Source: Terebella lapidaria (lineage: Eukaryota; Annelida; Polychaeta; Terebellida; Terebellidae). Taken from it: a DNA stretch of 64,000 bases. The notes under the pieces were generated by a model. It ran no database searches. It was not told the DNA's origin and saw only the letters and a list, made by a program, of their open reading frames with translations. Shown here in pieces: positions 1 through 64,000 of the stretch. Positions within the stretch are counted from its first letter, which is position 1. Each line of letters begins with the position of its first letter. Both the position numbers and the translations under genes were made by a program. The stretch is from assembly GCA_949152475.1 (NCBI GenBank), contig OX424559.1, positions 38,919,119-38,983,118 of the forward strand, given 5' to 3'.

Positions 1-340
1 CTTGAACTCAAGGATTTACGAAAAATTCTGCCATAAATAAATCGTATTCCTTGAAAACGAGTTGAAGGATGCAGAATATTCATCTTCATTTTTATGGGCT
101 TCAAAACGTACGTAATTTAATACAGACAGGAAAAGGTTACCTCCGTTGAAAGTTCAATGAATTCAGTTTAGTGAATAATTCACCTGTTTGCCGATATGTG
201 CTCGCATCATTTTTAAGGTTCTTCAATTGAATGGCGTTTTGTAACTTCATGCCGCCAATACTCATGTAATATTCCCTAGTACTTTGAAATCCAATCGTAC
301 TCGGACCGGGAAGTCAATCATCCGAGACGGCCGTGTATGT
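1..340. other. Left flank of the PLE array, nothing recognised
   Basis: AT-rich sequence with no convincing reading frame or repeat that I can match elsewhere in the window. It ends where the 3' end of the Penelope-like element begins, since similarity between the two element copies stops at this edge. I see no target-site duplication. Confidence 0.5.
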
Positions 341-449
341 GTTTTGGAGAGAATAAAAAATGCACTGGCACAAGATAATTGTAAGAGTAACACATAACAT
401 AAAACAGCAATAAAAATTCAATGAGCGACATTGAACAAATTTTGTTGGA

Positions 450-2753
450 TTATTTAAGTCTGCTTCTGACTAAAAGTTCTTTAAGGTTTTGATGCTTCTT
501 GTAAGCTGTTGCTATTTTAATATCACCATCAGTATTTTTGTTGAGTTGTTTCATATGCTTTTTAACAATTTGGGCCGAAAGAGCACCTGTTTTTGAGAAG
601 GGTACTATATACACCAGGTCGAATTTATTTTTACTTTTGTTCAAAGGGTCATACTTTGTAAATTTTTGAACGTTGAGGCCATGAGGCTCGAAAGTGCCTA
701 AAGTATCAATCCAACAATATTCCCTTTCAAGTCGCCATTGTTTGTTTAAAAGTTCATCACCAAGATCGGAAGCCTGTTCAATTGGTAAAAGAGAAAAACA
801 ATCGATGGAAAATTCAGTTTTGCTGTGAAATTTAGATAGATGACTGTATAATGCATTTTCCTCATTGCAGCTAGTTATTGCAGCACGGTGACGATTGTTT
901 CTGAATTTGAGTGATTTACCGGTTTCACCTACATATTGTTTTTCGCAAAGCTTACAAGTGTATAGATAAATTATATTTTCTGAGTTGCAATCCAAAGCTG
1001 AGTTGATTGAGTAGGTTTGTTCAAAAACTGATCCTGAGAAATTTTGACAATTTGGAACTAAATGACATGTTTGACATAGTCTAGAATTACAAGGTTTTGA
1101 GCCAGATGAGCTGGAAGTGGGCAATTGAAAATCAGCACCTAGCCTTTCCTCACTGTTTAGAATTCTCAATGTTTCATTCTTTATTTTGCGAAGCCAACGT
1201 TTTGAATAGTTACGTTTCGAAAGTGCCTTGAATAATGTTTGGCAAGCTAATTCAACATCATCTGGATAGGAGCAAATTTGGAAAAATCGAAAAACTTGGG
1301 ACTTGATTAGTCCTTTATAAGTGTGCTTTGGATGAAAAGAGAGCTTATGCAGCAACTGATGAGTATCCGTTGGTTTGAAGAAAACTTTTGCTTCTAATGT
1401 GTTTTCTTTGCTCCTGAACAAAGTAGTATCCAGAAAATTAACTGAATCAGTACTAATTTCAGCTTTGAACTTGATTGATGCCCTATGAGAATTGAAAATT
1501 TCGAGAAACTGATTAAATTTGGAAGTGCCGTGTGGCCAAATGAGGAAAATGTCATCTAAATACCTATAATAGCAATCTGGTTTGAATGGACACTTTTGTA
1601 AAGCTTGCTTTTCAAATTCAGCCATATAAATATCTGCATAATGAGGTGCATATTTCTGACCCATGGCTGTGCCTGAAACTTGTAGGAATGTCTTACCGTC
1701 AAATTCAAAGTCATTACATTTAAGTGAAATTTCCAATAATTCTATTATACCTTTGAATAGTTCATTGTTTTTCAGAGTCGGGAATGCATTTTTAATTGCT
1801 TGGATACCTTCTTCATGATTTATATTAGTATACATACTTTCAACATCTAAAGTGATTAGTAAAGAATTTGGATCTAGTTCAAGCCCTCTAACTTTATCTA
1901 AAAAGTCATACGTGTTTTTGATATATGACGGATGCTTATTTGCTTGATCTTTTATATATGAATCAATATACATAGCTACTTTTTCAGATTCACTGCTGCA
2001 GTCCGAAACAATTGGGCGCCCTGGAGGCATTACATTTGGAATTGGCCAGGAGTCTTTGGGTTTATGAATTTTAGGTAGCATATAAAATCTTCTTTGACGA
2101 GGGCGTTCTGGTGGTAAAAGAAATTGGAATACTTTTTCAGAAAGGCATCCACAACTGCGTAATCCTTTTAAAATTTTTGTTATTTTTTCTGAATTTTCTA
2201 AGTAAAGAGGAGTGTCAATTTCTCGGTAATGAGCTGGATTGTATAATTGACGAAGGCCTTCATTAATATAATTTTGCCTATCCATAATTACGACTGCACT
2301 ACCTTTATCTGCTTTTTTGATTACCAAGTCTACGTTATTTTGTAAATCCTTTATAGTTTTATATTCCATTTTCGTTAGGTTTTTGGTTTCTGGTTGAATT
2401 TTCAAATTTTCAATTTCTTTAGATATTGCCGAAATGCAATCTAAAACAGGCTTGTCAATCATGGAATTGGGTGGAGTCCAGGTAGATTTTGGAGTGAATT
2501 TTGATCTATTTGTAAATGAATTTGGACGGTGAGAAAAATAATTTTGAAGTTTGAGTTTTCTACCAAAATCTTGCACAGCTTGTTCAATTGGATCCAATGT
2601 TATTTTGGGTGTGGGAACAAAAGTCAAACCACGATTTAGAAGAGCGATTTGTGTGTCCGAAAGTGTAAATTTGGAAAGGTTTACAACATTATTAGTCGTA
2701 CTGGAGTTCGGTGGACTCTCAGAATGATTTAGTTTAAATGACTGAGCCAGCAT
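450..2753 (-). CDS. PLE ORF2: reverse transcriptase with C-terminal GIY-YIG endonuclease
   Basis: 767 residues, intact. It copies the element's RNA into DNA; the GIY-YIG nuclease is thought to nick the target. The N-terminus has the PLE-type segment LSKFTLSDTQIALLNRGLTF. The RT core shows MLPKIHKP, RPIVS, motif A LDVESMYTNI, motif B GTAMGQKYAPHYADIY and the catalytic YLDD near residue 397. A Cys-rich stretch (CNSRLCQTCH) follows. The GIY-YIG module lies near residues 593-625, with IIYLYTCKLCEKQY, VGETG and the Arg/His of NNRHR. The order RT then GIY-YIG is canonical for EN+ PLEs. The ATG overlaps the end of ORF1 by 25 bases in the -1 frame, so translation may come from reinitiation at this ATG or from frameshifting at 2732-2738. 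In the latter case the true protein is an ORF1-ORF2 fusion. Confidence 0.93.
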   Translation of the reverse strand: MLAQSFKLNHSESPPNSSTTNNVVNLSKFTLSDTQIALLNRGLTFVPTPKITLDPIEQAVQDFGRKLKLQNYFSHRPNSFTNRSKFTPKSTWTPPNSMIDKPVLDCISAISKEIENLKIQPETKNLTKMEYKTIKDLQNNVDLVIKKADKGSAVVIMDRQNYINEGLRQLYNPAHYREIDTPLYLENSEKITKILKGLRSCGCLSEKVFQFLLPPERPRQRRFYMLPKIHKPKDSWPIPNVMPPGRPIVSDCSSESEKVAMYIDSYIKDQANKHPSYIKNTYDFLDKVRGLELDPNSLLITLDVESMYTNINHEEGIQAIKNAFPTLKNNELFKGIIELLEISLKCNDFEFDGKTFLQVSGTAMGQKYAPHYADIYMAEFEKQALQKCPFKPDCYYRYLDDIFLIWPHGTSKFNQFLEIFNSHRASIKFKAEISTDSVNFLDTTLFRSKENTLEAKVFFKPTDTHQLLHKLSFHPKHTYKGLIKSQVFRFFQICSYPDDVELACQTLFKALSKRNYSKRWLRKIKNETLRILNSEERLGADFQLPTSSSSGSKPCNSRLCQTCHLVPNCQNFSGSVFEQTYSINSALDCNSENIIYLYTCKLCEKQYVGETGKSLKFRNNRHRAAITSCNEENALYSHLSKFHSKTEFSIDCFSLLPIEQASDLGDELLNKQWRLEREYCWIDTLGTFEPHGLNVQKFTKYDPLNKSKNKFDLVYIVPFSKTGALSAQIVKKHMKQLNKNTDGDIKIATAYKKHQNLKELLVRSRLK

Positions 2754-4465
2754 TTCAACATTTCATTGGCCGTTTGTTCCGTCCAATGAATGTTATCTGG
2801 CTGTGTAGAGAACCTGATTGGATCCAATTGTTTAACAACTGTGAGATTGCTGAAACGTGAACTCATGTCATCCAAAGCCCTGTTAATCATATCCATGTTG
2901 CGTTTCTCTACAGACGGAAGATTGTCTGAGTAGTTAATTTTTGGAATAAGAATTTTGGAGTGGGGGAAGATTCGGAAAGCACTGCTGAGCATATTCCTCA
3001 GCTCTGGAATTGAAGTAACACTTGGTTTGGAGCTTCGATTGTTCAGGCCAACACTTAAGATTAAGTTTTTGGGGGCATCAAATGATTTTTTACAGGCCGT
3101 GAACATCATTCTGAGATGGTTGAACAAAGCTCCAGGATAAGACACAACTTGGATATCACTGACGGGGGATTTGGTGATGCGAGAGAGGTTAGAAGAGCCG
3201 AGGACGACAGTGGAGGAGGTTAGTCTAGGAAGGGCCCAAAGAGTCTTGGGCCCTCTGATAGTGGAAGGAGAGACATGGAAAGTGGTGTTAGGAGAGTTTT
3301 TAGGAGAGGCAAAGCGAGAGCGTTTGCCTTTAGGTAGAGAGGAGGGTGAGAGTTCAGGAGAAGAAGGAGAGCGCGGACGCCGTTTGGGCGTGGCACTAAG
3401 GCGGTTATCAGGAGAAGAGCGAGAGAGAGGTGGCCAATCATCAGATGATGAGAGGCAAGGAGGATTAGAGAGAGTGTCCAGGAGTTGGAAGCGGTTAGAA
3501 GTGGACACAGAGGGAAGGGTTTTAGGGAGGGTGTTATTTGAAAATGGAGGTGAAGAGCGAGAGGGTTTAGGATTGTTAGTAGGAGAGTTGGCACGTTTTA
3601 GGTCCATTAATAGGCGGCCAAAGAAGTTAGAGCCTTGACCATGACGATTAACACCCCAGTGGCTGTCAGGAACTGGATGGACAATGTGACACCCTTCAGG
3701 TAGGCCCATCAGAGTGTCACGGAACAATTTGCAAGAATTAAACTTAACTTGGAGAAGTTGACGCATGATTCCATTTTTACTTTTATGCCAGAATGGGGAC
3801 AGGCTAGGGATTTCACTAGCCAAACGTTTAGCCACTCCTGCATGGGGAGCCCTAAGGATCCGATTGGCTAGGTGTTGACAGTCATGGTACCGGGCTTTGT
3901 GATACTGATAGATGTGCTCAAGGCTAGGGAATCTCATACCACGATAGGATATATTACATGGGAAGAAATTACTAAGTGGGTGTTTGTGACCTTTAACCTC
4001 ACAAGTCTGAGGTTTGGATTGAGAGTTAGAATTTGGAATAGGGGAATTTGGAAGAGTGGAGCTTTTGAATTTCTGGATGGTGGAAGCCTGAAGTTTTTTG
4101 CCGAAATGAGATTTAGCCTGCTGAATGACGAGAGCTACCGAATTTGCAATGTCCGAATCAGATAAACCTAAAGAGGAAATGTGGGCCAAAAGGTTTTGAA
4201 TTGAGCTCTCGTAGTGTTCCACCAATTGTTCGGTCACGTTTTGTACCCAATTTTGATTGATTTTGGAGATTTTTTGTTTGATCAGAGGACCAGAACAAGC
4301 AGGTTTAATGAAGTCATCCAGGTGTTGTTGTTTTTTACTGAAAGCCCTGGTGACTTGGCCTTGAGACTGCTGGAGCATTAGTGAAAGATGGTGAAAGCAT
4401 TGAAGAAGAGTGTAAAAAGAACGGAAGTGAGGAGGTTTGGAAAGAGCCATGATACGTTTCAGCAA
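2729..4465 (-). CDS. PLE ORF1: NADAR (YbiA-like) domain fused to SGNH hydrolase domain
   Basis: 578 residues. Residues 60-130 look helical. Residues 162-290 match the NADAR/YbiA family: LSNFFPC, then FPSLEHIYQYHKA with the conserved Glu183 of the S-x-E-H motif, FWHKSKNGIMRQ with Trp226, and PDSHWG with Trp270 near the end, closing with FFGRLLMDLK. These are the positions where the family has its active-site Glu and Trp residues, so the fold looks catalytically intact. Residues 300-410 are a basic Ser/Pro-rich linker with nuclear-localisation-like KRRPR and KGKRSR. Residues 417-578 match the SGNH family: GSSN (Ser425, with the usual Asp replaced by Ser), Gly445, GLNN (Asn475) and DNIHW (Asp557, His560). 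NADAR proteins cleave N-glycosidic bonds and some remove ADP-ribose from guanine. SGNH/esterase ORFs are known in CR1 elements and rotifer PLE terminons. The start could be Met1 or Met6. Confidence 0.85.
   Translation of the reverse strand: MLKRIMALSKPPHFRSFYTLLQCFHHLSLMLQQSQGQVTRAFSKKQQHLDDFIKPACSGPLIKQKISKINQNWVQNVTEQLVEHYESSIQNLLAHISSLGLSDSDIANSVALVIQQAKSHFGKKLQASTIQKFKSSTLPNSPIPNSNSQSKPQTCEVKGHKHPLSNFFPCNISYRGMRFPSLEHIYQYHKARYHDCQHLANRILRAPHAGVAKRLASEIPSLSPFWHKSKNGIMRQLLQVKFNSCKLFRDTLMGLPEGCHIVHPVPDSHWGVNRHGQGSNFFGRLLMDLKRANSPTNNPKPSRSSPPFSNNTLPKTLPSVSTSNRFQLLDTLSNPPCLSSSDDWPPLSRSSPDNRLSATPKRRPRSPSSPELSPSSLPKGKRSRFASPKNSPNTTFHVSPSTIRGPKTLWALPRLTSSTVVLGSSNLSRITKSPVSDIQVVSYPGALFNHLRMMFTACKKSFDAPKNLILSVGLNNRSSKPSVTSIPELRNMLSSAFRIFPHSKILIPKINYSDNLPSVEKRNMDMINRALDDMSSRFSNLTVVKQLDPIRFSTQPDNIHWTEQTANEMLKCWLSHLN
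2732..2738 (-). promoter_or_regulatory. Candidate -1 ribosomal frameshift heptamer U UUA AAC
   Basis: On the minus strand ORF1 ends CAT TTA AAC TAA. The heptamer T TTA AAC is in the zero frame and is followed immediately by the stop. A -1 slip makes the next codon CTA, which is exactly the ORF2 frame (CTA AAT CAT). U UUA AAC is among the most efficient known eukaryotic slip sites. I see no strong downstream stem-loop by eye, only a weak 4-bp GAGT/ACTC stem. Reinitiation at the ORF2 ATG, 15 bases before the heptamer, is the alternative. Confidence 0.6.
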
Positions 4466-5257
4466 TTAATTTTGAAAGTATTAAAACCAGAACGAATTTG
4501 ATTTGGATGATAAAACCGAAGGATAAAATTATAAAAATAAAAACAATTGTATAAAATGGAAACAAAACGTTTGAAGAAGCCTGAATGCAAAGATATGGTC
4601 AATAATCTGACCAGATCTAAAACAAAACAAAATAATACAAAACAATATCAAAAACGGTTACTCACAATGTACTCTGCCTGTTGCACGACCGGTTTCGGAG
4701 TTGAATCCTTTGTCAAGTGCTGAAGTCTAAAGAACCTACTGTGGTTGCAGTATTTATAGGAAATATTGGCTTGTGCCAATGTCAATTTTGTTTGAGTAAA
4801 TCAATTAACAGTTTTCCAATGGTTGAGCAAATCAATTAGCAGTTTTCAGAACAGTTTGCCAAGAAAAGTGACATATGTTGAGTATAGATATTAACAGTTA
4901 ATGAATTCAATTGTTTTTGATATGCGTATCTGACGCTGAGTAAAACAATTAGCAGTTAGTTGATTGACAAACATAATTAACGTTTGAAGTTATATTTTCT
5001 GAAGTATGCTAAAATAAATAATTTTCAAAATGGTATTACTGCGGTGCTTTCCAGCAATAGATTCTTAGGCAGAGATTTTATTAGGCATGAAATTGTTTTT
5101 TGAAACTGAAGATGTGTCAAATTGACTTGCATTGCTTCAGGAGACTTCAAATAAAATGAGATGAAATAAAAACAAAATGTACTAAAATGAACTGAAAAAC
5201 AAAATATTTATAAAATGTGTTTTGACCCTTACAATATGCTAGGCACGGGCTAAGTAT
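4466..5257 (-). other. PLE 5' untranslated region
   Basis: About 790 bases between the ORF1 start and the junction with the upstream copy. No coding frame. It is AT-rich with short internal repeats such as AGCAGTT after AATCAATT. It contains a hammerhead-like motif at 4683-4720. It would be expected to carry the promoter in the pseudo-LTR layout. Confidence 0.6.
4683..4720 (-). ncRNA. Degenerate hammerhead-ribozyme-like motif
   Basis: Minus-strand order: GCAC, then TTGACAA where a CUGANGA core would be, a short GGA/TCC hairpin, GAAAC, CGGTC, then GTGC, which pairs with the first GCAC. This is the strand order of a minimal type-I hammerhead, with GUC as cleavage triplet. PLEs are known to carry such ribozymes in their pseudo-LTRs. 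Two core positions deviate, including the G8 general acid, so self-cleavage is doubtful. Confidence 0.35.
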
Positions 5258-7220
5258 GTTTTGGAGAGAATAAAAAATGCACTGGCACAAGATAATTGTA
5301 AGAGTAACACATAACATAAAACAGCAATAAAAATTCAATGAGCGACATTGAACAAATTTTGTTGGATTATTTAAGTCTGCTTCTGACTAAAAGTTCTTTA
5401 AGGTTTTGATGCTTCTTGTAAGCTGTTGCTATTTTAATATCACCATCAGTATTTTTGTTGAGTTGTTTCATATGCTTTTTAACAATTTGGGCCGAAAGAG
5501 CACCTGTTTTTGAGAAGGGTACTATATACACCAGGTCGAATTTATTTTTACTTTTGTTCAAAGGGTCATACTTTGTAAATTTTTGAACGTTGAGGCCATG
5601 AGGCTCGAAAGTGCCTAAAGTATCAATCCAACAATATTCCCTTTCAAGTCGCCATTGTTTGTTTAAAAGTTCATCACCAAGATCGGAAACCTGTTCAATT
5701 GGTAAAAGAGAAAAACAATCGATGGAAAATTCAGTTTTGCTGTGAAATTTAGATAGATGACTGTATAATGCATTTTCCTCATTGCAGCTAGTTATTGCAG
5801 CACGGTGACGATTGTTTCTGAATTTGAGTGATTTACCGGTTTCACCTTCATATTGTTTTTCGCAAAGCTTACAAGTGTATAGATAAATTATATTTTCTGA
5901 GTTGCAATCCAAAGCTGAGTTGATTGAGTAGGTTTGTTCAAAAACTGATCCTGAGAAATTTTGACAAATTTGGAACTAAATGACATGTTTGACATAGTCT
6001 AGAATTACAAGGTTTTGAGCCAGATGAGCTGGAAGTGGGCAATTGAAAATCAGCACCTAGCCTTTCCTCACTGTTTAGAATTCTCAATGTTTCATTCTTT
6101 ATTTTGCGAAGCCAACGTTTTGAATAGTTACGTTTCGAAAGTGCCTTGAATAATGTTTGGCAAGCTAATTCAACATCATCTGGATAGGAGCAAATTTGGA
6201 AAAATCGAAAAACTTGGGACTTGATTAGTCCTTTATAAGTGTGCTTTGGATGAAAAGAGAGCTTATGCAGCAACTGATGAGTATCCGTTGGTTTGAAGAA
6301 AACTTTTGCTTCTAATGTGTTTTCTTTGCTCCTGAACAAAGTAGTATCCAGAAAATTAACTGAATCAGTACTAATTTCAGCTTTGAACTTGATTGATGCC
6401 CTATGAGAATTGAAAATTTCGAGAAACTGATTAAATTTGGAAGTGCCGTGTGGCCAAATGAGGAAAATGTCATCTAAATACCTATAATAGCAATCTGGTT
6501 TGAATGGACACTTTTGTAAAGCTTGCTTTTCAAATTCAGCCATATAAATATCTGCATAATGAGGTGCATATTTCTGACCCATGGCTGTGCCTGAAACTTG
6601 TAGGAATGTCTTACCGTCAAATTCAAAGTCATTACATTTAAGTGAAATTTCCAATAATTCTATTATACCTTTGAATAGTTCATTGTTTTTCAGAGTCGGG
6701 AATGCATTTTTAATTGCTTGGATACCTTCTTCATGATTTATATTAGTATACATACTTTCAACATCTAAAGTGATTAGTAAAGAATTTGGATCTAGTTCAA
6801 GCCCTCTAACTTTATCTAAAAAGTCATACGTGTTTTTGATATATGACGGATGCTTATTTGCTTGATCTTTTATATATGAATCAATATACATAGCTACTTT
6901 TTCAGATTCACTGCTGCAGTCCGAAACAATTGGGCGCCCTGGAGGCATTACATTTGGAATTGGCCAGGAGTCTTTGGGTTTATGAATTTTAGGTAGCATA
7001 TAAAATCTTCTTTGACGAGGGCGTTCTGGTGGTAAAAGAAATTGGAATACTTTTTCAGAAAGGCATCCACAACTGCGTAATCCTTTTAAAATTTTTGTTA
7101 TTTTTTCTGAATTTTCTAAGTAAAGAGGAGTGTCAATTTCTCGGTAATGAGCTGGATTGTATAATTGACGAAGGCCTTCATTAATATAATTTTGCCTATC
7201 CATAATTACGACTGCACTAC
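5258..7220 (-). mobile_element. Penelope-like retroelement, 5'-truncated copy
   Basis: Matches 341-2303 of the full copy and then stops abruptly inside ORF2, where sequence of a dispersed repeat (also at 9868) takes over. It sits immediately upstream (minus strand) of the full copy in the same orientation. This is the usual product of PLE retrotransposition and gives the pseudo-LTR structure. Confidence 0.9.
5367..7218 (-). pseudogene. Truncated, frameshifted PLE reverse transcriptase / GIY-YIG
   Basis: Same protein as ORF2 of the intact copy from AVVIMDRQN onward. One extra A at about 5968 (GACAAATTTGG here, GACAATTTGG in the intact copy) breaks the frame between RT and nuclease. A substitution changes QYVGETG of the GIY-YIG module to QYEGETG, placing a charged residue in the YIG-equivalent strand. 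The RT half still has YLDD. Upstream of 7218 the open frame continues by chance into flanking repeat sequence that adds about 33 hydrophobic residues. Not expected to be functional. Confidence 0.9.
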
Positions 7221-7652
7221 ACACGCAGAACATACTGAGATGGACATATAATGTAAACAGACTAAACACGAAATATATAAAGACAAAAAGCATCACAATG
7301 GTACACTGGCACATCAGGTTGTTAACATCGACAATTTGAGACCAGCCAAATCAGTAATAGTGCAGACTATATTGTGTGGGAAGTTTATGTGAAGTGAATG
7401 TAAAAACACCACAATAACTGAATGTTTGATATGGCATGTAGACTTTATGCTAGTGAGATTGAGTGTGGAAAGGAAAGGTAATTGTTTATATATTGCGCGA
7501 GGAGTTTTGTGAAGACATCAATAATTTTTTTTTATTTGAACTCATTGATATTGTGTTTTGAAGTTTTGAGACCAGTTTCTGGCTATTGTGTCAATACACT
7601 TCCACACACGTGAAACAAACTAATACGTGGATCAATATCAGACATCAATAAT

Positions 7653-8300
7653 TGAAAGGTGGACGCTTCAGCTCGAAGCACGCGTTGCCCCGGCAACATC
7701 CTCTAATCCTCTTATCCACTATACTGAACACTGGCTGCTTATGTCATCTCTAGTGCTCTAGCCTCTAGTATAAATACTGTGGTCACATTTTGTGTGGCCG
7801 GAGTTGTCTCAGAGACTGAGCACGACAGGTGAGCTCACGCCATGGGCTCCTTGTCTCTGTTCAAGTAAAGGCAAGTCAGGCCTCAGGGACGACTTCCATA
7901 GGGGGCCCAGGTGGGGGGGACCGTTGCTGACTCGGGGGCTCACGCCCTGTGAATCACTGGTTTCTCTGGCAGACCATCGGGCTGTCCAGGGTTCTATCCC
8001 TGCGGCAGTGCCGTCGGCGAGGCTGGCCAGCAACATGCCCACGTGCGTGAGTTCTGTGGTGCCGCTCCCATGGCATCTCAGGCTCCGCACACGGCTACAT
8101 TACCATAACTATGTACTATGCATGTTGTATATGATGTTGTTGATGTTGTTGATGATGATGGTGATGGTGATGGTGATGTGTTATGATGTGATGTATGACG
8201 GCCGGACTCGTCCGGACGGACTGTTACCTGGTTGTAGTGCTAGTAATTACCGACGCCCGCCGCGTGCGCTCTGTGCGGGCTGCGGGCGTCGAACTTTACA
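7653..8300 (+). mobile_element. Divergent solo LTR, third member of an LTR family
   Basis: It interrupts the duplicated segment. It shares with the LTRs at 13865 and 56643 a block around CGTTGC..GGCAAC, a TATA box (AGTATAAATACTG, about 7766), a GC-rich block (CATAGGGGGCCC, GCTGACTCGGGGGC) and the end ACTTTACA at 8300. The left border is uncertain; I place it at TGAAAGG. The frames inside it are not genes. Confidence 0.6.
8104..8195 (+). repeat. TGATGT/TGATGG microsatellite
   Basis: Imperfect run of GTTGAT, GATGAT and GGTGAT triplet pairs inside the divergent LTR copy. Simple slippage repeat. Confidence 0.75.
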
Positions 8301-9463
8301 TATGAAACCATTTCTGGCTATCGTGTGGATACACTTCCACACACGCAAAACAAACAAACTAATGAGTGAATCAATATCAATGTGCATGGTTTCACAGACA
8401 ACCATACATCTTGTGAAATTACATCATTTCTAAGGGAATCCTCAATGTGTGAGTCATCCCTCGATCTACATACCTTTTTAGCCTCAACTCATCTCTTTGA
8501 CTTGAAAGGAATATATGGTTTCTGCAATAGACAAGCAGCTATGGTTATTTATTTGAAGACATCTCATCTGCTCACTTTTGTTTGAATTGGTGCATATAAT
8601 CGGGGAATTTGCAAACGAAGTTCTTCATAGCCAAGATGTAAAACTGGAGCAATCCTCAGGAGGCTCACAATATGTTTTGAACTTATTTCTGCACCATGCC
8701 AATGTACACAGGTTTTATAGTGACTGATAAGCCTTTCGTGACCGGAGGTATCGAATGTATTGAAATGTTACATTCTTATTCTGTTTATATGTGTACCTAA
8801 ATCACTCTAACAAATGATTCAGAATCAATTAAACGTTAAAATAACTGTCATTGGTGTGTGTAGATTGGCCCGAAGCCTGACCAGCAATTCTGTTAACATT
8901 AGGCCAGTTTAAATTATATTAATAACTATTAGTTCATGGTTCAATTGTTCTTTGCAGTAGATTATTTTTCAGAATCTCCTGAGAGACTGTTCCCAGTAGA
9001 TTATTGTATCCAATAATTGTATCCAATAATCTACTGCAATATTATCTACTGCATGTAAAAACAACAACTGCCAGTGTACAAACTGCATCTTCTCAAACGA
9101 GATGCGTTTGTTTGCGTATTAGATAGTCGTATTCATCATTGCCGAAACCTAATTCGTTTGATGCCATTGGAACCTAGGTTGAGGCAACATAATGTAGATG
9201 AAAAAGAGAAAGTTGTGATTAGGAGATCAGCAAGTAGTTATGTACTGGTAATCTCATGATATAATAATCTTAACAAAGTTGGGCATCACAAATCCAGACA
9301 GTGTCGCCCTCTGCTTTCAAACACTGTTCAATTGTGATGGTATAGTTGTACGCGCAGATTACTACGCACAGATGCATATGTCAGCGGAGCTTTATTTGAG
9401 TTGAGGAGTAACCGTGAACTAAGCTGGAGTGCTTATCCCTTACGTATATTGCAAACAATATTG

Positions 9464-9572
9464 GGCCCAATTATCATACACATCGTCCACTAAATGAATG
9501 TCATTTTATCCGTTTGTCACTTTTTTATCCTTATTGAATATAGAAGAAGGCGCAGTGAATGATACTTCGGCC
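9464..9572. mobile_element. 109-bp MITE with imperfect 8-bp target duplication
   Basis: Ends GGCCCAATTATCATAC and (complement) GGCCGAAGTATCATTC, flanked by CAATATTG (9456-9463) and CAATATGG (9573-9580). Its interior (TCCTTATTGAATATAGA, GGCGCAG) matches the MITE at 45509 in reverse orientation. An 8-bp duplication fits hAT, P or Merlin type elements; I cannot assign which. Confidence 0.75.
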
Positions 9573-10780
9573 CAATATGGATATAATGGATCTTGATTGT
9601 AATGTACGCATGCAGTATTGAGTTGGAACTGACCACCGGCAAGAGCCAATTCGGTGAATAGCAGTGTTCGCTCAGAAGTAGTAGTGTTAATCATCGTCAT
9701 AATAATGGTGTCACTGTGTGTATCACTCTGCATGCAATACATAAGTGATGGCGCCCCTGGTGGCGACATTTACACCACATCACGAACAATATACCTGGAA
9801 GAGTGCTGCCATCTGTTGGAACTGACCATAGTAACAATATAACAGTGACGAAAACAGTCGCAATGTACACACGCAGAACATACTGAGATGGACATATAAT
9901 GTAAACAGACTTAACACGAAATATATAAAGACGCAAAGCATCACAATGGTACACTGGCACATCAGGTTGTTAACATCGACAATTTGAGACCAGCCAAATC
10001 AGTAATAGTGCAGACTATATTGTGTAGAAAGTTTATGTGAAGTGAATGTAATAACACCACAATAACTGAATGATTGATATGGCATGTATACTTTATGCCA
10101 GTGAGATTGGGTGTGGAAAGGAAAGGTAATTGTTTGTATATCGCGTGAGGAGTTTTGTGAATTTATGAATTTTTTTTTTATTTGAACTCATTGATATTGT
10201 GTTTTGAAGTTTTGAGACCAGTTTCTGGCTATTGTGTCAATACACTTCCACACACGTAAAACAAACTAATACGTGGATCAATATCAATGTGCATGGTTTC
10301 ACAGACAACCATACATCTTACGAACTATGTCATTTATAAGATATTATTCTTAGAGAAACCTGATTGGATACTAAATGATCACGTGGTATGTGATATTTCC
10401 ATGTGTTCTGAATACTGGAGGTCAATATTTCTTTTGATATTCACCTGCGGTCAATATCAGTTTTACCGCACTTGCATGACATTTAATAGTTACGTAGCAT
10501 ATGCAATGATAACGTTTTCCTTTTGAAGGATGTTTTGACACGCTTGACAACGTCTGAAAGTGTGGACTGTGAGTGTTTTTTCCCCCACGCTGTTCTCATT
10601 CATGCAGTTGCAGTCCATGCATGCGGTGAGCCAGAATTGTGTTTCTGACGAGTCAGAACGAACATGTATGATATGCGCGTAAATATCGACATATATAGGT
10701 CTGTGATATAAGTATATAATAAAACAAATATTGACCTTTGTTGTCGGTGAATACTTTGTTATCTTTCCCTCCCTCAAAAG

Positions 10781-10977
10781 ATGTATTCACCTTGCAAACT
10801 CGGTGAATACGTCTTCTTCGGGAGGGAAAATAACAATGTATTCACCTCCACAAAGGTCAATATTTGTATAAACCTTGAAAGATGTATTCACCTTGCAAGC
10901 TCGGAGAATACGTCTTCTTCGGGAGGGAAAATAACAATTTATTCACATCCACAAAGGTCAATATTTGTATAAACCTC
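10781..10977 (+). repeat. Tandem repeat, 101-bp unit, two copies
   Basis: ATGTATTCACCTTGCAA at 10781 recurs at 10882, with CGTCTTCTTCGGGAGGGAAA in each unit. A reverse-complement relic (TTGACCTTTGT, TCGGTGAATAC, CTTTCCCTCCC) lies just upstream at 10732-10775, so the locus can also fold back on itself. Confidence 0.8.
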
Positions 10978-12060
10978 AATGTGTGAGGCATCCCTCAATC
11001 TATATACCTTTTTAGCGGCTTCAACTCCTCTCTTTGACTCTTTGAAGACATTTTACTGCTTATTTTTGTTTAGATTGGTGCGGATAATGGTGGCATTTGC
11101 AAACGAAACTCTCGTTGCAGGAGTGGCATATATTTTGCACTTATTTCTTCACCATGTTAATATATGCAGGTTTTACAGTGACTTATAAGCCCTGCGTGAC
11201 TCGAGGTATCAAATGTATTGGAATGCCACATTCTTATTGTAATTCACCTTACGACTGTCATGGTTGAACACCTTTTCTGTGAAGCGTACACCTCGGACAA
11301 ATATTGCCTAACAATAGTGATCCCCTGGGACAAACAACTCAAAGCCTACACCGTCGTAAGGTCAATTAGTTACTGGTCTAATTGTTCTCCAGCGGTCGAT
11401 ATCCAACTTATACCTGCTAGCGGGTATTTAACCAACATATTATATACCTGGCGCACTGAACCTTGCGATCCACACGAAAAGGCTCTTGAGGCGATGTCGT
11501 GCTTCCGAGCATTGAGTCAATAACACTTGCAAGTGTACAAAGTGTGTGTGCTCAAAATAACACGTGTTTGGTCACTCGAGTCAGTGCTTATCATTGCCGA
11601 AAGTTATTTCGTTGACGTCACATACTGTGAGCCGAGGTAGAATTATATATATTCCATGTCACAACATGTTTGTGGTGTTCCTACTGAACTCATATGCATT
11701 TATACTCATGTGTAGGTGGCAGTGCAAAACGTAAACGGGAGGACACGGATATAAGTATAGTTCTCAATGATCACGTTAAGACGGATTATGACTGGAATGA
11801 ACGCTCCACCACAAACCTAACGCTTATGGCGTTGTATGGGTAAAACTTGCCTAAAGAGACGAAATCTTCGCGATTGATACTTACATTCTACTTCACCTCG
11901 CGCTTAGTGTATCTATATCTATTACTAATATGTCTACCTAGCTCACTCTGAGAAATGATTCAAAATCTATTCAAAGTCAATGTAGCTGTGTGTATATAGA
12001 TTATGTGCGTGTAGATTGGCCGAAAGGCTTACTAGCAATTATGGTAATATTGTCTAAACT

Positions 12061-13439
12061 TATTGAGAAATTTATGTGGTGTAGATGTGTTCAAGCTGAA
12101 AATATGCTATATAAAGGGACACCGTGCAGAGCTTCAGAGCGTTTGAAACATCCTCCAAACCTTTCGTGCTGACTGGTGACTTAAATGGGTGACTAATCAC
12201 GCTCTGTTAATTCAAAACTTCATATGTAAGGGTCTATAATCACCAAACGAGAATAGGTAAGGATAAAAACAGCATTGCCATAAGAATCCGTCAGATGAGC
12301 AACAAAATCTAAAACGTACGGTCGTAGGCGACTGCCGCAATGACTCTCCACTGATGCCCCATCATCTAGCCCCAGCAGAAATTCATAACGAGATTCAAGG
12401 GGTTTGCACTATTTTAGCTACTTTTAACGATACTGGTTCCAGGGGTAACATTTGTCGTTCAGAAAATTTTAATTAATCCATTAACCTACAAACGGCTCTC
12501 CTTATTTCAGTGACAAGTAACAACTAGGACTGGTGCTGAACCTACAGTGGCTATTAAGTGACATTGTAAAACAAGAAAATGCAGCTAACTGCGGGGGACG
12601 ACATTAGAGCTCGAGCACATCATCAGCACCACGACAGTATATTATGATGAAAAACATAGGCCCACTTCATTCATATTCCTAATAAGTAAACATTTCATTT
12701 GAACTCAATGTAACAGATACGCCTACTAAAATGGTATTTCGTTTAAAAAAAAATATATATATATATAAAATATTGGAAACCATGAGAAAAATATCTGCAT
12801 CTGATATCATGATACATATGCCTACTGGGCGAATTGAAAGGCCAGCTTAAAATAAAAATTCGCAACCCCGCACGGAACACCTTAATTGTCATGTGATACA
12901 ATACGTCAAATTACGGTAAATTTAGCCGTGGCGTCGCAGACGAATCATCGTGTTTACTTCATCATAACGCCAGAGAATGTTACACGCAAGATGATGTATG
13001 CACGCACGTATTGCTGCACAGAAAATTGTGTGTTCCAAAGTACGCGTCATTGCGGTAAAATTTGCTTTGCATTCGGGGAACGTCAATTTCCATCGGCTCC
13101 GCCATTTTGGACGTTTTTGGATAATTTGAGGATTTTACGTTATTTTCTCAATCCTAACACATCGATTTATGCATTATACATCTGTGGAATATTCAAAGTT
13201 TGCCATCAATTCGACAGATTTTATGTCAAAGACGATGAAAATCCTCATTTGGAGTAGGTGTCTAAACGTTTACCTGCCAAAACGGGCGTCGATAGTTTGG
13301 CATGAAACCTCCATGAAAAAGTCAGGACATAGACATGTAGAGGGTTGGGGGCTTCGCCCCCAACGCTCTAATGTCAAAAAAAACTTATTTATTTCTCGAA
13401 ATAATCCTGACTGATACATAATCAACATAATTTACGCGT
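12061..13439. other. Intergenic, nothing recognised
   Basis: No gene-like reading frame with recognisable motifs. It contains an A-run followed by (TA)n at about 12745-12768 and a short GGGGGC-TTC-GCCCCC hairpin near 13345-13361, which looks like a GC hairpin in a repeat rather than a bacterial-type terminator. Confidence 0.5.
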
Positions 13440-13583
13440 AAATAATATAAGGTTATTGATGTGATAACGGGTTTTAGGCACGAGTTCTTGTCGCGCTATA
13501 TAACTCACGAGCTTGCGAGTGAGTTTGTGCGACAAGAACGAGTGCCTCAAACCCGTTATCACTCAATAACCTTATTATTATAT
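13440..13583. repeat. Palindromic foldback element (MITE-like)
   Basis: The left arm (ATAAGGTTATTGATGTGATA, then ACGGGTTT..GGCACGAGTTCTTGTCGC) is mirrored by the right arm (GCGACAAGAACGAGTGCC..AAACCCGT, then TATCACTCAATAACCTTAT). The loop of about 35 bases contains a second small hairpin (ACTCACGAGC/GCGAGTGAGT). Borders are where the arms lose complementarity; the TA-rich flanks leave the target duplication undefined. Confidence 0.8.
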
Positions 13584-13864
13584 ACCTCCACATAAATACT
13601 TGTTGATTTTCAGTGGTTATTTGTCTGAATTCAGGGGATATTTAGGGCGTTTTCAGCGCTAGCAAGCCTGTTTGGAAACAAGATTTGGGCTCGGGCCCGA
13701 CCACAATTACGTCATTGGCGTTTTCGTTTTACTAACGTTAGCATTTAGAGCCGCCGTTGCTGGACACGCAATACATTATGTGCAGCACACAGGTGATCCG
13801 ATATGGTAACTTATCGGAATGATCGCTTTACATTGAAAATAGAGGGAAATTCACGTAGGGTATA

Positions 13865-14599
13865 TGTAAAGTTATTGACTACCGTCCGCTCTTCGGGATC
13901 CTCGAGGATAGTCCTCTCACCACGAGTCCTTGCGGACGCGCATCCGCTATTCCGGATCCTTGCGGCGGCGCCGCTCACCGGAGGTCGCTGCGGACACGGT
14001 AACTTCTTCAGCATTAACGGTAACCAGGTAACAGCCCACCCGACACTCCCAGGCCTACGGACACCGTTTAGAAACTGGTTCATCACCACGGTGTTAACTG
14101 GCGGGGCCTGGCGAGCCGCGGTCTGCCTCGGGGACGGAACCCCGTACAGTCCGACATGCTGGCCAGAGCCTATGTCACACGTCCCGGGAAGGGAGAGAAC
14201 TGGCGATCCACAGGGCTTGCGCCCCCGAGTCAGCAACTTGTCTCTCCCAGCCCGGGCCTCCCCATGGAAATCGTCCCCAGGGCTCTAGGAGCCCACTACT
14301 CACAACCAGGGAACGCAAAGCTCATGGCGAACCTTGCGTGCGTCCTAGTCACTCTCTCTCGGACAATCTCCTCGATCGAGTCGCTTCCAGTGTATATATA
14401 ATACACCACAAGCTGTAGGGCGCACGCGATGTCTAATCGATCCATTGTTATAGTTTACTGGAGCGTAAATTACAATGCGTCGCCGTGGCAACGCACGCTC
14501 GAACGGAGCGTGTCAAAACAAGGCCAAGTACGAAAAGGCCACATGAATGGCATGTATGTTTACAATCACCTGCCGCGTGCTTAGGGCAAAATCGCCACA
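13865..14599 (-). mobile_element. Solo LTR with 4-bp target duplication
   Basis: 735 bases, TGTGGCGATT...ATAACTTTACA when read on the minus strand, so TG...CA ends. Flanked by TATA on both sides (13861-13864, 14600-14603). It closely matches the LTR at 56643-57381 in inverse orientation, including the internal TATA box (GTATTATATATACACTG). Solo LTRs arise by recombination between the two LTRs of a full element. Open frames on both strands here are chance consequences of GC-rich LTR sequence. Confidence 0.85.
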
Positions 14600-14603
14600 T
14601 ATA

Positions 14604-15215
14604 TAATAATGTTATTTATTGTAAAATTATTTATGCAGAAATAACGTTATTTACCCCCATCGACCAAAAAATAAGATAAAAGCATGTGTAGGCAGTATTT
14701 GGTTAGTATCTCATAGACGGCAGAAGTAAATAACTTTTTTTTCCGTGTAAACAAAATTTTTTACCCAGAAATAAGGTTATTTACCTGGAAATAATAACCA
14801 AATACTGCCTACACGTTCGTTTTTTTCTTTGTCGATGGTGTGAATAACGTTATTTCCACATAAATAATTTATTTACGCGTAAAATAACGCTTAAGTAAAG
14901 TTATTTACGCATATAAACGTTTTTTCCGCATAAATATAGTTTTCTATGCGGAAATAATGTTATTTACGCGGAAAAAAACATTTACTTCTGCCGTGTGTGA
15001 GATACTAATTAAATACTGCCTACACGTGCTTTTATTTTTCCCGTGGTCGATGGGGGTAAATAAAGTCTTTTACGCTTAAATAACGTTATTTCCGCGTAAC
15101 AACTTTATTAACGCGAAAAAAACGTTACTTACGCATTAATAACTTCATTCATGCACAAATAACTTTACTTACGCGTGAATAACTTTTATTTATGTGTTAA
15201 TAAAGTTATTTCTCC
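14604..15215. repeat. Foldback array of ~22-bp TTATTTACGCG units with 80-bp inverted arms
   Basis: Many degenerate copies of AATAACGTTATTTACGCG and close variants. A unique arm at 14655-14733 (CCCCCATCGACC, GTGTAGGCAGTATTTGGTTA, GGCAGAAGTAAA) recurs inverted at 14982-15058, with a third partial inverted copy at about 14794-14840. No coding potential. It adjoins the solo LTR. Confidence 0.75.
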
Positions 15216-16142
15216 ACAAATTTTTGGTTTACCACCAGGATCGCCACCATGTAAATCGGGTATAGATAAACCATAGAAACAGTCTACTGTGCCATATAAT
15301 ACAAAACGTAATAATGTTGCATTGAATTTTGTCATGTTTGTTTTTGCATAATGCAGACAATAGATATGACGTTTTTGTACTTTTTGGGCATAATAGACTG
15401 TTTCAGAGCCCCAAAAGCACATGGCATCAGCAGGTACCCCATTATGAACAGGTCAAGATTACTCCGAAAAATTAATAAGTTTTTTTCGCAGTGTCACTTA
15501 TCAGCCACTGTATGAATCTATTCGCAAAACAGAACACTGATTTATTCCTGAAAGTTACAAAAGTATGATTATTTCTCCCATTTCGTTGCTTTTTTCAGGG
15601 ACAATATTCTATGAATAACTGTGATTAATTCATTCTCATGTAGCTTTCATTCGAATATAATACATTTGTTTATGTTTGTGAGATCAGCCAAGATGTTCTG
15701 TGAACATCTACTTGAATATATTATGAAGAATATATTATGACATCGACATAAACAGCAACAGTGTACCGGGTCCAGGCGCAACATTGGTCTGGTCCCAACA
15801 GTTTAAATAGCGAGACAATGATTCAATATGTTCAGCGGGAAATATAGCATTTATGAAATTTAATCCGCGTTCACGACTTACATAATTGTCACACAAACAC
15901 ACACACACACACAAACATACAACAGCACGATTCATGTTTTTTCCGCCACATGAATGTTGTGTTTTTCAGTACAGGACTTCCATGCGAGCTGTAATCCGTG
16001 TTCTACAGTTGACACGGTTTAGAAACCACACAATTGAATCTTCGCATTTACCGATTTTATCGTGCTTTCTAAGTGACTCATCCACTAATTACCACATTTA
16101 TTTCGACATTCTTGCACGCCTCATGATTACATTTTTTGCACT
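15216..16142. other. Intergenic, nothing recognised apart from a short CA repeat
   Basis: AT-rich with a (CA)n run at about 15893-15915. No convincing gene. The small frames here lack motifs. Confidence 0.5.
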
Positions 16143-16330
16143 TGTTTTGTTTCGAGTATCGATGTATACAGTTGCCTTTGTTTTGTTTCGAGTATCGATG
16201 TATACAGTTGCCTTTGTTTTGTTTCGAGTATCGATGTATACAGTTGCCTTTGTTTTGTTTCGAGTATCGATGTATACAGTTGCCTTTGTTTTGTTTCGAG
16301 TATCGATGTATACAGTTGCCTTTGTTTTGG
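16143..16330 (+). repeat. 36-bp minisatellite, about five copies
   Basis: Unit TGTTTTGTTTCGAGTATCGA plus TGTATACAGTTGCCTT. Because 36 is divisible by 3, every frame that is open in one unit stays open, giving artificial repeated peptides such as VLFRVSMYTVAF. Units are nearly identical, so the expansion is recent or homogenised. Confidence 0.9.
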
Positions 16331-19300
16331 TTTTGGTGCGTGTATTTGTGATGTAAATTTATAATAGACCTGATAATGATATTTAGGTGTAAATATAATA
16401 CTAATATGATAAAGGCATAAGACGTTAGTTACTAATATAATTATAAATTATAATATCATGTTGCTTGGAGCTCATTGATGTGTTCGTGTTTTTGTTATTA
16501 TAAAATAATAGACTTGGTGCTACGAGAGACTTGTTGTCTACGGTGAAATATCAGATTTCACTCTTATAATATTATTGTTGTCACAACCGGTAAACAATAA
16601 CTAGATCTGACCCTGACCAGAAAGTTTATGAATATGAGCTCTTTGCCCTGACTTCGCTCGGAGAATCCGAGTCGCAAGCCACAAGAGTCTCGGCGTCAAT
16701 TTGGTCCGAAACTCCACAACACAAGCCACAAAAATCGTGCGCAATGCACTGGTTGCCAGAATTTTTTTTTAGAGAAATACAGATACAGTTTACATTCGGA
16801 CGTCATTAACATCAGGATCCATTATGTCTGTTTCTAGCTTTCAGCTTTCATGTTGTAACTAATATATCTTTATGCATTTCTGATGTGCATATGAATATGA
16901 CTATAGCATCATACTATTACTTTTAGAAATCCAAGAAACATGGAAAAAAGGGTATTCCATAGTTTTACGTGACCTTGTTTTATTTGATCATAATTTGTAT
17001 TAATCCATTTCGAACTGTTTTGTTTTGTTTGGGGAATGTGGTGATAGATAAACCTCACAGCAGTGGTTTCCCAACGAAAAAACTACTGTGTATGAAAACG
17101 AATAGTTTGAGTCACACTCCAATCTGTACGGTAATACATCTGATACATCCCGATTATAACACAGTGAAACACCCTGTATAATTTGTGTGTCAGCTCTAAT
17201 TACACCCTGTAGTGATAACTATTCAATCCGTATGGCCGACGCGCAGTCAAAACGGAAATAAGGGCGACTTTGTGATCGCATTTCTCCATAACGCGTGTGG
17301 GGTCGGAATAATTTCTCGGAACACACGCAAAACACAAAATGCAACGTCCTTCGCTGGTCAATCACGTATTCCAGTGCACGGCATGTCAATTAATAAACAA
17401 AGATATCTGTCATTTAGAGTATGTGGATATTAATTGGAATAATTGCTTTCACCCGCCTAAATGATATTGATATATGATTTTTTTTTATCAAAATTAGTAT
17501 GAGGTCAAATCTGTGCACATGTTATGATGAATGGGAAAATTAGCAATGTGAATTTGTTAATGACCTGATATCATAATACCCGTGGGAAAATCTGAACGAA
17601 ACTCAGGTTCAAATCCTTGACAAAAACATACGACTTCCGGATAAGTAAAACACGGTACAAAATGACGTTGTGTGAACCCGTTACAACAGCCACACGTACA
17701 CATGTTTTTCGGAGATTCCCGTGGCTAAGGTCACGTATTGTTGTCATCTGATAGCCCATGATAATCCGTGGTGTGTGAGGTTATGCAAGTTCATACCTTG
17801 CTTGATCATGTGCTGGTAAAGCCAAGCAAAATAAGCCGTGTTTACCTTCGTCCTGCTACATTTACAAACAACATTATTATATGACAGTATTTGACTGTTG
17901 AGATGTTGAGATTGACAAGTCTCGTCAGAAAATTGTGTAATGGTGGCTCTAATTCCCACGTTTCCAGATTCCGGCATACTAGTATGATAGGTTATTAAAT
18001 GTTCAACTCCAATTGGTGGTCCGGTATACAACATTTAACACGACATGAACATTTTAGAATTCAAATTTTATTGTAGTTGATGACTGGATCGATGGGGCAT
18101 GTAGGCAGAGCACGAGAGTATTTAATCAGGGTTTTAAAAAAATCGACAACGGTTTTAAAACATAAATAGAGCACAAATTGACCATTGTCGGGCAGCCGAG
18201 GAGGATCGATTCGTGCTATCACATTTAATTTATAATTCACGTCAAACCAAATACTAAACCTTCTGTGTCTCAGTATGTAATTACACATTCTGTGAAACTA
18301 TTCCGAATAATGCCGACTTTGGTTGAGTATGTGGTTTGACTTTGAACCAAATGGACCGATTTAAATATCATATTTAATCTCCGTTGGACTTCGGTGGTTT
18401 AATTGTTCAATTATACACGTAGCCCTAGATGTCATTTGGTTAAAGTAGGCTCGAAATAACCCCGACCACAAATTCCTGTTTCAGATATCACATATTCATC
18501 TAATTATTTGTACGAGGTAACATTACTCTCGTTCTGTGTGCTAAGATCCCTTATTCTATGCGCCATGATCATTTTATTGTGTGTGTGGGTTTTTTTTTTA
18601 CTTTACATTTAAAACACACATCCTTGTGGTTCAAACCAACCTTTTTCAAAGGCAAAGATCCTTGCCGACTCTCGACAAAATGCTGACTGCAACATAATTG
18701 TGTTGTATTCTAATTTTTAACCAACACATCGAAGCTTTAGCCTTCAGTAGTTGCCCTATTTTTCACCGTAATTATACGTTACGTTGACATTTCTAGCTAA
18801 ATCCCCGCCCTTTGCCACACTACATTATCACTATAACAACTAACCTGATTTAAGTAGAGGTTGTATAATGTTTACCGACCACCCACTCTGAATCTATGTG
18901 AAATCGATCTTATATTTTCTTGGTTTAACGTAGTCCGCTACAAACATTGAGGTAACGAAGAGTCACAATTTGAAAGTCATTTCTTGAATATTATCTCTTC
19001 AAAATGACATATTTTATAGAGTAACTGATCACCATCCTAATAATGAAAAGAAAACAGGGGGTAACCTTGCTCGTTTCTTCTACATATTCGATCAAAATCA
19101 CAAACAATTACCTAAAATGACATAAATTATGGAATTTTTGTGCATTTTTTGTCCATATTCACATCTTGCATCGTGTTTTCCATGCGAACGGATACCGTGA
19201 CCCCCTATTTTCTTTTCAGTTTCAGGATGCTGAACATTTACTCTGTAAAATATGTAATTTTGAATCTCTAGATTACGTTGATACAGTTATTTATTTTGAA

Positions 19301-21980
19301 AAAAAAAACTGTTTGAGCCCTCCCCTCACTGTCTGGAGCGGACTACCTTAAGCCGCTCTATCTATTTGATATTCCTTAACAAGATTTTAGTATTTTTTTC
19401 AATAAACACGAAAAATATTTTCATCAGCTGAACCTGGGTAAATATAACACCCACAAGCGCTATGTTTACTGTTCACTAAAAAGCAACTAGTAAGTCACCG
19501 ACTGGTATTGAAGCGTGTGATAACATCTCCATGACGATGGGGATAATTACCGCAAACGAGTAAAATTCAGGGTCGACTGTTACATGAAACCGGAACGAAG
19601 GCGTGACTTGTACACATAAGCATATATTTATCAATCATAATAGAAATTTATTCATATCTTGCTCCAATATATTGCATAAAACTATGTTACGCACACGACC
19701 CTTCTATGTTCCAATGATATAGGTTTGTATCTATATTTGACTTCTTCGCATCTCATGCACCTTCGTTTTCCTTCGTATAGTTCAACGTCAATAAAAATAT
19801 CAGAGTATGCAACATTTTCATTTAGGCTTCGAAACATTTGGTGAAATAGCGTTCTGAAATAATTTTAGTGACTAGACTAAGCTGACAGAACTCAGTAATT
19901 ATAGATATTTGATACACCGGGTGTTGACAGACTGCGTAACACCGACTAAATACACAAAGTGAAACCCAGGGTCACCTTGTATAAGGAGATTTATACGAAA
20001 ACGGTCGCTTCGAAATTGTTTAAGAAAAAAATTCTTAGATGCATTCATGTCTAAGCATGGATTCTTTTTCGAACATATGAATTTTTCCTAGAGTAAAAAT
20101 GTTCTTGAAGGAAAATGCGGTGAATACAAAAGGGTGGTACCATTAACAAATCAGACACCAGACAAAGATTTACGTGAATTAGGTATTAAAGTCTCCGATA
20201 ATTAATGTAGGTGCATGAGGGTGAAAGGCTTGGGGCATCTTCAGACTACGGGTCTGGTCTGGTGGCCCAACACTCAGTATAAATTAGAAGCAGAAACCTG
20301 TAAGATCTCTGTTAAAGGCAATAACTTCAGACAGTGTGCATATAAGTGAGGATATATGTGTGAGTATTTGCACATATATACATATATTCCAAGTATACGT
20401 ACATGTGCAATATGACAAATTTATGCAGATGTTATGAAAATGTAACTTGGTTACATCTCGGCAACAACAATACAGGTAGAAATACAAATTTAATACATAT
20501 AAAAACATAGCTGATAGTTCGTGTTTAGGTCCAACAGTGCGTGTTGAAAAGCCTTTACAAAGTTTTTGCATCGCTGGGCTTCTCACAAAACAGGTATCTA
20601 TCAAAATATACGAAATTAACTGTACAATGGATACATAAAACTTATTGGAGTTTCTTGATGTGTTCCATTCAAAAAGTCTTGTTTTTCGGCTCTTCTGCTT
20701 TCAGACTTCAGCCAAGGAAACAACAAAGATACCGTCACTTTACGTGTAATCACCATTACAGGCACAAAGCCTCATTAGTGCAGAAGAATGAAGGTGACAC
20801 TGATGTTAGATTTTTTCTTAACTGGATGAATATTATAAAAGCTGCATCCGCAATTTAACAGTTGTATGGAGCGGCGATATCCAGATTTTGTTAATCATGT
20901 TACAATTTAAGGTTTGAATTCTAATCCCCCACATATCGCCTGTGTGCCGTCAGTATTAAAAACTAAATAATCTATAGAAAACTATCATACTAAAAACATA
21001 TAAATGAACTCTATTCAGACCTTCAAAACAAGCCAGCGCCTTGTACGAAAAATTGTAATTTTATCGTCTAATAAATCTTGCTTGAAATGGCTGAAAATAT
21101 TGCGACGACCTAAATAAAATATCCAATTTCAATTATATTATTTTGAAAAAAAAATGATCCTGTCTATCGTATGTCTAGCTAATAAATATTACGTAGTCGT
21201 AACGAAAATATACTTTCACACGTAAATTTTCGGGTAAACGCCTCAAAATAAATCTCAGTCAGAAAAAAACTGCTATGCGAAAGCTGTTTCAAGGGTAAAG
21301 TGGGGTGAAAATTTCACCCTGGTGAACGGTCTATATCATCCTAATGACCGGTTAATGTGCATTTTACATTCAATTTCTTTAGTGGTTAATTTACTACCTG
21401 TTTGTACATTCCCACAACATTTTATATTTTTTTCAGTAGTAATGCAGTCATACTACAAAATGTATGAGTCAGATGGTGAGAAACAGGTAGTGTATGTTTG
21501 CACGTCTGTATAGACGAAATTATTATTGCCATACTGAACGCCAAGCTGGGAACAAGTTACACTATAACTGGATTTACAGGTGGCCAGATAATTCACGATA
21601 ATTTTGACAGCACTTGAATGGTAGACTAATTGTTGTGCGATATCAACAAAAGTGTTCACAAACCTGATTACTTGTACTCACTGTCAGAAGGAAATATAGA
21701 TACTGAGTTATGAGTCATGCGGCCAGATGCGTGTTTACTTGGTTTTGTCAGCATCGTAAAATATTGCCAGGAAACTTTGTGGTTCTACGTTTTTATCAGT
21801 GCGTTATTTAACTTGCCAAGAAGCATAGAGAGGGCTGGGTTTACGTCCTATAAAAAGGCTAAACAATGACTTATCTTGTAGTCTTTGATTGTTATATTGA
21901 CTTGTTACTGATATGCATAAAATCGTGACTATACAGTTGTAATTATCTTTTATTGTCCTGTAACTGGTGTAGCCTACTGT

Positions 21981-22000
21981 CGGGGGGCGGGGGGGGGGGG
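21981..22000 (+). repeat. G-tract
   Basis: GGGGGGC followed by a run of G of about 12. Able to form a G-quadruplex in principle. Confidence 0.8.
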
Positions 22001-25000
22001 GCTGGGGGTTGCAGGCAAGCAGTGATGATTTACCCGAAACACACACGCTGTTGACAAATCATTCACTATTGGCCAGATGTGTGAGTGGGAATAGATGACG
22101 TCACCATTTTTTTGTGGTCGGTGTGTGGTGAAATGTCGGTGGCCCAGTGTGTTTTTGTCAATGAAAATTTGTAAACAACTATTGGCGTCAAATTTCATGT
22201 CGTGACCAACCAACTTTGTCAATATTAGAAATGTTAATTTGCGATAAGCATTCGACGTACAAAATACCGGCCATAATTAATAAATATGTCAAAAATGTTC
22301 GCCTCCATTGTTGTCAAATGCATATAAATACGCTGGTACTTTTTGTTGCACCGCCCATATTTGCAGAGTTGACACATAGTTATACACAATTGACCTGATC
22401 CAACGTAATTACATATCTATATATTAGTAGTAGCTACCGAATCAGCTAATCTGAACGTGAGGACTATATTTCCTGCTGGTAACGTTGGTGGAAATAGTCC
22501 AGTATTAAATACGTCTGGGCATTGTTCCTGGTTTTAGAACGGTTAAAAAATTCGAAAATCGATGTACCAGTGGTTCTTAGATTCTACACATTTTAATGAT
22601 ATGTGCATAAAATTAAACAAACAAGCAAACAAATACTTTAAAAATTAATCATAGTCAATGATAGGTTGATATAAAGATACTGCATCATCGACTTCCGGTT
22701 TGACATAATTTAATCGAGTGTTGGCGAAAGTATTTATGGGAGAAAAAAATATAACTCCTAAAACGCAGGAAAACAGTTGATTTTGCAAAGGTGTCCAAAT
22801 TTGTGAAATAGGTGCAAAATCAAATAAGACACGCTAGTGTTCCATAGGTTGTGAGAAAAGCTTCAAACGCCTGATGCCGACACTGGCGCGATGTACGTGA
22901 GCATCAAGAAATATTATCAACCACGGACACCAGTCCGCGCCCTCATCTATAGCTTTGTTCAAAGATTCCTCGCTAAGAAAAAATGTGTAAATTCACGTGA
23001 ACTTCCAACAAAAATAAAGAGAGAAAAACCATTACAGCCATGCACCAAGCGCCGCAAGTGTCATATCTGGAGGTACACAAGTCGTGGGAGGGACGTAAAT
23101 AATCAAGCAGGCAGCGCGCGAGGGAGGTTTGAGAGTGTGTTAGTTAACGCGAAATATCATCCCGCGCAATTCGTAATACCGCGCAAGTGTCGCGATGTAG
23201 GCTTTTCGCTGGACACGTTCCGGTGGAAAAGAAGAGAAATCATCTGCAGATAGACGGACGGATTGACGGACGGAGATAGACATAAAGTGGTGGGTTGTGG
23301 TTGTCTGACTATATATATACATTGTAGCCGTGGTGCAGAGAGTAACGTTCGGCCCCACTAGCCAATTCCTGGTATATAAATGTTGTTATCGGGTGGTAGA
23401 AGACATGTACGAGTATAGAGTTACATATGTACCGAGTATAGGCAACCACTACTTCGTACAATTGTCATTTTATTACGTATGCGAATTTTCTTGCAATCAC
23501 GGCGCGATAATTGGATGGAATTTATGGCACGGTGATAAAAAGGGACCCAGCTCAGGATCACACAACATTTTGTGATTTAACATACCGTATGCCGACAAGA
23601 TCACTTTCGTTGAAAAAAAGTCTCAATTGTCCAAGGACTACAATCTTCATAAGTGGACTTGAAGAGCGCGAAATCAGGATAGAAAAAAACGCATTGTGTC
23701 TCGAGACGCGGGATACTGTGAATACTATAATACGGATTCTGTTTGGGAGAAAATAGATCATTACGTCAACTTACGGCTTGTGCCCAGATGTTTACAACAA
23801 CTTATTTTTCAACGCGTGTGGGAGGGAAACGCTTCTTATGAGTTAGAACACAAGACTTATTCTTTTCGTGCAGGAGACTGAACACAGAGCAAAACTTAAC
23901 TTCGTTTTCACGTCCTCGTTTTTTTCTACTTTTATTCCACATGAGAGAAGTAAAAAAACTTAGAGACGTTGGTTTGTGGGAGTTACAGGTCTTAGACTAG
24001 GAGGGCTGTGTCAATCTTGACATATCAACTGGAAAAGCATGAACAACTCATAGCGAACCAGCGACGCAGCTTCCAAAACTTTACACGTGTAACACAGAGG
24101 CAGTATCAAGTTATATCCTAGGACAAACAATTGTTACGAGGCCAAAACTGAGTCGGAAAAATCCTTACATGGTCAGAACTGAGCCAACTGCAAGAGACCG
24201 CTGCCAAAAGCTGAATCTACACAGGCTGAATTGTCATTGACGGGCTGGAAAACTTAAACAGATACGTGGTGATACAGAGACTGAGTGAGAGTGGATTCAG
24301 CATTTATGCAGTGTAAAAAGTGTGTGTTTTACTTTATATATGGCGTCGAGTGAATAAATATAACACGGCGAAGGGACGACTGCCAAACGTGTCGAGGAGA
24401 ACGTAAAACTTCACAGGAGATCTGGCGTTGTAACGGGTCAGCTTCATGCTGAAAGCTACGTGTTTCACTCAGGTGAGATTTACAGTATGTTACCGAAAAT
24501 TGAGTTAGAGCTTTTTGTCGCTGGTCGAAAGGACCTTGAGTTTTAATTGACAATAAGTTGGTTAAAGTTTGATAAAGTGTCTGCTTGAGACACAAAACTA
24601 GTTCCCAGGCCAAAATTATAAAAGATGATACTTAAGTAATTGTCGCTTAATGTCTACGAGAATTTCCATGGGATACATTCAGTTGTAATCATTTTTTTTA
24701 TCATATGCATTATATATATATCTGCATTGGGCAAATTTCATTATGCTGTTTTTACTCATGTTATGTATTGAATAAGACCCGAGTTGATACAAATGGGTTT
24801 TACTATCGATTTTTTTCCCTTTTACATAATTATGGTACCTTGATATTGTGTCAATATATTCTTGATCAAAAGTCACGGTGAATGCTTGAAAGCATTTGCG
24901 TGGCATTTGCATTCATTCACTCGTTAGGTCGAGGCTTTGCTGAATTAAAAGTTGTAAAGAAAAGAAAAACATCCAGGAGGTCGTTTGGTCCGGACGCATG

Positions 25001-25236
25001 GACTATACATGTTCCGTCTGACGCCATCGACAATTTATCTACCGCATTTACTACAACGGGTATTCCTGGAAAGGTCTGGCGCTGTCCAGCACATTTGACA
25101 TGATTTAGAAAGTTGAAAGCTTGGTGGTAAACCGTCTCTCATTGTGGGTATTTATCGCTGATGGATTCAGAAGAATATTTTGATGGCTTGACTGGGTTTG
25201 ATTACTGCCTTCAAGTTGCGGTTAGAGCAGGGGTGG

Positions 25237-25264
25237 CGGTGGTGTCGGGGGGGGGGGGGGGGGG
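25237..25264 (+). repeat. G-tract
   Basis: Uninterrupted run of G of about 17 after GGTGGTGTC. A C-run of about 16 follows at 25400-25416, so the two tracts could pair across about 140 bases. Confidence 0.85.
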
Positions 25265-27918
25265 CAGGAGTAGTAGGCCCTAAGTAGTATATACCCCCTT
25301 TATATTCATGTAGAGAATAAATACATAGATGTAAATGTATGTGATATATTTACATTGATCATTGGACTTGTGATTTGAGAATAATTGAACCTGTTTCTTA
25401 CCCCCCCCCCCCCCCCACCCCTTTGTTTCCAAAAGTCTAGATCCTGTAATGAAAGTGAATTATCCCATGCATGTCTTCCTTGCAGTAGAAAACGCAATTA
25501 TGTAAGCCCGAAAGTTTGAAAATCATACCATATATTCTATTCTCAGACGGTTACGTACTTTTCCAAAAATAGCCGATTAGTACATCATGAATATTCATAG
25601 ATTTTGTAGACAAGTGCCGTGCACTTTTTATGTTAGTTGGATGCAAACAAAGTGTTCTTATCTTTCGCATTTGATATATGACTGTATAATTTATTGTGCA
25701 AACGCTTCGCGGGAACAAGTGAAAAGAGTAGGTTCCGTGAAATTTATTATCGCGTACTTATTACACGCCCTATAACACACAACGGCGAGGCGTGGGCGGG
25801 AGGCTTGGGGCTTACATGGGGTGGTCGATTCACGCTCTTATCTGCTAGTTTTGATCGGTTATCGATCCAGGCGGGACGCTATCAAGTCAGTGGCAATTTG
25901 GCGGATATCTCCATATTCTAGAATTTGAATTTAACAAACTTTAACACATTAGCCTGGCCCACAGTGAATAATACTGATGTAAGGCGCGAGTTTTGAAGTG
26001 TGAACTTTGAAACACAACCAGCAAACATAACTGCGCCTGAGTTAATCATGTTATGTAGCATGAGTCCAGCCGTGTGTGTGAGCCTGACACTTTTATGCTG
26101 ATCGGTCTCCCCGTTTTGGGGAAAACGATTATGATGTAGGCTACCATAAATTAATTACTACATGTCATTCAAGTGTTGGTTTGATTTGATGAAAATTTAT
26201 ATTTGAAATGAAACATGAAGCAATGCCACTGAGTAATTTCTCACAAAACCATATTAATTCAGGATTGGCTTTGATATTGAGTGTGAATGTTCTAATTACT
26301 AGCACTATACGCCTACGCCACTACTTCATACCTTCAGAGCTCTATTACTTTTCTGTTTCTGATTCATATGTTAGCTGTTAGACAAGTTGACGTGGGTAGT
26401 GAATACAAGTGGGGATTATTGGTAACCCCGCGTGCGATACCGCTATGTTATCTGAAATATCACCAGTGACCTCGAGGGATTACACTTCTGTAACACCCTG
26501 TAACATCAGCTTGTCGTCTGCTCCGTCTGTATGATGTGGACGGTTTATGCTACCTTGTTAGCCAATGATTCCCCCATGTGTTAGGATAGGTTTCCTGTTT
26601 CTTCTGACACTGTGGCACTTCTGGGCTGCACACAGAGAAACAAACAGAAGCAGCGTCCCGAGAAAACAAATGATCCCTTTGTTGTGGGACGCTGCACGTG
26701 TTTGGTTAATTTTGTTTGCGTCTGGGGACTATTTTCTATACTTTGTGTATCAATCCGCGGGGAAAAAACTCGTGGTAATTATGGCAATCTTTTTATGTCA
26801 ACTCAGTGTGAAAGTATAGATGTATTAGACAGAACTTGGAAAGACTCTAACTATAACTTTGACAGTTTGTAAAATGTTATAAGTTAACATATATTGTATA
26901 TCAGTGATCTATTGTATATCAATCCATGCATGTATAGGCTAATGATAATGTCGTCTGGCTTTTGATTATTGCTGGCCAGACATTTTGTATAATGACAACA
27001 AGTACAGTATGTCTCCATGTATAGGCAACATTTTGAAAGGAAGTTACTTTGACTGTCGGATGTGTAGTCATCAAGTCCTCAGTTTATTTTGATAGAGGTG
27101 TTAAATGTTTTCTGGGGGCTCTTGAAGGCGTCAATGGCTTGGTCCAAACACAAAGTTGTCGCACGACGTGTGTTGGAATGACGCTGACTAGTCAACAGAT
27201 CAAAACCGTGTATTGTATCAGGATAATTTCGCTAGAAGGGGTGCTTTTTTCGATTTTACAAAACCGCAGGATTGTGGTTTTATTGAAGTCCAACCGTTTC
27301 ATACCTCGGCAAAAACATGGGGTATTATTAGGCGACTACCATATTTGAGCGTGTGTGGGCCAAGGGCGGCATCATGAGAATTATTGGAAATTGCTGAAGT
27401 GCCACACACGTTTCCAAGACGCAAACCATTACGACGACGCACTAGTATATTGTCGTCTGGCAATAAAGTAAAACGTGTTTATCTGTCGTTCAGTTCGGCC
27501 TTTAACAGCTTTCACTCGACAAATTAACCTTATTTTATTGTTTTATATTCACAGCTGGAACGAAGAACTACACCAGGGAACCGCGAAACGCATGGACCAA
27601 ACCGAGCGTGACCGAGTCAGTGTCTCAGGAAGCGAGCTCTTTACAGTTCCCACGCATTACCACCATAGACCAGAGAACAAGCCACAATAGATTAATTTGA
27701 GTGTATCACGGACTCATTAAACAGTCAATTACTGTGCTTTTCGAGAGAAAAATGGGCTAGAATAACCTATTTAAATTGTTCTAATTGCATGATCGAAGCA
27801 GACAATAACATATCCAAGAAGGGACGAATCTGTGCATATAGGCCTAGTCCTGTATAGGTCTTAACTTAGATTTTGCAAAGAATTTATATTGAATTCTCTG
27901 CAAGAACTGGAGTTGACG

Positions 27919-30900
27919 ATGATCCAGACAGATATGCTGTCGTCGTTCCGAAGCCAGGGATCTGTTGATTCTCTGGACAGTTCCCCTCCCTCCGCCTCCC
28001 CACCTCTCCTCACCGGCCGCTACGCTACCCCGGATCCACAGGCATACAGGGCTCAGTCGCCATGGACACCGCTGTCCAGCGCGGAGGAATCCGACTCCGA
28101 ACTCAGTGACATCAGTACATCCTTGCTGATGGTTGGCTCGTTTGCGCGCTCGAATACACTGGGCGAGCTAGGAGGCTTTGATGCGGCCGAATCTCCGCGC
28201 CTCGATTGTTTCTCCTCGCCGACAGTGCTGCTGGAGGACGGAGATATCGTCGACATTGCGTGCGACCTGATGGAGGCGAGTGAGTGTCCACCAGACGTGA
28301 AACATGAACAAAACAAACAATTTTGCGATGTATCTCTCTACGCTTCTGGCGCAGAACAAAGGGATTACTTAACCCCGTCTGTCACAAATCCACTCCATGT
28401 ACTTCCGCCAGGGAAACCGACACCCGTCAATCACCCCCTGACTGACAATCTCGTCGCCATGGATACCCAGGTGCGTAAACATACTGGAACTTTCCACAAG
28501 ACTGATCTCTGTCCAACGACGGGGAAACACAAACAGGACATGACCAGCCAATGTGAGCTTCCCGATGATTGTCTATCGGCGAACTATAGCAAATCTCCAG
28601 GGAAGCGGCCCCCGTCATACGACGAGCACATCGCGCGGGCCGGAACTGCTTCCGGTCAGGCCGGAATGGTCGTCATAAAATCGGAAAGCGATCCGGAATC
28701 GGACGCAGACTGTAAGATGGAGGGCTTCGGTGGCAACCACTGTGTGTTTGGAGCGTCTACGTTCGAGCCGTCACCGTGTGGGAGCGTGGCCTGGACACCA
28801 GTCGGAGCGACCAGCCCCGGAGGCGAGCCGCAGCTCTACGGGGCCTCGGGAGCGGGCCAAGGCTTCCGACCAGCGAGCCAAGGTAAACTGCGCCCCGGGG
28901 AGTGGCTTAGTAACACCGACACCCTTGGGGTTAATTTGTTCTTAATTTAGAGCAAATGTGTGTAACCGTTGACCAGTGTTGATGCGGCGAGGTGATGGGT
29001 GAACTTGAGTTTACATATTTTAGCAAATTAATTAACTGGACCTAATCAGTTCCGAGTTCCGTTTAACCGGTTTTATATAATTACTACGTATACATCCTGA
29101 TATCTGCATTAACAATGACACATTTTGTACATCATGCAGCCATACAGTAGAGAAGTGAGAATGAATTTCATCTAATGTTCAAGCGTTTTGAATTGCTAAT
29201 ATGCACTGATCTGCGATATTGATTTTTTATATGAAATTTCACCTAAATCTGTCTGTAGCATAAAATTTGCAGGCCTAATTATTCCAGTGTAGTGTGAAAG
29301 GGATTTCTTTTAACTTGTGTAACACAGTAGCAAAAAAATACGAATTGCACCTGATAAAGTAGATAAATTTAGTTGTGAAACAATCAACCCACTAGAGCGT
29401 CATATTTAATGCGTCATATATAGCGAATTAAACGTTGAAAAGAATTAAACGTATATCGTATAATGTTTGTTTCTTCACAATGAAACGTAAATTAATTTCG
29501 TGGCGCAGGTAGTTGATCTGTAATTGTATCAAAGTGTTCATTACACTTCATCTTGTACCCTAACATAGTAAGACGTCTTTGGAGATTTGGTTGAAAGAAA
29601 ACGTTTCAAATAGTGAATACATTACCACATATCACATTCTGTGTGTATCATTGTTTAAGTTTATTTTCACTATATTTTGAGGTCTTGTTCAGTATCTCGG
29701 TTTGAATAACAAAGTCAGTGATTGTTGTACCACAAGAATTAACAATACCACAAACGAAACAATCCTGTCTATATGTCGGAACACACACGTAAACAGTTAT
29801 AAACGAAAATAAGTTGTAAATTAAAAATAAACGCCAGATGATTTAATGTTGTGAGCAAGACGGCTCGCAGAATTGACTATTGTGCGAAGAACGGTGACGG
29901 ATAAAAAACGGAAAAGCGCAAATAATCAAATTATTGTTTTCCGTATTGCAATGCAACAACTTTACCAACAATGGACCCATTCTTGCGACGGTAAACGAGC
30001 CACTTGCTTTCGTGTGTCGAGTATCGTACGAGACAACCTAAACATGTTTATATTGTTCGAAATTTTGCTGTTTTTTTTAACCATGCACGTATATTTTACA
30101 TGTGTACATATTTTAGTAATCAATGGTGTCAAGGATGGGTTTCTTCAATGTTGCACGAATAAAAAGAGAGAAAAAACGTATGCTATTTGAATAAACATAA
30201 ACGTAAACTGTTATTGTTGTGAAATACACTGTACTGTGAAATTTGTATTCTGCTAAACACGATATCAAACTACCAACACTATATTTTCAATACCATATTT
30301 TTTTCTATGAACAGCCCAATACTATATTTTTTTTATTATGAACAGCCCTATATTTCATCTTTCCCATAATAAATTACCTGTAACTAAGTTTTGACGTAAT
30401 ATGGAGGTCATTCAACTTTTTTTATGTCAGTCTGCGTCATACTCTATATATTTGGCGATACGTATATGAAACAGTTGTCACTGAATCACACACAATGTTT
30501 GGTTTCAGGACCGCGATAACAATATTGAATTCGATTCAAGTCGTGCCAAGAAATACAAAAATACTCCCAATGAAACCAACTAGTTATGAATGGGACTAAA
30601 AATCATTTGTATGATATTACAAACAGACTGTTAAGTGTTGACATTAGAAAATTGTCTGTTATTGGACTAATGCAGCTGACTGACATACGTCTTCAGTTCA
30701 AAATGTGAACTCCCCAAAATTGTTTGAGGCTTCATCAGATTGTAGATTGGAAATTTTAATTTTTAGTTTTGAGGTAGACGTCAAAAACTTGGTAAAATTT
30801 CGGCTTTGACATCCAATTACATGTCGGACATACCACATTTCGAGATGATTAAATGATCCAAAACGAAAGTACGGCGAGAAGCGTATTTGATTCCTAAATG

Positions 30901-32233
30901 AAGTGGAGCGACTGGTTTATGGTACATGTACTTCGTATCCTGATCTCCGGGACAATCACACCATGCATTCGCGTCATCGCGTGTCTATAGGCCTACTTTG
31001 ATTATGTATTCGGCTCTCACGGACAATCATATCCATAAAGCCAATTCGTTACCACTGCAATTTCCTTATTTCATTACGTCCATACCCGGAAATTAATGAT
31101 TTAATCAAGAAAACTACACTTACAAAAAAAAATCTGAAATTAACTGTGATCTGTGACCCCCCCAAAATGAACATTGTGCACAAAGCAAATAATTAAACCG
31201 AAAATATCAGTGAAATGTGTTACCTAAATCAGGAAGATTAATCAATGCGGTGAAATGTTACAATACTAAACCTGCTATTTTACCCACCAATCAGAAAACG
31301 CACAGTATTATTACTGGAATCACACTTTAGTTGCTTAGGTATTGGTCAGTTACAACGGAACGTTTATTGATATTTTGCAGACATGTGTTACCAGCAATCC
31401 AGCTTCCTTCCGCCGGCGCATGCGCACTCACAGCTATTCAACAGTTCCGAGAGTTTACAAGCAGCCGACCAACTACGGAAAAAGTCGCTATTCTACAGAC
31501 ATCTCGCCTCTATTTGTCAAGGTTGGTACACGTACATCATGAGACACGGTCCTAAATATTGGTGGCAGTTGTATTTGAGCCATGCTAACAAGCGAAACAG
31601 GGTGATTTTGACCGCGGACGATGACATTGTGTTGCAGGCACAGGGCAGATCCAGCTGTGGCAGTTCATCATAGAGATGCTGTTGGACCCAGCCACGCACG
31701 CTAGCTGTATTCGCTGGGAAGGCGAGCTCGGCGAGTTCCGGATGGTCGATCCGGAGGAAGTAGCAAGACGCTGGGGCAAGCGTAAAAACCGCACCAACAT
31801 GAACTATGACAAGATGGGTCGCGCTTTGAGATACTACTATGATAAGCTGATTCTCACCAAGGTACAGGGTAAAAAGTACACGTATCGGTTTAATATCAAT
31901 GTTCTGCTGAGGATGTGGAGCAAGAGTCTTGGGTACAACACCATCCGCAATCCCGTCAGCCACCTTGAGCATGAACTCTCATTACACGGGATTTCAATGA
32001 GACCTCACGGGATCGCGACTGTGGCGCCATCTGTGTCAGCACACGCGCATGCGCATAGCCAGGCAGTTGCGCAGAACGCCAGGGCGCACGCCGTAACCAT
32101 GGCAACCCACCACGTGCCACATGAGGGCCAGAACGGCGCCGGAACTACTTTCTCGTCGTATCAACCGCAGGACGGCTATCAGACGTATATTCATCCACAT
32201 ACACGGCCTATTTCAAATTGTTGTGATTTCTGA
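27919..32233 (+). CDS. ETS-domain transcription factor (ERG/FLI/ETV2-like), three coding exons
   Basis: Model: exons 27919-28882, 31381-31521 and 31638-32233. The donor sites are AAG|GTAAAC and AAG|GTTGGT, the acceptors TTTTGCAG and TGTTGCAG. Both introns are phase 1 and the joined frame is 566 residues. The ETS domain spans about 372-454: [27 protein letters not shown], the recognition helix [11 protein letters not shown] with both DNA-contacting Arg (430, 433), and KKYTYRF. A final exon that starts just before IQLWQF is typical of ERG/FLI genes, and the motifs are closest to that group and to ETV2. I see no PNT/SAM domain. Exon 1 is Ser/Pro-rich with acidic patches and two SUMO-type motifs, VKHE (Lys128) and IKSE (Lys254). 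The C-terminus is His/Ala-rich. The ATG has A at -3. An acceptor at 27554 (TATTCACAG) suggests a 5'UTR exon from 27555, with a short upstream ORF at 27592-27690. Confidence 0.88.
28883..31380 (+). other. Intron 1 of the ETS gene
   Basis: 2498 bases from GTAAAC to TTTTGCAG, AT-rich. The frames inside it are short and featureless. Intron 2 (31522-31637, 116 bases) is compact. Confidence 0.8.
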
Positions 32234-33230
32234 TTTTAAGCAACAACAAGAAAAATGCTCAAAGGTGCTCAAAATATTTGCAAATTATTGTGTCCTTTAA
32301 AAGTGTATCCTACTTTGCAATGTAAATATTGAATTATACGTTGTTGTCTGAAACATAGATCTAGTTTTGTTGTTTATAAATATATACATTTGTCTGTAAA
32401 TGTTTGCACGGTGCTTACAGACCTAGTACTTGATACGCAGCATTGACACATTTCACTTGAAGGTATGTAAGAGTTCCATGCTTGAGAACTGTAGTTATAT
32501 GTTTGTATGTCTGAGGTTGTGGCAAAATGCATTTACATGTATCTTTCTTATACCTATATTATCAATTATTTATTTTCTGCTAATGAAGATATCAGTTGGA
32601 AAAAAACCTGGAAAACATAAATTGAAGAACCAGTATCAGTAAAAGATGAACTACCTGACCTACCATAGTTATATTTTTACCACTATTGAATGTAATAAGT
32701 GTAAGCTAGTATACTGAAATAAGAAAATGAGTCACAAATATTGATGGTGTGTGTGCAGTTTGAATATGTGTCCGAGTAAATGTGATCGCTAATTTAACTA
32801 TTTATTAAATTTTATTTAAGTATTCAATTATATATTTTGGAAAGGTACTTTTGTTAATGTAATACTTGTAAACGTGTATGTTTCACTGTGTGTTTGTGCT
32901 TTTTGTATACAAAATTCTCGAATAAAAATATGCTCAAAATTGTAGCAATTCAGACCATTCCTCGTGTAACAAGCAATTAGGTTGCGGATATATCTTAGTT
33001 CTAAGCTAAAAGGGGCAATAGTCGCGATAGTCAAACAATCGACAAATCAATCTTCATTATTATTACTCAAACAATGCCGAATGAAATCATTACGAAACGA
33101 AATCACACGTCTTGGCTGGAGCTTGCCATGAAAATCAAGGAGCAACGTTTTCGAACCACAATAATTCTTAAATCGGTATTTTTCGGAAAAAAATAATCCT
33201 CAAACACCACAAAAGACAAAGAGGGGTCAA
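32234..33230 (+). other. 3' untranslated region and downstream flank of the ETS gene
   Basis: AT-rich sequence after the TGA. The clearest polyadenylation signal is AATAAA at 32921-32926, implying a 3' UTR of about 700 bases. The small frames here are background. Confidence 0.55.
32921..32926 (+). terminator. Candidate polyadenylation signal AATAAA
   Basis: The first canonical hexamer I see downstream of the ETS stop codon, followed by a T-rich context. Confidence 0.5.
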
Positions 33231-33240
33231 TTCAATTACC

Positions 33241-33312
33241 TGTGGGAGAGGTGGGGGGAGGGGCGGGGGGTGGGGGGGAGTTAGGGGGAGCGGGGGTGGG
33301 GGGAGCGGGTGG
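33241..33312 (+). repeat. G-rich tract with quadruplex potential
   Basis: Repeated runs of 4 to 7 G separated by 1 to 4 bases (GTGGGGGGAGGGGCGGGGGG and so on). It sits between the ETS gene and the satellite domain. Confidence 0.85.
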
Positions 33313-33689
33313 TACACCTACTATACAGTGTACAGAGGTAATTACCAACAATGGGGGCCAACATTTAGTAGTTTAGTCGTTTCAGCTCTTCATATGGAGA
33401 GGTAAGGCTTCGTGTGAAGTAACTTCTATCGTGTGTACTGTAATAATTAACGGAACACAGAGATAAAACTACGCTGGTTACCACTAAACTGTACTTTACA
33501 GCATGTGTGACAATACGGAAAAGTACGGAAGCGTATGTGTGCTCGATAACACGACTTAGTATCTCAGTAAACTTAAGTACAAATAATAGAGATGGAAATG
33601 TGCTCCGGGTCATAATATGTCATGTGGTCCACAACAGGTCATTGGTTACCTTGACAAAACAGGAAAAATGAAGTAAGTGATTTTCATAT

Positions 33690-34757
33690 TCGAAATTAGC
33701 CCAAAGGCTAAGAAAGGTTACCGGACAATATTTGTTGTATATTTTAGATAGTAGCCAATTTATCCCGTGACCTTGAAATTAACGTCACTGGTCAAGCAGT
33801 AAAGTCGACAATAAGCGTGATGTTAGCCATTTTGTGCCCTGACCTTGAAAATAAGGGTAAAGGTCCAGATCAAAGGTCAAGGTCAAGAGAATAATTAGCA
33901 CACAACCTTTCCTATATGTTCAAAATTGATTCCTAAGCTGTAAAGTCGATAATAAGTTAAATATTAGCCACTTTGTGCTCTGACCTTGAAAATGAGGTCA
34001 AAGGTCAAATTCAAGGTCACGACAATACTCAGCATATATCATTTCCTATCTGTCCACAATTGATTGCTAAGCTGTAAATTCAATAGTAAAAGAGATATTA
34101 GCAATTTTGTCCTGTTACATTGAAAGTCAATCGAAAGTCAAATTAAACGTCACCAGAGTGTTCGACATATATCATTTCCTGTATGTCCACAATTGATTGT
34201 CAAATTGTTGATAATATTAGCAAATTTGTCCTTGAAAATGTCCTGTGACCTTGAAAATGAATCAAAAGTCAAATTAAAGGTCATCAGAGTATTCAACATA
34301 TCATTTCCTGTATGTAGACAATTGATTCTCAAATTGTATAAAGGAAACGAGATATTATTCATTTGTCCTCTGACCTTGAAAATGAGGTCAAAGGTCAAAA
34401 CCAAGTTCATGGCAATATACAGCATAAACAATTTCTTATATGTTCACAATTGATTCCTAAGATGTAGAGTCGATAATAAGCGAGATATTAGCCATTTGGG
34501 GCTCTGGCATCGAAAATAAGGTAAAAGGTCAAGTTCAAGGTCATGAGAATATTCAGCATACATCATTTCATATTTCTATTGGTTCCTAAGCTGTAAAGTC
34601 GATAATAAGCGAGATATTATCCATTTTGTGGTCTTACATTGAAAATGAGGTCAAATTCAAAGTCGCCAAAATATTCGGCATACATCATTTTCTATATGTA
34701 CATAATTTTTTATTCCCAAGCTGTAAAGTCGATAATAATCGAGATATTCGTCATTCT
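33690..34757 (+). repeat. 135-bp satellite array, block 1
   Basis: Starts at a unit edge (TTAGCCCAAAGGCTAAGAAA, GGTTACCGGAC). It is followed by about seven diverged units of some 135 bases containing CACAATTGATTCCTAAGCTG, GATATTAGCCATTTTGT, TGACCTTGAAAATGAGGTCA and TTCAAGGTCA. Each unit carries several AGGTCA half-sites, for example AGGTCAAAGGTCA at 33995-34007 and 34385-34397. It is interrupted at 34758 by the TIR element. Non-coding. Confidence 0.85.
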
Positions 34758-35469
34758 CACTGTCCGGAATCCGTTTCGGCAGAGGATATTGGGAAACGAT
34801 ATTTTTCGGTTGGGAAACGATATGTTCGATTGGAAAACGCCAAGCTGCAAGGGGTATGTGTTGTTTTCCTCAATAAAGTATGAAAAATAGGTGTAATCGT
34901 TAATCAGAAGATAGACAAATATGCGCTAATGTTGTATAAAGTCTTCAGTGTCGACCAAACCTTCTATAATGGGCTATACTTGATGTAATATCGTTTTTGT
35001 GACGTGAAATGCGATGAAAATCACACCGTTTTGAACAAATGAACACTGATCAGTAAATATGTGTCGGATGCACACAAAAAGCAACACGAGTCAAGAGAAA
35101 GGTGTATTACATGATTCCCACCGAAAAGAACCATTTTACCTCGTCTCATTAATAAATGTTTGCTGATTTTCTGAACCATTGATGTCACGGTGGGTAAACG
35201 ATACTGTTCCGATTGGACAACAGTTCTGATATTGGTGTCTCGATTAGTAAACGATATTTTATTGGAAATTTATGGCCCGTTAAGGCTCGTTTTTGGCTAT
35301 TATTCATTTATACTTATTATTTCTTCCAACAGATGGCGTCTCGCGGCTTCAACGCCAGGTGTTATAACTGGCATTCCAAGTTTGAAGACTAACCACATTG
35401 TGAAGCACTCATTTGACAAACACCAAGAAAAAACCTTTTCAATACTGAGACCCGCTGTGGATGAGGAAA

Positions 35470-36240
35470 CAGGAAAAATTAGCCCAAAGGCTAAGAAATG
35501 TTACCGGAGAAATGTACAGTGTTAGGTCACAAAGTCTGCAATGGTAATTTTTCAACAATGTCTGCCCAGGGGGAACATTGTTTTCTATATGTTTACAATT
35601 GATTCCTAAGTTGGAGAGTCGATAATGAGCGAGATATCCATTTCTTTGGAAAGTCGATAATGAGCGAGATATTATCCATTTCGTGCTCTGACCTTGAGAA
35701 TAAGGTCAAAGGTCAACTTAAAGCTTATGACAATATTCGCCATATGTCATTGCCTATATGTCCACAATTGATTCCTAAGCTGTAAAGTTGATAATAAGTA
35801 AGATATTAGCCACTTTGTTGTCTGACCTTGAAAATAAGATCAAAGGTCACGAAACCTTTCAGCATATATCATTCCCTATATGTCCACAATTGATTCCTCA
35901 GCTGTAAAGTCGATAATATAAAGCGATATATTGGCCATTTTGTGCTCTGACTTTGAAAATGAGATCAAGGCCAAATTCAAGGTCATCAGGAAATTCGACG
36001 TATATCATTTCCTATATGTCCACAATTGATTCCCAAGCCATAAAGTCGATAAGGAGCAAGATATTAGCCATTTTGTCCTGTGACCTTGAAAATTAGGTCG
36101 AATGTGAAATTCAAGGTTATGAGAATATTCAGCACACACATTTCCTTTATGTCCACAATTGATTCCTAATCTCTAATCTCAATATTAAGTGAGATATTAG
36201 CAATAATATGTCCCATTAAAAAGCAGAAGAGAATTTAACA
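35470..36240 (+). repeat. 135-bp satellite units inside the TIR element
   Basis: Starts at the same unit edge as block 1 (ATTAGCCCAAAGGCTAAGAA) and contains about five units, including a DR1-type AGGTCAAAGGTCA at 35703-35715. Either the element captured satellite or a later satellite element inserted into it. Confidence 0.75.
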
Positions 36241-36778
36241 TGGGGAAAGTCCTATTTGGGCCAAACTTAGACGTGTGGCAAAGGTACATAAGGGTGATCT
36301 TTTCAAACGATAATCTGAAAACCGTCTGAACAGTTTTTGAGACAATGGCCGCCAAAGCCCAAAATTGACCGTTTTTCTGACAAAAATGGGCGTCTCAAGG
36401 TCATTGAAGGTCACATTCAAGATCACCACCGAACCACAATATATGAATTCCTATTTGAATGTGTGATATATATATTTAAGCTCTATCTTGAAGTGTTCTA
36501 GGAGTTTACTCCATACAGCTCCCATTATGAAGGAAAAATTGCGTGAAATCCCAAAAATGGTTGGATATCACTCAAAACGAACAGTGACTTCATTTGGGAC
36601 GAAAAGGTTTTTTTTCTCACCAACCTGTGGAAAATTCAAAATGGCCACCACATGCAGACCGGCGATTCAAGGGCAACGAAACTTATACACTTCAGAAAGG
36701 TACATACGAGGAATCTTTTTGAACAAAAATCTCAAAACTGACCAGACAGTTTTTGAGAAAACAGCTAAAAACTGAATT
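36241..36778. repeat. Composite-repeat body fragment
   Basis: Contains the non-satellite part of the composite family (GGGGAAAGTCC, TTTGGGCC, CAATGGCCGCCAAAG, TTTTTCTGACAAAAATGGGC, AAAATGGCCACCACATGCAG), also found at 39780-40660, 42470-43640, 54315-54890 and 59680-60310. It is not coding: the frames are short and the same sequence is open differently in each copy. Confidence 0.7.
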
Positions 36779-37557
36779 CTGGGCCTTTTGAGTCTAAATA
36801 TTGGGCCTATCGATCGTCAAGGCACTCCATCTTTATACACAATGTCAAGGACCCAAATTAGCATGTTTTGAAACATAAATCTCAAAACTTTTTCTATTAT
36901 GTCGAGCCCGGGCACATGATTCACCTTATTTCACACCCAAAATGTTGTGCATACAGTCATATAATTAATAATTCACTCGAGGTAACTTTCACTGAAGACC
37001 ACACAGTATTGCTCGTGCAATAACAGTTGATTTCGTATTTCGTATGTACAAAATTTTCCGTTTCCCAATCGAAACAGCATGGATTACCAACCGGCGCCTT
37101 CTCTATACGTATCGTTTACCCACCGAAAGATCAATGGTTCCGAAAATCAGCAAATATTTATTAATAAAGCGATGTGAAATGTTTCTTTTCGGTGGGGATC
37201 AGGTAATACACCTTTCTCTTCACTCGTGTAACTTTTTGTGTGCACCAGACACATATTTAATCATCAGTGTTCATTTGTTCAAAACGGTGTGATTTTCATC
37301 GCATTTCACGTCACAAAAACGATATTACATCAAGTATAGCCCATTATAGAAGGTTTGGTCGACACTGAAGACTTTATACAACATTAGCGCATGTTTGTTT
37401 ATCTTTTGATTAACGATTACACCTATTTTTTCATACTTTATTGAGGAAAACAACACATACCCCCTTGTAGCTTGGCGTTTCCCAATCGAACATATCGTTT
37501 CCCAACCGAAAAATAGCGTTTCCCAATATCCTCTGCCGAAACGGATTCCGGACAGTG

Positions 37558-37908
37558 TGCTTTGACCTTGAAAATGAGATCAAAGGTCAAATTGAAGGTT
37601 ATCAGAATTTTCCAGAATGTATTCCCTGGCTATAAAGGCGATAAGAAGCGAGGTATTAGCGGGCATTGCGCTAAGACACATGGCTTGTGATCTATACATG
37701 CGTCGGATTTAAATGACAGAGCAGAGGTGTTTACTTCTTGCCGTGTATTGAATTCGGGTGTTGCCACCACGACTCCACGAGCGACACTTTTCTTGACAAT
37801 ACATGCTCTAACAACATTGGTTGAGATCTGAAGCCTGCAATATGTTAAAAATATTTCTCGGAGTAAGACACCCACAAGTGATTCAGCAATGTACAGATGT
37901 AGCACGTA
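37558..37908. other. Satellite remnant and 3' flank of the GMC gene
   Basis: 37558-37665 continues the interrupted 135-bp satellite. The rest is the region just downstream (minus strand) of the GMC stop codon. No clear polyadenylation hexamer stands out. Confidence 0.5.
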
Positions 37909-39711
37909 TTACTTATAATCTCCTTTGATGATGTCAGCTGCTTTTTCTGCTATCATCACTGTAGGCACATAAAGTCCACCAGACACAATCTTGGGCATGA
38001 TGGAGGCATCGACGACCCTGAGACCCCGTAAACCCCTCACTCGAAGGCCAGGGTCCACCACGGCTTTAGTGTCATCTACTGCACCCATTCGACATGTACC
38101 CGTCATGTGGTTCAGTGATATTGCCATATGACGCAGGTAGCACTCCCAGTATGGATCACTATCATACTCAAAACTATGACACTTTGGATGAGTACTATTG
38201 TCCAATGCAGCTCCAATTTCTTCGAATGCTTTGGTCTGCGCAATCTTCTGACCAAACCGAATACCTTCAATGAAGCTCGTGATGTCGTCTTGATCTGACA
38301 GGTAATTAGGATCAATGAGCGGATACTCGAAGGGGTTCTGAGACAGCAACCTCAATGTGCCGCTGTTTTTCATGTGTAAAAGAAACTGTAGGATGTGAAC
38401 ACCGTGTCTGTTCTCAACACCGCCATGACACGCCTCGAAAACACCGTCCATCAAGTTCATAGAATGAGAGAATCCGTCGGAAGCTTCCTTGCTCACGGCG
38501 TACAGTATTTCCGCTGGGTCGACCATCAAATGGGGCACCTTGTGATCTTTTTGTTGGCTCTTCGTTGATATAAATGCCGAAGCAGCAAGTGCACATGGGT
38601 TAGCGAGTTGTCCAGTTCCGAACAAAGCATGTTTGAGCCTCTCAAACGGAGTGCCGAGTGTTTCAGGAGTAATTGCCACGGGCTTCGAAAGTAACACTTG
38701 TGGACTGAGGCACATCATTTGGTCCTGGAAATTTTCACCAACGGGCAAATCTGCCTCAACTTGGATATGCAGTTCTTCGAGATGCCACTTCGGTCCCACC
38801 CCAGACAGCAACAGTATATGCGCAGACCCCACTGTGCCACCCGACAAGATGATTTCCTTGTTGGCTTTGACTTTCTGCAACCTGCCATTCCGGACAAACT
38901 CGACAGCGGTGGCCTGACCAGACTCAATATGCACCTTGGTGACGTGAGCCTCAGTCAGGAGGTGAACGTTTGATCTTTGCAGTGCCGGGCGGAGGTAGGC
39001 GTCAGCTGTGGACCAGCGAGCACCGTTCTTCGTTGTGGCCTGTACCTGGCTGAAAATTCCATCTTGTTCTGGCCCATTGTTGTCCCCAAGTTTGTATCCT
39101 AGTTCCATCCCAGCCTTTTGGAAAGCCTCTCCCACTGTAGAATTATTATCGGAAACTATCAGTGGACCGCTATCACCATAGTAACCAGACTTAACCAAGT
39201 CCGGATTCTGTATTGATTCGGCTTTCATGAAGTAAGGGAGAACATCTCTGTACGACCATCCTTCACAGCCAAGTTCTTCCTTCCAATAATTGTAGTCTTC
39301 TGCACTACCACGGATGTATATCATACAGTTCAGGCTACTGCTGCCACCTAGCATTTTACCACGCGGCAGTGCGCATCGCTTGTCCTTCATGGACTGACAC
39401 GCGTGTTTTTGAGGTTCCGTGAGGTACATCCAATCAGCAGCAGGGTTACCCCAGACTGCTGTAGCCTGCAGTGGGACTGATACAGTTGGAAACAACTGGT
39501 CATCAACACCTGCTTCCAAGACTAGAATCTTCCACTCCGCTAGTTCTGACAGACGATTTGCTAGAACATTGCCAGCAGTACCAGCTCCGACAATGATGAA
39601 ATCATAGGCATCACCCAGGATGTCTCTGGACGTGGCGCTGTTCTGTGGCCTCTCCCACTGGTGCACGGTGTACGCTATCAGTATCGTGAGAAGGACACTT
39701 TTCCAGTCCAT
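37909..39711 (-). CDS. GMC-family FAD-dependent oxidoreductase (choline/glucose dehydrogenase type)
   Basis: 600 residues in one coding exon. It oxidises an alcohol or sugar substrate using FAD; the substrate is unknown. A hydrophobic N-terminus (residues 5-18, VLLTILIAYTVHQW) suggests a signal peptide or anchor. The ADP-binding motif VGAGTAGNVLANRLSE lies at 41-56. GMC signature 1, RGKMLGGSSSLN, is at 117-128 and signature 2-like GTVGSAHILLLSGVGP is in mid-protein. The C-terminal NHMTGTCRMG supplies catalytic His535, followed by VVDPGLRVRG and VVDASIMPKIVSGG. Family members usually have GNTNAPT at the second catalytic position; here it is GGLYVPT, so Asn/His is replaced by Tyr581. Length is normal for the family. 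A splice acceptor (GGATTTTCAG) ends at 39738 on the minus strand, 26 bases before the ATG, implying a 5'UTR intron and supporting this start. Confidence 0.92.
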   Translation of the reverse strand: MDWKSVLLTILIAYTVHQWERPQNSATSRDILGDAYDFIIVGAGTAGNVLANRLSELAEWKILVLEAGVDDQLFPTVSVPLQATAVWGNPAADWMYLTEPQKHACQSMKDKRCALPRGKMLGGSSSLNCMIYIRGSAEDYNYWKEELGCEGWSYRDVLPYFMKAESIQNPDLVKSGYYGDSGPLIVSDNNSTVGEAFQKAGMELGYKLGDNNGPEQDGIFSQVQATTKNGARWSTADAYLRPALQRSNVHLLTEAHVTKVHIESGQATAVEFVRNGRLQKVKANKEIILSGGTVGSAHILLLSGVGPKWHLEELHIQVEADLPVGENFQDQMMCLSPQVLLSKPVAITPETLGTPFERLKHALFGTGQLANPCALAASAFISTKSQQKDHKVPHLMVDPAEILYAVSKEASDGFSHSMNLMDGVFEACHGGVENRHGVHILQFLLHMKNSGTLRLLSQNPFEYPLIDPNYLSDQDDITSFIEGIRFGQKIAQTKAFEEIGAALDNSTHPKCHSFEYDSDPYWECYLRHMAISLNHMTGTCRMGAVDDTKAVVDPGLRVRGLRGLRVVDASIMPKIVSGGLYVPTVMIAEKAADIIKGDYK

Positions 39712-39737
39712 TCTCGTTGTTATAGCAGCTGGAAGAC

Positions 39738-39747
39738 CTGAAAATCC
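39738..39747 (-). other. Splice acceptor in the 5' UTR of the GMC gene
   Basis: Minus-strand GGATTTTCAG followed by GTCTTCCAGC and then the ATG at 39711. The upstream first exon was not located. Confidence 0.5.
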
Positions 39748-39779
39748 AATTAATTCACTTTAAAGCACGCTTTCGTTCT

Positions 39780-40665
39780 ATCAGCAAAAAACATGAGGAT
39801 GGGTCACCCAGCAAAAGAAGTTAAAAGAAGTTACCCAAGTTTTTTTTAATGAGCCCATGGACTCGAAAAGTTACTGGAGAAATGTCCAGTGTTAATCCAC
39901 AGAGTCCAAAACTGGTAGGTTTTTTTTACTGAAATAACCATTTTTAGCTTACCGGCCTATTGATGGGCCGATAAGCTATTGTCGTGGTTTATCAAATAAC
40001 GTGGCAAATGACGTTTTTTTGCCTTGATGAATTTTTCTGAAAATTTACCAAAGCATTCCTTGGACTATTACCCTGAGTTTTTTTTTCGTTTTTTTATTCA
40101 ATCGTTTTTGCCGAAAAAAAATTGGACTTTGATGGCCATTTTGTCAAAAAAATGTCTGATCAGTTTTTAGATTTTTGTTTTAAAACACCCCCTCATGTAC
40201 CTATATGATGTGTATAAATTTCGTTGCCCTTGAATCGCCGGTCTGCGTGTGGCGGCCATTTTGATTTTTTGACGAATCGGCGATAAAAAAAATTTGTTTA
40301 TTCGTTTAGACCCATCTCCAGCAAAAAAAAAAAATTGGCCTTTGAAAAATTGTGTGGACTTTCATGCAATTTTCCTTCATATTAAACTACTATATCACTT
40401 CAAGATAGAGCCTGAGTAATGGCACATTCGAATGGGAAATCATACATTGCGGCTGGAATGGTGACTTTGAATTCGACCTTCAATGACCTTGGAAGGTCCA
40501 AACGACCTTTTTTTTGCAAAAAAAAATCGATGAGTTTGTCTTTGGCAGCCATTCTCCCAAAATCTATTCAGACAATTTTCCTCAAAATACCTAAGATTCT
40601 CCCTATTATACACATCACGAAAGTACATATGGGGAGTCTTGTGCATAAATAAGAAAAAATTAGGC
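39780..40665 (-). repeat. Composite-repeat body fragment
   Basis: Contains GAAAAGTTACTGGAGAAATG, GGCGGCCATTTTGATTTTTT, GTACCTATATGATGTGTATA and CCTTGAATCGCCGGTCTGCG, shared with 54600-54700 and 36640-36700. Several poly-A and poly-T runs. Non-coding; the frames here are repeat sequence. Confidence 0.7.
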
Positions 40666-41340
40666 CAAGGGCTAAAGATAGGTTACCGGACAATGTTTAA
40701 TATTTTAGATGTTAGCCAGGTCACTGGTTGAATTCAAGGTCAAGAGAATATTCAGCATATATAATATTAAGCATATATCATAACCACAGTTGATTGCTAA
40801 GCTGTAAATTCAATAATCAGCGAGATATTAGCAATTTTGTGTTGTGGCCTTGAAAATGAAGGGGCAAAGGTCAAATTCAAGGTCATCAAAATTTTCAGTG
40901 TATATCATTTTCTATATCATGTCCACAATTGATTCCCAAGCCATACAGTCAATAGAGGAGCAAGATATGAGCCAGTTTGTCCTTGAACCTTGAAAATGAG
41001 GTCAGAGGTCAAATTCAAGATCCGAGAATATTCAGCATATATCATTTCCTACATGTCCACAATTGATCCCTAAGCTGTAAAGTCGATAACAAGCGAGATA
41101 TTAGCCATTTTGTCCTATGACCTTGAAAATGTCGTCAAAGGTCAAATTCAAGGTCATCAGAATATTCAGCATATATCATTTCCTATATGTCCACAATTGA
41201 TTCCTAAGCTGTAGAGTCGATAATAAGTGAGATATCAGCCATTTTGTCCTGTGACCTTGAAAATGAGGTCAAAGGTCAAATTCAAGGTCATGACAATAAT
41301 CTGCATATATCATTTCCTATATGTTATAAAGCATAGGAGA
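40666..41340 (+). repeat. 135-bp satellite array, block 2
   Basis: Starts at a unit edge (TTAGGCCAAGGGCTAAAGAT, GGTTACCGGAC) and contains about four to five units. TGTCCACAATTGAT at 41054 and 41188 gives a period of 134. A DR1-type AGGTCAAAGGTCA lies at 41266-41278. Confidence 0.85.
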
Positions 41341-41740
41341 AATTAACATGGGAAAGTCCCATTTGGGCCGAGTTTGGGGCAAAATGGCCCACTTCGAACG
41401 ATTCAAGCGCAACGAAATTTATAGACATCATAGGAGTACATATGAGGAGTGTTATGTATCAAAAAGAAAAAAAGTTACTGAACAGATTTTGAGAAAATGG
41501 CCACCAAAGTCCAAAATCAGGCATTTTTCGTCGAAAACGGACGCCATTTTGAAAAAAATGCGGAAATCAAAAAACTAAAAAATACCTCCTTCTTGAATTA
41601 TTTTTAAGTATTTTTGTGCAAAATTTCAAAAGAATTCGCCCGTAAACAAAAAAGATAAAAATGTGGACGACGATGACGGACGACGACGAACGCAACGCCA
41701 TGCCAATAGGTTATCGGACTATAGGTACGGTAACCTAAAA
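41341..41740 (-). repeat. Composite-repeat body and hairpin end
   Basis: GGGAAAGTCCCATTTGGGCC, then GAAAACGGACGCCATTTTG, GATAAAAATGTGGACGACGA, then a (GAC)n-like run and the hairpin GGTTATCGGAC/GTACGGTAACC ending in TAAAAA. The next unit edge follows at once, so composite units are joined head to tail here. Confidence 0.75.
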
Positions 41741-42475
41741 ATTAGCCCAAGGGTTAAGAAAGGTTACCGGACAATATATATTTTAGATCTTAGCCTTTTG
41801 TCTGGTGACCTTAAAAACAAGGTCATTGGTCAATTCAAGGTCATGAGAATATTCACCATATATCATTTCCTATATGTTCGCAACTGATTCCAAAGCTGTG
41901 AAGTCGACAATAAGCGAGATATTAACCATTTTGCGCTCTGACCTTGAAAATGAGGTCAAAGGCCAAATTCAATGTCACGAGAATATTCTGCATATATCAT
42001 TTTCTATATGTCCACAATTGATTCCTAAGCTGTAAAGTTGATAATAAAAGAGATATTACCCATTTTGCGTTCTGACCTTGAAAATGAGGCCAAAGGTCAA
42101 ATTCAAAGTCACAAGAATATTATGGATATATCATTTCCTATATGTCCACGATTGATTCCTAAGTTGTAAAATCGATAATAAGCGAGATATTAGCCATTTT
42201 GTGCTATGACCTTGAAAATAAGGTCAAAGGTCAAATTTAAGGTCATCAGAATATTCAGCGTATATCCTTTCCTATATGTCCACAATTGATTCCTAAGCTG
42301 TAAAGTCGATAATAAGCGAGATATTAGCCATTTTGGGCTCTTGACCTTGAAAATGAAGTCAGAGGTCAAATTCAAGGTCACGTGAATATTCAGTATATAT
42401 CATTTCCTACATGTCCACAATTGATCCCTAAGCTGTAAAATCGATAATAAGTGAGATATCCCATTATAAAGCATA
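41741..42475 (+). repeat. 135-bp satellite array, block 3
   Basis: Starts with ATTAGCCCAAGGGTTAAGAA and GGTTACCGGAC and runs for about five units; TGTCCACAATTGAT at 42277 and 42412 gives a period of exactly 135. AGGTCAAAGGTCA lies at 42221-42233. Confidence 0.85.
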
Positions 42476-43640
42476 GGAGAATTTAACATGAGAAAGTCCC
42501 ATTTGGGCCAAGTGTGGCCCAAAATGGCCCACTTCGAGCGATTCAAGCGCAACGAAACTTATACACATCACAGTAGTACATATGAGGAGTGTTGTGTAAC
42601 AAAAAGAAAAAAGGTTACTGAACAGTTTTTGAGAAAATGGCCGCCATAGTCCAAAATCAGGCATTTTTCGTTGAAAACGGCCGCCATTTTGAAAAACATA
42701 GCACCAAGGGTGCTGTAGCTTACCGGCTATCATGTGAATTGCGTAGAATACTGAATACATATAAATTGTTACACTGGTGTTAAATAAAACATGATCGTAA
42801 ATGTTGATAGAAACACATTTTCTGTATGGACTATAAAACGAAATCAAGTAACATCTTGAAAGATTTTTTTCGTTAATGACAAATTTTCACAGACAGTCGA
42901 TTCAAAGGCAACAAAGCTTATACACATCACAAAGGTACATAAGGAACCGCAATATATGATTTCCCATTTGAATGTGCCAATACTTAGGCTCTATTTTGAA
43001 GTGTTCTATGAGATTACTCTGCATAGCTCCCATTCTGAAGGAAAAATTGGGTGAAATTTTCCAAGTCCAAACAAATTTTTTTTTTGCTGGAAACGGCCCA
43101 AAATGAATAGTGACTTGATTTGAGACAAAAAAATTTTTTTTTGCTGACCCGTCAAAAAACCAAAATGGCCGCCCCACGCAGACCGTCATTTCAAAGGCAA
43201 CAAAACTTATACACATCACAAAGGTACATAAGGAGAATCTTATACATGATTTTGAGGAAAACTGTCTGAATAGATTTCGAGAAAATGGTCACCAAAGGCA
43301 GAATTCATTGTTTTTTCGACAAAAAGGTCGTTTTGACCTTTCAAGGTCATTGAAGGTCAAATTCAAGGTCACCACTCAAACCGCAATATATAATTTCCCA
43401 TTTGAATGTGCCAATATTTAGACTCTACTTTGAAGTGTTCTAGGAGAAATGGCTCAAAATCAATAGTAACTGGATATTCGAAAAAAAAAAATTTTCGCCG
43501 ACCCTTCAAAAAATCTAAATGTCCACCACGCACAGGCCAACGGTTCAAGGGCAACAAAACTTATACACGACACAAAGCGACATAAGGTTTTTCTTTAGAA
43601 AATGACCGTCAAAGTCCAAAACTGCGATTGATCCTTAAAT
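42476..43640 (-). repeat. Composite-repeat body fragments
   Basis: Several rearranged pieces of the same body (AGAAAGTCCCATTTGGGCC, GAAAATGGCCGCCATAG, AAAATGGCCGCCCCACGCAG, TTCAAAGGCAACAAAACTTA). Pieces are repeated within the block at about 42500, 42900, 43180 and 43540. Non-coding. Confidence 0.7.
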
Positions 43641-43779
43641 GCAAAAATGTTGAAAGTGTTGAAGGTTGGTGGATGGTCGGCTGGACAGGTTGGAGGGTAA
43701 TCTGAAAATATTAGCTCAGAATCTCATTTCATGTAGGTCTATTGATCACCTGAGGGCTTTAATGCTACAGTCCCACTCT
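43641..43779. other. Spacer, nothing recognised
   Basis: Short segment between the composite repeats and the CCCGG-rich repeat. Confidence 0.4.
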
Positions 43780-44400
43780 CCCAGTCTGGGACCCGGATGA
43801 CTCCCGGATTTTTTTTACCCGCATTGGGCCGGTTGAGACCTGAGGGTGAAAAGAGTCGGAAAATTCGCGAAAAATGAGTTGCAGTCCCACTGTCCCGGAC
43901 GACCCCCGGTCGAAGGCCTCGGCTGGGTAAGACCTTTTATTTTTTGATTTTTTGATTCATTGAGCGCCCGGATCAGACCTGGTTAAACTCCCGGATAACA
44001 CCAGGTTATGCTAACCCCCCCCCCCCCTTCAAGTCAACTCCCGGTTAACAGTCAACTCCCAGACTGCTCCCGGTTCACCAAAACACCCATTTTTCATGCG
44101 GCTGACACCCGGTTGAGACCTGGTGTGGCAGGATTACACCAGGATGACTTCAAATTAATTCCCGCTGCTCCCAGTGGACTCCAGAATCCCCCCTCCCTCT
44201 GAGGGTCTCCCGGTTGAGACCCGGTTCGCCAAAAAAGTAAAACGTGTTTCATATTTTGGGCAAGTGCCCAGACGAGACCCGGTTTGCCACCTGGATCGAC
44301 ACAGTGTGCCCGTTTCAGACCCGGTTCAGACCCGATAGAGACCCGGTGTGGCCAGACAAGACCCGGTGAGGCCCGGGACTGGGTAAGGATTGATTGCATG
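43780..44400. repeat. Degenerate GAGACCCGGTT-type short repeat
   Basis: Many irregular copies of (R)AGACCCGGTT and ACTCCCGG(A/T)T spaced by 8 to 30 bases, with a C-run at about 44015-44027. The same block recurs at 44915-45060 as part of a tandem duplication. Confidence 0.7.
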
Positions 44401-45748
44401 TGATCGTCATGAACCTGGCAGTGACCAGCTGTCCATTCACTTATAATGTAAATATAAAGGTAACAAATTCATGAATTTACACACTTCCAATCAACGTGAA
44501 ACTTTGCTTTTCTTATTGTTAGCCATCAAGGATTACTAACCGAGACTCTGTTTCTTACTAAGCAATTTTAAATTTGTTAAATTCATCGTTTTCTTATGTC
44601 ATTTTCCGACCTATTTCTCAGTCTACAAAATACATTCACAACAGGGCGAGCGAAAGGTATTATGCTGTGCAGCAAATAGCTAATGAGGCCAGTAAAACGC
44701 ATAGGTGATTTGCACTCGGGTGCACCGAGGTGTTTGGGATTATGAATGTTCAGCTCATTGTATTCATCTCACAGAAAGTATAGCCCTAGATATTCTCATT
44801 ATTTTGACGACAACAAGGAATAAATATATGCAACTGCCAGTGCTTGTCAAGCAGAACACTCGAATCTTCGTTTTGGTGAAACGTATAAAATGATTTATCT
44901 AATCATCAAATTGCATATTTTGGGCGAGTGCCCAGACGAGACCCGGTTTGCAACCTGGATCGACAGTGTGCCCGTTTCAGACCCGGTTCAGACCCGATAG
45001 AGACCCGGTGAGGCCGGACAAGACCCGGTGAGGCCCGGTTCACGATCCGTGAGTCAATCGGGCGTCATACCAGGACTGGGGCTTAAGGATTGATTGCATG
45101 TGATCGTCATGAACCTGGCAGTGACCAGCTGTCCATTCACTTATAATGTAAATATAAAGGTAACAAATTCATGAAATTACACACTTCCAGTCAACGTGAA
45201 ACTTTGCCTTTCTTAATGTTAGCCATCAAGGATTACTAACCGAGACTCTGTTTCTTACTAAGCAATTTTAAATTTGTTAAATTCATCGTTTACATATGTC
45301 ATTTTCCGACCTATTTCCCAGTCTACAAAATACACTCACAACAGGGCGAGCGAAAGGAATTATGCTGTGCAGCAAATAGCTAATGAGGCCAGTAAAACTC
45401 ACAGGTGATTTGCACTCGGGTGCACCGAGGTGTTTGGGATTATGAATGTTCAGCTCATTGTATTCATCTCACAGAAAGTATAGCCCTAGATATTCTCATT
45501 ATTTTGACGGCCCAAGTATCATACCCTGCGCCATCCTCTATATTCAATAAGGATTAAAAAGGTGCGAGACGGATTAAATGGTATGTTTTCACTGGACGAG
45601 TAGTATTAAGGAGCAGTGTACGGTACTTGGGCCATTTTGACGACAACAAGGAATAAATATATGCAACTGCCAGTGCTTGTCAAGCAGAACACTCGAATCT
45701 TCGTTTTGGTGAAACGTATAAAATGATTTATCTAATCATCAAATTGTA
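44249..45748 (+). repeat. Tandem duplication, ~660-bp unit (44249-44912 and 44913-45748)
   Basis: CATATTTTGGGC(A/G)AGTGCCCAG starts each unit, and the units end ATGATTTATCTAATCATCAA. They are nearly identical except that unit 2 has extra CCCGG repeats and a 125-bp MITE. The high identity shows that the duplication is recent; the MITE came later. Confidence 0.85.
45509..45633. mobile_element. 125-bp MITE with perfect 8-bp target duplication
   Basis: Terminal inverted repeats GGCCCAAGTATCATACCCTG and (complement) GGCCCAAGTACCGTACACTG, flanked on both sides by ATTTTGAC (45501-45508, 45634-45641). The empty site is present in unit 1 of the duplication (ATTTTGACGACAAC), which proves insertion. 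It is related to the MITE at 9464. The 8-bp duplication fits hAT, P or Merlin type transposases. Confidence 0.92.
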
Positions 45749-47219
45749 CAGCTTTCGTGATATAATTTATGAAACCATGTCTCGGTTCATCATCCATGAG
45801 TATATGTGTGTGTGCTAGCCAAGTTTTAGGTCAGGGGATTGTATTGTTTTGGCGATTTTGTTACCTTTACTTTCACATTATAAGTCAATGGAAAAGTGCC
45901 TCAGTACAGTCATCGGTACATGTAAGTTACGTGCAATCACACCTTAAGGATCAATCAAACGAAGCATCATTTTCACAATTTTGTTGGGGTGGTTCACTTG
46001 AATACTAGTATGTTGAAATATGGTTGCTGATGCGCTTATATAAGTGATTTTTCAAACCATCATTACTTTGAATGTATCCCCTGCAAAGAAGTTTGTTCAA
46101 ATAATGTGAATTCGCGTCCATTTCTAGTGCGACCCAGAGTCCCGAGCCTATGGTCGGCCTACAATTTGAATTACTCTCTCAGAAAACAAACACTCGTCAC
46201 TCCGGCATGATTCATGAATCGCACACTGAATAGTATCGTATTGGGGAATGTTAGACAACTTGCCTCACTGTTGTGTTCAACATTATAAATGGGTTCCATC
46301 GCATCAACAAAATTCAGAATGGTATGAGGGTGAGTAAAAGCTACTAAGATCATTAGACAGGGAGGAAATCTATTCCTCAATCTGGAGTCACCTTTAGGCC
46401 TTGAGCCATCAACTTGGTAAGTGCAAGGACTCAGACTGATATGTAGATCGACCAGGTATACGTTCAATCCCATCGTATTTAGAAGATCTAGCTCTGGTTT
46501 CAAACACATTCATATTTTTTGACAGAATGTTTATAAGGTCTACATGTGGGCGCCAAATTTATGGGGGGGGGGGGTAGGGGTGTCAAAACATGGATCTCTC
46601 CAACTGGATAATGAGGATAGACTGACGTAACGCTTACAGACTGTCACTCTAGTCCCCAGGACAGGCAGTCTCGTCACAGCCCGCTCTACATGATGTTTTT
46701 GAGCACACACACCCCTGTGATGTCTGCTTGGGCGGCGTGTTGGTGAACATCTAACATAGAAAGATTGAAGCACGGGCAGTCATGATGCGGCTTGCGCTCG
46801 CCTGAATGACCTAGATCTACATAGATTTTCAATGTGAAAATCAGGTAAAACTATCATGCATACGACGCGTATGACCCATCAAACTTATGCCAGTGTGTCA
46901 CTAATAATCCCAAGTCAATTTGCAAGGTTAAGGACAACCCTGGCAATGCTAACTTACTGACCACGTACAGGCCCGTTTCACATTGGTTGTTGATGCACAA
47001 GTGATTGCAACTCCTCCGTCAGGTGGCACTGTATGCTCACGGCGGTTAATCGTTCTCTGAACAACCGGTGAATGGATCGTTACGCCCAAAAATGTAAAAA
47101 CCCACAAACGTGAAAACAGATTTTGTAAATCACATGCAAATGTGAAACAATCTTTACCCACAAATGTGAAAACGGTTTTTGTCATTTACCCACAAATGTG
47201 AAATTCACAACATGAGACA
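45749..47219. other. Intergenic, nothing recognised
   Basis: Contains a G-run at 46563-46573 and four copies of CAAATGTGAAA between 47100 and 47205. A 112-codon minus frame (46171-46509) has no motif I recognise and I do not call it. Confidence 0.5.
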
Positions 47220-47532
47220 TGTATGTTTAAGTTACCGAACTTTCCGTCCGATGACCTAATGCCGTGGCGTTACATCCATCGTCGTCCCTCATTGTCGTTG
47301 TCATCCGTCTACATTTTTATCTTTAAAGTTCACGCTCGAATATTTCTAAAAATTTGCGAAAAAATGGCTAAAATGTTTCAAAACGGAGGTATTTTTCCAA
47401 TTTTCGAGCTTTCTTTCAAAATGATGGCTATTTTCAGCGGAAATTATCATCCTGTAAATTCTCGTGACCTTGAATTTGACCTTTGACCTTATTGGCAAGG
47501 TCAGATAACAAAATGGCTGATATCTCGTATAT
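47220..47532 (+). repeat. Composite-repeat fragment with one satellite unit
   Basis: AAGTTACCGAACTTTCCGTC, CATTTTTATCTTTAAAGTTC, AAAATGATGGCTATTTTC and then CTCGTGACCTTGAATTTGAC, in the orientation opposite to the arrays at 33690-43640. Broken at 47532 by the TIR element. Confidence 0.7.
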
Positions 47533-48529
47533 CACTGTCCGGAATCCGTTTCGGCAGAGGATATTGGGAAACGATATTTTTCGGTTGGGAAACGAAATGA
47601 TCGATTGGGAAACGCAAAGCTGCAAGGGGTATGTGTTGTTTGCCTCGATAAAGTATGAAAAAATAGGTGTAATTGTTAATCAAAAAAAGACAAACATGCG
47701 CTAATATTGTATGAAGTCTTCAGTGTCTTCAGTGTCGACCAAACCTGCTATTTTTGGGCCTTTTGAGCCTAAATATCGGGCCTATCGATCGTCAAGGCAC
47801 TCCATCTTTATACGCAATGTCAAGGACCCAAATCAGCATGTTTTCAAACAAAACTCTCAAAACTTATTCTATTATGTCGAGATCGGGCACATGATTCACC
47901 TTATTTCACACCCAAAATGTTGTGCATACAGTCATATAATTAATACCGGTAAGTCACTCGAGGTAACCTTTCATTAAAGACCACACAGTATTGCTCGTGT
48001 ATAATAGTTGATCTCGTATTTTCATCTGTACAAAATTTTCCGTTTCCCAATCGAAACAGCATGGATTACCAACCGGCGCCTTCTCTATACGTATCGTTTA
48101 CCCACCGAAACATCAATGGTTCCGAAAATCAGCAAATATTTATTAATAAAGCGATGTGAAATGTTTCTTTTCGGTGGGGATCAGGTAATACACCTTTCTC
48201 TTCACTCGTGTAACTTTTTGTGTGCACCAGACACATATTTAATCATCAGTGTTCATTTGTTCAAAACGGTGTGATTTTCATCGCATTTCACGTCACAAAA
48301 ACGATATTACATCAAGTATAGCAGGTTTGGTCGACACTGAAGACTTTATACAACATTAGCGCATGTTTGTCTTTCTTTAGATTAACGATTACACCTATTT
48401 TTTCATACTTTATTGAGGAAAACAACACATACCCCATTGCAGCTTGACATTTCCCAATCGAACATTTCGTTTCCCAACCGAAAAATATCGTTTCCCAATA
48501 TCCTCTGCCGAAACGGATTCCGGACAGTG
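47533..48529. mobile_element. 997-bp element with ~210-bp terminal inverted repeats
   Basis: Same family as 34758-37557: CACTGTCCGGAATCCG at the left and its complement at the right, GGGAAACGATA subterminal repeats, and an interior (47752-48040) matching 36779-37040. No transposase. Left flank is satellite; right flank is unique. No target duplication is evident. Confidence 0.75.
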
Positions 48530-48869
48530 ACAATTCGCACCTTTAAATACACCATTCCACAGTCGTCAACGTGCGCACAGGATTCCTGTAGCGGAGTTAC
48601 AGGAAGCCTGCAAAAACAACAACATAATTTAAGATAATTGATGGTAGGTGGGTATTTTTGGTTGGAAACACATCCCAAACGAGGTTTCCAGCAAAACGAC
48701 TTAGCAGATAGACTAACATAAAGATATTCTTTTGGGTGGTAGTTTCATTTGTTGTTGACACCTTCGTGATTATTAACTATAAACACATGAAGTGAGATTA
48801 TTCCTCAATTATCGTCCGATTGCCCCCTTGTCAACATGTAATCCCCATATAATGGAACTTTTGCCCACT

Positions 48870-51523
48870 ATATATAATTTATTCTCAAAAGTCACCCCTG
48901 GCTGGGGCATTGGAGAACATAAAAAACAGAAACAAAAAAACAAAAACAAAAAAACAAAAGAAAAACCACACACACACACACGAAGGCACACACACATGTG
49001 CAAATGTAAAAAAAAAATAAAAATAAAAATGTAACATGTTGGGTACAATTATACACATGTAGGCAGCAAAGAAGTCATTGACCAATACAATGTTGCAATC
49101 ACAAGATAACTATATAAAAGGGAGACAGTGTTCTATCGAGGACGGAGATCCAATTCAGCTGTAATCACACGAACTAATTTCACTAGACCTTTCAGTAATT
49201 TACGCTTCTGGCTATTAAACAATTCTGACATTTTAAGTGAGTTGGGTCGGACACGGTAGTAATTAGTGAGAAACAGCTTTCTAGACTCTTTAAAATTTTC
49301 GCATTGGAATACATAATGGAATTCATCCCCAATTTCTACAGAGTTACATAAGTGACACGAGTGACTAACAGATTTATCATACATATTTTTGACAACGGGT
49401 AGGTTACTATTACGACATCTGAATCTACATAGAGTAATGGCATCTTTACTGTCTAAAAGAGACATATACTGTTCCATGGCTAAATTCTTTTTAAAAATTC
49501 TATAGTTAGTACAATTCTCATGATTCCACATACTGTCTGTCCAATTTTGTAAATCGATATCTGAGCCTCGTAACTTAAGTGAGTTTTTAAACCAATTTGA
49601 GGTAACAGTACATAAGTTATAATCATGTGACCACAAGTTTGAAAAACCTCTATTGTCGAGTATTGTTTTGATACAAGTCAACCACTTGGACTGGTATTCA
49701 CCCTCAGTAAACTTGTGTCTTAAAAACTGGTAAAAGATGTGAGACAGTTTATGCTGTTTTCCTGTTACAATACGGAACCAAAAATTTAACATTCTGTTTT
49801 CAATATAATATGACATTTCATGTTCACCAGTTTCACCATATACCATACAATTAGATGTAGACTTATTTAAGTGCAAAATACCTTTGAGAAATTTCCTATG
49901 AAACAAAGTTATCTGGTTGATGTTGACAAAGCCCCATACTTCACATCCATACAATAAAATTGGTACAACCAACTGGTGAAACAACTTGATTTGTAAATCT
50001 ACTGGCAAACACAGGTTTTTGCTCTTGGCTTTCAGGCTGAACATAGCTTTTTTTGCTTGACTTGTTAACTTGCTGATACATTTTTGGAACGAGTTATTAT
50101 AGTTGAAAGTTACACCCAGATATGTATAGTCATCAACAATTTCTAATGTGGTATCCCCAAATCTGAACAAAGGCTTCTTGCGTATCTTACCTCTAGAAAA
50201 AACAACAATCTTAGTTTTTTCAGTATTCACAGTCAAGTACCATTGGTTACAATACAAGAAAACAGCATCAAGTGCAGACTGTAACTCTGATTCGTTCTCG
50301 GCTAACAAAATAGTGTCATCAGCATATAATAACACATACAACTTCACAAATACCTCAATATCTTTAGCTCTAAAAAAGGAGTTAACCTCATGGCAGAAAG
50401 ACTGCATTCCACTATAACTGTTCATCAAACATTTCTCAAAATCATTCAGAAAAATCGCAAATAGCAGTGGTGACAGGTTTTCACCTTGGCGTACACCTAT
50501 GTTACAAGGAAAATAATGAGAGATTTCAGTTTTGGACAACTTGACACACGATTTAGCATTTGCGTACATATTGTAGATTATTGTAAAAACTTTGCCACGA
50601 ATTCCAACATCAATGAGTTTAATCCATAAAGAGACTCTGTCTACCTTATCAAAGGCCTTTTTGTAGTCCACAAATGCACAAAATACTCTTTTGCGATTAT
50701 ATAAATACAAATCCAAAATTTCATGTAAGACAAAAATATGATCAGTTGTTGAATAACCGTTTCTAAATCCTGCCTGATTCTCTCCTATAATTCCATTAGA
50801 CTCAACATAATCAGACAGTCGTTTATTTATTACAGCGGTGAATAGTTTACCTAAACAACTTAGAATTGTGATTCCCCGATAATTGTCGGGGTTTGTAAGA
50901 TCACCTTTGCCTTTATACAGAGGTTTGATTAAACCAATACACCAATTCTTTGGAATGACACCAGTATCAAGTACAACATTAAACAACTTTGCAGCAATTA
51001 CAAGCATTCGGTCTGGACAATATTTCAAGAATTCATTCAGGATCAAATCAACACCATAAGCTTTGTTACACTTCAGTTTGAGTACAATTTTCTTTAATTC
51101 ATCCGTGGTTATAGGAATATTAATTTCTTCGTTATCGGTGTGGAGAAATGGATGGGGGTCTAACTGACTGTCTCTAATATCTGGGTGATCCACACCAACT
51201 ATCTCTGTGGTACTCAAGTTCTTAAAGTGTTCGTAAAAGGTGGTCAATTTGAGACGGTTATTGATAAGTACTTTGTTAGGCTGATGACTGTTGATTTGTG
51301 ACCAAAATTCTCTAGGATTAGATGTTTCCAGCTTACGTAAATTTAAGTGAAGTGACTTAAAATATTTCTTTGACTCACTCTTTACTAAAATCTTATACTC
51401 TTTACAGACTCGGTCAAATGCTTTTCTTGTTATACAGTCTCTATTAAGTCTACGTTTTGCCTCAAAATATTCCGCTCTTTTCTGTCTACACTCCTTGTTA
51501 AACCATAATTGTTGTTTTTTGTA
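48870..51523 (-). mobile_element. 5'-truncated non-LTR retrotransposon inserted in the foldback element
   Basis: The uninterrupted right arm (GCCCACTGCTAATG) shows the empty site. The insertion is flanked by CACT (48866-48869, 51524-51527). Read on the minus strand, it starts inside the ORF, so the endonuclease is missing. It ends with a 3' UTR containing (GTTTTT)n-like and (GT)n runs and a TATATA tail. 5' truncation is the usual outcome of target-primed reverse transcription. Confidence 0.85.
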
Positions 51524-51526
51524 CAC
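49133..51526 (-). pseudogene. Non-LTR retrotransposon RT, truncated at the N-terminus
   Basis: About 797 codons open, but the first codon at the element edge is GTG and no ATG precedes it, so this is a truncated ORF2 without its APE endonuclease. RT motifs are intact: KGKGDLTNPDNYRGI, AFVDYKKAFDKVDR (motif A), GVRQGENLSPLLFAIFLND (motif B) and LLYADDTILLA with the catalytic YADD near residue 402. The C-terminus has a CCHC knuckle, CHLC..HYVFQC, near 725-745. Motif style fits the Jockey/CR1/L2-type assemblage; I cannot fix the clade. The frame is otherwise undamaged, so the insertion is young. Confidence 0.88.
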
Positions 51527-52273
51527 TGCTAATGTACATGGGGGTTGATTGGTTCACAGTTGATCAAACTCAACAGTTGATGGGAGGTGACACTCGTCTG
51601 TTTGTGTTTGTCAAGCAATTGTTTATCGTAGCACACACGAGATATGTGCTGCAGGATTCACGTAACGGGCGCTTCAGTATTCACGTAACAGGCGCTTCAG
51701 TATTCAAGTAACACTGGATGTAAAATTGCCCCAAAATATCTATTTCCACTAAATTAACTTTGTACACATCAATATAAACACATACGAAGGTCAGATTCAT
51801 GGATTGTGCATTGTACTGGAAAAGTACAAGCATAAAGGTTGCGATATTCCAGGCTGGATCTCATCAACTGGCAATGCCTTTTCTTCGTTGTAAAGTAATT
51901 TAGTATGCAAGTAGCACTAGATGGAAAATTGCCCCCAAATATCTCTTTCACTAAATTTACAGCAAAATAACTTATTATGTGTAACAACTCTAACAATATA
52001 ATAAACTGAATATACAGTGCTCATCATGTCCTCAATGATATCAGTATTGGTGTGTTGCATGGACCTAACCTATATTACGTGTGTGTTTTTGTTAGCAACT
52101 TTCCTACAGAGAATTATTATGGCTGATGACAGTGGGTACTGCAGTTTCTCATCAGAGCAAACGGATGACATTGCACAACACTGCATCCAGTCCCGCGCTG
52201 GTCCCAATACTGATCAGTGAGGTCATGGTGAGCACTGTATATATTCAGTTTATGTTTAGTGTACATACATATT

Positions 52274-52681
52274 TGTAGCGTTATGACGTGGTGTGCGCGA
52301 GTAGTGACACCACGGTTATGATGCTGCAGTGTGGGCGGATTTATAAGAATGGGGTATACCTCTTTATCGTGTGGTCGCCGAACCCTACATTGGTGCCGTA
52401 CCTTTCGAACTACTGGGTTCTCTCGGCGTCGCTCCCGGGTCGGCCCCCGCTGTTGAATCACATCACCGCCATGTGTGAGTGGGTGCATATGTGGCCTGTG
52501 ATGTGGCTTAACAGTGGGATAGGTCTCTCCGAAAGGGGAAAGCACTATAGCGTTATGACGTGGTGTGCGCGAGTAGTGACACCACGGTCATGATGCTGCA
52601 GTGTGGGCGGATTTATAAGACATTCGGCGACACTCCAGTAATGGGGTATACCTCTTTATCGTGGGGTTGCCGAACCCTACA
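52274..52681 (+). mobile_element. TRIM: 408-bp miniature LTR retrotransposon with 4-bp TSD
   Basis: LTR1 52274-52389 (TGTAGCG...CCCTACA) and LTR2 52546-52681 are copies. LTR1 lacks 20 bases (ACATTCGGCGACACTCCAGT) present in LTR2, and the LTR2 start is mutated from TG to TA. A primer-binding-type TGGTGCCGTACC begins two bases after LTR1. A polypurine tract (GAAAGGGGAAAG) immediately precedes LTR2. Flanked by TATT on both sides (52270-52273, 52682-52685). The 156-base interior has no gene. Confidence 0.85.
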
Positions 52682-53445
52682 TATTATACCTTTCCAGTTG
52701 TTAAATATAATAAATAATTTTGCTGTAAATTTAGTGGAAAGAGGGATTCGGGGACAATTTTACATCTAGTGGTACTTGCATTGCCAATTGATGAGATCCA
52801 GCCAGTAATAATGCAGCCTATATGCTTGTACTTTTCCAGTACAATGCACAATCCATGAATCTGACCTTTGTATGTGTTTATATTGATGGGAACAAAGTTA
52901 ATTTAGTGGAAAGAGAAATTTTAGGGCAATTTTACATCCAGTGTTACTTGAATACTGAAGCGCCTGTTACGTGAATACTGAAGCGCCTGTTACGTGAATC
53001 CTGCAGCACATATCTCGTGTGTGCTACGATAAACAATTACTTGACAAACACAAACAGACGAGTGTCACCTCCCATCAACTGTTGAATTTGAACAACTGTG
53101 AACCAATGAACCCCCATGCACATTAGCAGTGGGCAAAAGTTCCATTATATGGTGATTTCATGTAGACAAAGGGGCAATCGGACGATAATTGAGGAATAAT
53201 CTCACTTCATGTGTTTATAGTTAATAATAACGAAGGTGTCAACAACAAATGAAACTACCACCCAAAAGAATATCTTTATATTAGTCTGTCTGCTAAGTCG
53301 CTTTGCTGGAAACCTCGTTTGGGATGTGTTTCCAACCAAAAATACCCACCTACCATCAATTTTCTCAGATTATGTTGTTGTTTTTTGCAGGCTTCCTGTA
53401 ACTCCGCTACAGGAATCCTGTGCGCACGTTGACGACTGTGCATTC

Positions 53446-53649
53446 ATTCTGATTCCAGTTCAATCACACATCAAACAGTTTTAAGTAATTCAGACAATTG
53501 TAATACATACACATATTGACGGGTTGTAGAGAGCTAAATTGAACTATGTTATTAAGGGAATGACTGACATATTTGAGGGGTTGTAAATACCACTGTAACA
53601 TATGCCTGGGTCAGTTCAGCTACATTTGTTGGGAGGGGGGGGGGGGGGG
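53446..53649. other. Spacer with a G-tract
   Basis: Nothing recognised apart from a G-run of about 15 at 53633-53649, directly beside the transposase relic. Confidence 0.5.
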
Positions 53650-54305
53650 TTCAGTTTGTTCAGCGCCCGATATATTTCCGACCACAGGTTCTCGATCGGG
53701 TTTATATCCGGTGACATCGCAGGACATGCCAGGTGCTCCAGGTCCGAGTTCGATGGGCTGGAGCATAAATTGTCGTCTTAGAAGACAAAATTTGCCTGGA
53801 AGTGTCTCCTTGCAAATGGAAGCATTTTGGTTTCCAAGACGCGTATGTACTGTTGCTGATCCATGTTACCCTCCAGCACGTGCAGGTCCGACTTGTCACC
53901 ACTATGGAAGGTGCCCCACAAAGTGACTCCACTACCACCAGCTTGCACCCTAGGAAGAACACAATCATCCTGGAGGGCTCATGGTTCAGTCTGCGGACTC
54001 GGACACGGCCAGCTTGTCGATAAGCAGGAATCTGGATTCGTCACTGAAAACGACATGTTCCCAGTGACCAACAAGCAAGTTCGATGGTCACGTGCCCATG
54101 CAAATCATTCCTGTCAGTGTCGTCTTTGTAGCAGAGGCTTCCTCAGGGGTCGTTTGGCGGAATACCCAGCATTCAGAAGTCGGTAGTTCACCAAACGACA
54201 CGTCACAGGAACGTTGGTGAAACGCATCCACTTGACTCTGAGCTGGGCGGATGGCTTCGTCCGGCCATTACGGCACAGTCTCAGTATATAGCGGTCCTGT
54301 CTCAC
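53650..54305 (-). pseudogene. Decayed Tc1-like transposase
   Basis: Conceptual minus-strand pieces in shifting frames match Tc1/mariner transposase in order. A helix-turn-helix part (RQDRYILRLCRNGRTKPSAQ, then KRPLRKPLLQRRH) is followed by HVVFSDESRF (first catalytic Asp) near 54030-54055, VTLWGTFHSGDKSDL, a DDN near 53775 (second Asp), and SPDINPIENLWSEIYRALN near 53660-53720 with the final acidic residue. Several frameshifts and at least one stop separate them. No terminal inverted repeats were found, so this is a fragment of an old element. Confidence 0.85.
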
Positions 54306-54314
54306 TGTTGTTGT

Positions 54315-54889
54315 TTTTAGGTTACCGGACCTTTGGTCCGATAACCTATTGCCGTGGCGTTGCGTCCGTCGTCAGTCGTCCGGCGTCCGTCGTCCGTCAA
54401 CATTCATATCTTTAAAGCTTATGATCGAATCTTCCTGAAATTTTGCACAAAAATGCTTAAAAATATTTCGAGAGGGAGGTATTTTTTAGTTTTTTGATTT
54501 TCGAATTATTTTCAAAATGGCGGCCATTTTTGACGAAAAACAGCTAATTTTGGACTTTGACGGTCGTTTTCTCAAAAACTGTCTGATCAGGTTTGAGATT
54601 TTTGTTTCAAAAGATTCTCCTTATGTACCTCTGTGATGTGTATAAGTTTGGTTGCCCTTGAATCGCCGGTCTGCGTATGGCGGCCATTTTGAATTTTCGA
54701 CGGGTCGGCGAAAAAAACTTTTTCCGGCCCAAATCGCATTACTATCCATTTTGGGCCATTTCTAGACAAAAAAGATTTTTTCACCCTTTGAAAAAAATTT
54801 TGGACTTAGAAAATTTTCGGCCCTTTTTTCCTTCATAATGGGAGCTGCCAGGACTGTACTCCTAGAACGCCTGAAGATAGAGCTTAGAC
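54315..54889 (+). repeat. Composite-repeat unit: hairpin end plus body
   Basis: Starts TTAGGTTACCGGACC with the hairpin GGTTACCGGACC/GGTCCGATAACC, then a CGTCCGTCGT run, ATTTTTGACG, TCAAAATGGCGGCCATTTTT and GTACCTCTGTGATGTGTATA, ending near AGATAGAGCTTAG. It lacks the satellite part. Not coding. Confidence 0.75.
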
Positions 54890-55755
54890 GACGGTAAAAA
54901 AGACAGTCCTAACCGGCGCTATTGGCGTCATCAACGACCGACGGTAAGAAAGACAGTCCTAACCGGCGCTATTGGCGGCATCGACGAGCGACGGAAAGAA
55001 AGACAGTCCTAACCGGCGGTATTGGCGTCATCGACGAGCGACGGTAAGAACGACGCTTGTAATCGGCGGTATTGGTGGCATCGACGAGCGACAGTAAGAA
55101 CGACGCTTCTAACCGGCGCTATTGGCGGCATCGACGAGCGACAGTAAGACGGACAGTTCTGACCGGCGCTATTGGCGGCATCGACCACCAACGGTAAGAA
55201 AGACAGTCCTAACTGGCGGTATTGGCGTCATCGCCGACCAACGGTAAGAACGATGCTTCTAATCGGCGCTATTGGCGGCATCGATGAGCGACGGTAAGAA
55301 CGATGCTTCTAATCAGCGCTATTGGCGGCATCGATGAGCGACGGTAAGATCGTCGCTTCTAATCGGCGCTATTGGCGGCATCGACGAGCGACGGTAAGAC
55401 GGACAGTCCTAACCAGCGCTATTGGCGGCATCGATGAGCGACGGTAAGAAAGACAGTCCTAACCGGTGGTATTGGCGTCATCGACGAGCGACGGTAAGAA
55501 TGACACTTCTAACCGGCGCTATTGGCAGCATCGACGACCGACTGTAAAATAGACAGTCCTAACCGGCGCTATTGGCGGCATCGACGAGTGACGGTAAGAA
55601 AGACAGTCCTAACCGGCGCTATTGGCGTCATCGACGACCGACGGTAAGAAAGACAGTCCTAACCGGCGCTTTTGGCGGCATCGACGAGCGACGGAAAGAA
55701 CGACCCTTGTAACCGGCGGTATTGGCGTCATCGACGAGCGACGGTAAGAACGACG
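54890..55755 (+). repeat. 50-bp minisatellite, about 17 units
   Basis: Unit of exactly 50 bases: GACGGTAAGAAAGACAGTCC, TAACCGGCGCTATTGGCGGC and ATCGACGAGC. Two main variants differ at AAGACAGTCCTAACC versus ACGACGCTTCTAATC. GC-rich compared with its surroundings. It runs directly into the retrotransposon fragment at 55756. It is not a CRISPR array: there is no spacer structure. Confidence 0.92.
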
Positions 55756-56642
55756 CGAGGAGCCAATGACAGAGGGGGAAGGCTAGGTGCTAGCCTCGTC
55801 GCCGCACTTGCGCGGCGGAGTCGCTCCCGCGGCTCCGCCCTGCCTCAGACTCGTTCTGCGGATCTGAGGAGCCACTTTTTAGAGGTACTACCACTTTTGA
55901 TCACCCGGTGTGTCGTTTTACAAAATTTCTAAATTTAAAGGACCCGGTTTGCAGGGCTCCCCGCAGAAGCCCCTGCAAGCGCCACCGGGCCTGCCTTGTC
56001 CGCCTGTGCAGCCGGCTTACTCACTGCCGGCTCCGCTGCTCCCGCAGCATAGGGACCCGTCTCCGCCGCCAAACCCCAAGACAGGCGGCCCGGACGAGGA
56101 GCCAATGACAGAGGGGGAAGGCTATGTGCTAGCCTCGTCGCCGCACTTGCGCGGCGGAGTCGCTCCCGCGGCTCCGCCCTGCCTCAGTCCCGTTCTGCGG
56201 ATCTGAGGAGCCGGCCGGCAGGGCGCCCGGCAACACTTTTTAGAGGTACTACCACTTTTGATCACCCGGTGTGTCGTTTTACAAAATTTCTAAATTTAAA
56301 GTTTAACCTTAAAGATATTCCAAAGACTCGACACACCGTCCCTTTCTGCGGATGACCTTCCAAGGTCACCACACGGTTTTGGACCACCTCGGTCAAAATT
56401 TTAGCTTGTTTATGAGGGTTTATTCAAAATTGCAAAGCGCGTTATAGTTTACTCCGTAAGTCCGGGGGTAGTTCCCCATTCTTCCAAAAGGGACTCTTAA
56501 AGTCCTAGTGTTTTGCGCCGTGACTTCTGGGTACCATTCACCTTGCTTCCTTCGGTCCGCCATGCGATGCCCTCATCGTGTTTCGGCAGGTTTCGGGCGC
56601 AGGCGGAGCATGTTGGGGACCAACATTGTAAGAAGGGGGTAA
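55756..56642 (+). mobile_element. 3' internal region of an LTR retrotransposon
   Basis: Lies directly 5' of the LTR at 56643 and ends in a polypurine tract (AGAAGGGGGTAA). A Pro-rich frame at 55910-56206 (PLQAPPGLPCPPVQPAY, then TEGEGYVLASSP) could be the tail of a pol or integrase protein, but no enzymatic motif remains. A block is duplicated: GAGGAGCCAATGACAGAGGG to ACAAAATTTCTAAATTTAAA occurs at 55756-55940 and 56095-56300. Confidence 0.65.
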
Positions 56643-57381
56643 TGTGGCGATTCTGCCCTAAGATCGCGGCAGGTGATTGTAAAACTACATGCCATTTGTG
56701 TGGCCTTTTCTGTCTTGGCCTTGTTTTGACACGCTCCGTTCGAGCAGGCGTTGCTACGGCGACGCATTGTAATTTATGTTATTCCAGTAAACTATAACAA
56801 TGGTTTGATTACACCTCGCGTGCGTCCTTCAGTTTGTGGTGTATTATATATACACTGCAAGCTACTCGATCGGGGAGATTGTCCGAGAGAGAGATTTCAG
56901 GACGCACGCAGGGCTCGCCATGAGCTTTGCGTTCCCTGGTCGTGAGTACAGGCCCCTTGGGGCCCTGGGGACAATTTCCATAGGGGGGCCCGAGCTGGGA
57001 GAGACGAGTTGCTGACTCGGGGGCGCAAGCCCTGTGGATCGCCAGTTCTCTCCCTTCCCGGGATGGTGTGACGTAGGCTCTGGCTAGTTCGTCGGGCTGT
57101 ACGGGGTTCCGTCCCCGAGGCAGACCGCGGCTCGCCAGGCCTCTCCAGCTAACACCGTGGTGATGAACTAGTTTCTGAACGGTGTCCGTAGGCCTGGGCG
57201 TGTCGGGTTGGCTGTTACCTGGTTACCGTAAATGTTAGAGTGGTTACCGTGTCCGCAGTGACCTCCGGTGAGCGGCGCCGCCGCAAGGATCCGGAATAGC
57301 GGATGCGCGTCCGCAAGGACTCGTGGTGAGAGGACTATCCTCGAGGATCCCGAAGAGCGGACGACAGTCAATAACTTTACA
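56643..57381 (+). mobile_element. LTR (3' LTR of the fragment), 739 bp
   Basis: TGTGGCGATTCTGCCC...ATAACTTTACA, closely similar to the solo LTR at 13865 in inverse orientation. TATA box GTATTATATATACACTG at about 56841. A polypurine tract abuts the start, so this is a 3' LTR; the 5' part of the element is missing, replaced by the minisatellite. Flanks (GTAA, CTAG) do not match, which fits a broken element. A 4-bp duplication at the sister copy suggests the Ty3/gypsy group. Confidence 0.82.
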
Positions 57382-57719
57382 CTAGCGTAGTGGTTACACT
57401 GGTTTTAGATAGGTGAAATGGACCACCAAAGTAAGACCATTTAACATTGAGTTGAATGGCCAATTCACTATAATATTCCACATATATTCAACTTTTGAGG
57501 TCGTATGTGGTATGTCGAATGCCATAGACCTTAAAGCAGCTGCCTTCGAAACCAGTCAATATTTTTTGAAAACTGTATTTCATATAAAACATGCTAAACT
57601 AACTGAATGAAACATACTCACATCAAATGTAATGAAAATAACCAGTCCTCGGGGAAATTTTGCTCATTTGAACAGGCGGCTCTCGCGTAAATACCGGAAC
57701 TGTATCCATCACACGCAGA
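57382..57719. other. Spacer, nothing recognised
   Basis: AT-rich with one 65-codon frame lacking motifs. Confidence 0.4.
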
Positions 57720-57850
57720 TCAGTCGCTTGTTACCGGGTGGGGGGCACCATGTAATGGTGTCACCATGTAAAAATGTATTTTTTTTTACATGGTGATACC
57801 ATGACTTTTTTTTACATGGTGATACCCCCCCCCCCCCCCCTCGCCCGGTA
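57720..57850. repeat. Foldback with CAGTCGCTTGTTACCGGG arms
   Basis: CAGTCGCTTGTTACCGGG, then a G-run, is mirrored by a C-run (57826-57841) and CGCCCGGTAACAAGCGACTG. The interior has two TTTTTTTTACATGGTGATAC repeats. It overlaps the start of the next palindrome, so the CAGTCGCTTGT motif occurs three times. Confidence 0.8.
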
Positions 57851-57919
57851 ACAAGCGACTGTGAATTCATGAGATGTAAACAAACTTTGTTTACATCTCA
57901 TGAATTCACAGTCGCTTGT
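57851..57919. repeat. 69-nt palindrome with a single-base centre
   Basis: ACAAGCGACTGTGAATTCAT, GAGATGTAAACAAA, one C, then the exact complement through CTTGT. Each arm is 34 bases with no mismatch seen. Confidence 0.93.
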
Positions 57920-58164
57920 AAGCATAGAAATGCGAGACAGACTGACAATTCCACGCACATCATGGTATATCACTGATTATTTCCTCATAAATACACTATA
58001 TATGCACATACGAGCTGAAAAATGGACTTGATGTGGACTTTCAAGCGCGATTTGAGCATTTGTTTACATTCGGCTTTGACGGATACACTTCGTTTGTTTA
58101 TTGACTAAACCGGTACTAAAACGGGGACAACCGAAAACGGAGTACACAACTCGGACGGACTGTA

Positions 58165-58727
58165 CCGTATAATCGCGCATATAAGGACACTGTCCTTATA
58201 TTCGAGCCTGTCCTTATATTCGAATATAAGAACATGTCCCTATATTCGAGAAGGTTTACCTTTTTCGTGCCATAAAGCAATATTCGTTTATAAGGACACC
58301 CATGTCCTTATATTCAAGACACTTAGGTTTTGGCGCCCAAAATGCAAAGGTGTCCTGAATAAAAGTACACCCATTGCACGTGCTATCACGTACTGCCAGG
58401 CTTACGACCACTATCGGAAATATATATACACGAGATTATTGGGGGCTCATTGGAAATAGTCCTCCAATACCTACCTAAGTCAACATATATAATGTAATTT
58501 GACATCAGTGGTGGTTATAAATGGTCTAGGCAACTTGCACACGAGGGTTTATGTGGCTATTATTTGATTGAGCTTACCATGTTCTTATATGCGGGTTATT
58601 GGGGGTGTCCTTATAATCGAATATAAGAACATGTCCCTATACTCGAGACACTCGGTTTTTTTGGCGAGAGCCCCAAAACGCAATATTCCGAATATAAGAA
58701 CATGTCCTTATATGCGCGATTATACGG
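58165..58727. mobile_element. 563-bp MITE with TA target duplication
   Basis: Inverted ends CCGTATAATCGCGCATATAA and complement, extended by GGACA, flanked by TA on both sides (58163-58164, 58728-58729). Subterminal repeats of ATATAAGAACATGTCC and CCTTATATTCGA. No transposase frame. A TA duplication is the Tc1/mariner signature. Confidence 0.88.
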
Positions 58728-58729
58728 TA

Positions 58730-59140
58730 ATCGTCATTGAGCACACCTTTTGTTATATTGCATTAGATGTCTTTCACAAAAAAATTGGTTTTGAAAACAA
58801 TATTGCATAGAATCTACATTCGAAGGCAGCAGCTTTAATGTCGCCTGTGGAATTCCGTAATTTTTCCTTCGCAACATTTTATTTTCATTACAGTGTAGAT
58901 CTACTTTAATAAATCTACGAAACACGGCACAGTGCGAATCTGGATTCGTGATTCCGAGTAAGTTTTGATTCAGCCACAAATTTACACATACGAAATATAC
59001 AATAGTCAGTATTCAAGATCAACGTGCTGTCAAAACACTGGTTACTTTAATTGTTTACCCTCATTATCGCTCATTCCGTTATCCGTACCTACTGGTGTTT
59101 AGTTCAGCTCAATAACAGAGTTAAAGTACTGGTGAGGGTA
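58730..59140. other. Intergenic, nothing recognised
   Basis: AT-rich, no gene-like frame and no repeat matched elsewhere in the window. Confidence 0.4.
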
Positions 59141-59416
59141 ACTGAATAAGCCTTGTCATAATATATGATGTGAGCTTATATGAAAGATCTCATTAATCTG
59201 AGCAAAATGGACTTTACGGCATGTAAATATCACAATCCATTCAAAAGTTACAGCACTTTGCAGCTTTGAAGACTGGAATCGACAACTTTGCTCTTTCGGC
59301 TTATTTCCTACCTCCATCCACTCCCACCACCACCCTCCAGGATTCTCCAAGATATATAAGTTGAATGAAAACATTAAAGTGGTGTTACTGTTTTACTGAA
59401 TAAGCCTTGTCATAAT
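59141..59416. repeat. Segment bounded by 22-bp direct repeats
   Basis: ACTGAATAAGCCTTGTCATAAT is repeated exactly at 59141-59162 and 59395-59416, enclosing 232 bases. It could be a long target duplication around a small retroposon or two copies of a short tandem repeat. No RNA-gene boxes recognised. Confidence 0.6.
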
Positions 59417-59675
59417 GTAGCGGGACCTATTTCACAAGAATGCCGCTTTTTCAAAATCATTCAGCTAATTGGTATGCAAATGAGATATTCATGACATCAT
59501 CGGGGGAAGCTGTTTTAATCAGGTAGTTTAATATGTATTATTCATTCATTTAGTGTTACGATTATTCATGAAAACTTATTCCGTTCAGTGTTTGATTTGA
59601 TTTGATTTGTTTCGAAGAATCAACGTTGTAAACGTGATTACATATATTACGTGTTCAGTATGAATAATTAGTGTT
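59417..59675. other. Spacer, nothing recognised
   Basis: AT-rich, with TTTGATTTGATTTGATTTG near 59592. Confidence 0.4.
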
Positions 59676-60310
59676 TTTAGGTTACCGGACCTATGGTCCG
59701 ATAACCTATTGGCATGGCATTGCGTCCGTCGTCGTCGTCCGTCGTCGTCGTCGTCGTCCACATTTTTATCTTTTTTGTTTACGGGCGAATTTTTCTGAAA
59801 TTTTGCACAAAAATACTTTAAAATAATTCAAGAAGGGGGTATTTTTTAGTTTTTTGATTTTCGCATTTTTAGGTTACCGGACCTATGGTCCGATAACCTA
59901 TTGGCGTGGCGTTGCGTCCGTCGTCCGTCGTCGTCGTTCGTCGTCGTCATCGTCAACATTTTTATCTTTTTTGTTTACATGCGAATTTTTCTGAAATTTT
60001 GCACAAAAATACTTAAAAATAATTCAAGAAGGAGGGGAGGTATTTTTTAGTTTTTTGATTTTCGCATTTTTTTCAAAATGGCGGCCGTTTTCGACGAAAA
60101 ATGCCTGATTTTGGACTTTGGCGGCCATTTTCTCAAAATCTGTTCAGTAACTTTTTTTCTTTTTGATACATAAGACTCCTCATATGTACTCCTATGATGT
60201 CTATAAATTTCGTTGCGCTTGAATCGCTCGAAGTGGGCCATTTTGGCCTAAACTCGGCCCAAATGGGACTTTCCCATGTTAAATTCTCCTATGCTTTATA
60301 ATGGGACACA
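59676..60310 (+). repeat. Composite-repeat units: two tandem hairpin ends plus body
   Basis: The hairpin end (TTAGGTTACCGGACC, TATGGTCCGATAACC) occurs at 59680 and 59871, each followed by a GTCGTCGTC run and ACATTTTTATCTTTTTTG. The first unit is cut off after 190 bases. The second continues through TCAAAATGGCGGCCGTTTTC and AAATGGGACTTTCCCATG into the satellite. Confidence 0.8.
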
Positions 60311-60743
60311 TTATGCCTAATATCTCACTTGATATTGAGATTAGAGACTAGGAATCAATTGTGGACATATAGGAAATGATATATGCTGAATATTCTCGTG
60401 ACCTTGAATTTGACCTCTGACCTCAGTTTCAAGGTCAGAGCACAAAATGGCTTATATCTCGCTTATTATCGACTCTACAGCTTAGGAATCAATTGTGGAC
60501 ATATAGGAAATAATATATGCTGAATATTCTCGTGACCTTGAATTTGACCTCTGACCTAAGTTTCAAGGTCAGAGCACAAAATGGCTTATATCTCGCTTAT
60601 TATCGACTCTACAGCTTAGGAATCAATTGTGGACATATAGGAAATGATATATGCTGAATATTCTGATGACCTTGAATTTGACTTTCAACCTCATTTTCAA
60701 GGTCACAGGACAAAATGGCTAATATCTCGCTTGTTATCGACTT
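60311..60743 (-). repeat. 135-bp satellite array, block 4 (inverse orientation)
   Basis: About three units reading TCTCGTGACCTTGAATTTGA, CACAAAATGGCTTATATCTC and TAGGAATCAATTGTGGACAT. Opposite in orientation to blocks 1 to 3. Interrupted at 60744 by the non-LTR element. Confidence 0.85.
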
Positions 60744-63700
60744 TAGTAGTAGTAGTAGTTTATTGACGAACATACATAATTGCATACAGCAAAGTGACAA
60801 TGTTGAAACAGACATACAAATATAAATATAACCGGGTGAGAGTAGGTTCAAGAGCAAAAAATATCCTTATGGAGATACTAACACTGTCAGAAATACTGAA
60901 ACAGGTAAGTGTGTTACGTCCTAAAATACGATAGGATTTGATAGCAATAGTGCGCAAGTTTTGAAAGTTCATTCTCATCATCATTTGAAAGGTCTGATAG
61001 AGAGTTGAAGTTCATGCCTGAAAGGGAATTTCTGATATGATTAGTCATAGGACAATACATTAAAACATGTTCCTCAGATTGAATGTCATTTTTGCAAGAG
61101 CATAGTCTTTGATCAAGGCTGATTCTGGACCAGCGTCCAGTTTCAATTTTTAACTTATGTGAACCGGTGCGCATTCTGGTTAATGCAATGCGGTCGTGTT
61201 CCTTCAGTGCCATTGACCTGGGCAGCAATGCTGCGCTAGGTCGTAGTTGGGGGTTAATACGGTGATAAGTCTCTTTCCTAGAGCTGTTTGAGTCTCTGAT
61301 ACTTGTTCTTGTGTCATTGAGGAATTGTTCAGAATGTGAGGATGTTGTTTCCTGGAGTTCCTGTAGCTTCAATCCTGCTGGGGACTTACAAGCAATGGCT
61401 TTGTTTATGGTTTTTGAGACATACGAGTCGCCTCGTTTTTGAAGTTGACTCAGGAATTTGACTTGTTTATCCATGATCATGCTCTTGGCGTCAGCCACCC
61501 CGCTTTCTATGTATACGATGTCGTTGCATGTGCTCGATCTGACTGAGAGAAGCTGTTTCAGCGTGTTGTTGTAGACTACATTTGCCTGACGGAGGTCCTT
61601 GGTGAGCCAGGTCTCACAGCCATAGAAAACGGCTGTGTTCAGAGCACTCAACCACACTTTCCGTTTTACTGGGAAAGGACTGTCACTGTTTTTTGCAAGG
61701 AAAGATGAAAATTTCCTCACATGTGTGGTTTTATCCTCGAGATGATTTATCACCTGTCTTGCAATAGGTTCATTTGATATTTTGGCACCAAGATACATGT
61801 AGTGGGTAGCGTACGTCATTTCAATGTCAGATATCCTTATCGGCGATATGTCCGTGACGTTCACGTTCATATATTTAGATTTAGTTCGGTGTATTTTCAT
61901 TCCGATTTCATCCGCACAATTTTTCAGTTTCTGTAACTTGTTGATGAGTTTAGCCCGGGAGCTTGCAAAAACAACTGTGTCATCCATGAAGAGTAAAATA
62001 CCAAGATCATCCAGCCAGTCATCGTTGCCGATGGAGTCTACTGCTTGTATAGTTGGATCGATGTAGGCTGTGAATGCTAGACAGCTCGAGCTGCCTCCTT
62101 GCTTTACTCCGGCAGATGTTTCAAAGCTGTGGTCACCTATAAGCCCTGTGGTATTCATAGCATTCTTGAAAGCGGTTAAGAAGCGGCGACCACAGCCTCT
62201 CAGGGCGAGGTAATGTATCAATGATTGTCTGTTTACTCTATCATACGCTTTTTCGTAATCAATGTAGGCTATCCAAAGTGGAAGTTTCTTTTTACGGGCA
62301 ATGTCAATCAGGAGTCTCACTGTCAATATTTGCTCCTCACATCCACGTCCTGCTTGTGCTCCTGCTTGGCGAGGGTCGGGCCTGTACCAGAGTTTTAGCC
62401 TGTTGGCTAAGATCATGTCATAAAGTTTGGGTATTGCACCTATTATGCTTATCCCTCTGTAATTAGAGGGATCAGCTCTGCAACCTTTTTTGAAAAAGGT
62501 TTTAAGTTTAATAAATGTCCATTCTAGCGGGTATTGTTCATCAAACACTTTGTTGAAAACACTGGTAATCAGGTATATCCAATTCTCGGGCAAGAGCTTG
62601 ATGATACTTGGACTTATTCCATCGATCCCTGCTGCTTTATTTGGTTTGAGGTTTTGAATGCACACCAGGACTTCCTCCGGTCGAATTGGGTCGTCCAACA
62701 CGGGAATATGTGGCTGAAGCGACAGATCCACCCCTGACGGGGTGTTGATGATAGTTTCGGGATTGAGCAGCCTTTCGAAGTGGGCACAAAAGGCTTTATC
62801 ACTGGGTGTTTCATTATTGACATCCGGTTGGTCAAAAACACCTTTCCAGTTTATACTAGTCCATATTGTTTTTTCATCATGCATCGACATTATATTATTC
62901 CAACGTTCAGAAGACACTTGGGGGGACGGTAACTGTTGTGTTCTTGGTTTAGTAAAGGACTTTTTCGCCGCCAAATAAATGGTGTCTGCTAAGTCCCTGA
63001 CTAAACTGTCAATGTCTTTGTTTTCTAGTCCCAAGTGAAACAGTTCGGTATCCGGTAAATGCTCCAACAGACTCGTTACGTTAACGTTACGAGAGTTTAT
63101 AGTTCGACGGCTTTTATTATTCCGTTGGTTTGGCTCATAAGAGCCGAGTTCTTGAGCGGCTTTTATGAGTTGGATTGCACCAGTGTCATATCTGCTTGGC
63201 TCCAATGTGAGGTGGAGGGGGGCATGGTCAGTTCGCAAAGTTGTTTTTGTGTCTATGGCAAAACGTTTTATACACTTGACCAAGCCCTCAGAGCAGATCA
63301 CCCAGTCCAACTGGGATAGCCACCTTTGCCCTTGTTTGAAAGTCAGACCACCTCCACAGGTGACCTTGGCAGTGTTCAAGTGGTTCACAGGTTTCAGGCC
63401 GTGTGCTTTACATAGTGACAATAGTTCTTTGCCATTTGTGTTTGTCACTGGGTCAGGGTTCATGTCATAGGTTAATCCTTCAGAACTCAGCTGTGAAAGT
63501 GAGCCCATGCGGGCGTTGAAATCACCCAGGACACATACTTCGGAATGAAGGCATTCCTCTTGAATAGACGCAAAGCTGTCTGCACTGAAATATGGTGAGT
63601 CCCTGGGTGGCACGTATACTGCTCCAAATTTAACGTGGGGCAGCGTATGCAGCGTGAACCACACTTGGTCCCTTTTACTATTTGTCCATTTCAGCTCATT

Positions 63701-64000
63701 CCACAACTGGGCTTTAAACAGTACTGCCACACCCCCACGATGTGTTTCTGCTGGTATATACGTGCTGCGAAGACTTGTGTATCCTGGTAGTGAGATTTTG
63801 TATCCGTGTTTTATTTCGCTGAGTACGATGATGTCATAGTCCATTATTTCAGTTAGGAAGTTTTTGCTCTCTAGCTTTGATGTGGCGCCATGTACGTTGA
63901 CTGCGTACAGTGACACTCTGGCTCTCACCCGACTTTTTAGAAAAAAGACGGCTGGTAGCTGTCCACAATGATGCCATCCACTTTAACACATCGCTCGCGT
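60744..64000 (-). mobile_element. Non-LTR retrotransposon with (TAC)n tail, runs off the window
   Basis: The 3' end is a short AAACTACTACTACTACTA-type tail inserted in the satellite unit. The 3' UTR is about 170 bases, then ORF2. The 5' part and any ORF1 lie beyond position 64000. Confidence 0.88.
60914..63928 (-). CDS. Non-LTR retrotransposon ORF2: APE endonuclease, RT, zinc knuckle
   Basis: 1004 residues, intact. It nicks target DNA and reverse-transcribes the element RNA. APE motifs: VLSEIKHG (catalytic Glu), VLGDFNARMG, LSQLDWVICSE and LRTDHAPLHL (catalytic His). RT motifs: NKAAGIDGISP, PSNYRGISIIGAIPKLYD, IAYIDYEKAYDRVNR (motif A), GVKQGGSSSCLAF (motif B) and ILLFMDDTVVFASS (motif C, about residue 648). 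The last has FMDD in place of the usual YADD/FADD. The C-terminus has a CSC..H..C knuckle (CSCKNDIQSEEHVLMYC). Domain order is that of APE-type LINEs; the exact clade is not assignable by eye. The undamaged frame suggests recent insertion. The start Met may be internal if the frame continues upstream. Confidence 0.9.
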   Translation of the reverse strand: MRARVSLYAVNVHGATSKLESKNFLTEIMDYDIIVLSEIKHGYKISLPGYTSLRSTYIPAETHRGGVAVLFKAQLWNELKWTNSKRDQVWFTLHTLPHVKFGAVYVPPRDSPYFSADSFASIQEECLHSEVCVLGDFNARMGSLSQLSSEGLTYDMNPDPVTNTNGKELLSLCKAHGLKPVNHLNTAKVTCGGGLTFKQGQRWLSQLDWVICSEGLVKCIKRFAIDTKTTLRTDHAPLHLTLEPSRYDTGAIQLIKAAQELGSYEPNQRNNKSRRTINSRNVNVTSLLEHLPDTELFHLGLENKDIDSLVRDLADTIYLAAKKSFTKPRTQQLPSPQVSSERWNNIMSMHDEKTIWTSINWKGVFDQPDVNNETPSDKAFCAHFERLLNPETIINTPSGVDLSLQPHIPVLDDPIRPEEVLVCIQNLKPNKAAGIDGISPSIIKLLPENWIYLITSVFNKVFDEQYPLEWTFIKLKTFFKKGCRADPSNYRGISIIGAIPKLYDMILANRLKLWYRPDPRQAGAQAGRGCEEQILTVRLLIDIARKKKLPLWIAYIDYEKAYDRVNRQSLIHYLALRGCGRRFLTAFKNAMNTTGLIGDHSFETSAGVKQGGSSSCLAFTAYIDPTIQAVDSIGNDDWLDDLGILLFMDDTVVFASSRAKLINKLQKLKNCADEIGMKIHRTKSKYMNVNVTDISPIRISDIEMTYATHYMYLGAKISNEPIARQVINHLEDKTTHVRKFSSFLAKNSDSPFPVKRKVWLSALNTAVFYGCETWLTKDLRQANVVYNNTLKQLLSVRSSTCNDIVYIESGVADAKSMIMDKQVKFLSQLQKRGDSYVSKTINKAIACKSPAGLKLQELQETTSSHSEQFLNDTRTSIRDSNSSRKETYHRINPQLRPSAALLPRSMALKEHDRIALTRMRTGSHKLKIETGRWSRISLDQRLCSCKNDIQSEEHVLMYCPMTNHIRNSLSGMNFNSLSDLSNDDENELSKLAHYCYQILSYFRT

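Follow-up and report, generated by a model that had tools for sequence, protein, structure and literature searches.

A NADAR domain and a probable SGNH esterase in ORF1 of a putative Penelope-like retroelement from Terebella lapidaria

Results

Organization of the retroelement

The window analyzed in this study is a stretch of 64,000 nucleotides of Terebella lapidaria DNA (contig OX424559.1, positions 38,919,119 to 38,983,118 of the forward strand) and all the coordinates given here refer to it. A full retroelement unit of 4917 bp was found on the minus strand at 340..5256, as delimited by a repeat spacing of 4917/4918 and by blastn. This unit is the downstream member of a tandem. Reading along the minus strand, a 5'-truncated upstream copy (5257..7220, minus strand) that retains part of the reverse transcriptase (RT) gene, the endonuclease and the 3' end, and lacks ORF1, comes first, and the full unit adjoins it head to tail. 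The plus-strand blastn alignment of 340-2302 with 5257-7220 covers 1964 aligned columns with 2 mismatches and 1 gap (99.85% identity), and it is this one-base gap relative to the full copy that splits the frame of the upstream copy into two ORFs (5367-5912 and 5938-7314). The element appears to be young and intact. The window also holds an ORF with an ETS domain (PF00178, E 1.9e-28; best PDB match FLI-1, E 4.3e-31), and ETS factors are, to our knowledge, animal-specific, which marks the host as an animal.

ORF2 (450..2753, minus strand) encodes 767 aa in which the Pfam scan located an RT followed by a C-terminal GIY-YIG-like endonuclease. The RVT_1 match spans residues 286-429 (1467..1898, minus strand) at E 9.8e-12 and 45.4 bits, above the cut-off of 29.6, with a YLDD motif at residue 398, and judged by this profile ORF2 is a reverse transcriptase. 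The GIY-YIG match at residues 594-649 (807..974, minus strand; E 0.0027) scores 18.4 bits, which is below the cut-off of 22.6, and the C-terminus of ORF2 is probably a GIY-YIG endonuclease. The RT models of NCBIfam (Drt2, group II intron and retron) matched ORF2 far below their cut-offs, and no match to ORF2 was found in the PDB at E 0.01.

Partial head-to-tail tandems with a 5'-truncated upstream copy are typical of Penelope-like elements (PLEs), and an RT, a GIY-YIG domain and such a tandem arrangement are known together from endonuclease-bearing PLEs. The RT and the partial tandem observed here fit a PLE, as does the weak match to GIY-YIG. The RVT_1 match and the tandem agree with the PLE identity given in the original prediction, with the GIY-YIG domain seen under its cut-off. 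The hammerhead ribozyme, a motif known in PLEs though not in all of them and not counted as required, gave no match up to E 10 in positions 1-8000 of the window. No Rfam family matched at the gathering cut-off over the window, and positions 1-8000 gave two unrelated matches with E-values of 1.4 and 4.1. A target-site duplication was not found; when about 45 nt from one end were compared with 50 nt from the other, the longest word in common had 4 nt.

Layout of ORF1

The frame of ORF1 is open at 2729-4465 on the minus strand, where the TTG at its edge is the limit of the frame only and not a demonstrated start. From the first ATG at 4450 to the stop at 2729 the frame encodes a protein of 573 aa (2729..4450, minus strand); residue numbers in this study follow the open frame of 578 residues. 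Given the base composition of the stretch, 573 consecutive open codons have a chance probability of about 9e-12, and the frame is therefore not a chance run. A leader of 806 nt (4451..5256, minus strand) with four ATG triplets inside lies 5' of the first ATG. At the other side, the end of ORF1 and the start of ORF2 overlap by 25 nt (2729..2753, minus strand). It had been predicted that ORF1 lies inside a 4917-base tandem unit and overlaps the RT ORF, and both the overlap and the blastn repeat confirm this. A candidate explanation in which ORF1 is part of a LINE nested in the unit was rejected, since the overlap with the RT start argues against it.

Four regions were distinguished in ORF1, all given here on the minus strand. 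The N-terminal region (residues 6-150, 4016..4450) belongs to no family, with sub-threshold Pfam matches only, the best of which is the Sey1 three-helix bundle (E 0.047); this region is perhaps helical, and a crude heptad count over it was uninformative. It is followed by the NADAR domain (residues 160-291, 3593..3988), then by a Ser/Pro-rich linker (residues 296-410, 3236..3580; Ser+Pro 41%) and finally by a probable SGNH esterase domain (residues 411-578, 2732..3235). The linker carries a net charge of +12, in agreement with the basic linker that had been described between the NADAR and SGNH blocks.

ORF1 was seen once and has no second copy in the window because the upstream copy ends inside the RT gene, and the truncated copy is therefore unable to confirm ORF1. 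The G+C content by codon position is 0.473/0.440/0.435 in ORF1 compared to 0.421/0.340/0.269 in ORF2, a difference that would fit modules of different origin or history. Both of these observations speak for a NADAR-SGNH ORF that is a chimera private to one copy, built from captured host or foreign sequence, and not a standing part of the family. However, the intact 573-aa frame and its overlap with the RT start argue against such a chimera, and the esterase is a domain kind already known in PLEs according to PMC3905857. We consider this explanation unlikely.

Profile matches of the NADAR domain

The NADAR domain of ORF1 was matched by curated profiles. PF08719 in Pfam matched residues 160-291 at E 6.4e-16 and scored 59.5 bits, well over its cut-off of 35.1, and among the eight ORFs of the window scanned with Pfam the NADAR match occurs in ORF1 alone. 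phrog_1017 in PHROGs matched at E 9.5e-26. Up to E 10, three PDB sequences were matched, namely E. coli YbiA (2b3w, E 4.3e-10), a NADAR (8bau, E 1.2e-5) and a stathmin construct (E 3.1). With the NADAR region as the tblastn query, 233 of 50,697 phage records and 13 of 72,556 plasmid records were matched, and identity is below 60% in all of the best 30 of 233 phage matches and the best 12 of 13 plasmid matches. On the strength of these profiles ORF1 is the carrier of a NADAR domain, just as the original prediction had it.

The NCBIfam model TIGR02464 matched ORF1 as well (E 6.3e-17), and this match would agree with a metabolic N-glycosidase that acts on intermediates of the riboflavin pathway in the way that bacterial YbiA does. 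Its score of 62.2 bits, however, falls below the equivalog cut-off of 73.7, and such an activity would seem to bring no evident gain to a retroelement. A role in riboflavin metabolism is accordingly regarded as highly improbable.

Conservation of the NADAR pocket

In an alignment with ten phage or plasmid NADARs and a YbiA fragment, where the identity to ORF1 ranges from 26.0 to 33.8%, six residues (E183, K190, W270, G271, N280 and G283) were found to be the same in all eleven comparators. Two of the eleven have Asn in place of D267, and two have Phe in place of W226. E183 and K190 align with residues E43 and K50 in the NADAR from P. nicotianae, and W226, D267 and W270 align with W89, D130 and W133 of YbiA. 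The residues E43, K50, R79, W89, R93, D130, W133 and E125 are described in PMC11543638 as being either at the bound ADP-ribose or catalytic. Apart from E125, five of these seven pocket residues are kept in ORF1 (E183, K190, W226, D267 and W270). The equivalent of R93 is K230, a position at which YbiA also has Lys, and the equivalent of R79, which contacts the ADP-ribose, is S217, in a variable column where 28 of 81 comparators have Arg and 25 have Lys.

These 81 comparators consist of 80 viral NADAR loci (the best 80 of 388 relatives) and YbiA. ORF1 keeps 30 of the 41 columns conserved at >=80% among them, or 29 without counting the doubtful E257, and the last NADAR motif is conserved by construction in this comparison since a pattern for that motif was used to collect the viral loci. 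The conserved columns that are kept include E183, K190, K241, D267, G271, N280 and G283.

The class acid in the last strand differs by type, YbiA-like NADARs having Glu, BC4488-like ones Asp and phage ones His (PMC11125620), and this Glu/Asp/His position separates the NADAR subfamilies (PMC11543638). When the equivalent residue of the E. coli C7 NADAR, D171, was changed, efficient activity was lost, as described in the latter source. The corresponding column (Glu125 of YbiA) holds Glu in 70 of the 81 comparators. Four alignments of ORF1 disagree at this column, with V262 in two of them, a gap in one and E257 in one. Placing E257 there needs a five-residue deletion together with a four-residue insertion, and the insertion occurs in none of the 81 comparators. 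The interval bounded by a conserved Leu and a conserved Asp is equally long in ORF1 (252-267) and YbiA (115-130), and for this reason V262 is favored at the class-acid position, with His263 beside it. Judged from these alignments, the class acid has probably been lost in ORF1, and Val262 is the simplest reading of the column. The earlier statement that ORF1 has all the expected catalytic-type residues is correct for E183, W226 and W270, but it was too strong as a whole since the equivalent of Glu125 is probably missing. If His263 fills the class-acid place, the objection to catalysis weakens; a NADAR of the His type from an E. coli phage is reported in PMC11125620 to be active in vitro.

That the class acid has probably been lost favors a NADAR that binds without cleaving. 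Such a domain would serve as a non-catalytic module of the RNP that binds nucleic acid or ADP-ribose, or has a structural role, in place of the RRM or zinc knuckle of other ORF1 proteins. Residues 150-295 of ORF1, which include the NADAR domain, are basic with a net charge of +13. In the account given by PMC3905857, the esterase-bearing ORF1 proteins of RepBase are without structural RNA-binding domains, and the nematode NADAR protein SNA-3 is described as working with the SL1 snRNP (PMC9303266). On the other hand, the five pocket residues are kept in ORF1, and mutation of the residues homologous to those critical in YbiA impaired the function of SNA-3, although its authors note that folding was possibly affected (PMC9303266). 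A purely non-catalytic NADAR is, in our view, possible but less likely than not.

The probable C-terminal esterase domain

Four blocks of the SGNH type occur in order in the C-terminus of ORF1: GSSN (423), PGA (444), GLNN (473) and DNIH (557). Among 200,000 shuffles, none matched the stricter pattern of four ordered blocks and six matched the looser one, both patterns having been composed after the sequence was viewed. PF13472 (Lipase_GDSL_2) matched at E 0.11 when the C-terminal 168 residues were scanned alone, where its 13.5 bits lie below the cut-off of 32.9, and it was absent from the Pfam scan of the whole ORF1 at E-values up to 1. No esterase family was found in NCBIfam with the whole ORF1 or in PHROGs with the C-terminus. 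The sole PDB match to the C-terminus up to E 10 is 4c1b, annotated as 'ORF1-encoded protein' (E 0.45), which we take to be the ZfL2-1 esterase and which aligns gap-free through blocks II and III. A tblastn search of 72,556 plasmid records with the esterase domain returned one unrelated match at E 3. Taken on these blocks, the C-terminus of ORF1 is probably an SGNH esterase; the four blocks that had been predicted do stand in order, but the profile support for the domain stays sub-threshold.

Searches for relatives

Pattern scans that reach close relatives only were carried out on viral and genome contigs. For ORF1, five stretches in viral contigs and 61 stretches in genome contigs matched the pattern and none was confirmed at this reach; for ORF2, nine stretches in viral contigs matched and again none was confirmed. 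At E 0.01, no match to an RT or to an esterase came from the viral NADAR loci, of which the best 80 of 388 were scanned. Two sets of candidates were set aside as chance. The first is a viral contig with a degenerate PLE RT pattern, the five listed ORFs of which look phage-like, and the second comprises 13 bacterial contigs with a near-identical PLE RT pattern in which neither ORF1 nor ORF2 had a convincing match (best E 0.096). No PLE RT relative emerged from the searches with ORF2 and these patterns.

Discussion

Proposed role of the NADAR domain

Our preferred reading, to which we assign a probability of roughly one half, is that the unit is a young endonuclease-bearing PLE with a Gag-like ORF1 protein (ORF1p) whose NADAR domain removes guanine-linked ADP-ribose. 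If the plan of the ZfL2-1 protein is followed, ORF1p would be a Gag-like RNP protein that packages the RNA of the element. The N-terminus would multimerise ORF1p, nucleic acid would be contacted by the basic linker, and perhaps by NADAR as well, and the esterase would meet lipid. Set between these parts of the plan, the NADAR domain would bind and probably hydrolyse ADP-ribose joined to guanine on the element RNA, on the cDNA or at the target site, and host ADP-ribosylation might thereby be kept from blocking an RT or integration step. Removal of guanine-linked ADP-ribose by the NADAR of the element is plausible, and the joining of NADAR to a domain that is probably of a lipid-esterase type suggests an element that may undo a chemical mark made by its host.

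The chemistry of such a mark has been described for other systems. For the N2-guanine ADP-ribose linkage, which is made by pierisin/CARP-1-type enzymes and by DarT1, NADARs were the first hydrolases to be demonstrated (PMC11543638); the action of NADARs on CARP-1 products is called an assumption in the same source. Six edible clams were found to ADP-ribosylate DNA at guanine-N2, and one of them was the source of purified CARP-1 (PMC11209040). For the NADARs of eukaryotic RNA viruses, PMC9503650 proposes that macromolecular ADP-ribosylation by host enzymes is the main target. The original prediction had named PARP-type marks, and a plausible and more concrete form of the mark-erasing idea would place pierisin/CARP-1-type enzymes there instead of PARPs.

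A broader and bolder version of this idea would make NADAR a counter-defence module of unrelated retroelements (brown-algal Gypsy, oyster Tx1 and PLE), which erases the guanine ADP-ribose put on retroelement RNA or cDNA by animal pierisin/CARP-1-type or other host ADP-ribosyltransferases (ARTs) while the esterase handles a membrane step. We think that this version has little chance of being correct in full. If it were true, ADP-ribosylation of bases would be a defence against transposons. Apart from this version, retroelements that are not related to each other and have repeatedly taken up the same ADP-ribose enzyme would hint at a host pressure common to them.

Comparison with known systems

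Neither NADAR nor the esterase is new to retroelements since both have been described in other elements. Esterases in PLEs are described for RepBase examples (PMC3905857) and for fish and molluscan PLEs of the Neptune-like kind (PMC5408684), and GDSL esterases are among the extra ORFs of the rotifer Terminons, the RTs of which are of the PLE type (PMC6431247). NADAR occurs in an Ectocarpus Gypsy, in the N-terminal part of Pol, and apparent NADAR domains occur in the ORF1s of Tx1 LINEs from the Pacific oyster, Crassostrea gigas; the processing of an RNA intermediate is suggested as their role (PMC12477816). The open-licence literature searched yielded no description of a PLE with NADAR, nor of any retroelement that combines NADAR with an esterase. 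The earlier remark, that no described PLE with NADAR was known to its author, holds for PLEs in that literature, with the qualification that Gypsy and Tx1 NADARs and PLE esterases were already on record. With the present element, PLEs would become a further group of retroelements with NADAR, and a single Gag-like protein would probably combine this domain with an esterase.

The esterase-bearing PLEs resemble the present element in having a PLE-type RT with an extra esterase (probable in the present element), and differ from it in that the descriptions in PMC3905857 and PMC5408684 mention no NADAR. The Ectocarpus Gypsy and the C. gigas Tx1 elements, which are likened here by description alone, are similar in that NADAR lies inside a retroelement and, in the case of Tx1, inside ORF1, but they belong to other retroelement classes and no esterase is mentioned in their description in PMC12477816. 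The ORF1p of ZfL2-1, an element of the CR1 clade, has a plan of coiled coil, basic motif and esterase, and its esterase, an active enzyme, binds to negatively charged phospholipids (PMC3905857). It shares with ORF1 a basic motif before a C-terminal SGNH esterase (probable in ORF1), whereas no NADAR is mentioned for it in that account and its RT comes from another clade. Finally, the NADAR/YbiA family, with YbiA of E. coli, the DarT1-linked and phage NADARs and the polyprotein NADARs of animal RNA viruses described in PMC9503650, is like ORF1 in its profile match and in five pocket or catalytic residues. ORF1 differs from this family in that its class acid (Glu, Asp or His) has probably been replaced, and in that its NADAR domain sits in a retroelement.

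Coding sequences and tandem repeats

An ETS-domain ORF with FLI-1/ERG as its nearest PDB entries occurs at 31676-32233 on the plus strand, and its presence marks the host as an animal. An ORF located upstream (27889-28950) gave no match in the Pfam search and could represent a further exon. A GMC oxidoreductase of 600 amino acids is encoded in one frame on the minus strand at 37909-39711 (PF00732, E 1e-47). Two additional reverse transcriptase ORFs were identified by Pfam on the same strand, at 49133-51526 and 60914-63928, the latter of which is LINE-like because Exo_endo_phos endonuclease models match it as well.

Five tandem arrays of a 133-134-bp unit, containing TGACCTTGA and AGGTCA words, were found at 33794-34755, 35858-36201, 40731-41324, 41806-42459 and 60349-60742, with the last being oriented opposite to the other four. 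Shorter units were observed in a perfect 36-bp tandem (16142-16329; 5.2 copies, 100% match) and a 50-bp tandem (54889-55754; 17.3 copies, 86% match).

Leader of the probable Penelope-like element, and a plasmid NADAR gene

By eye only, GAAAC adjoined by a short stem was observed in the leader at 4681-4720 (minus strand), a stretch reminiscent of a decayed hammerhead core; Rfam gave no support for a hammerhead there up to an E-value of 10 when window positions 1-8000 were scanned.

A Curtobacterium plasmid NADAR gene (L008, 67-486) is flanked by nicotinate phosphoribosyltransferase and NUDIX genes; its neighbourhood is one of NAD metabolism.
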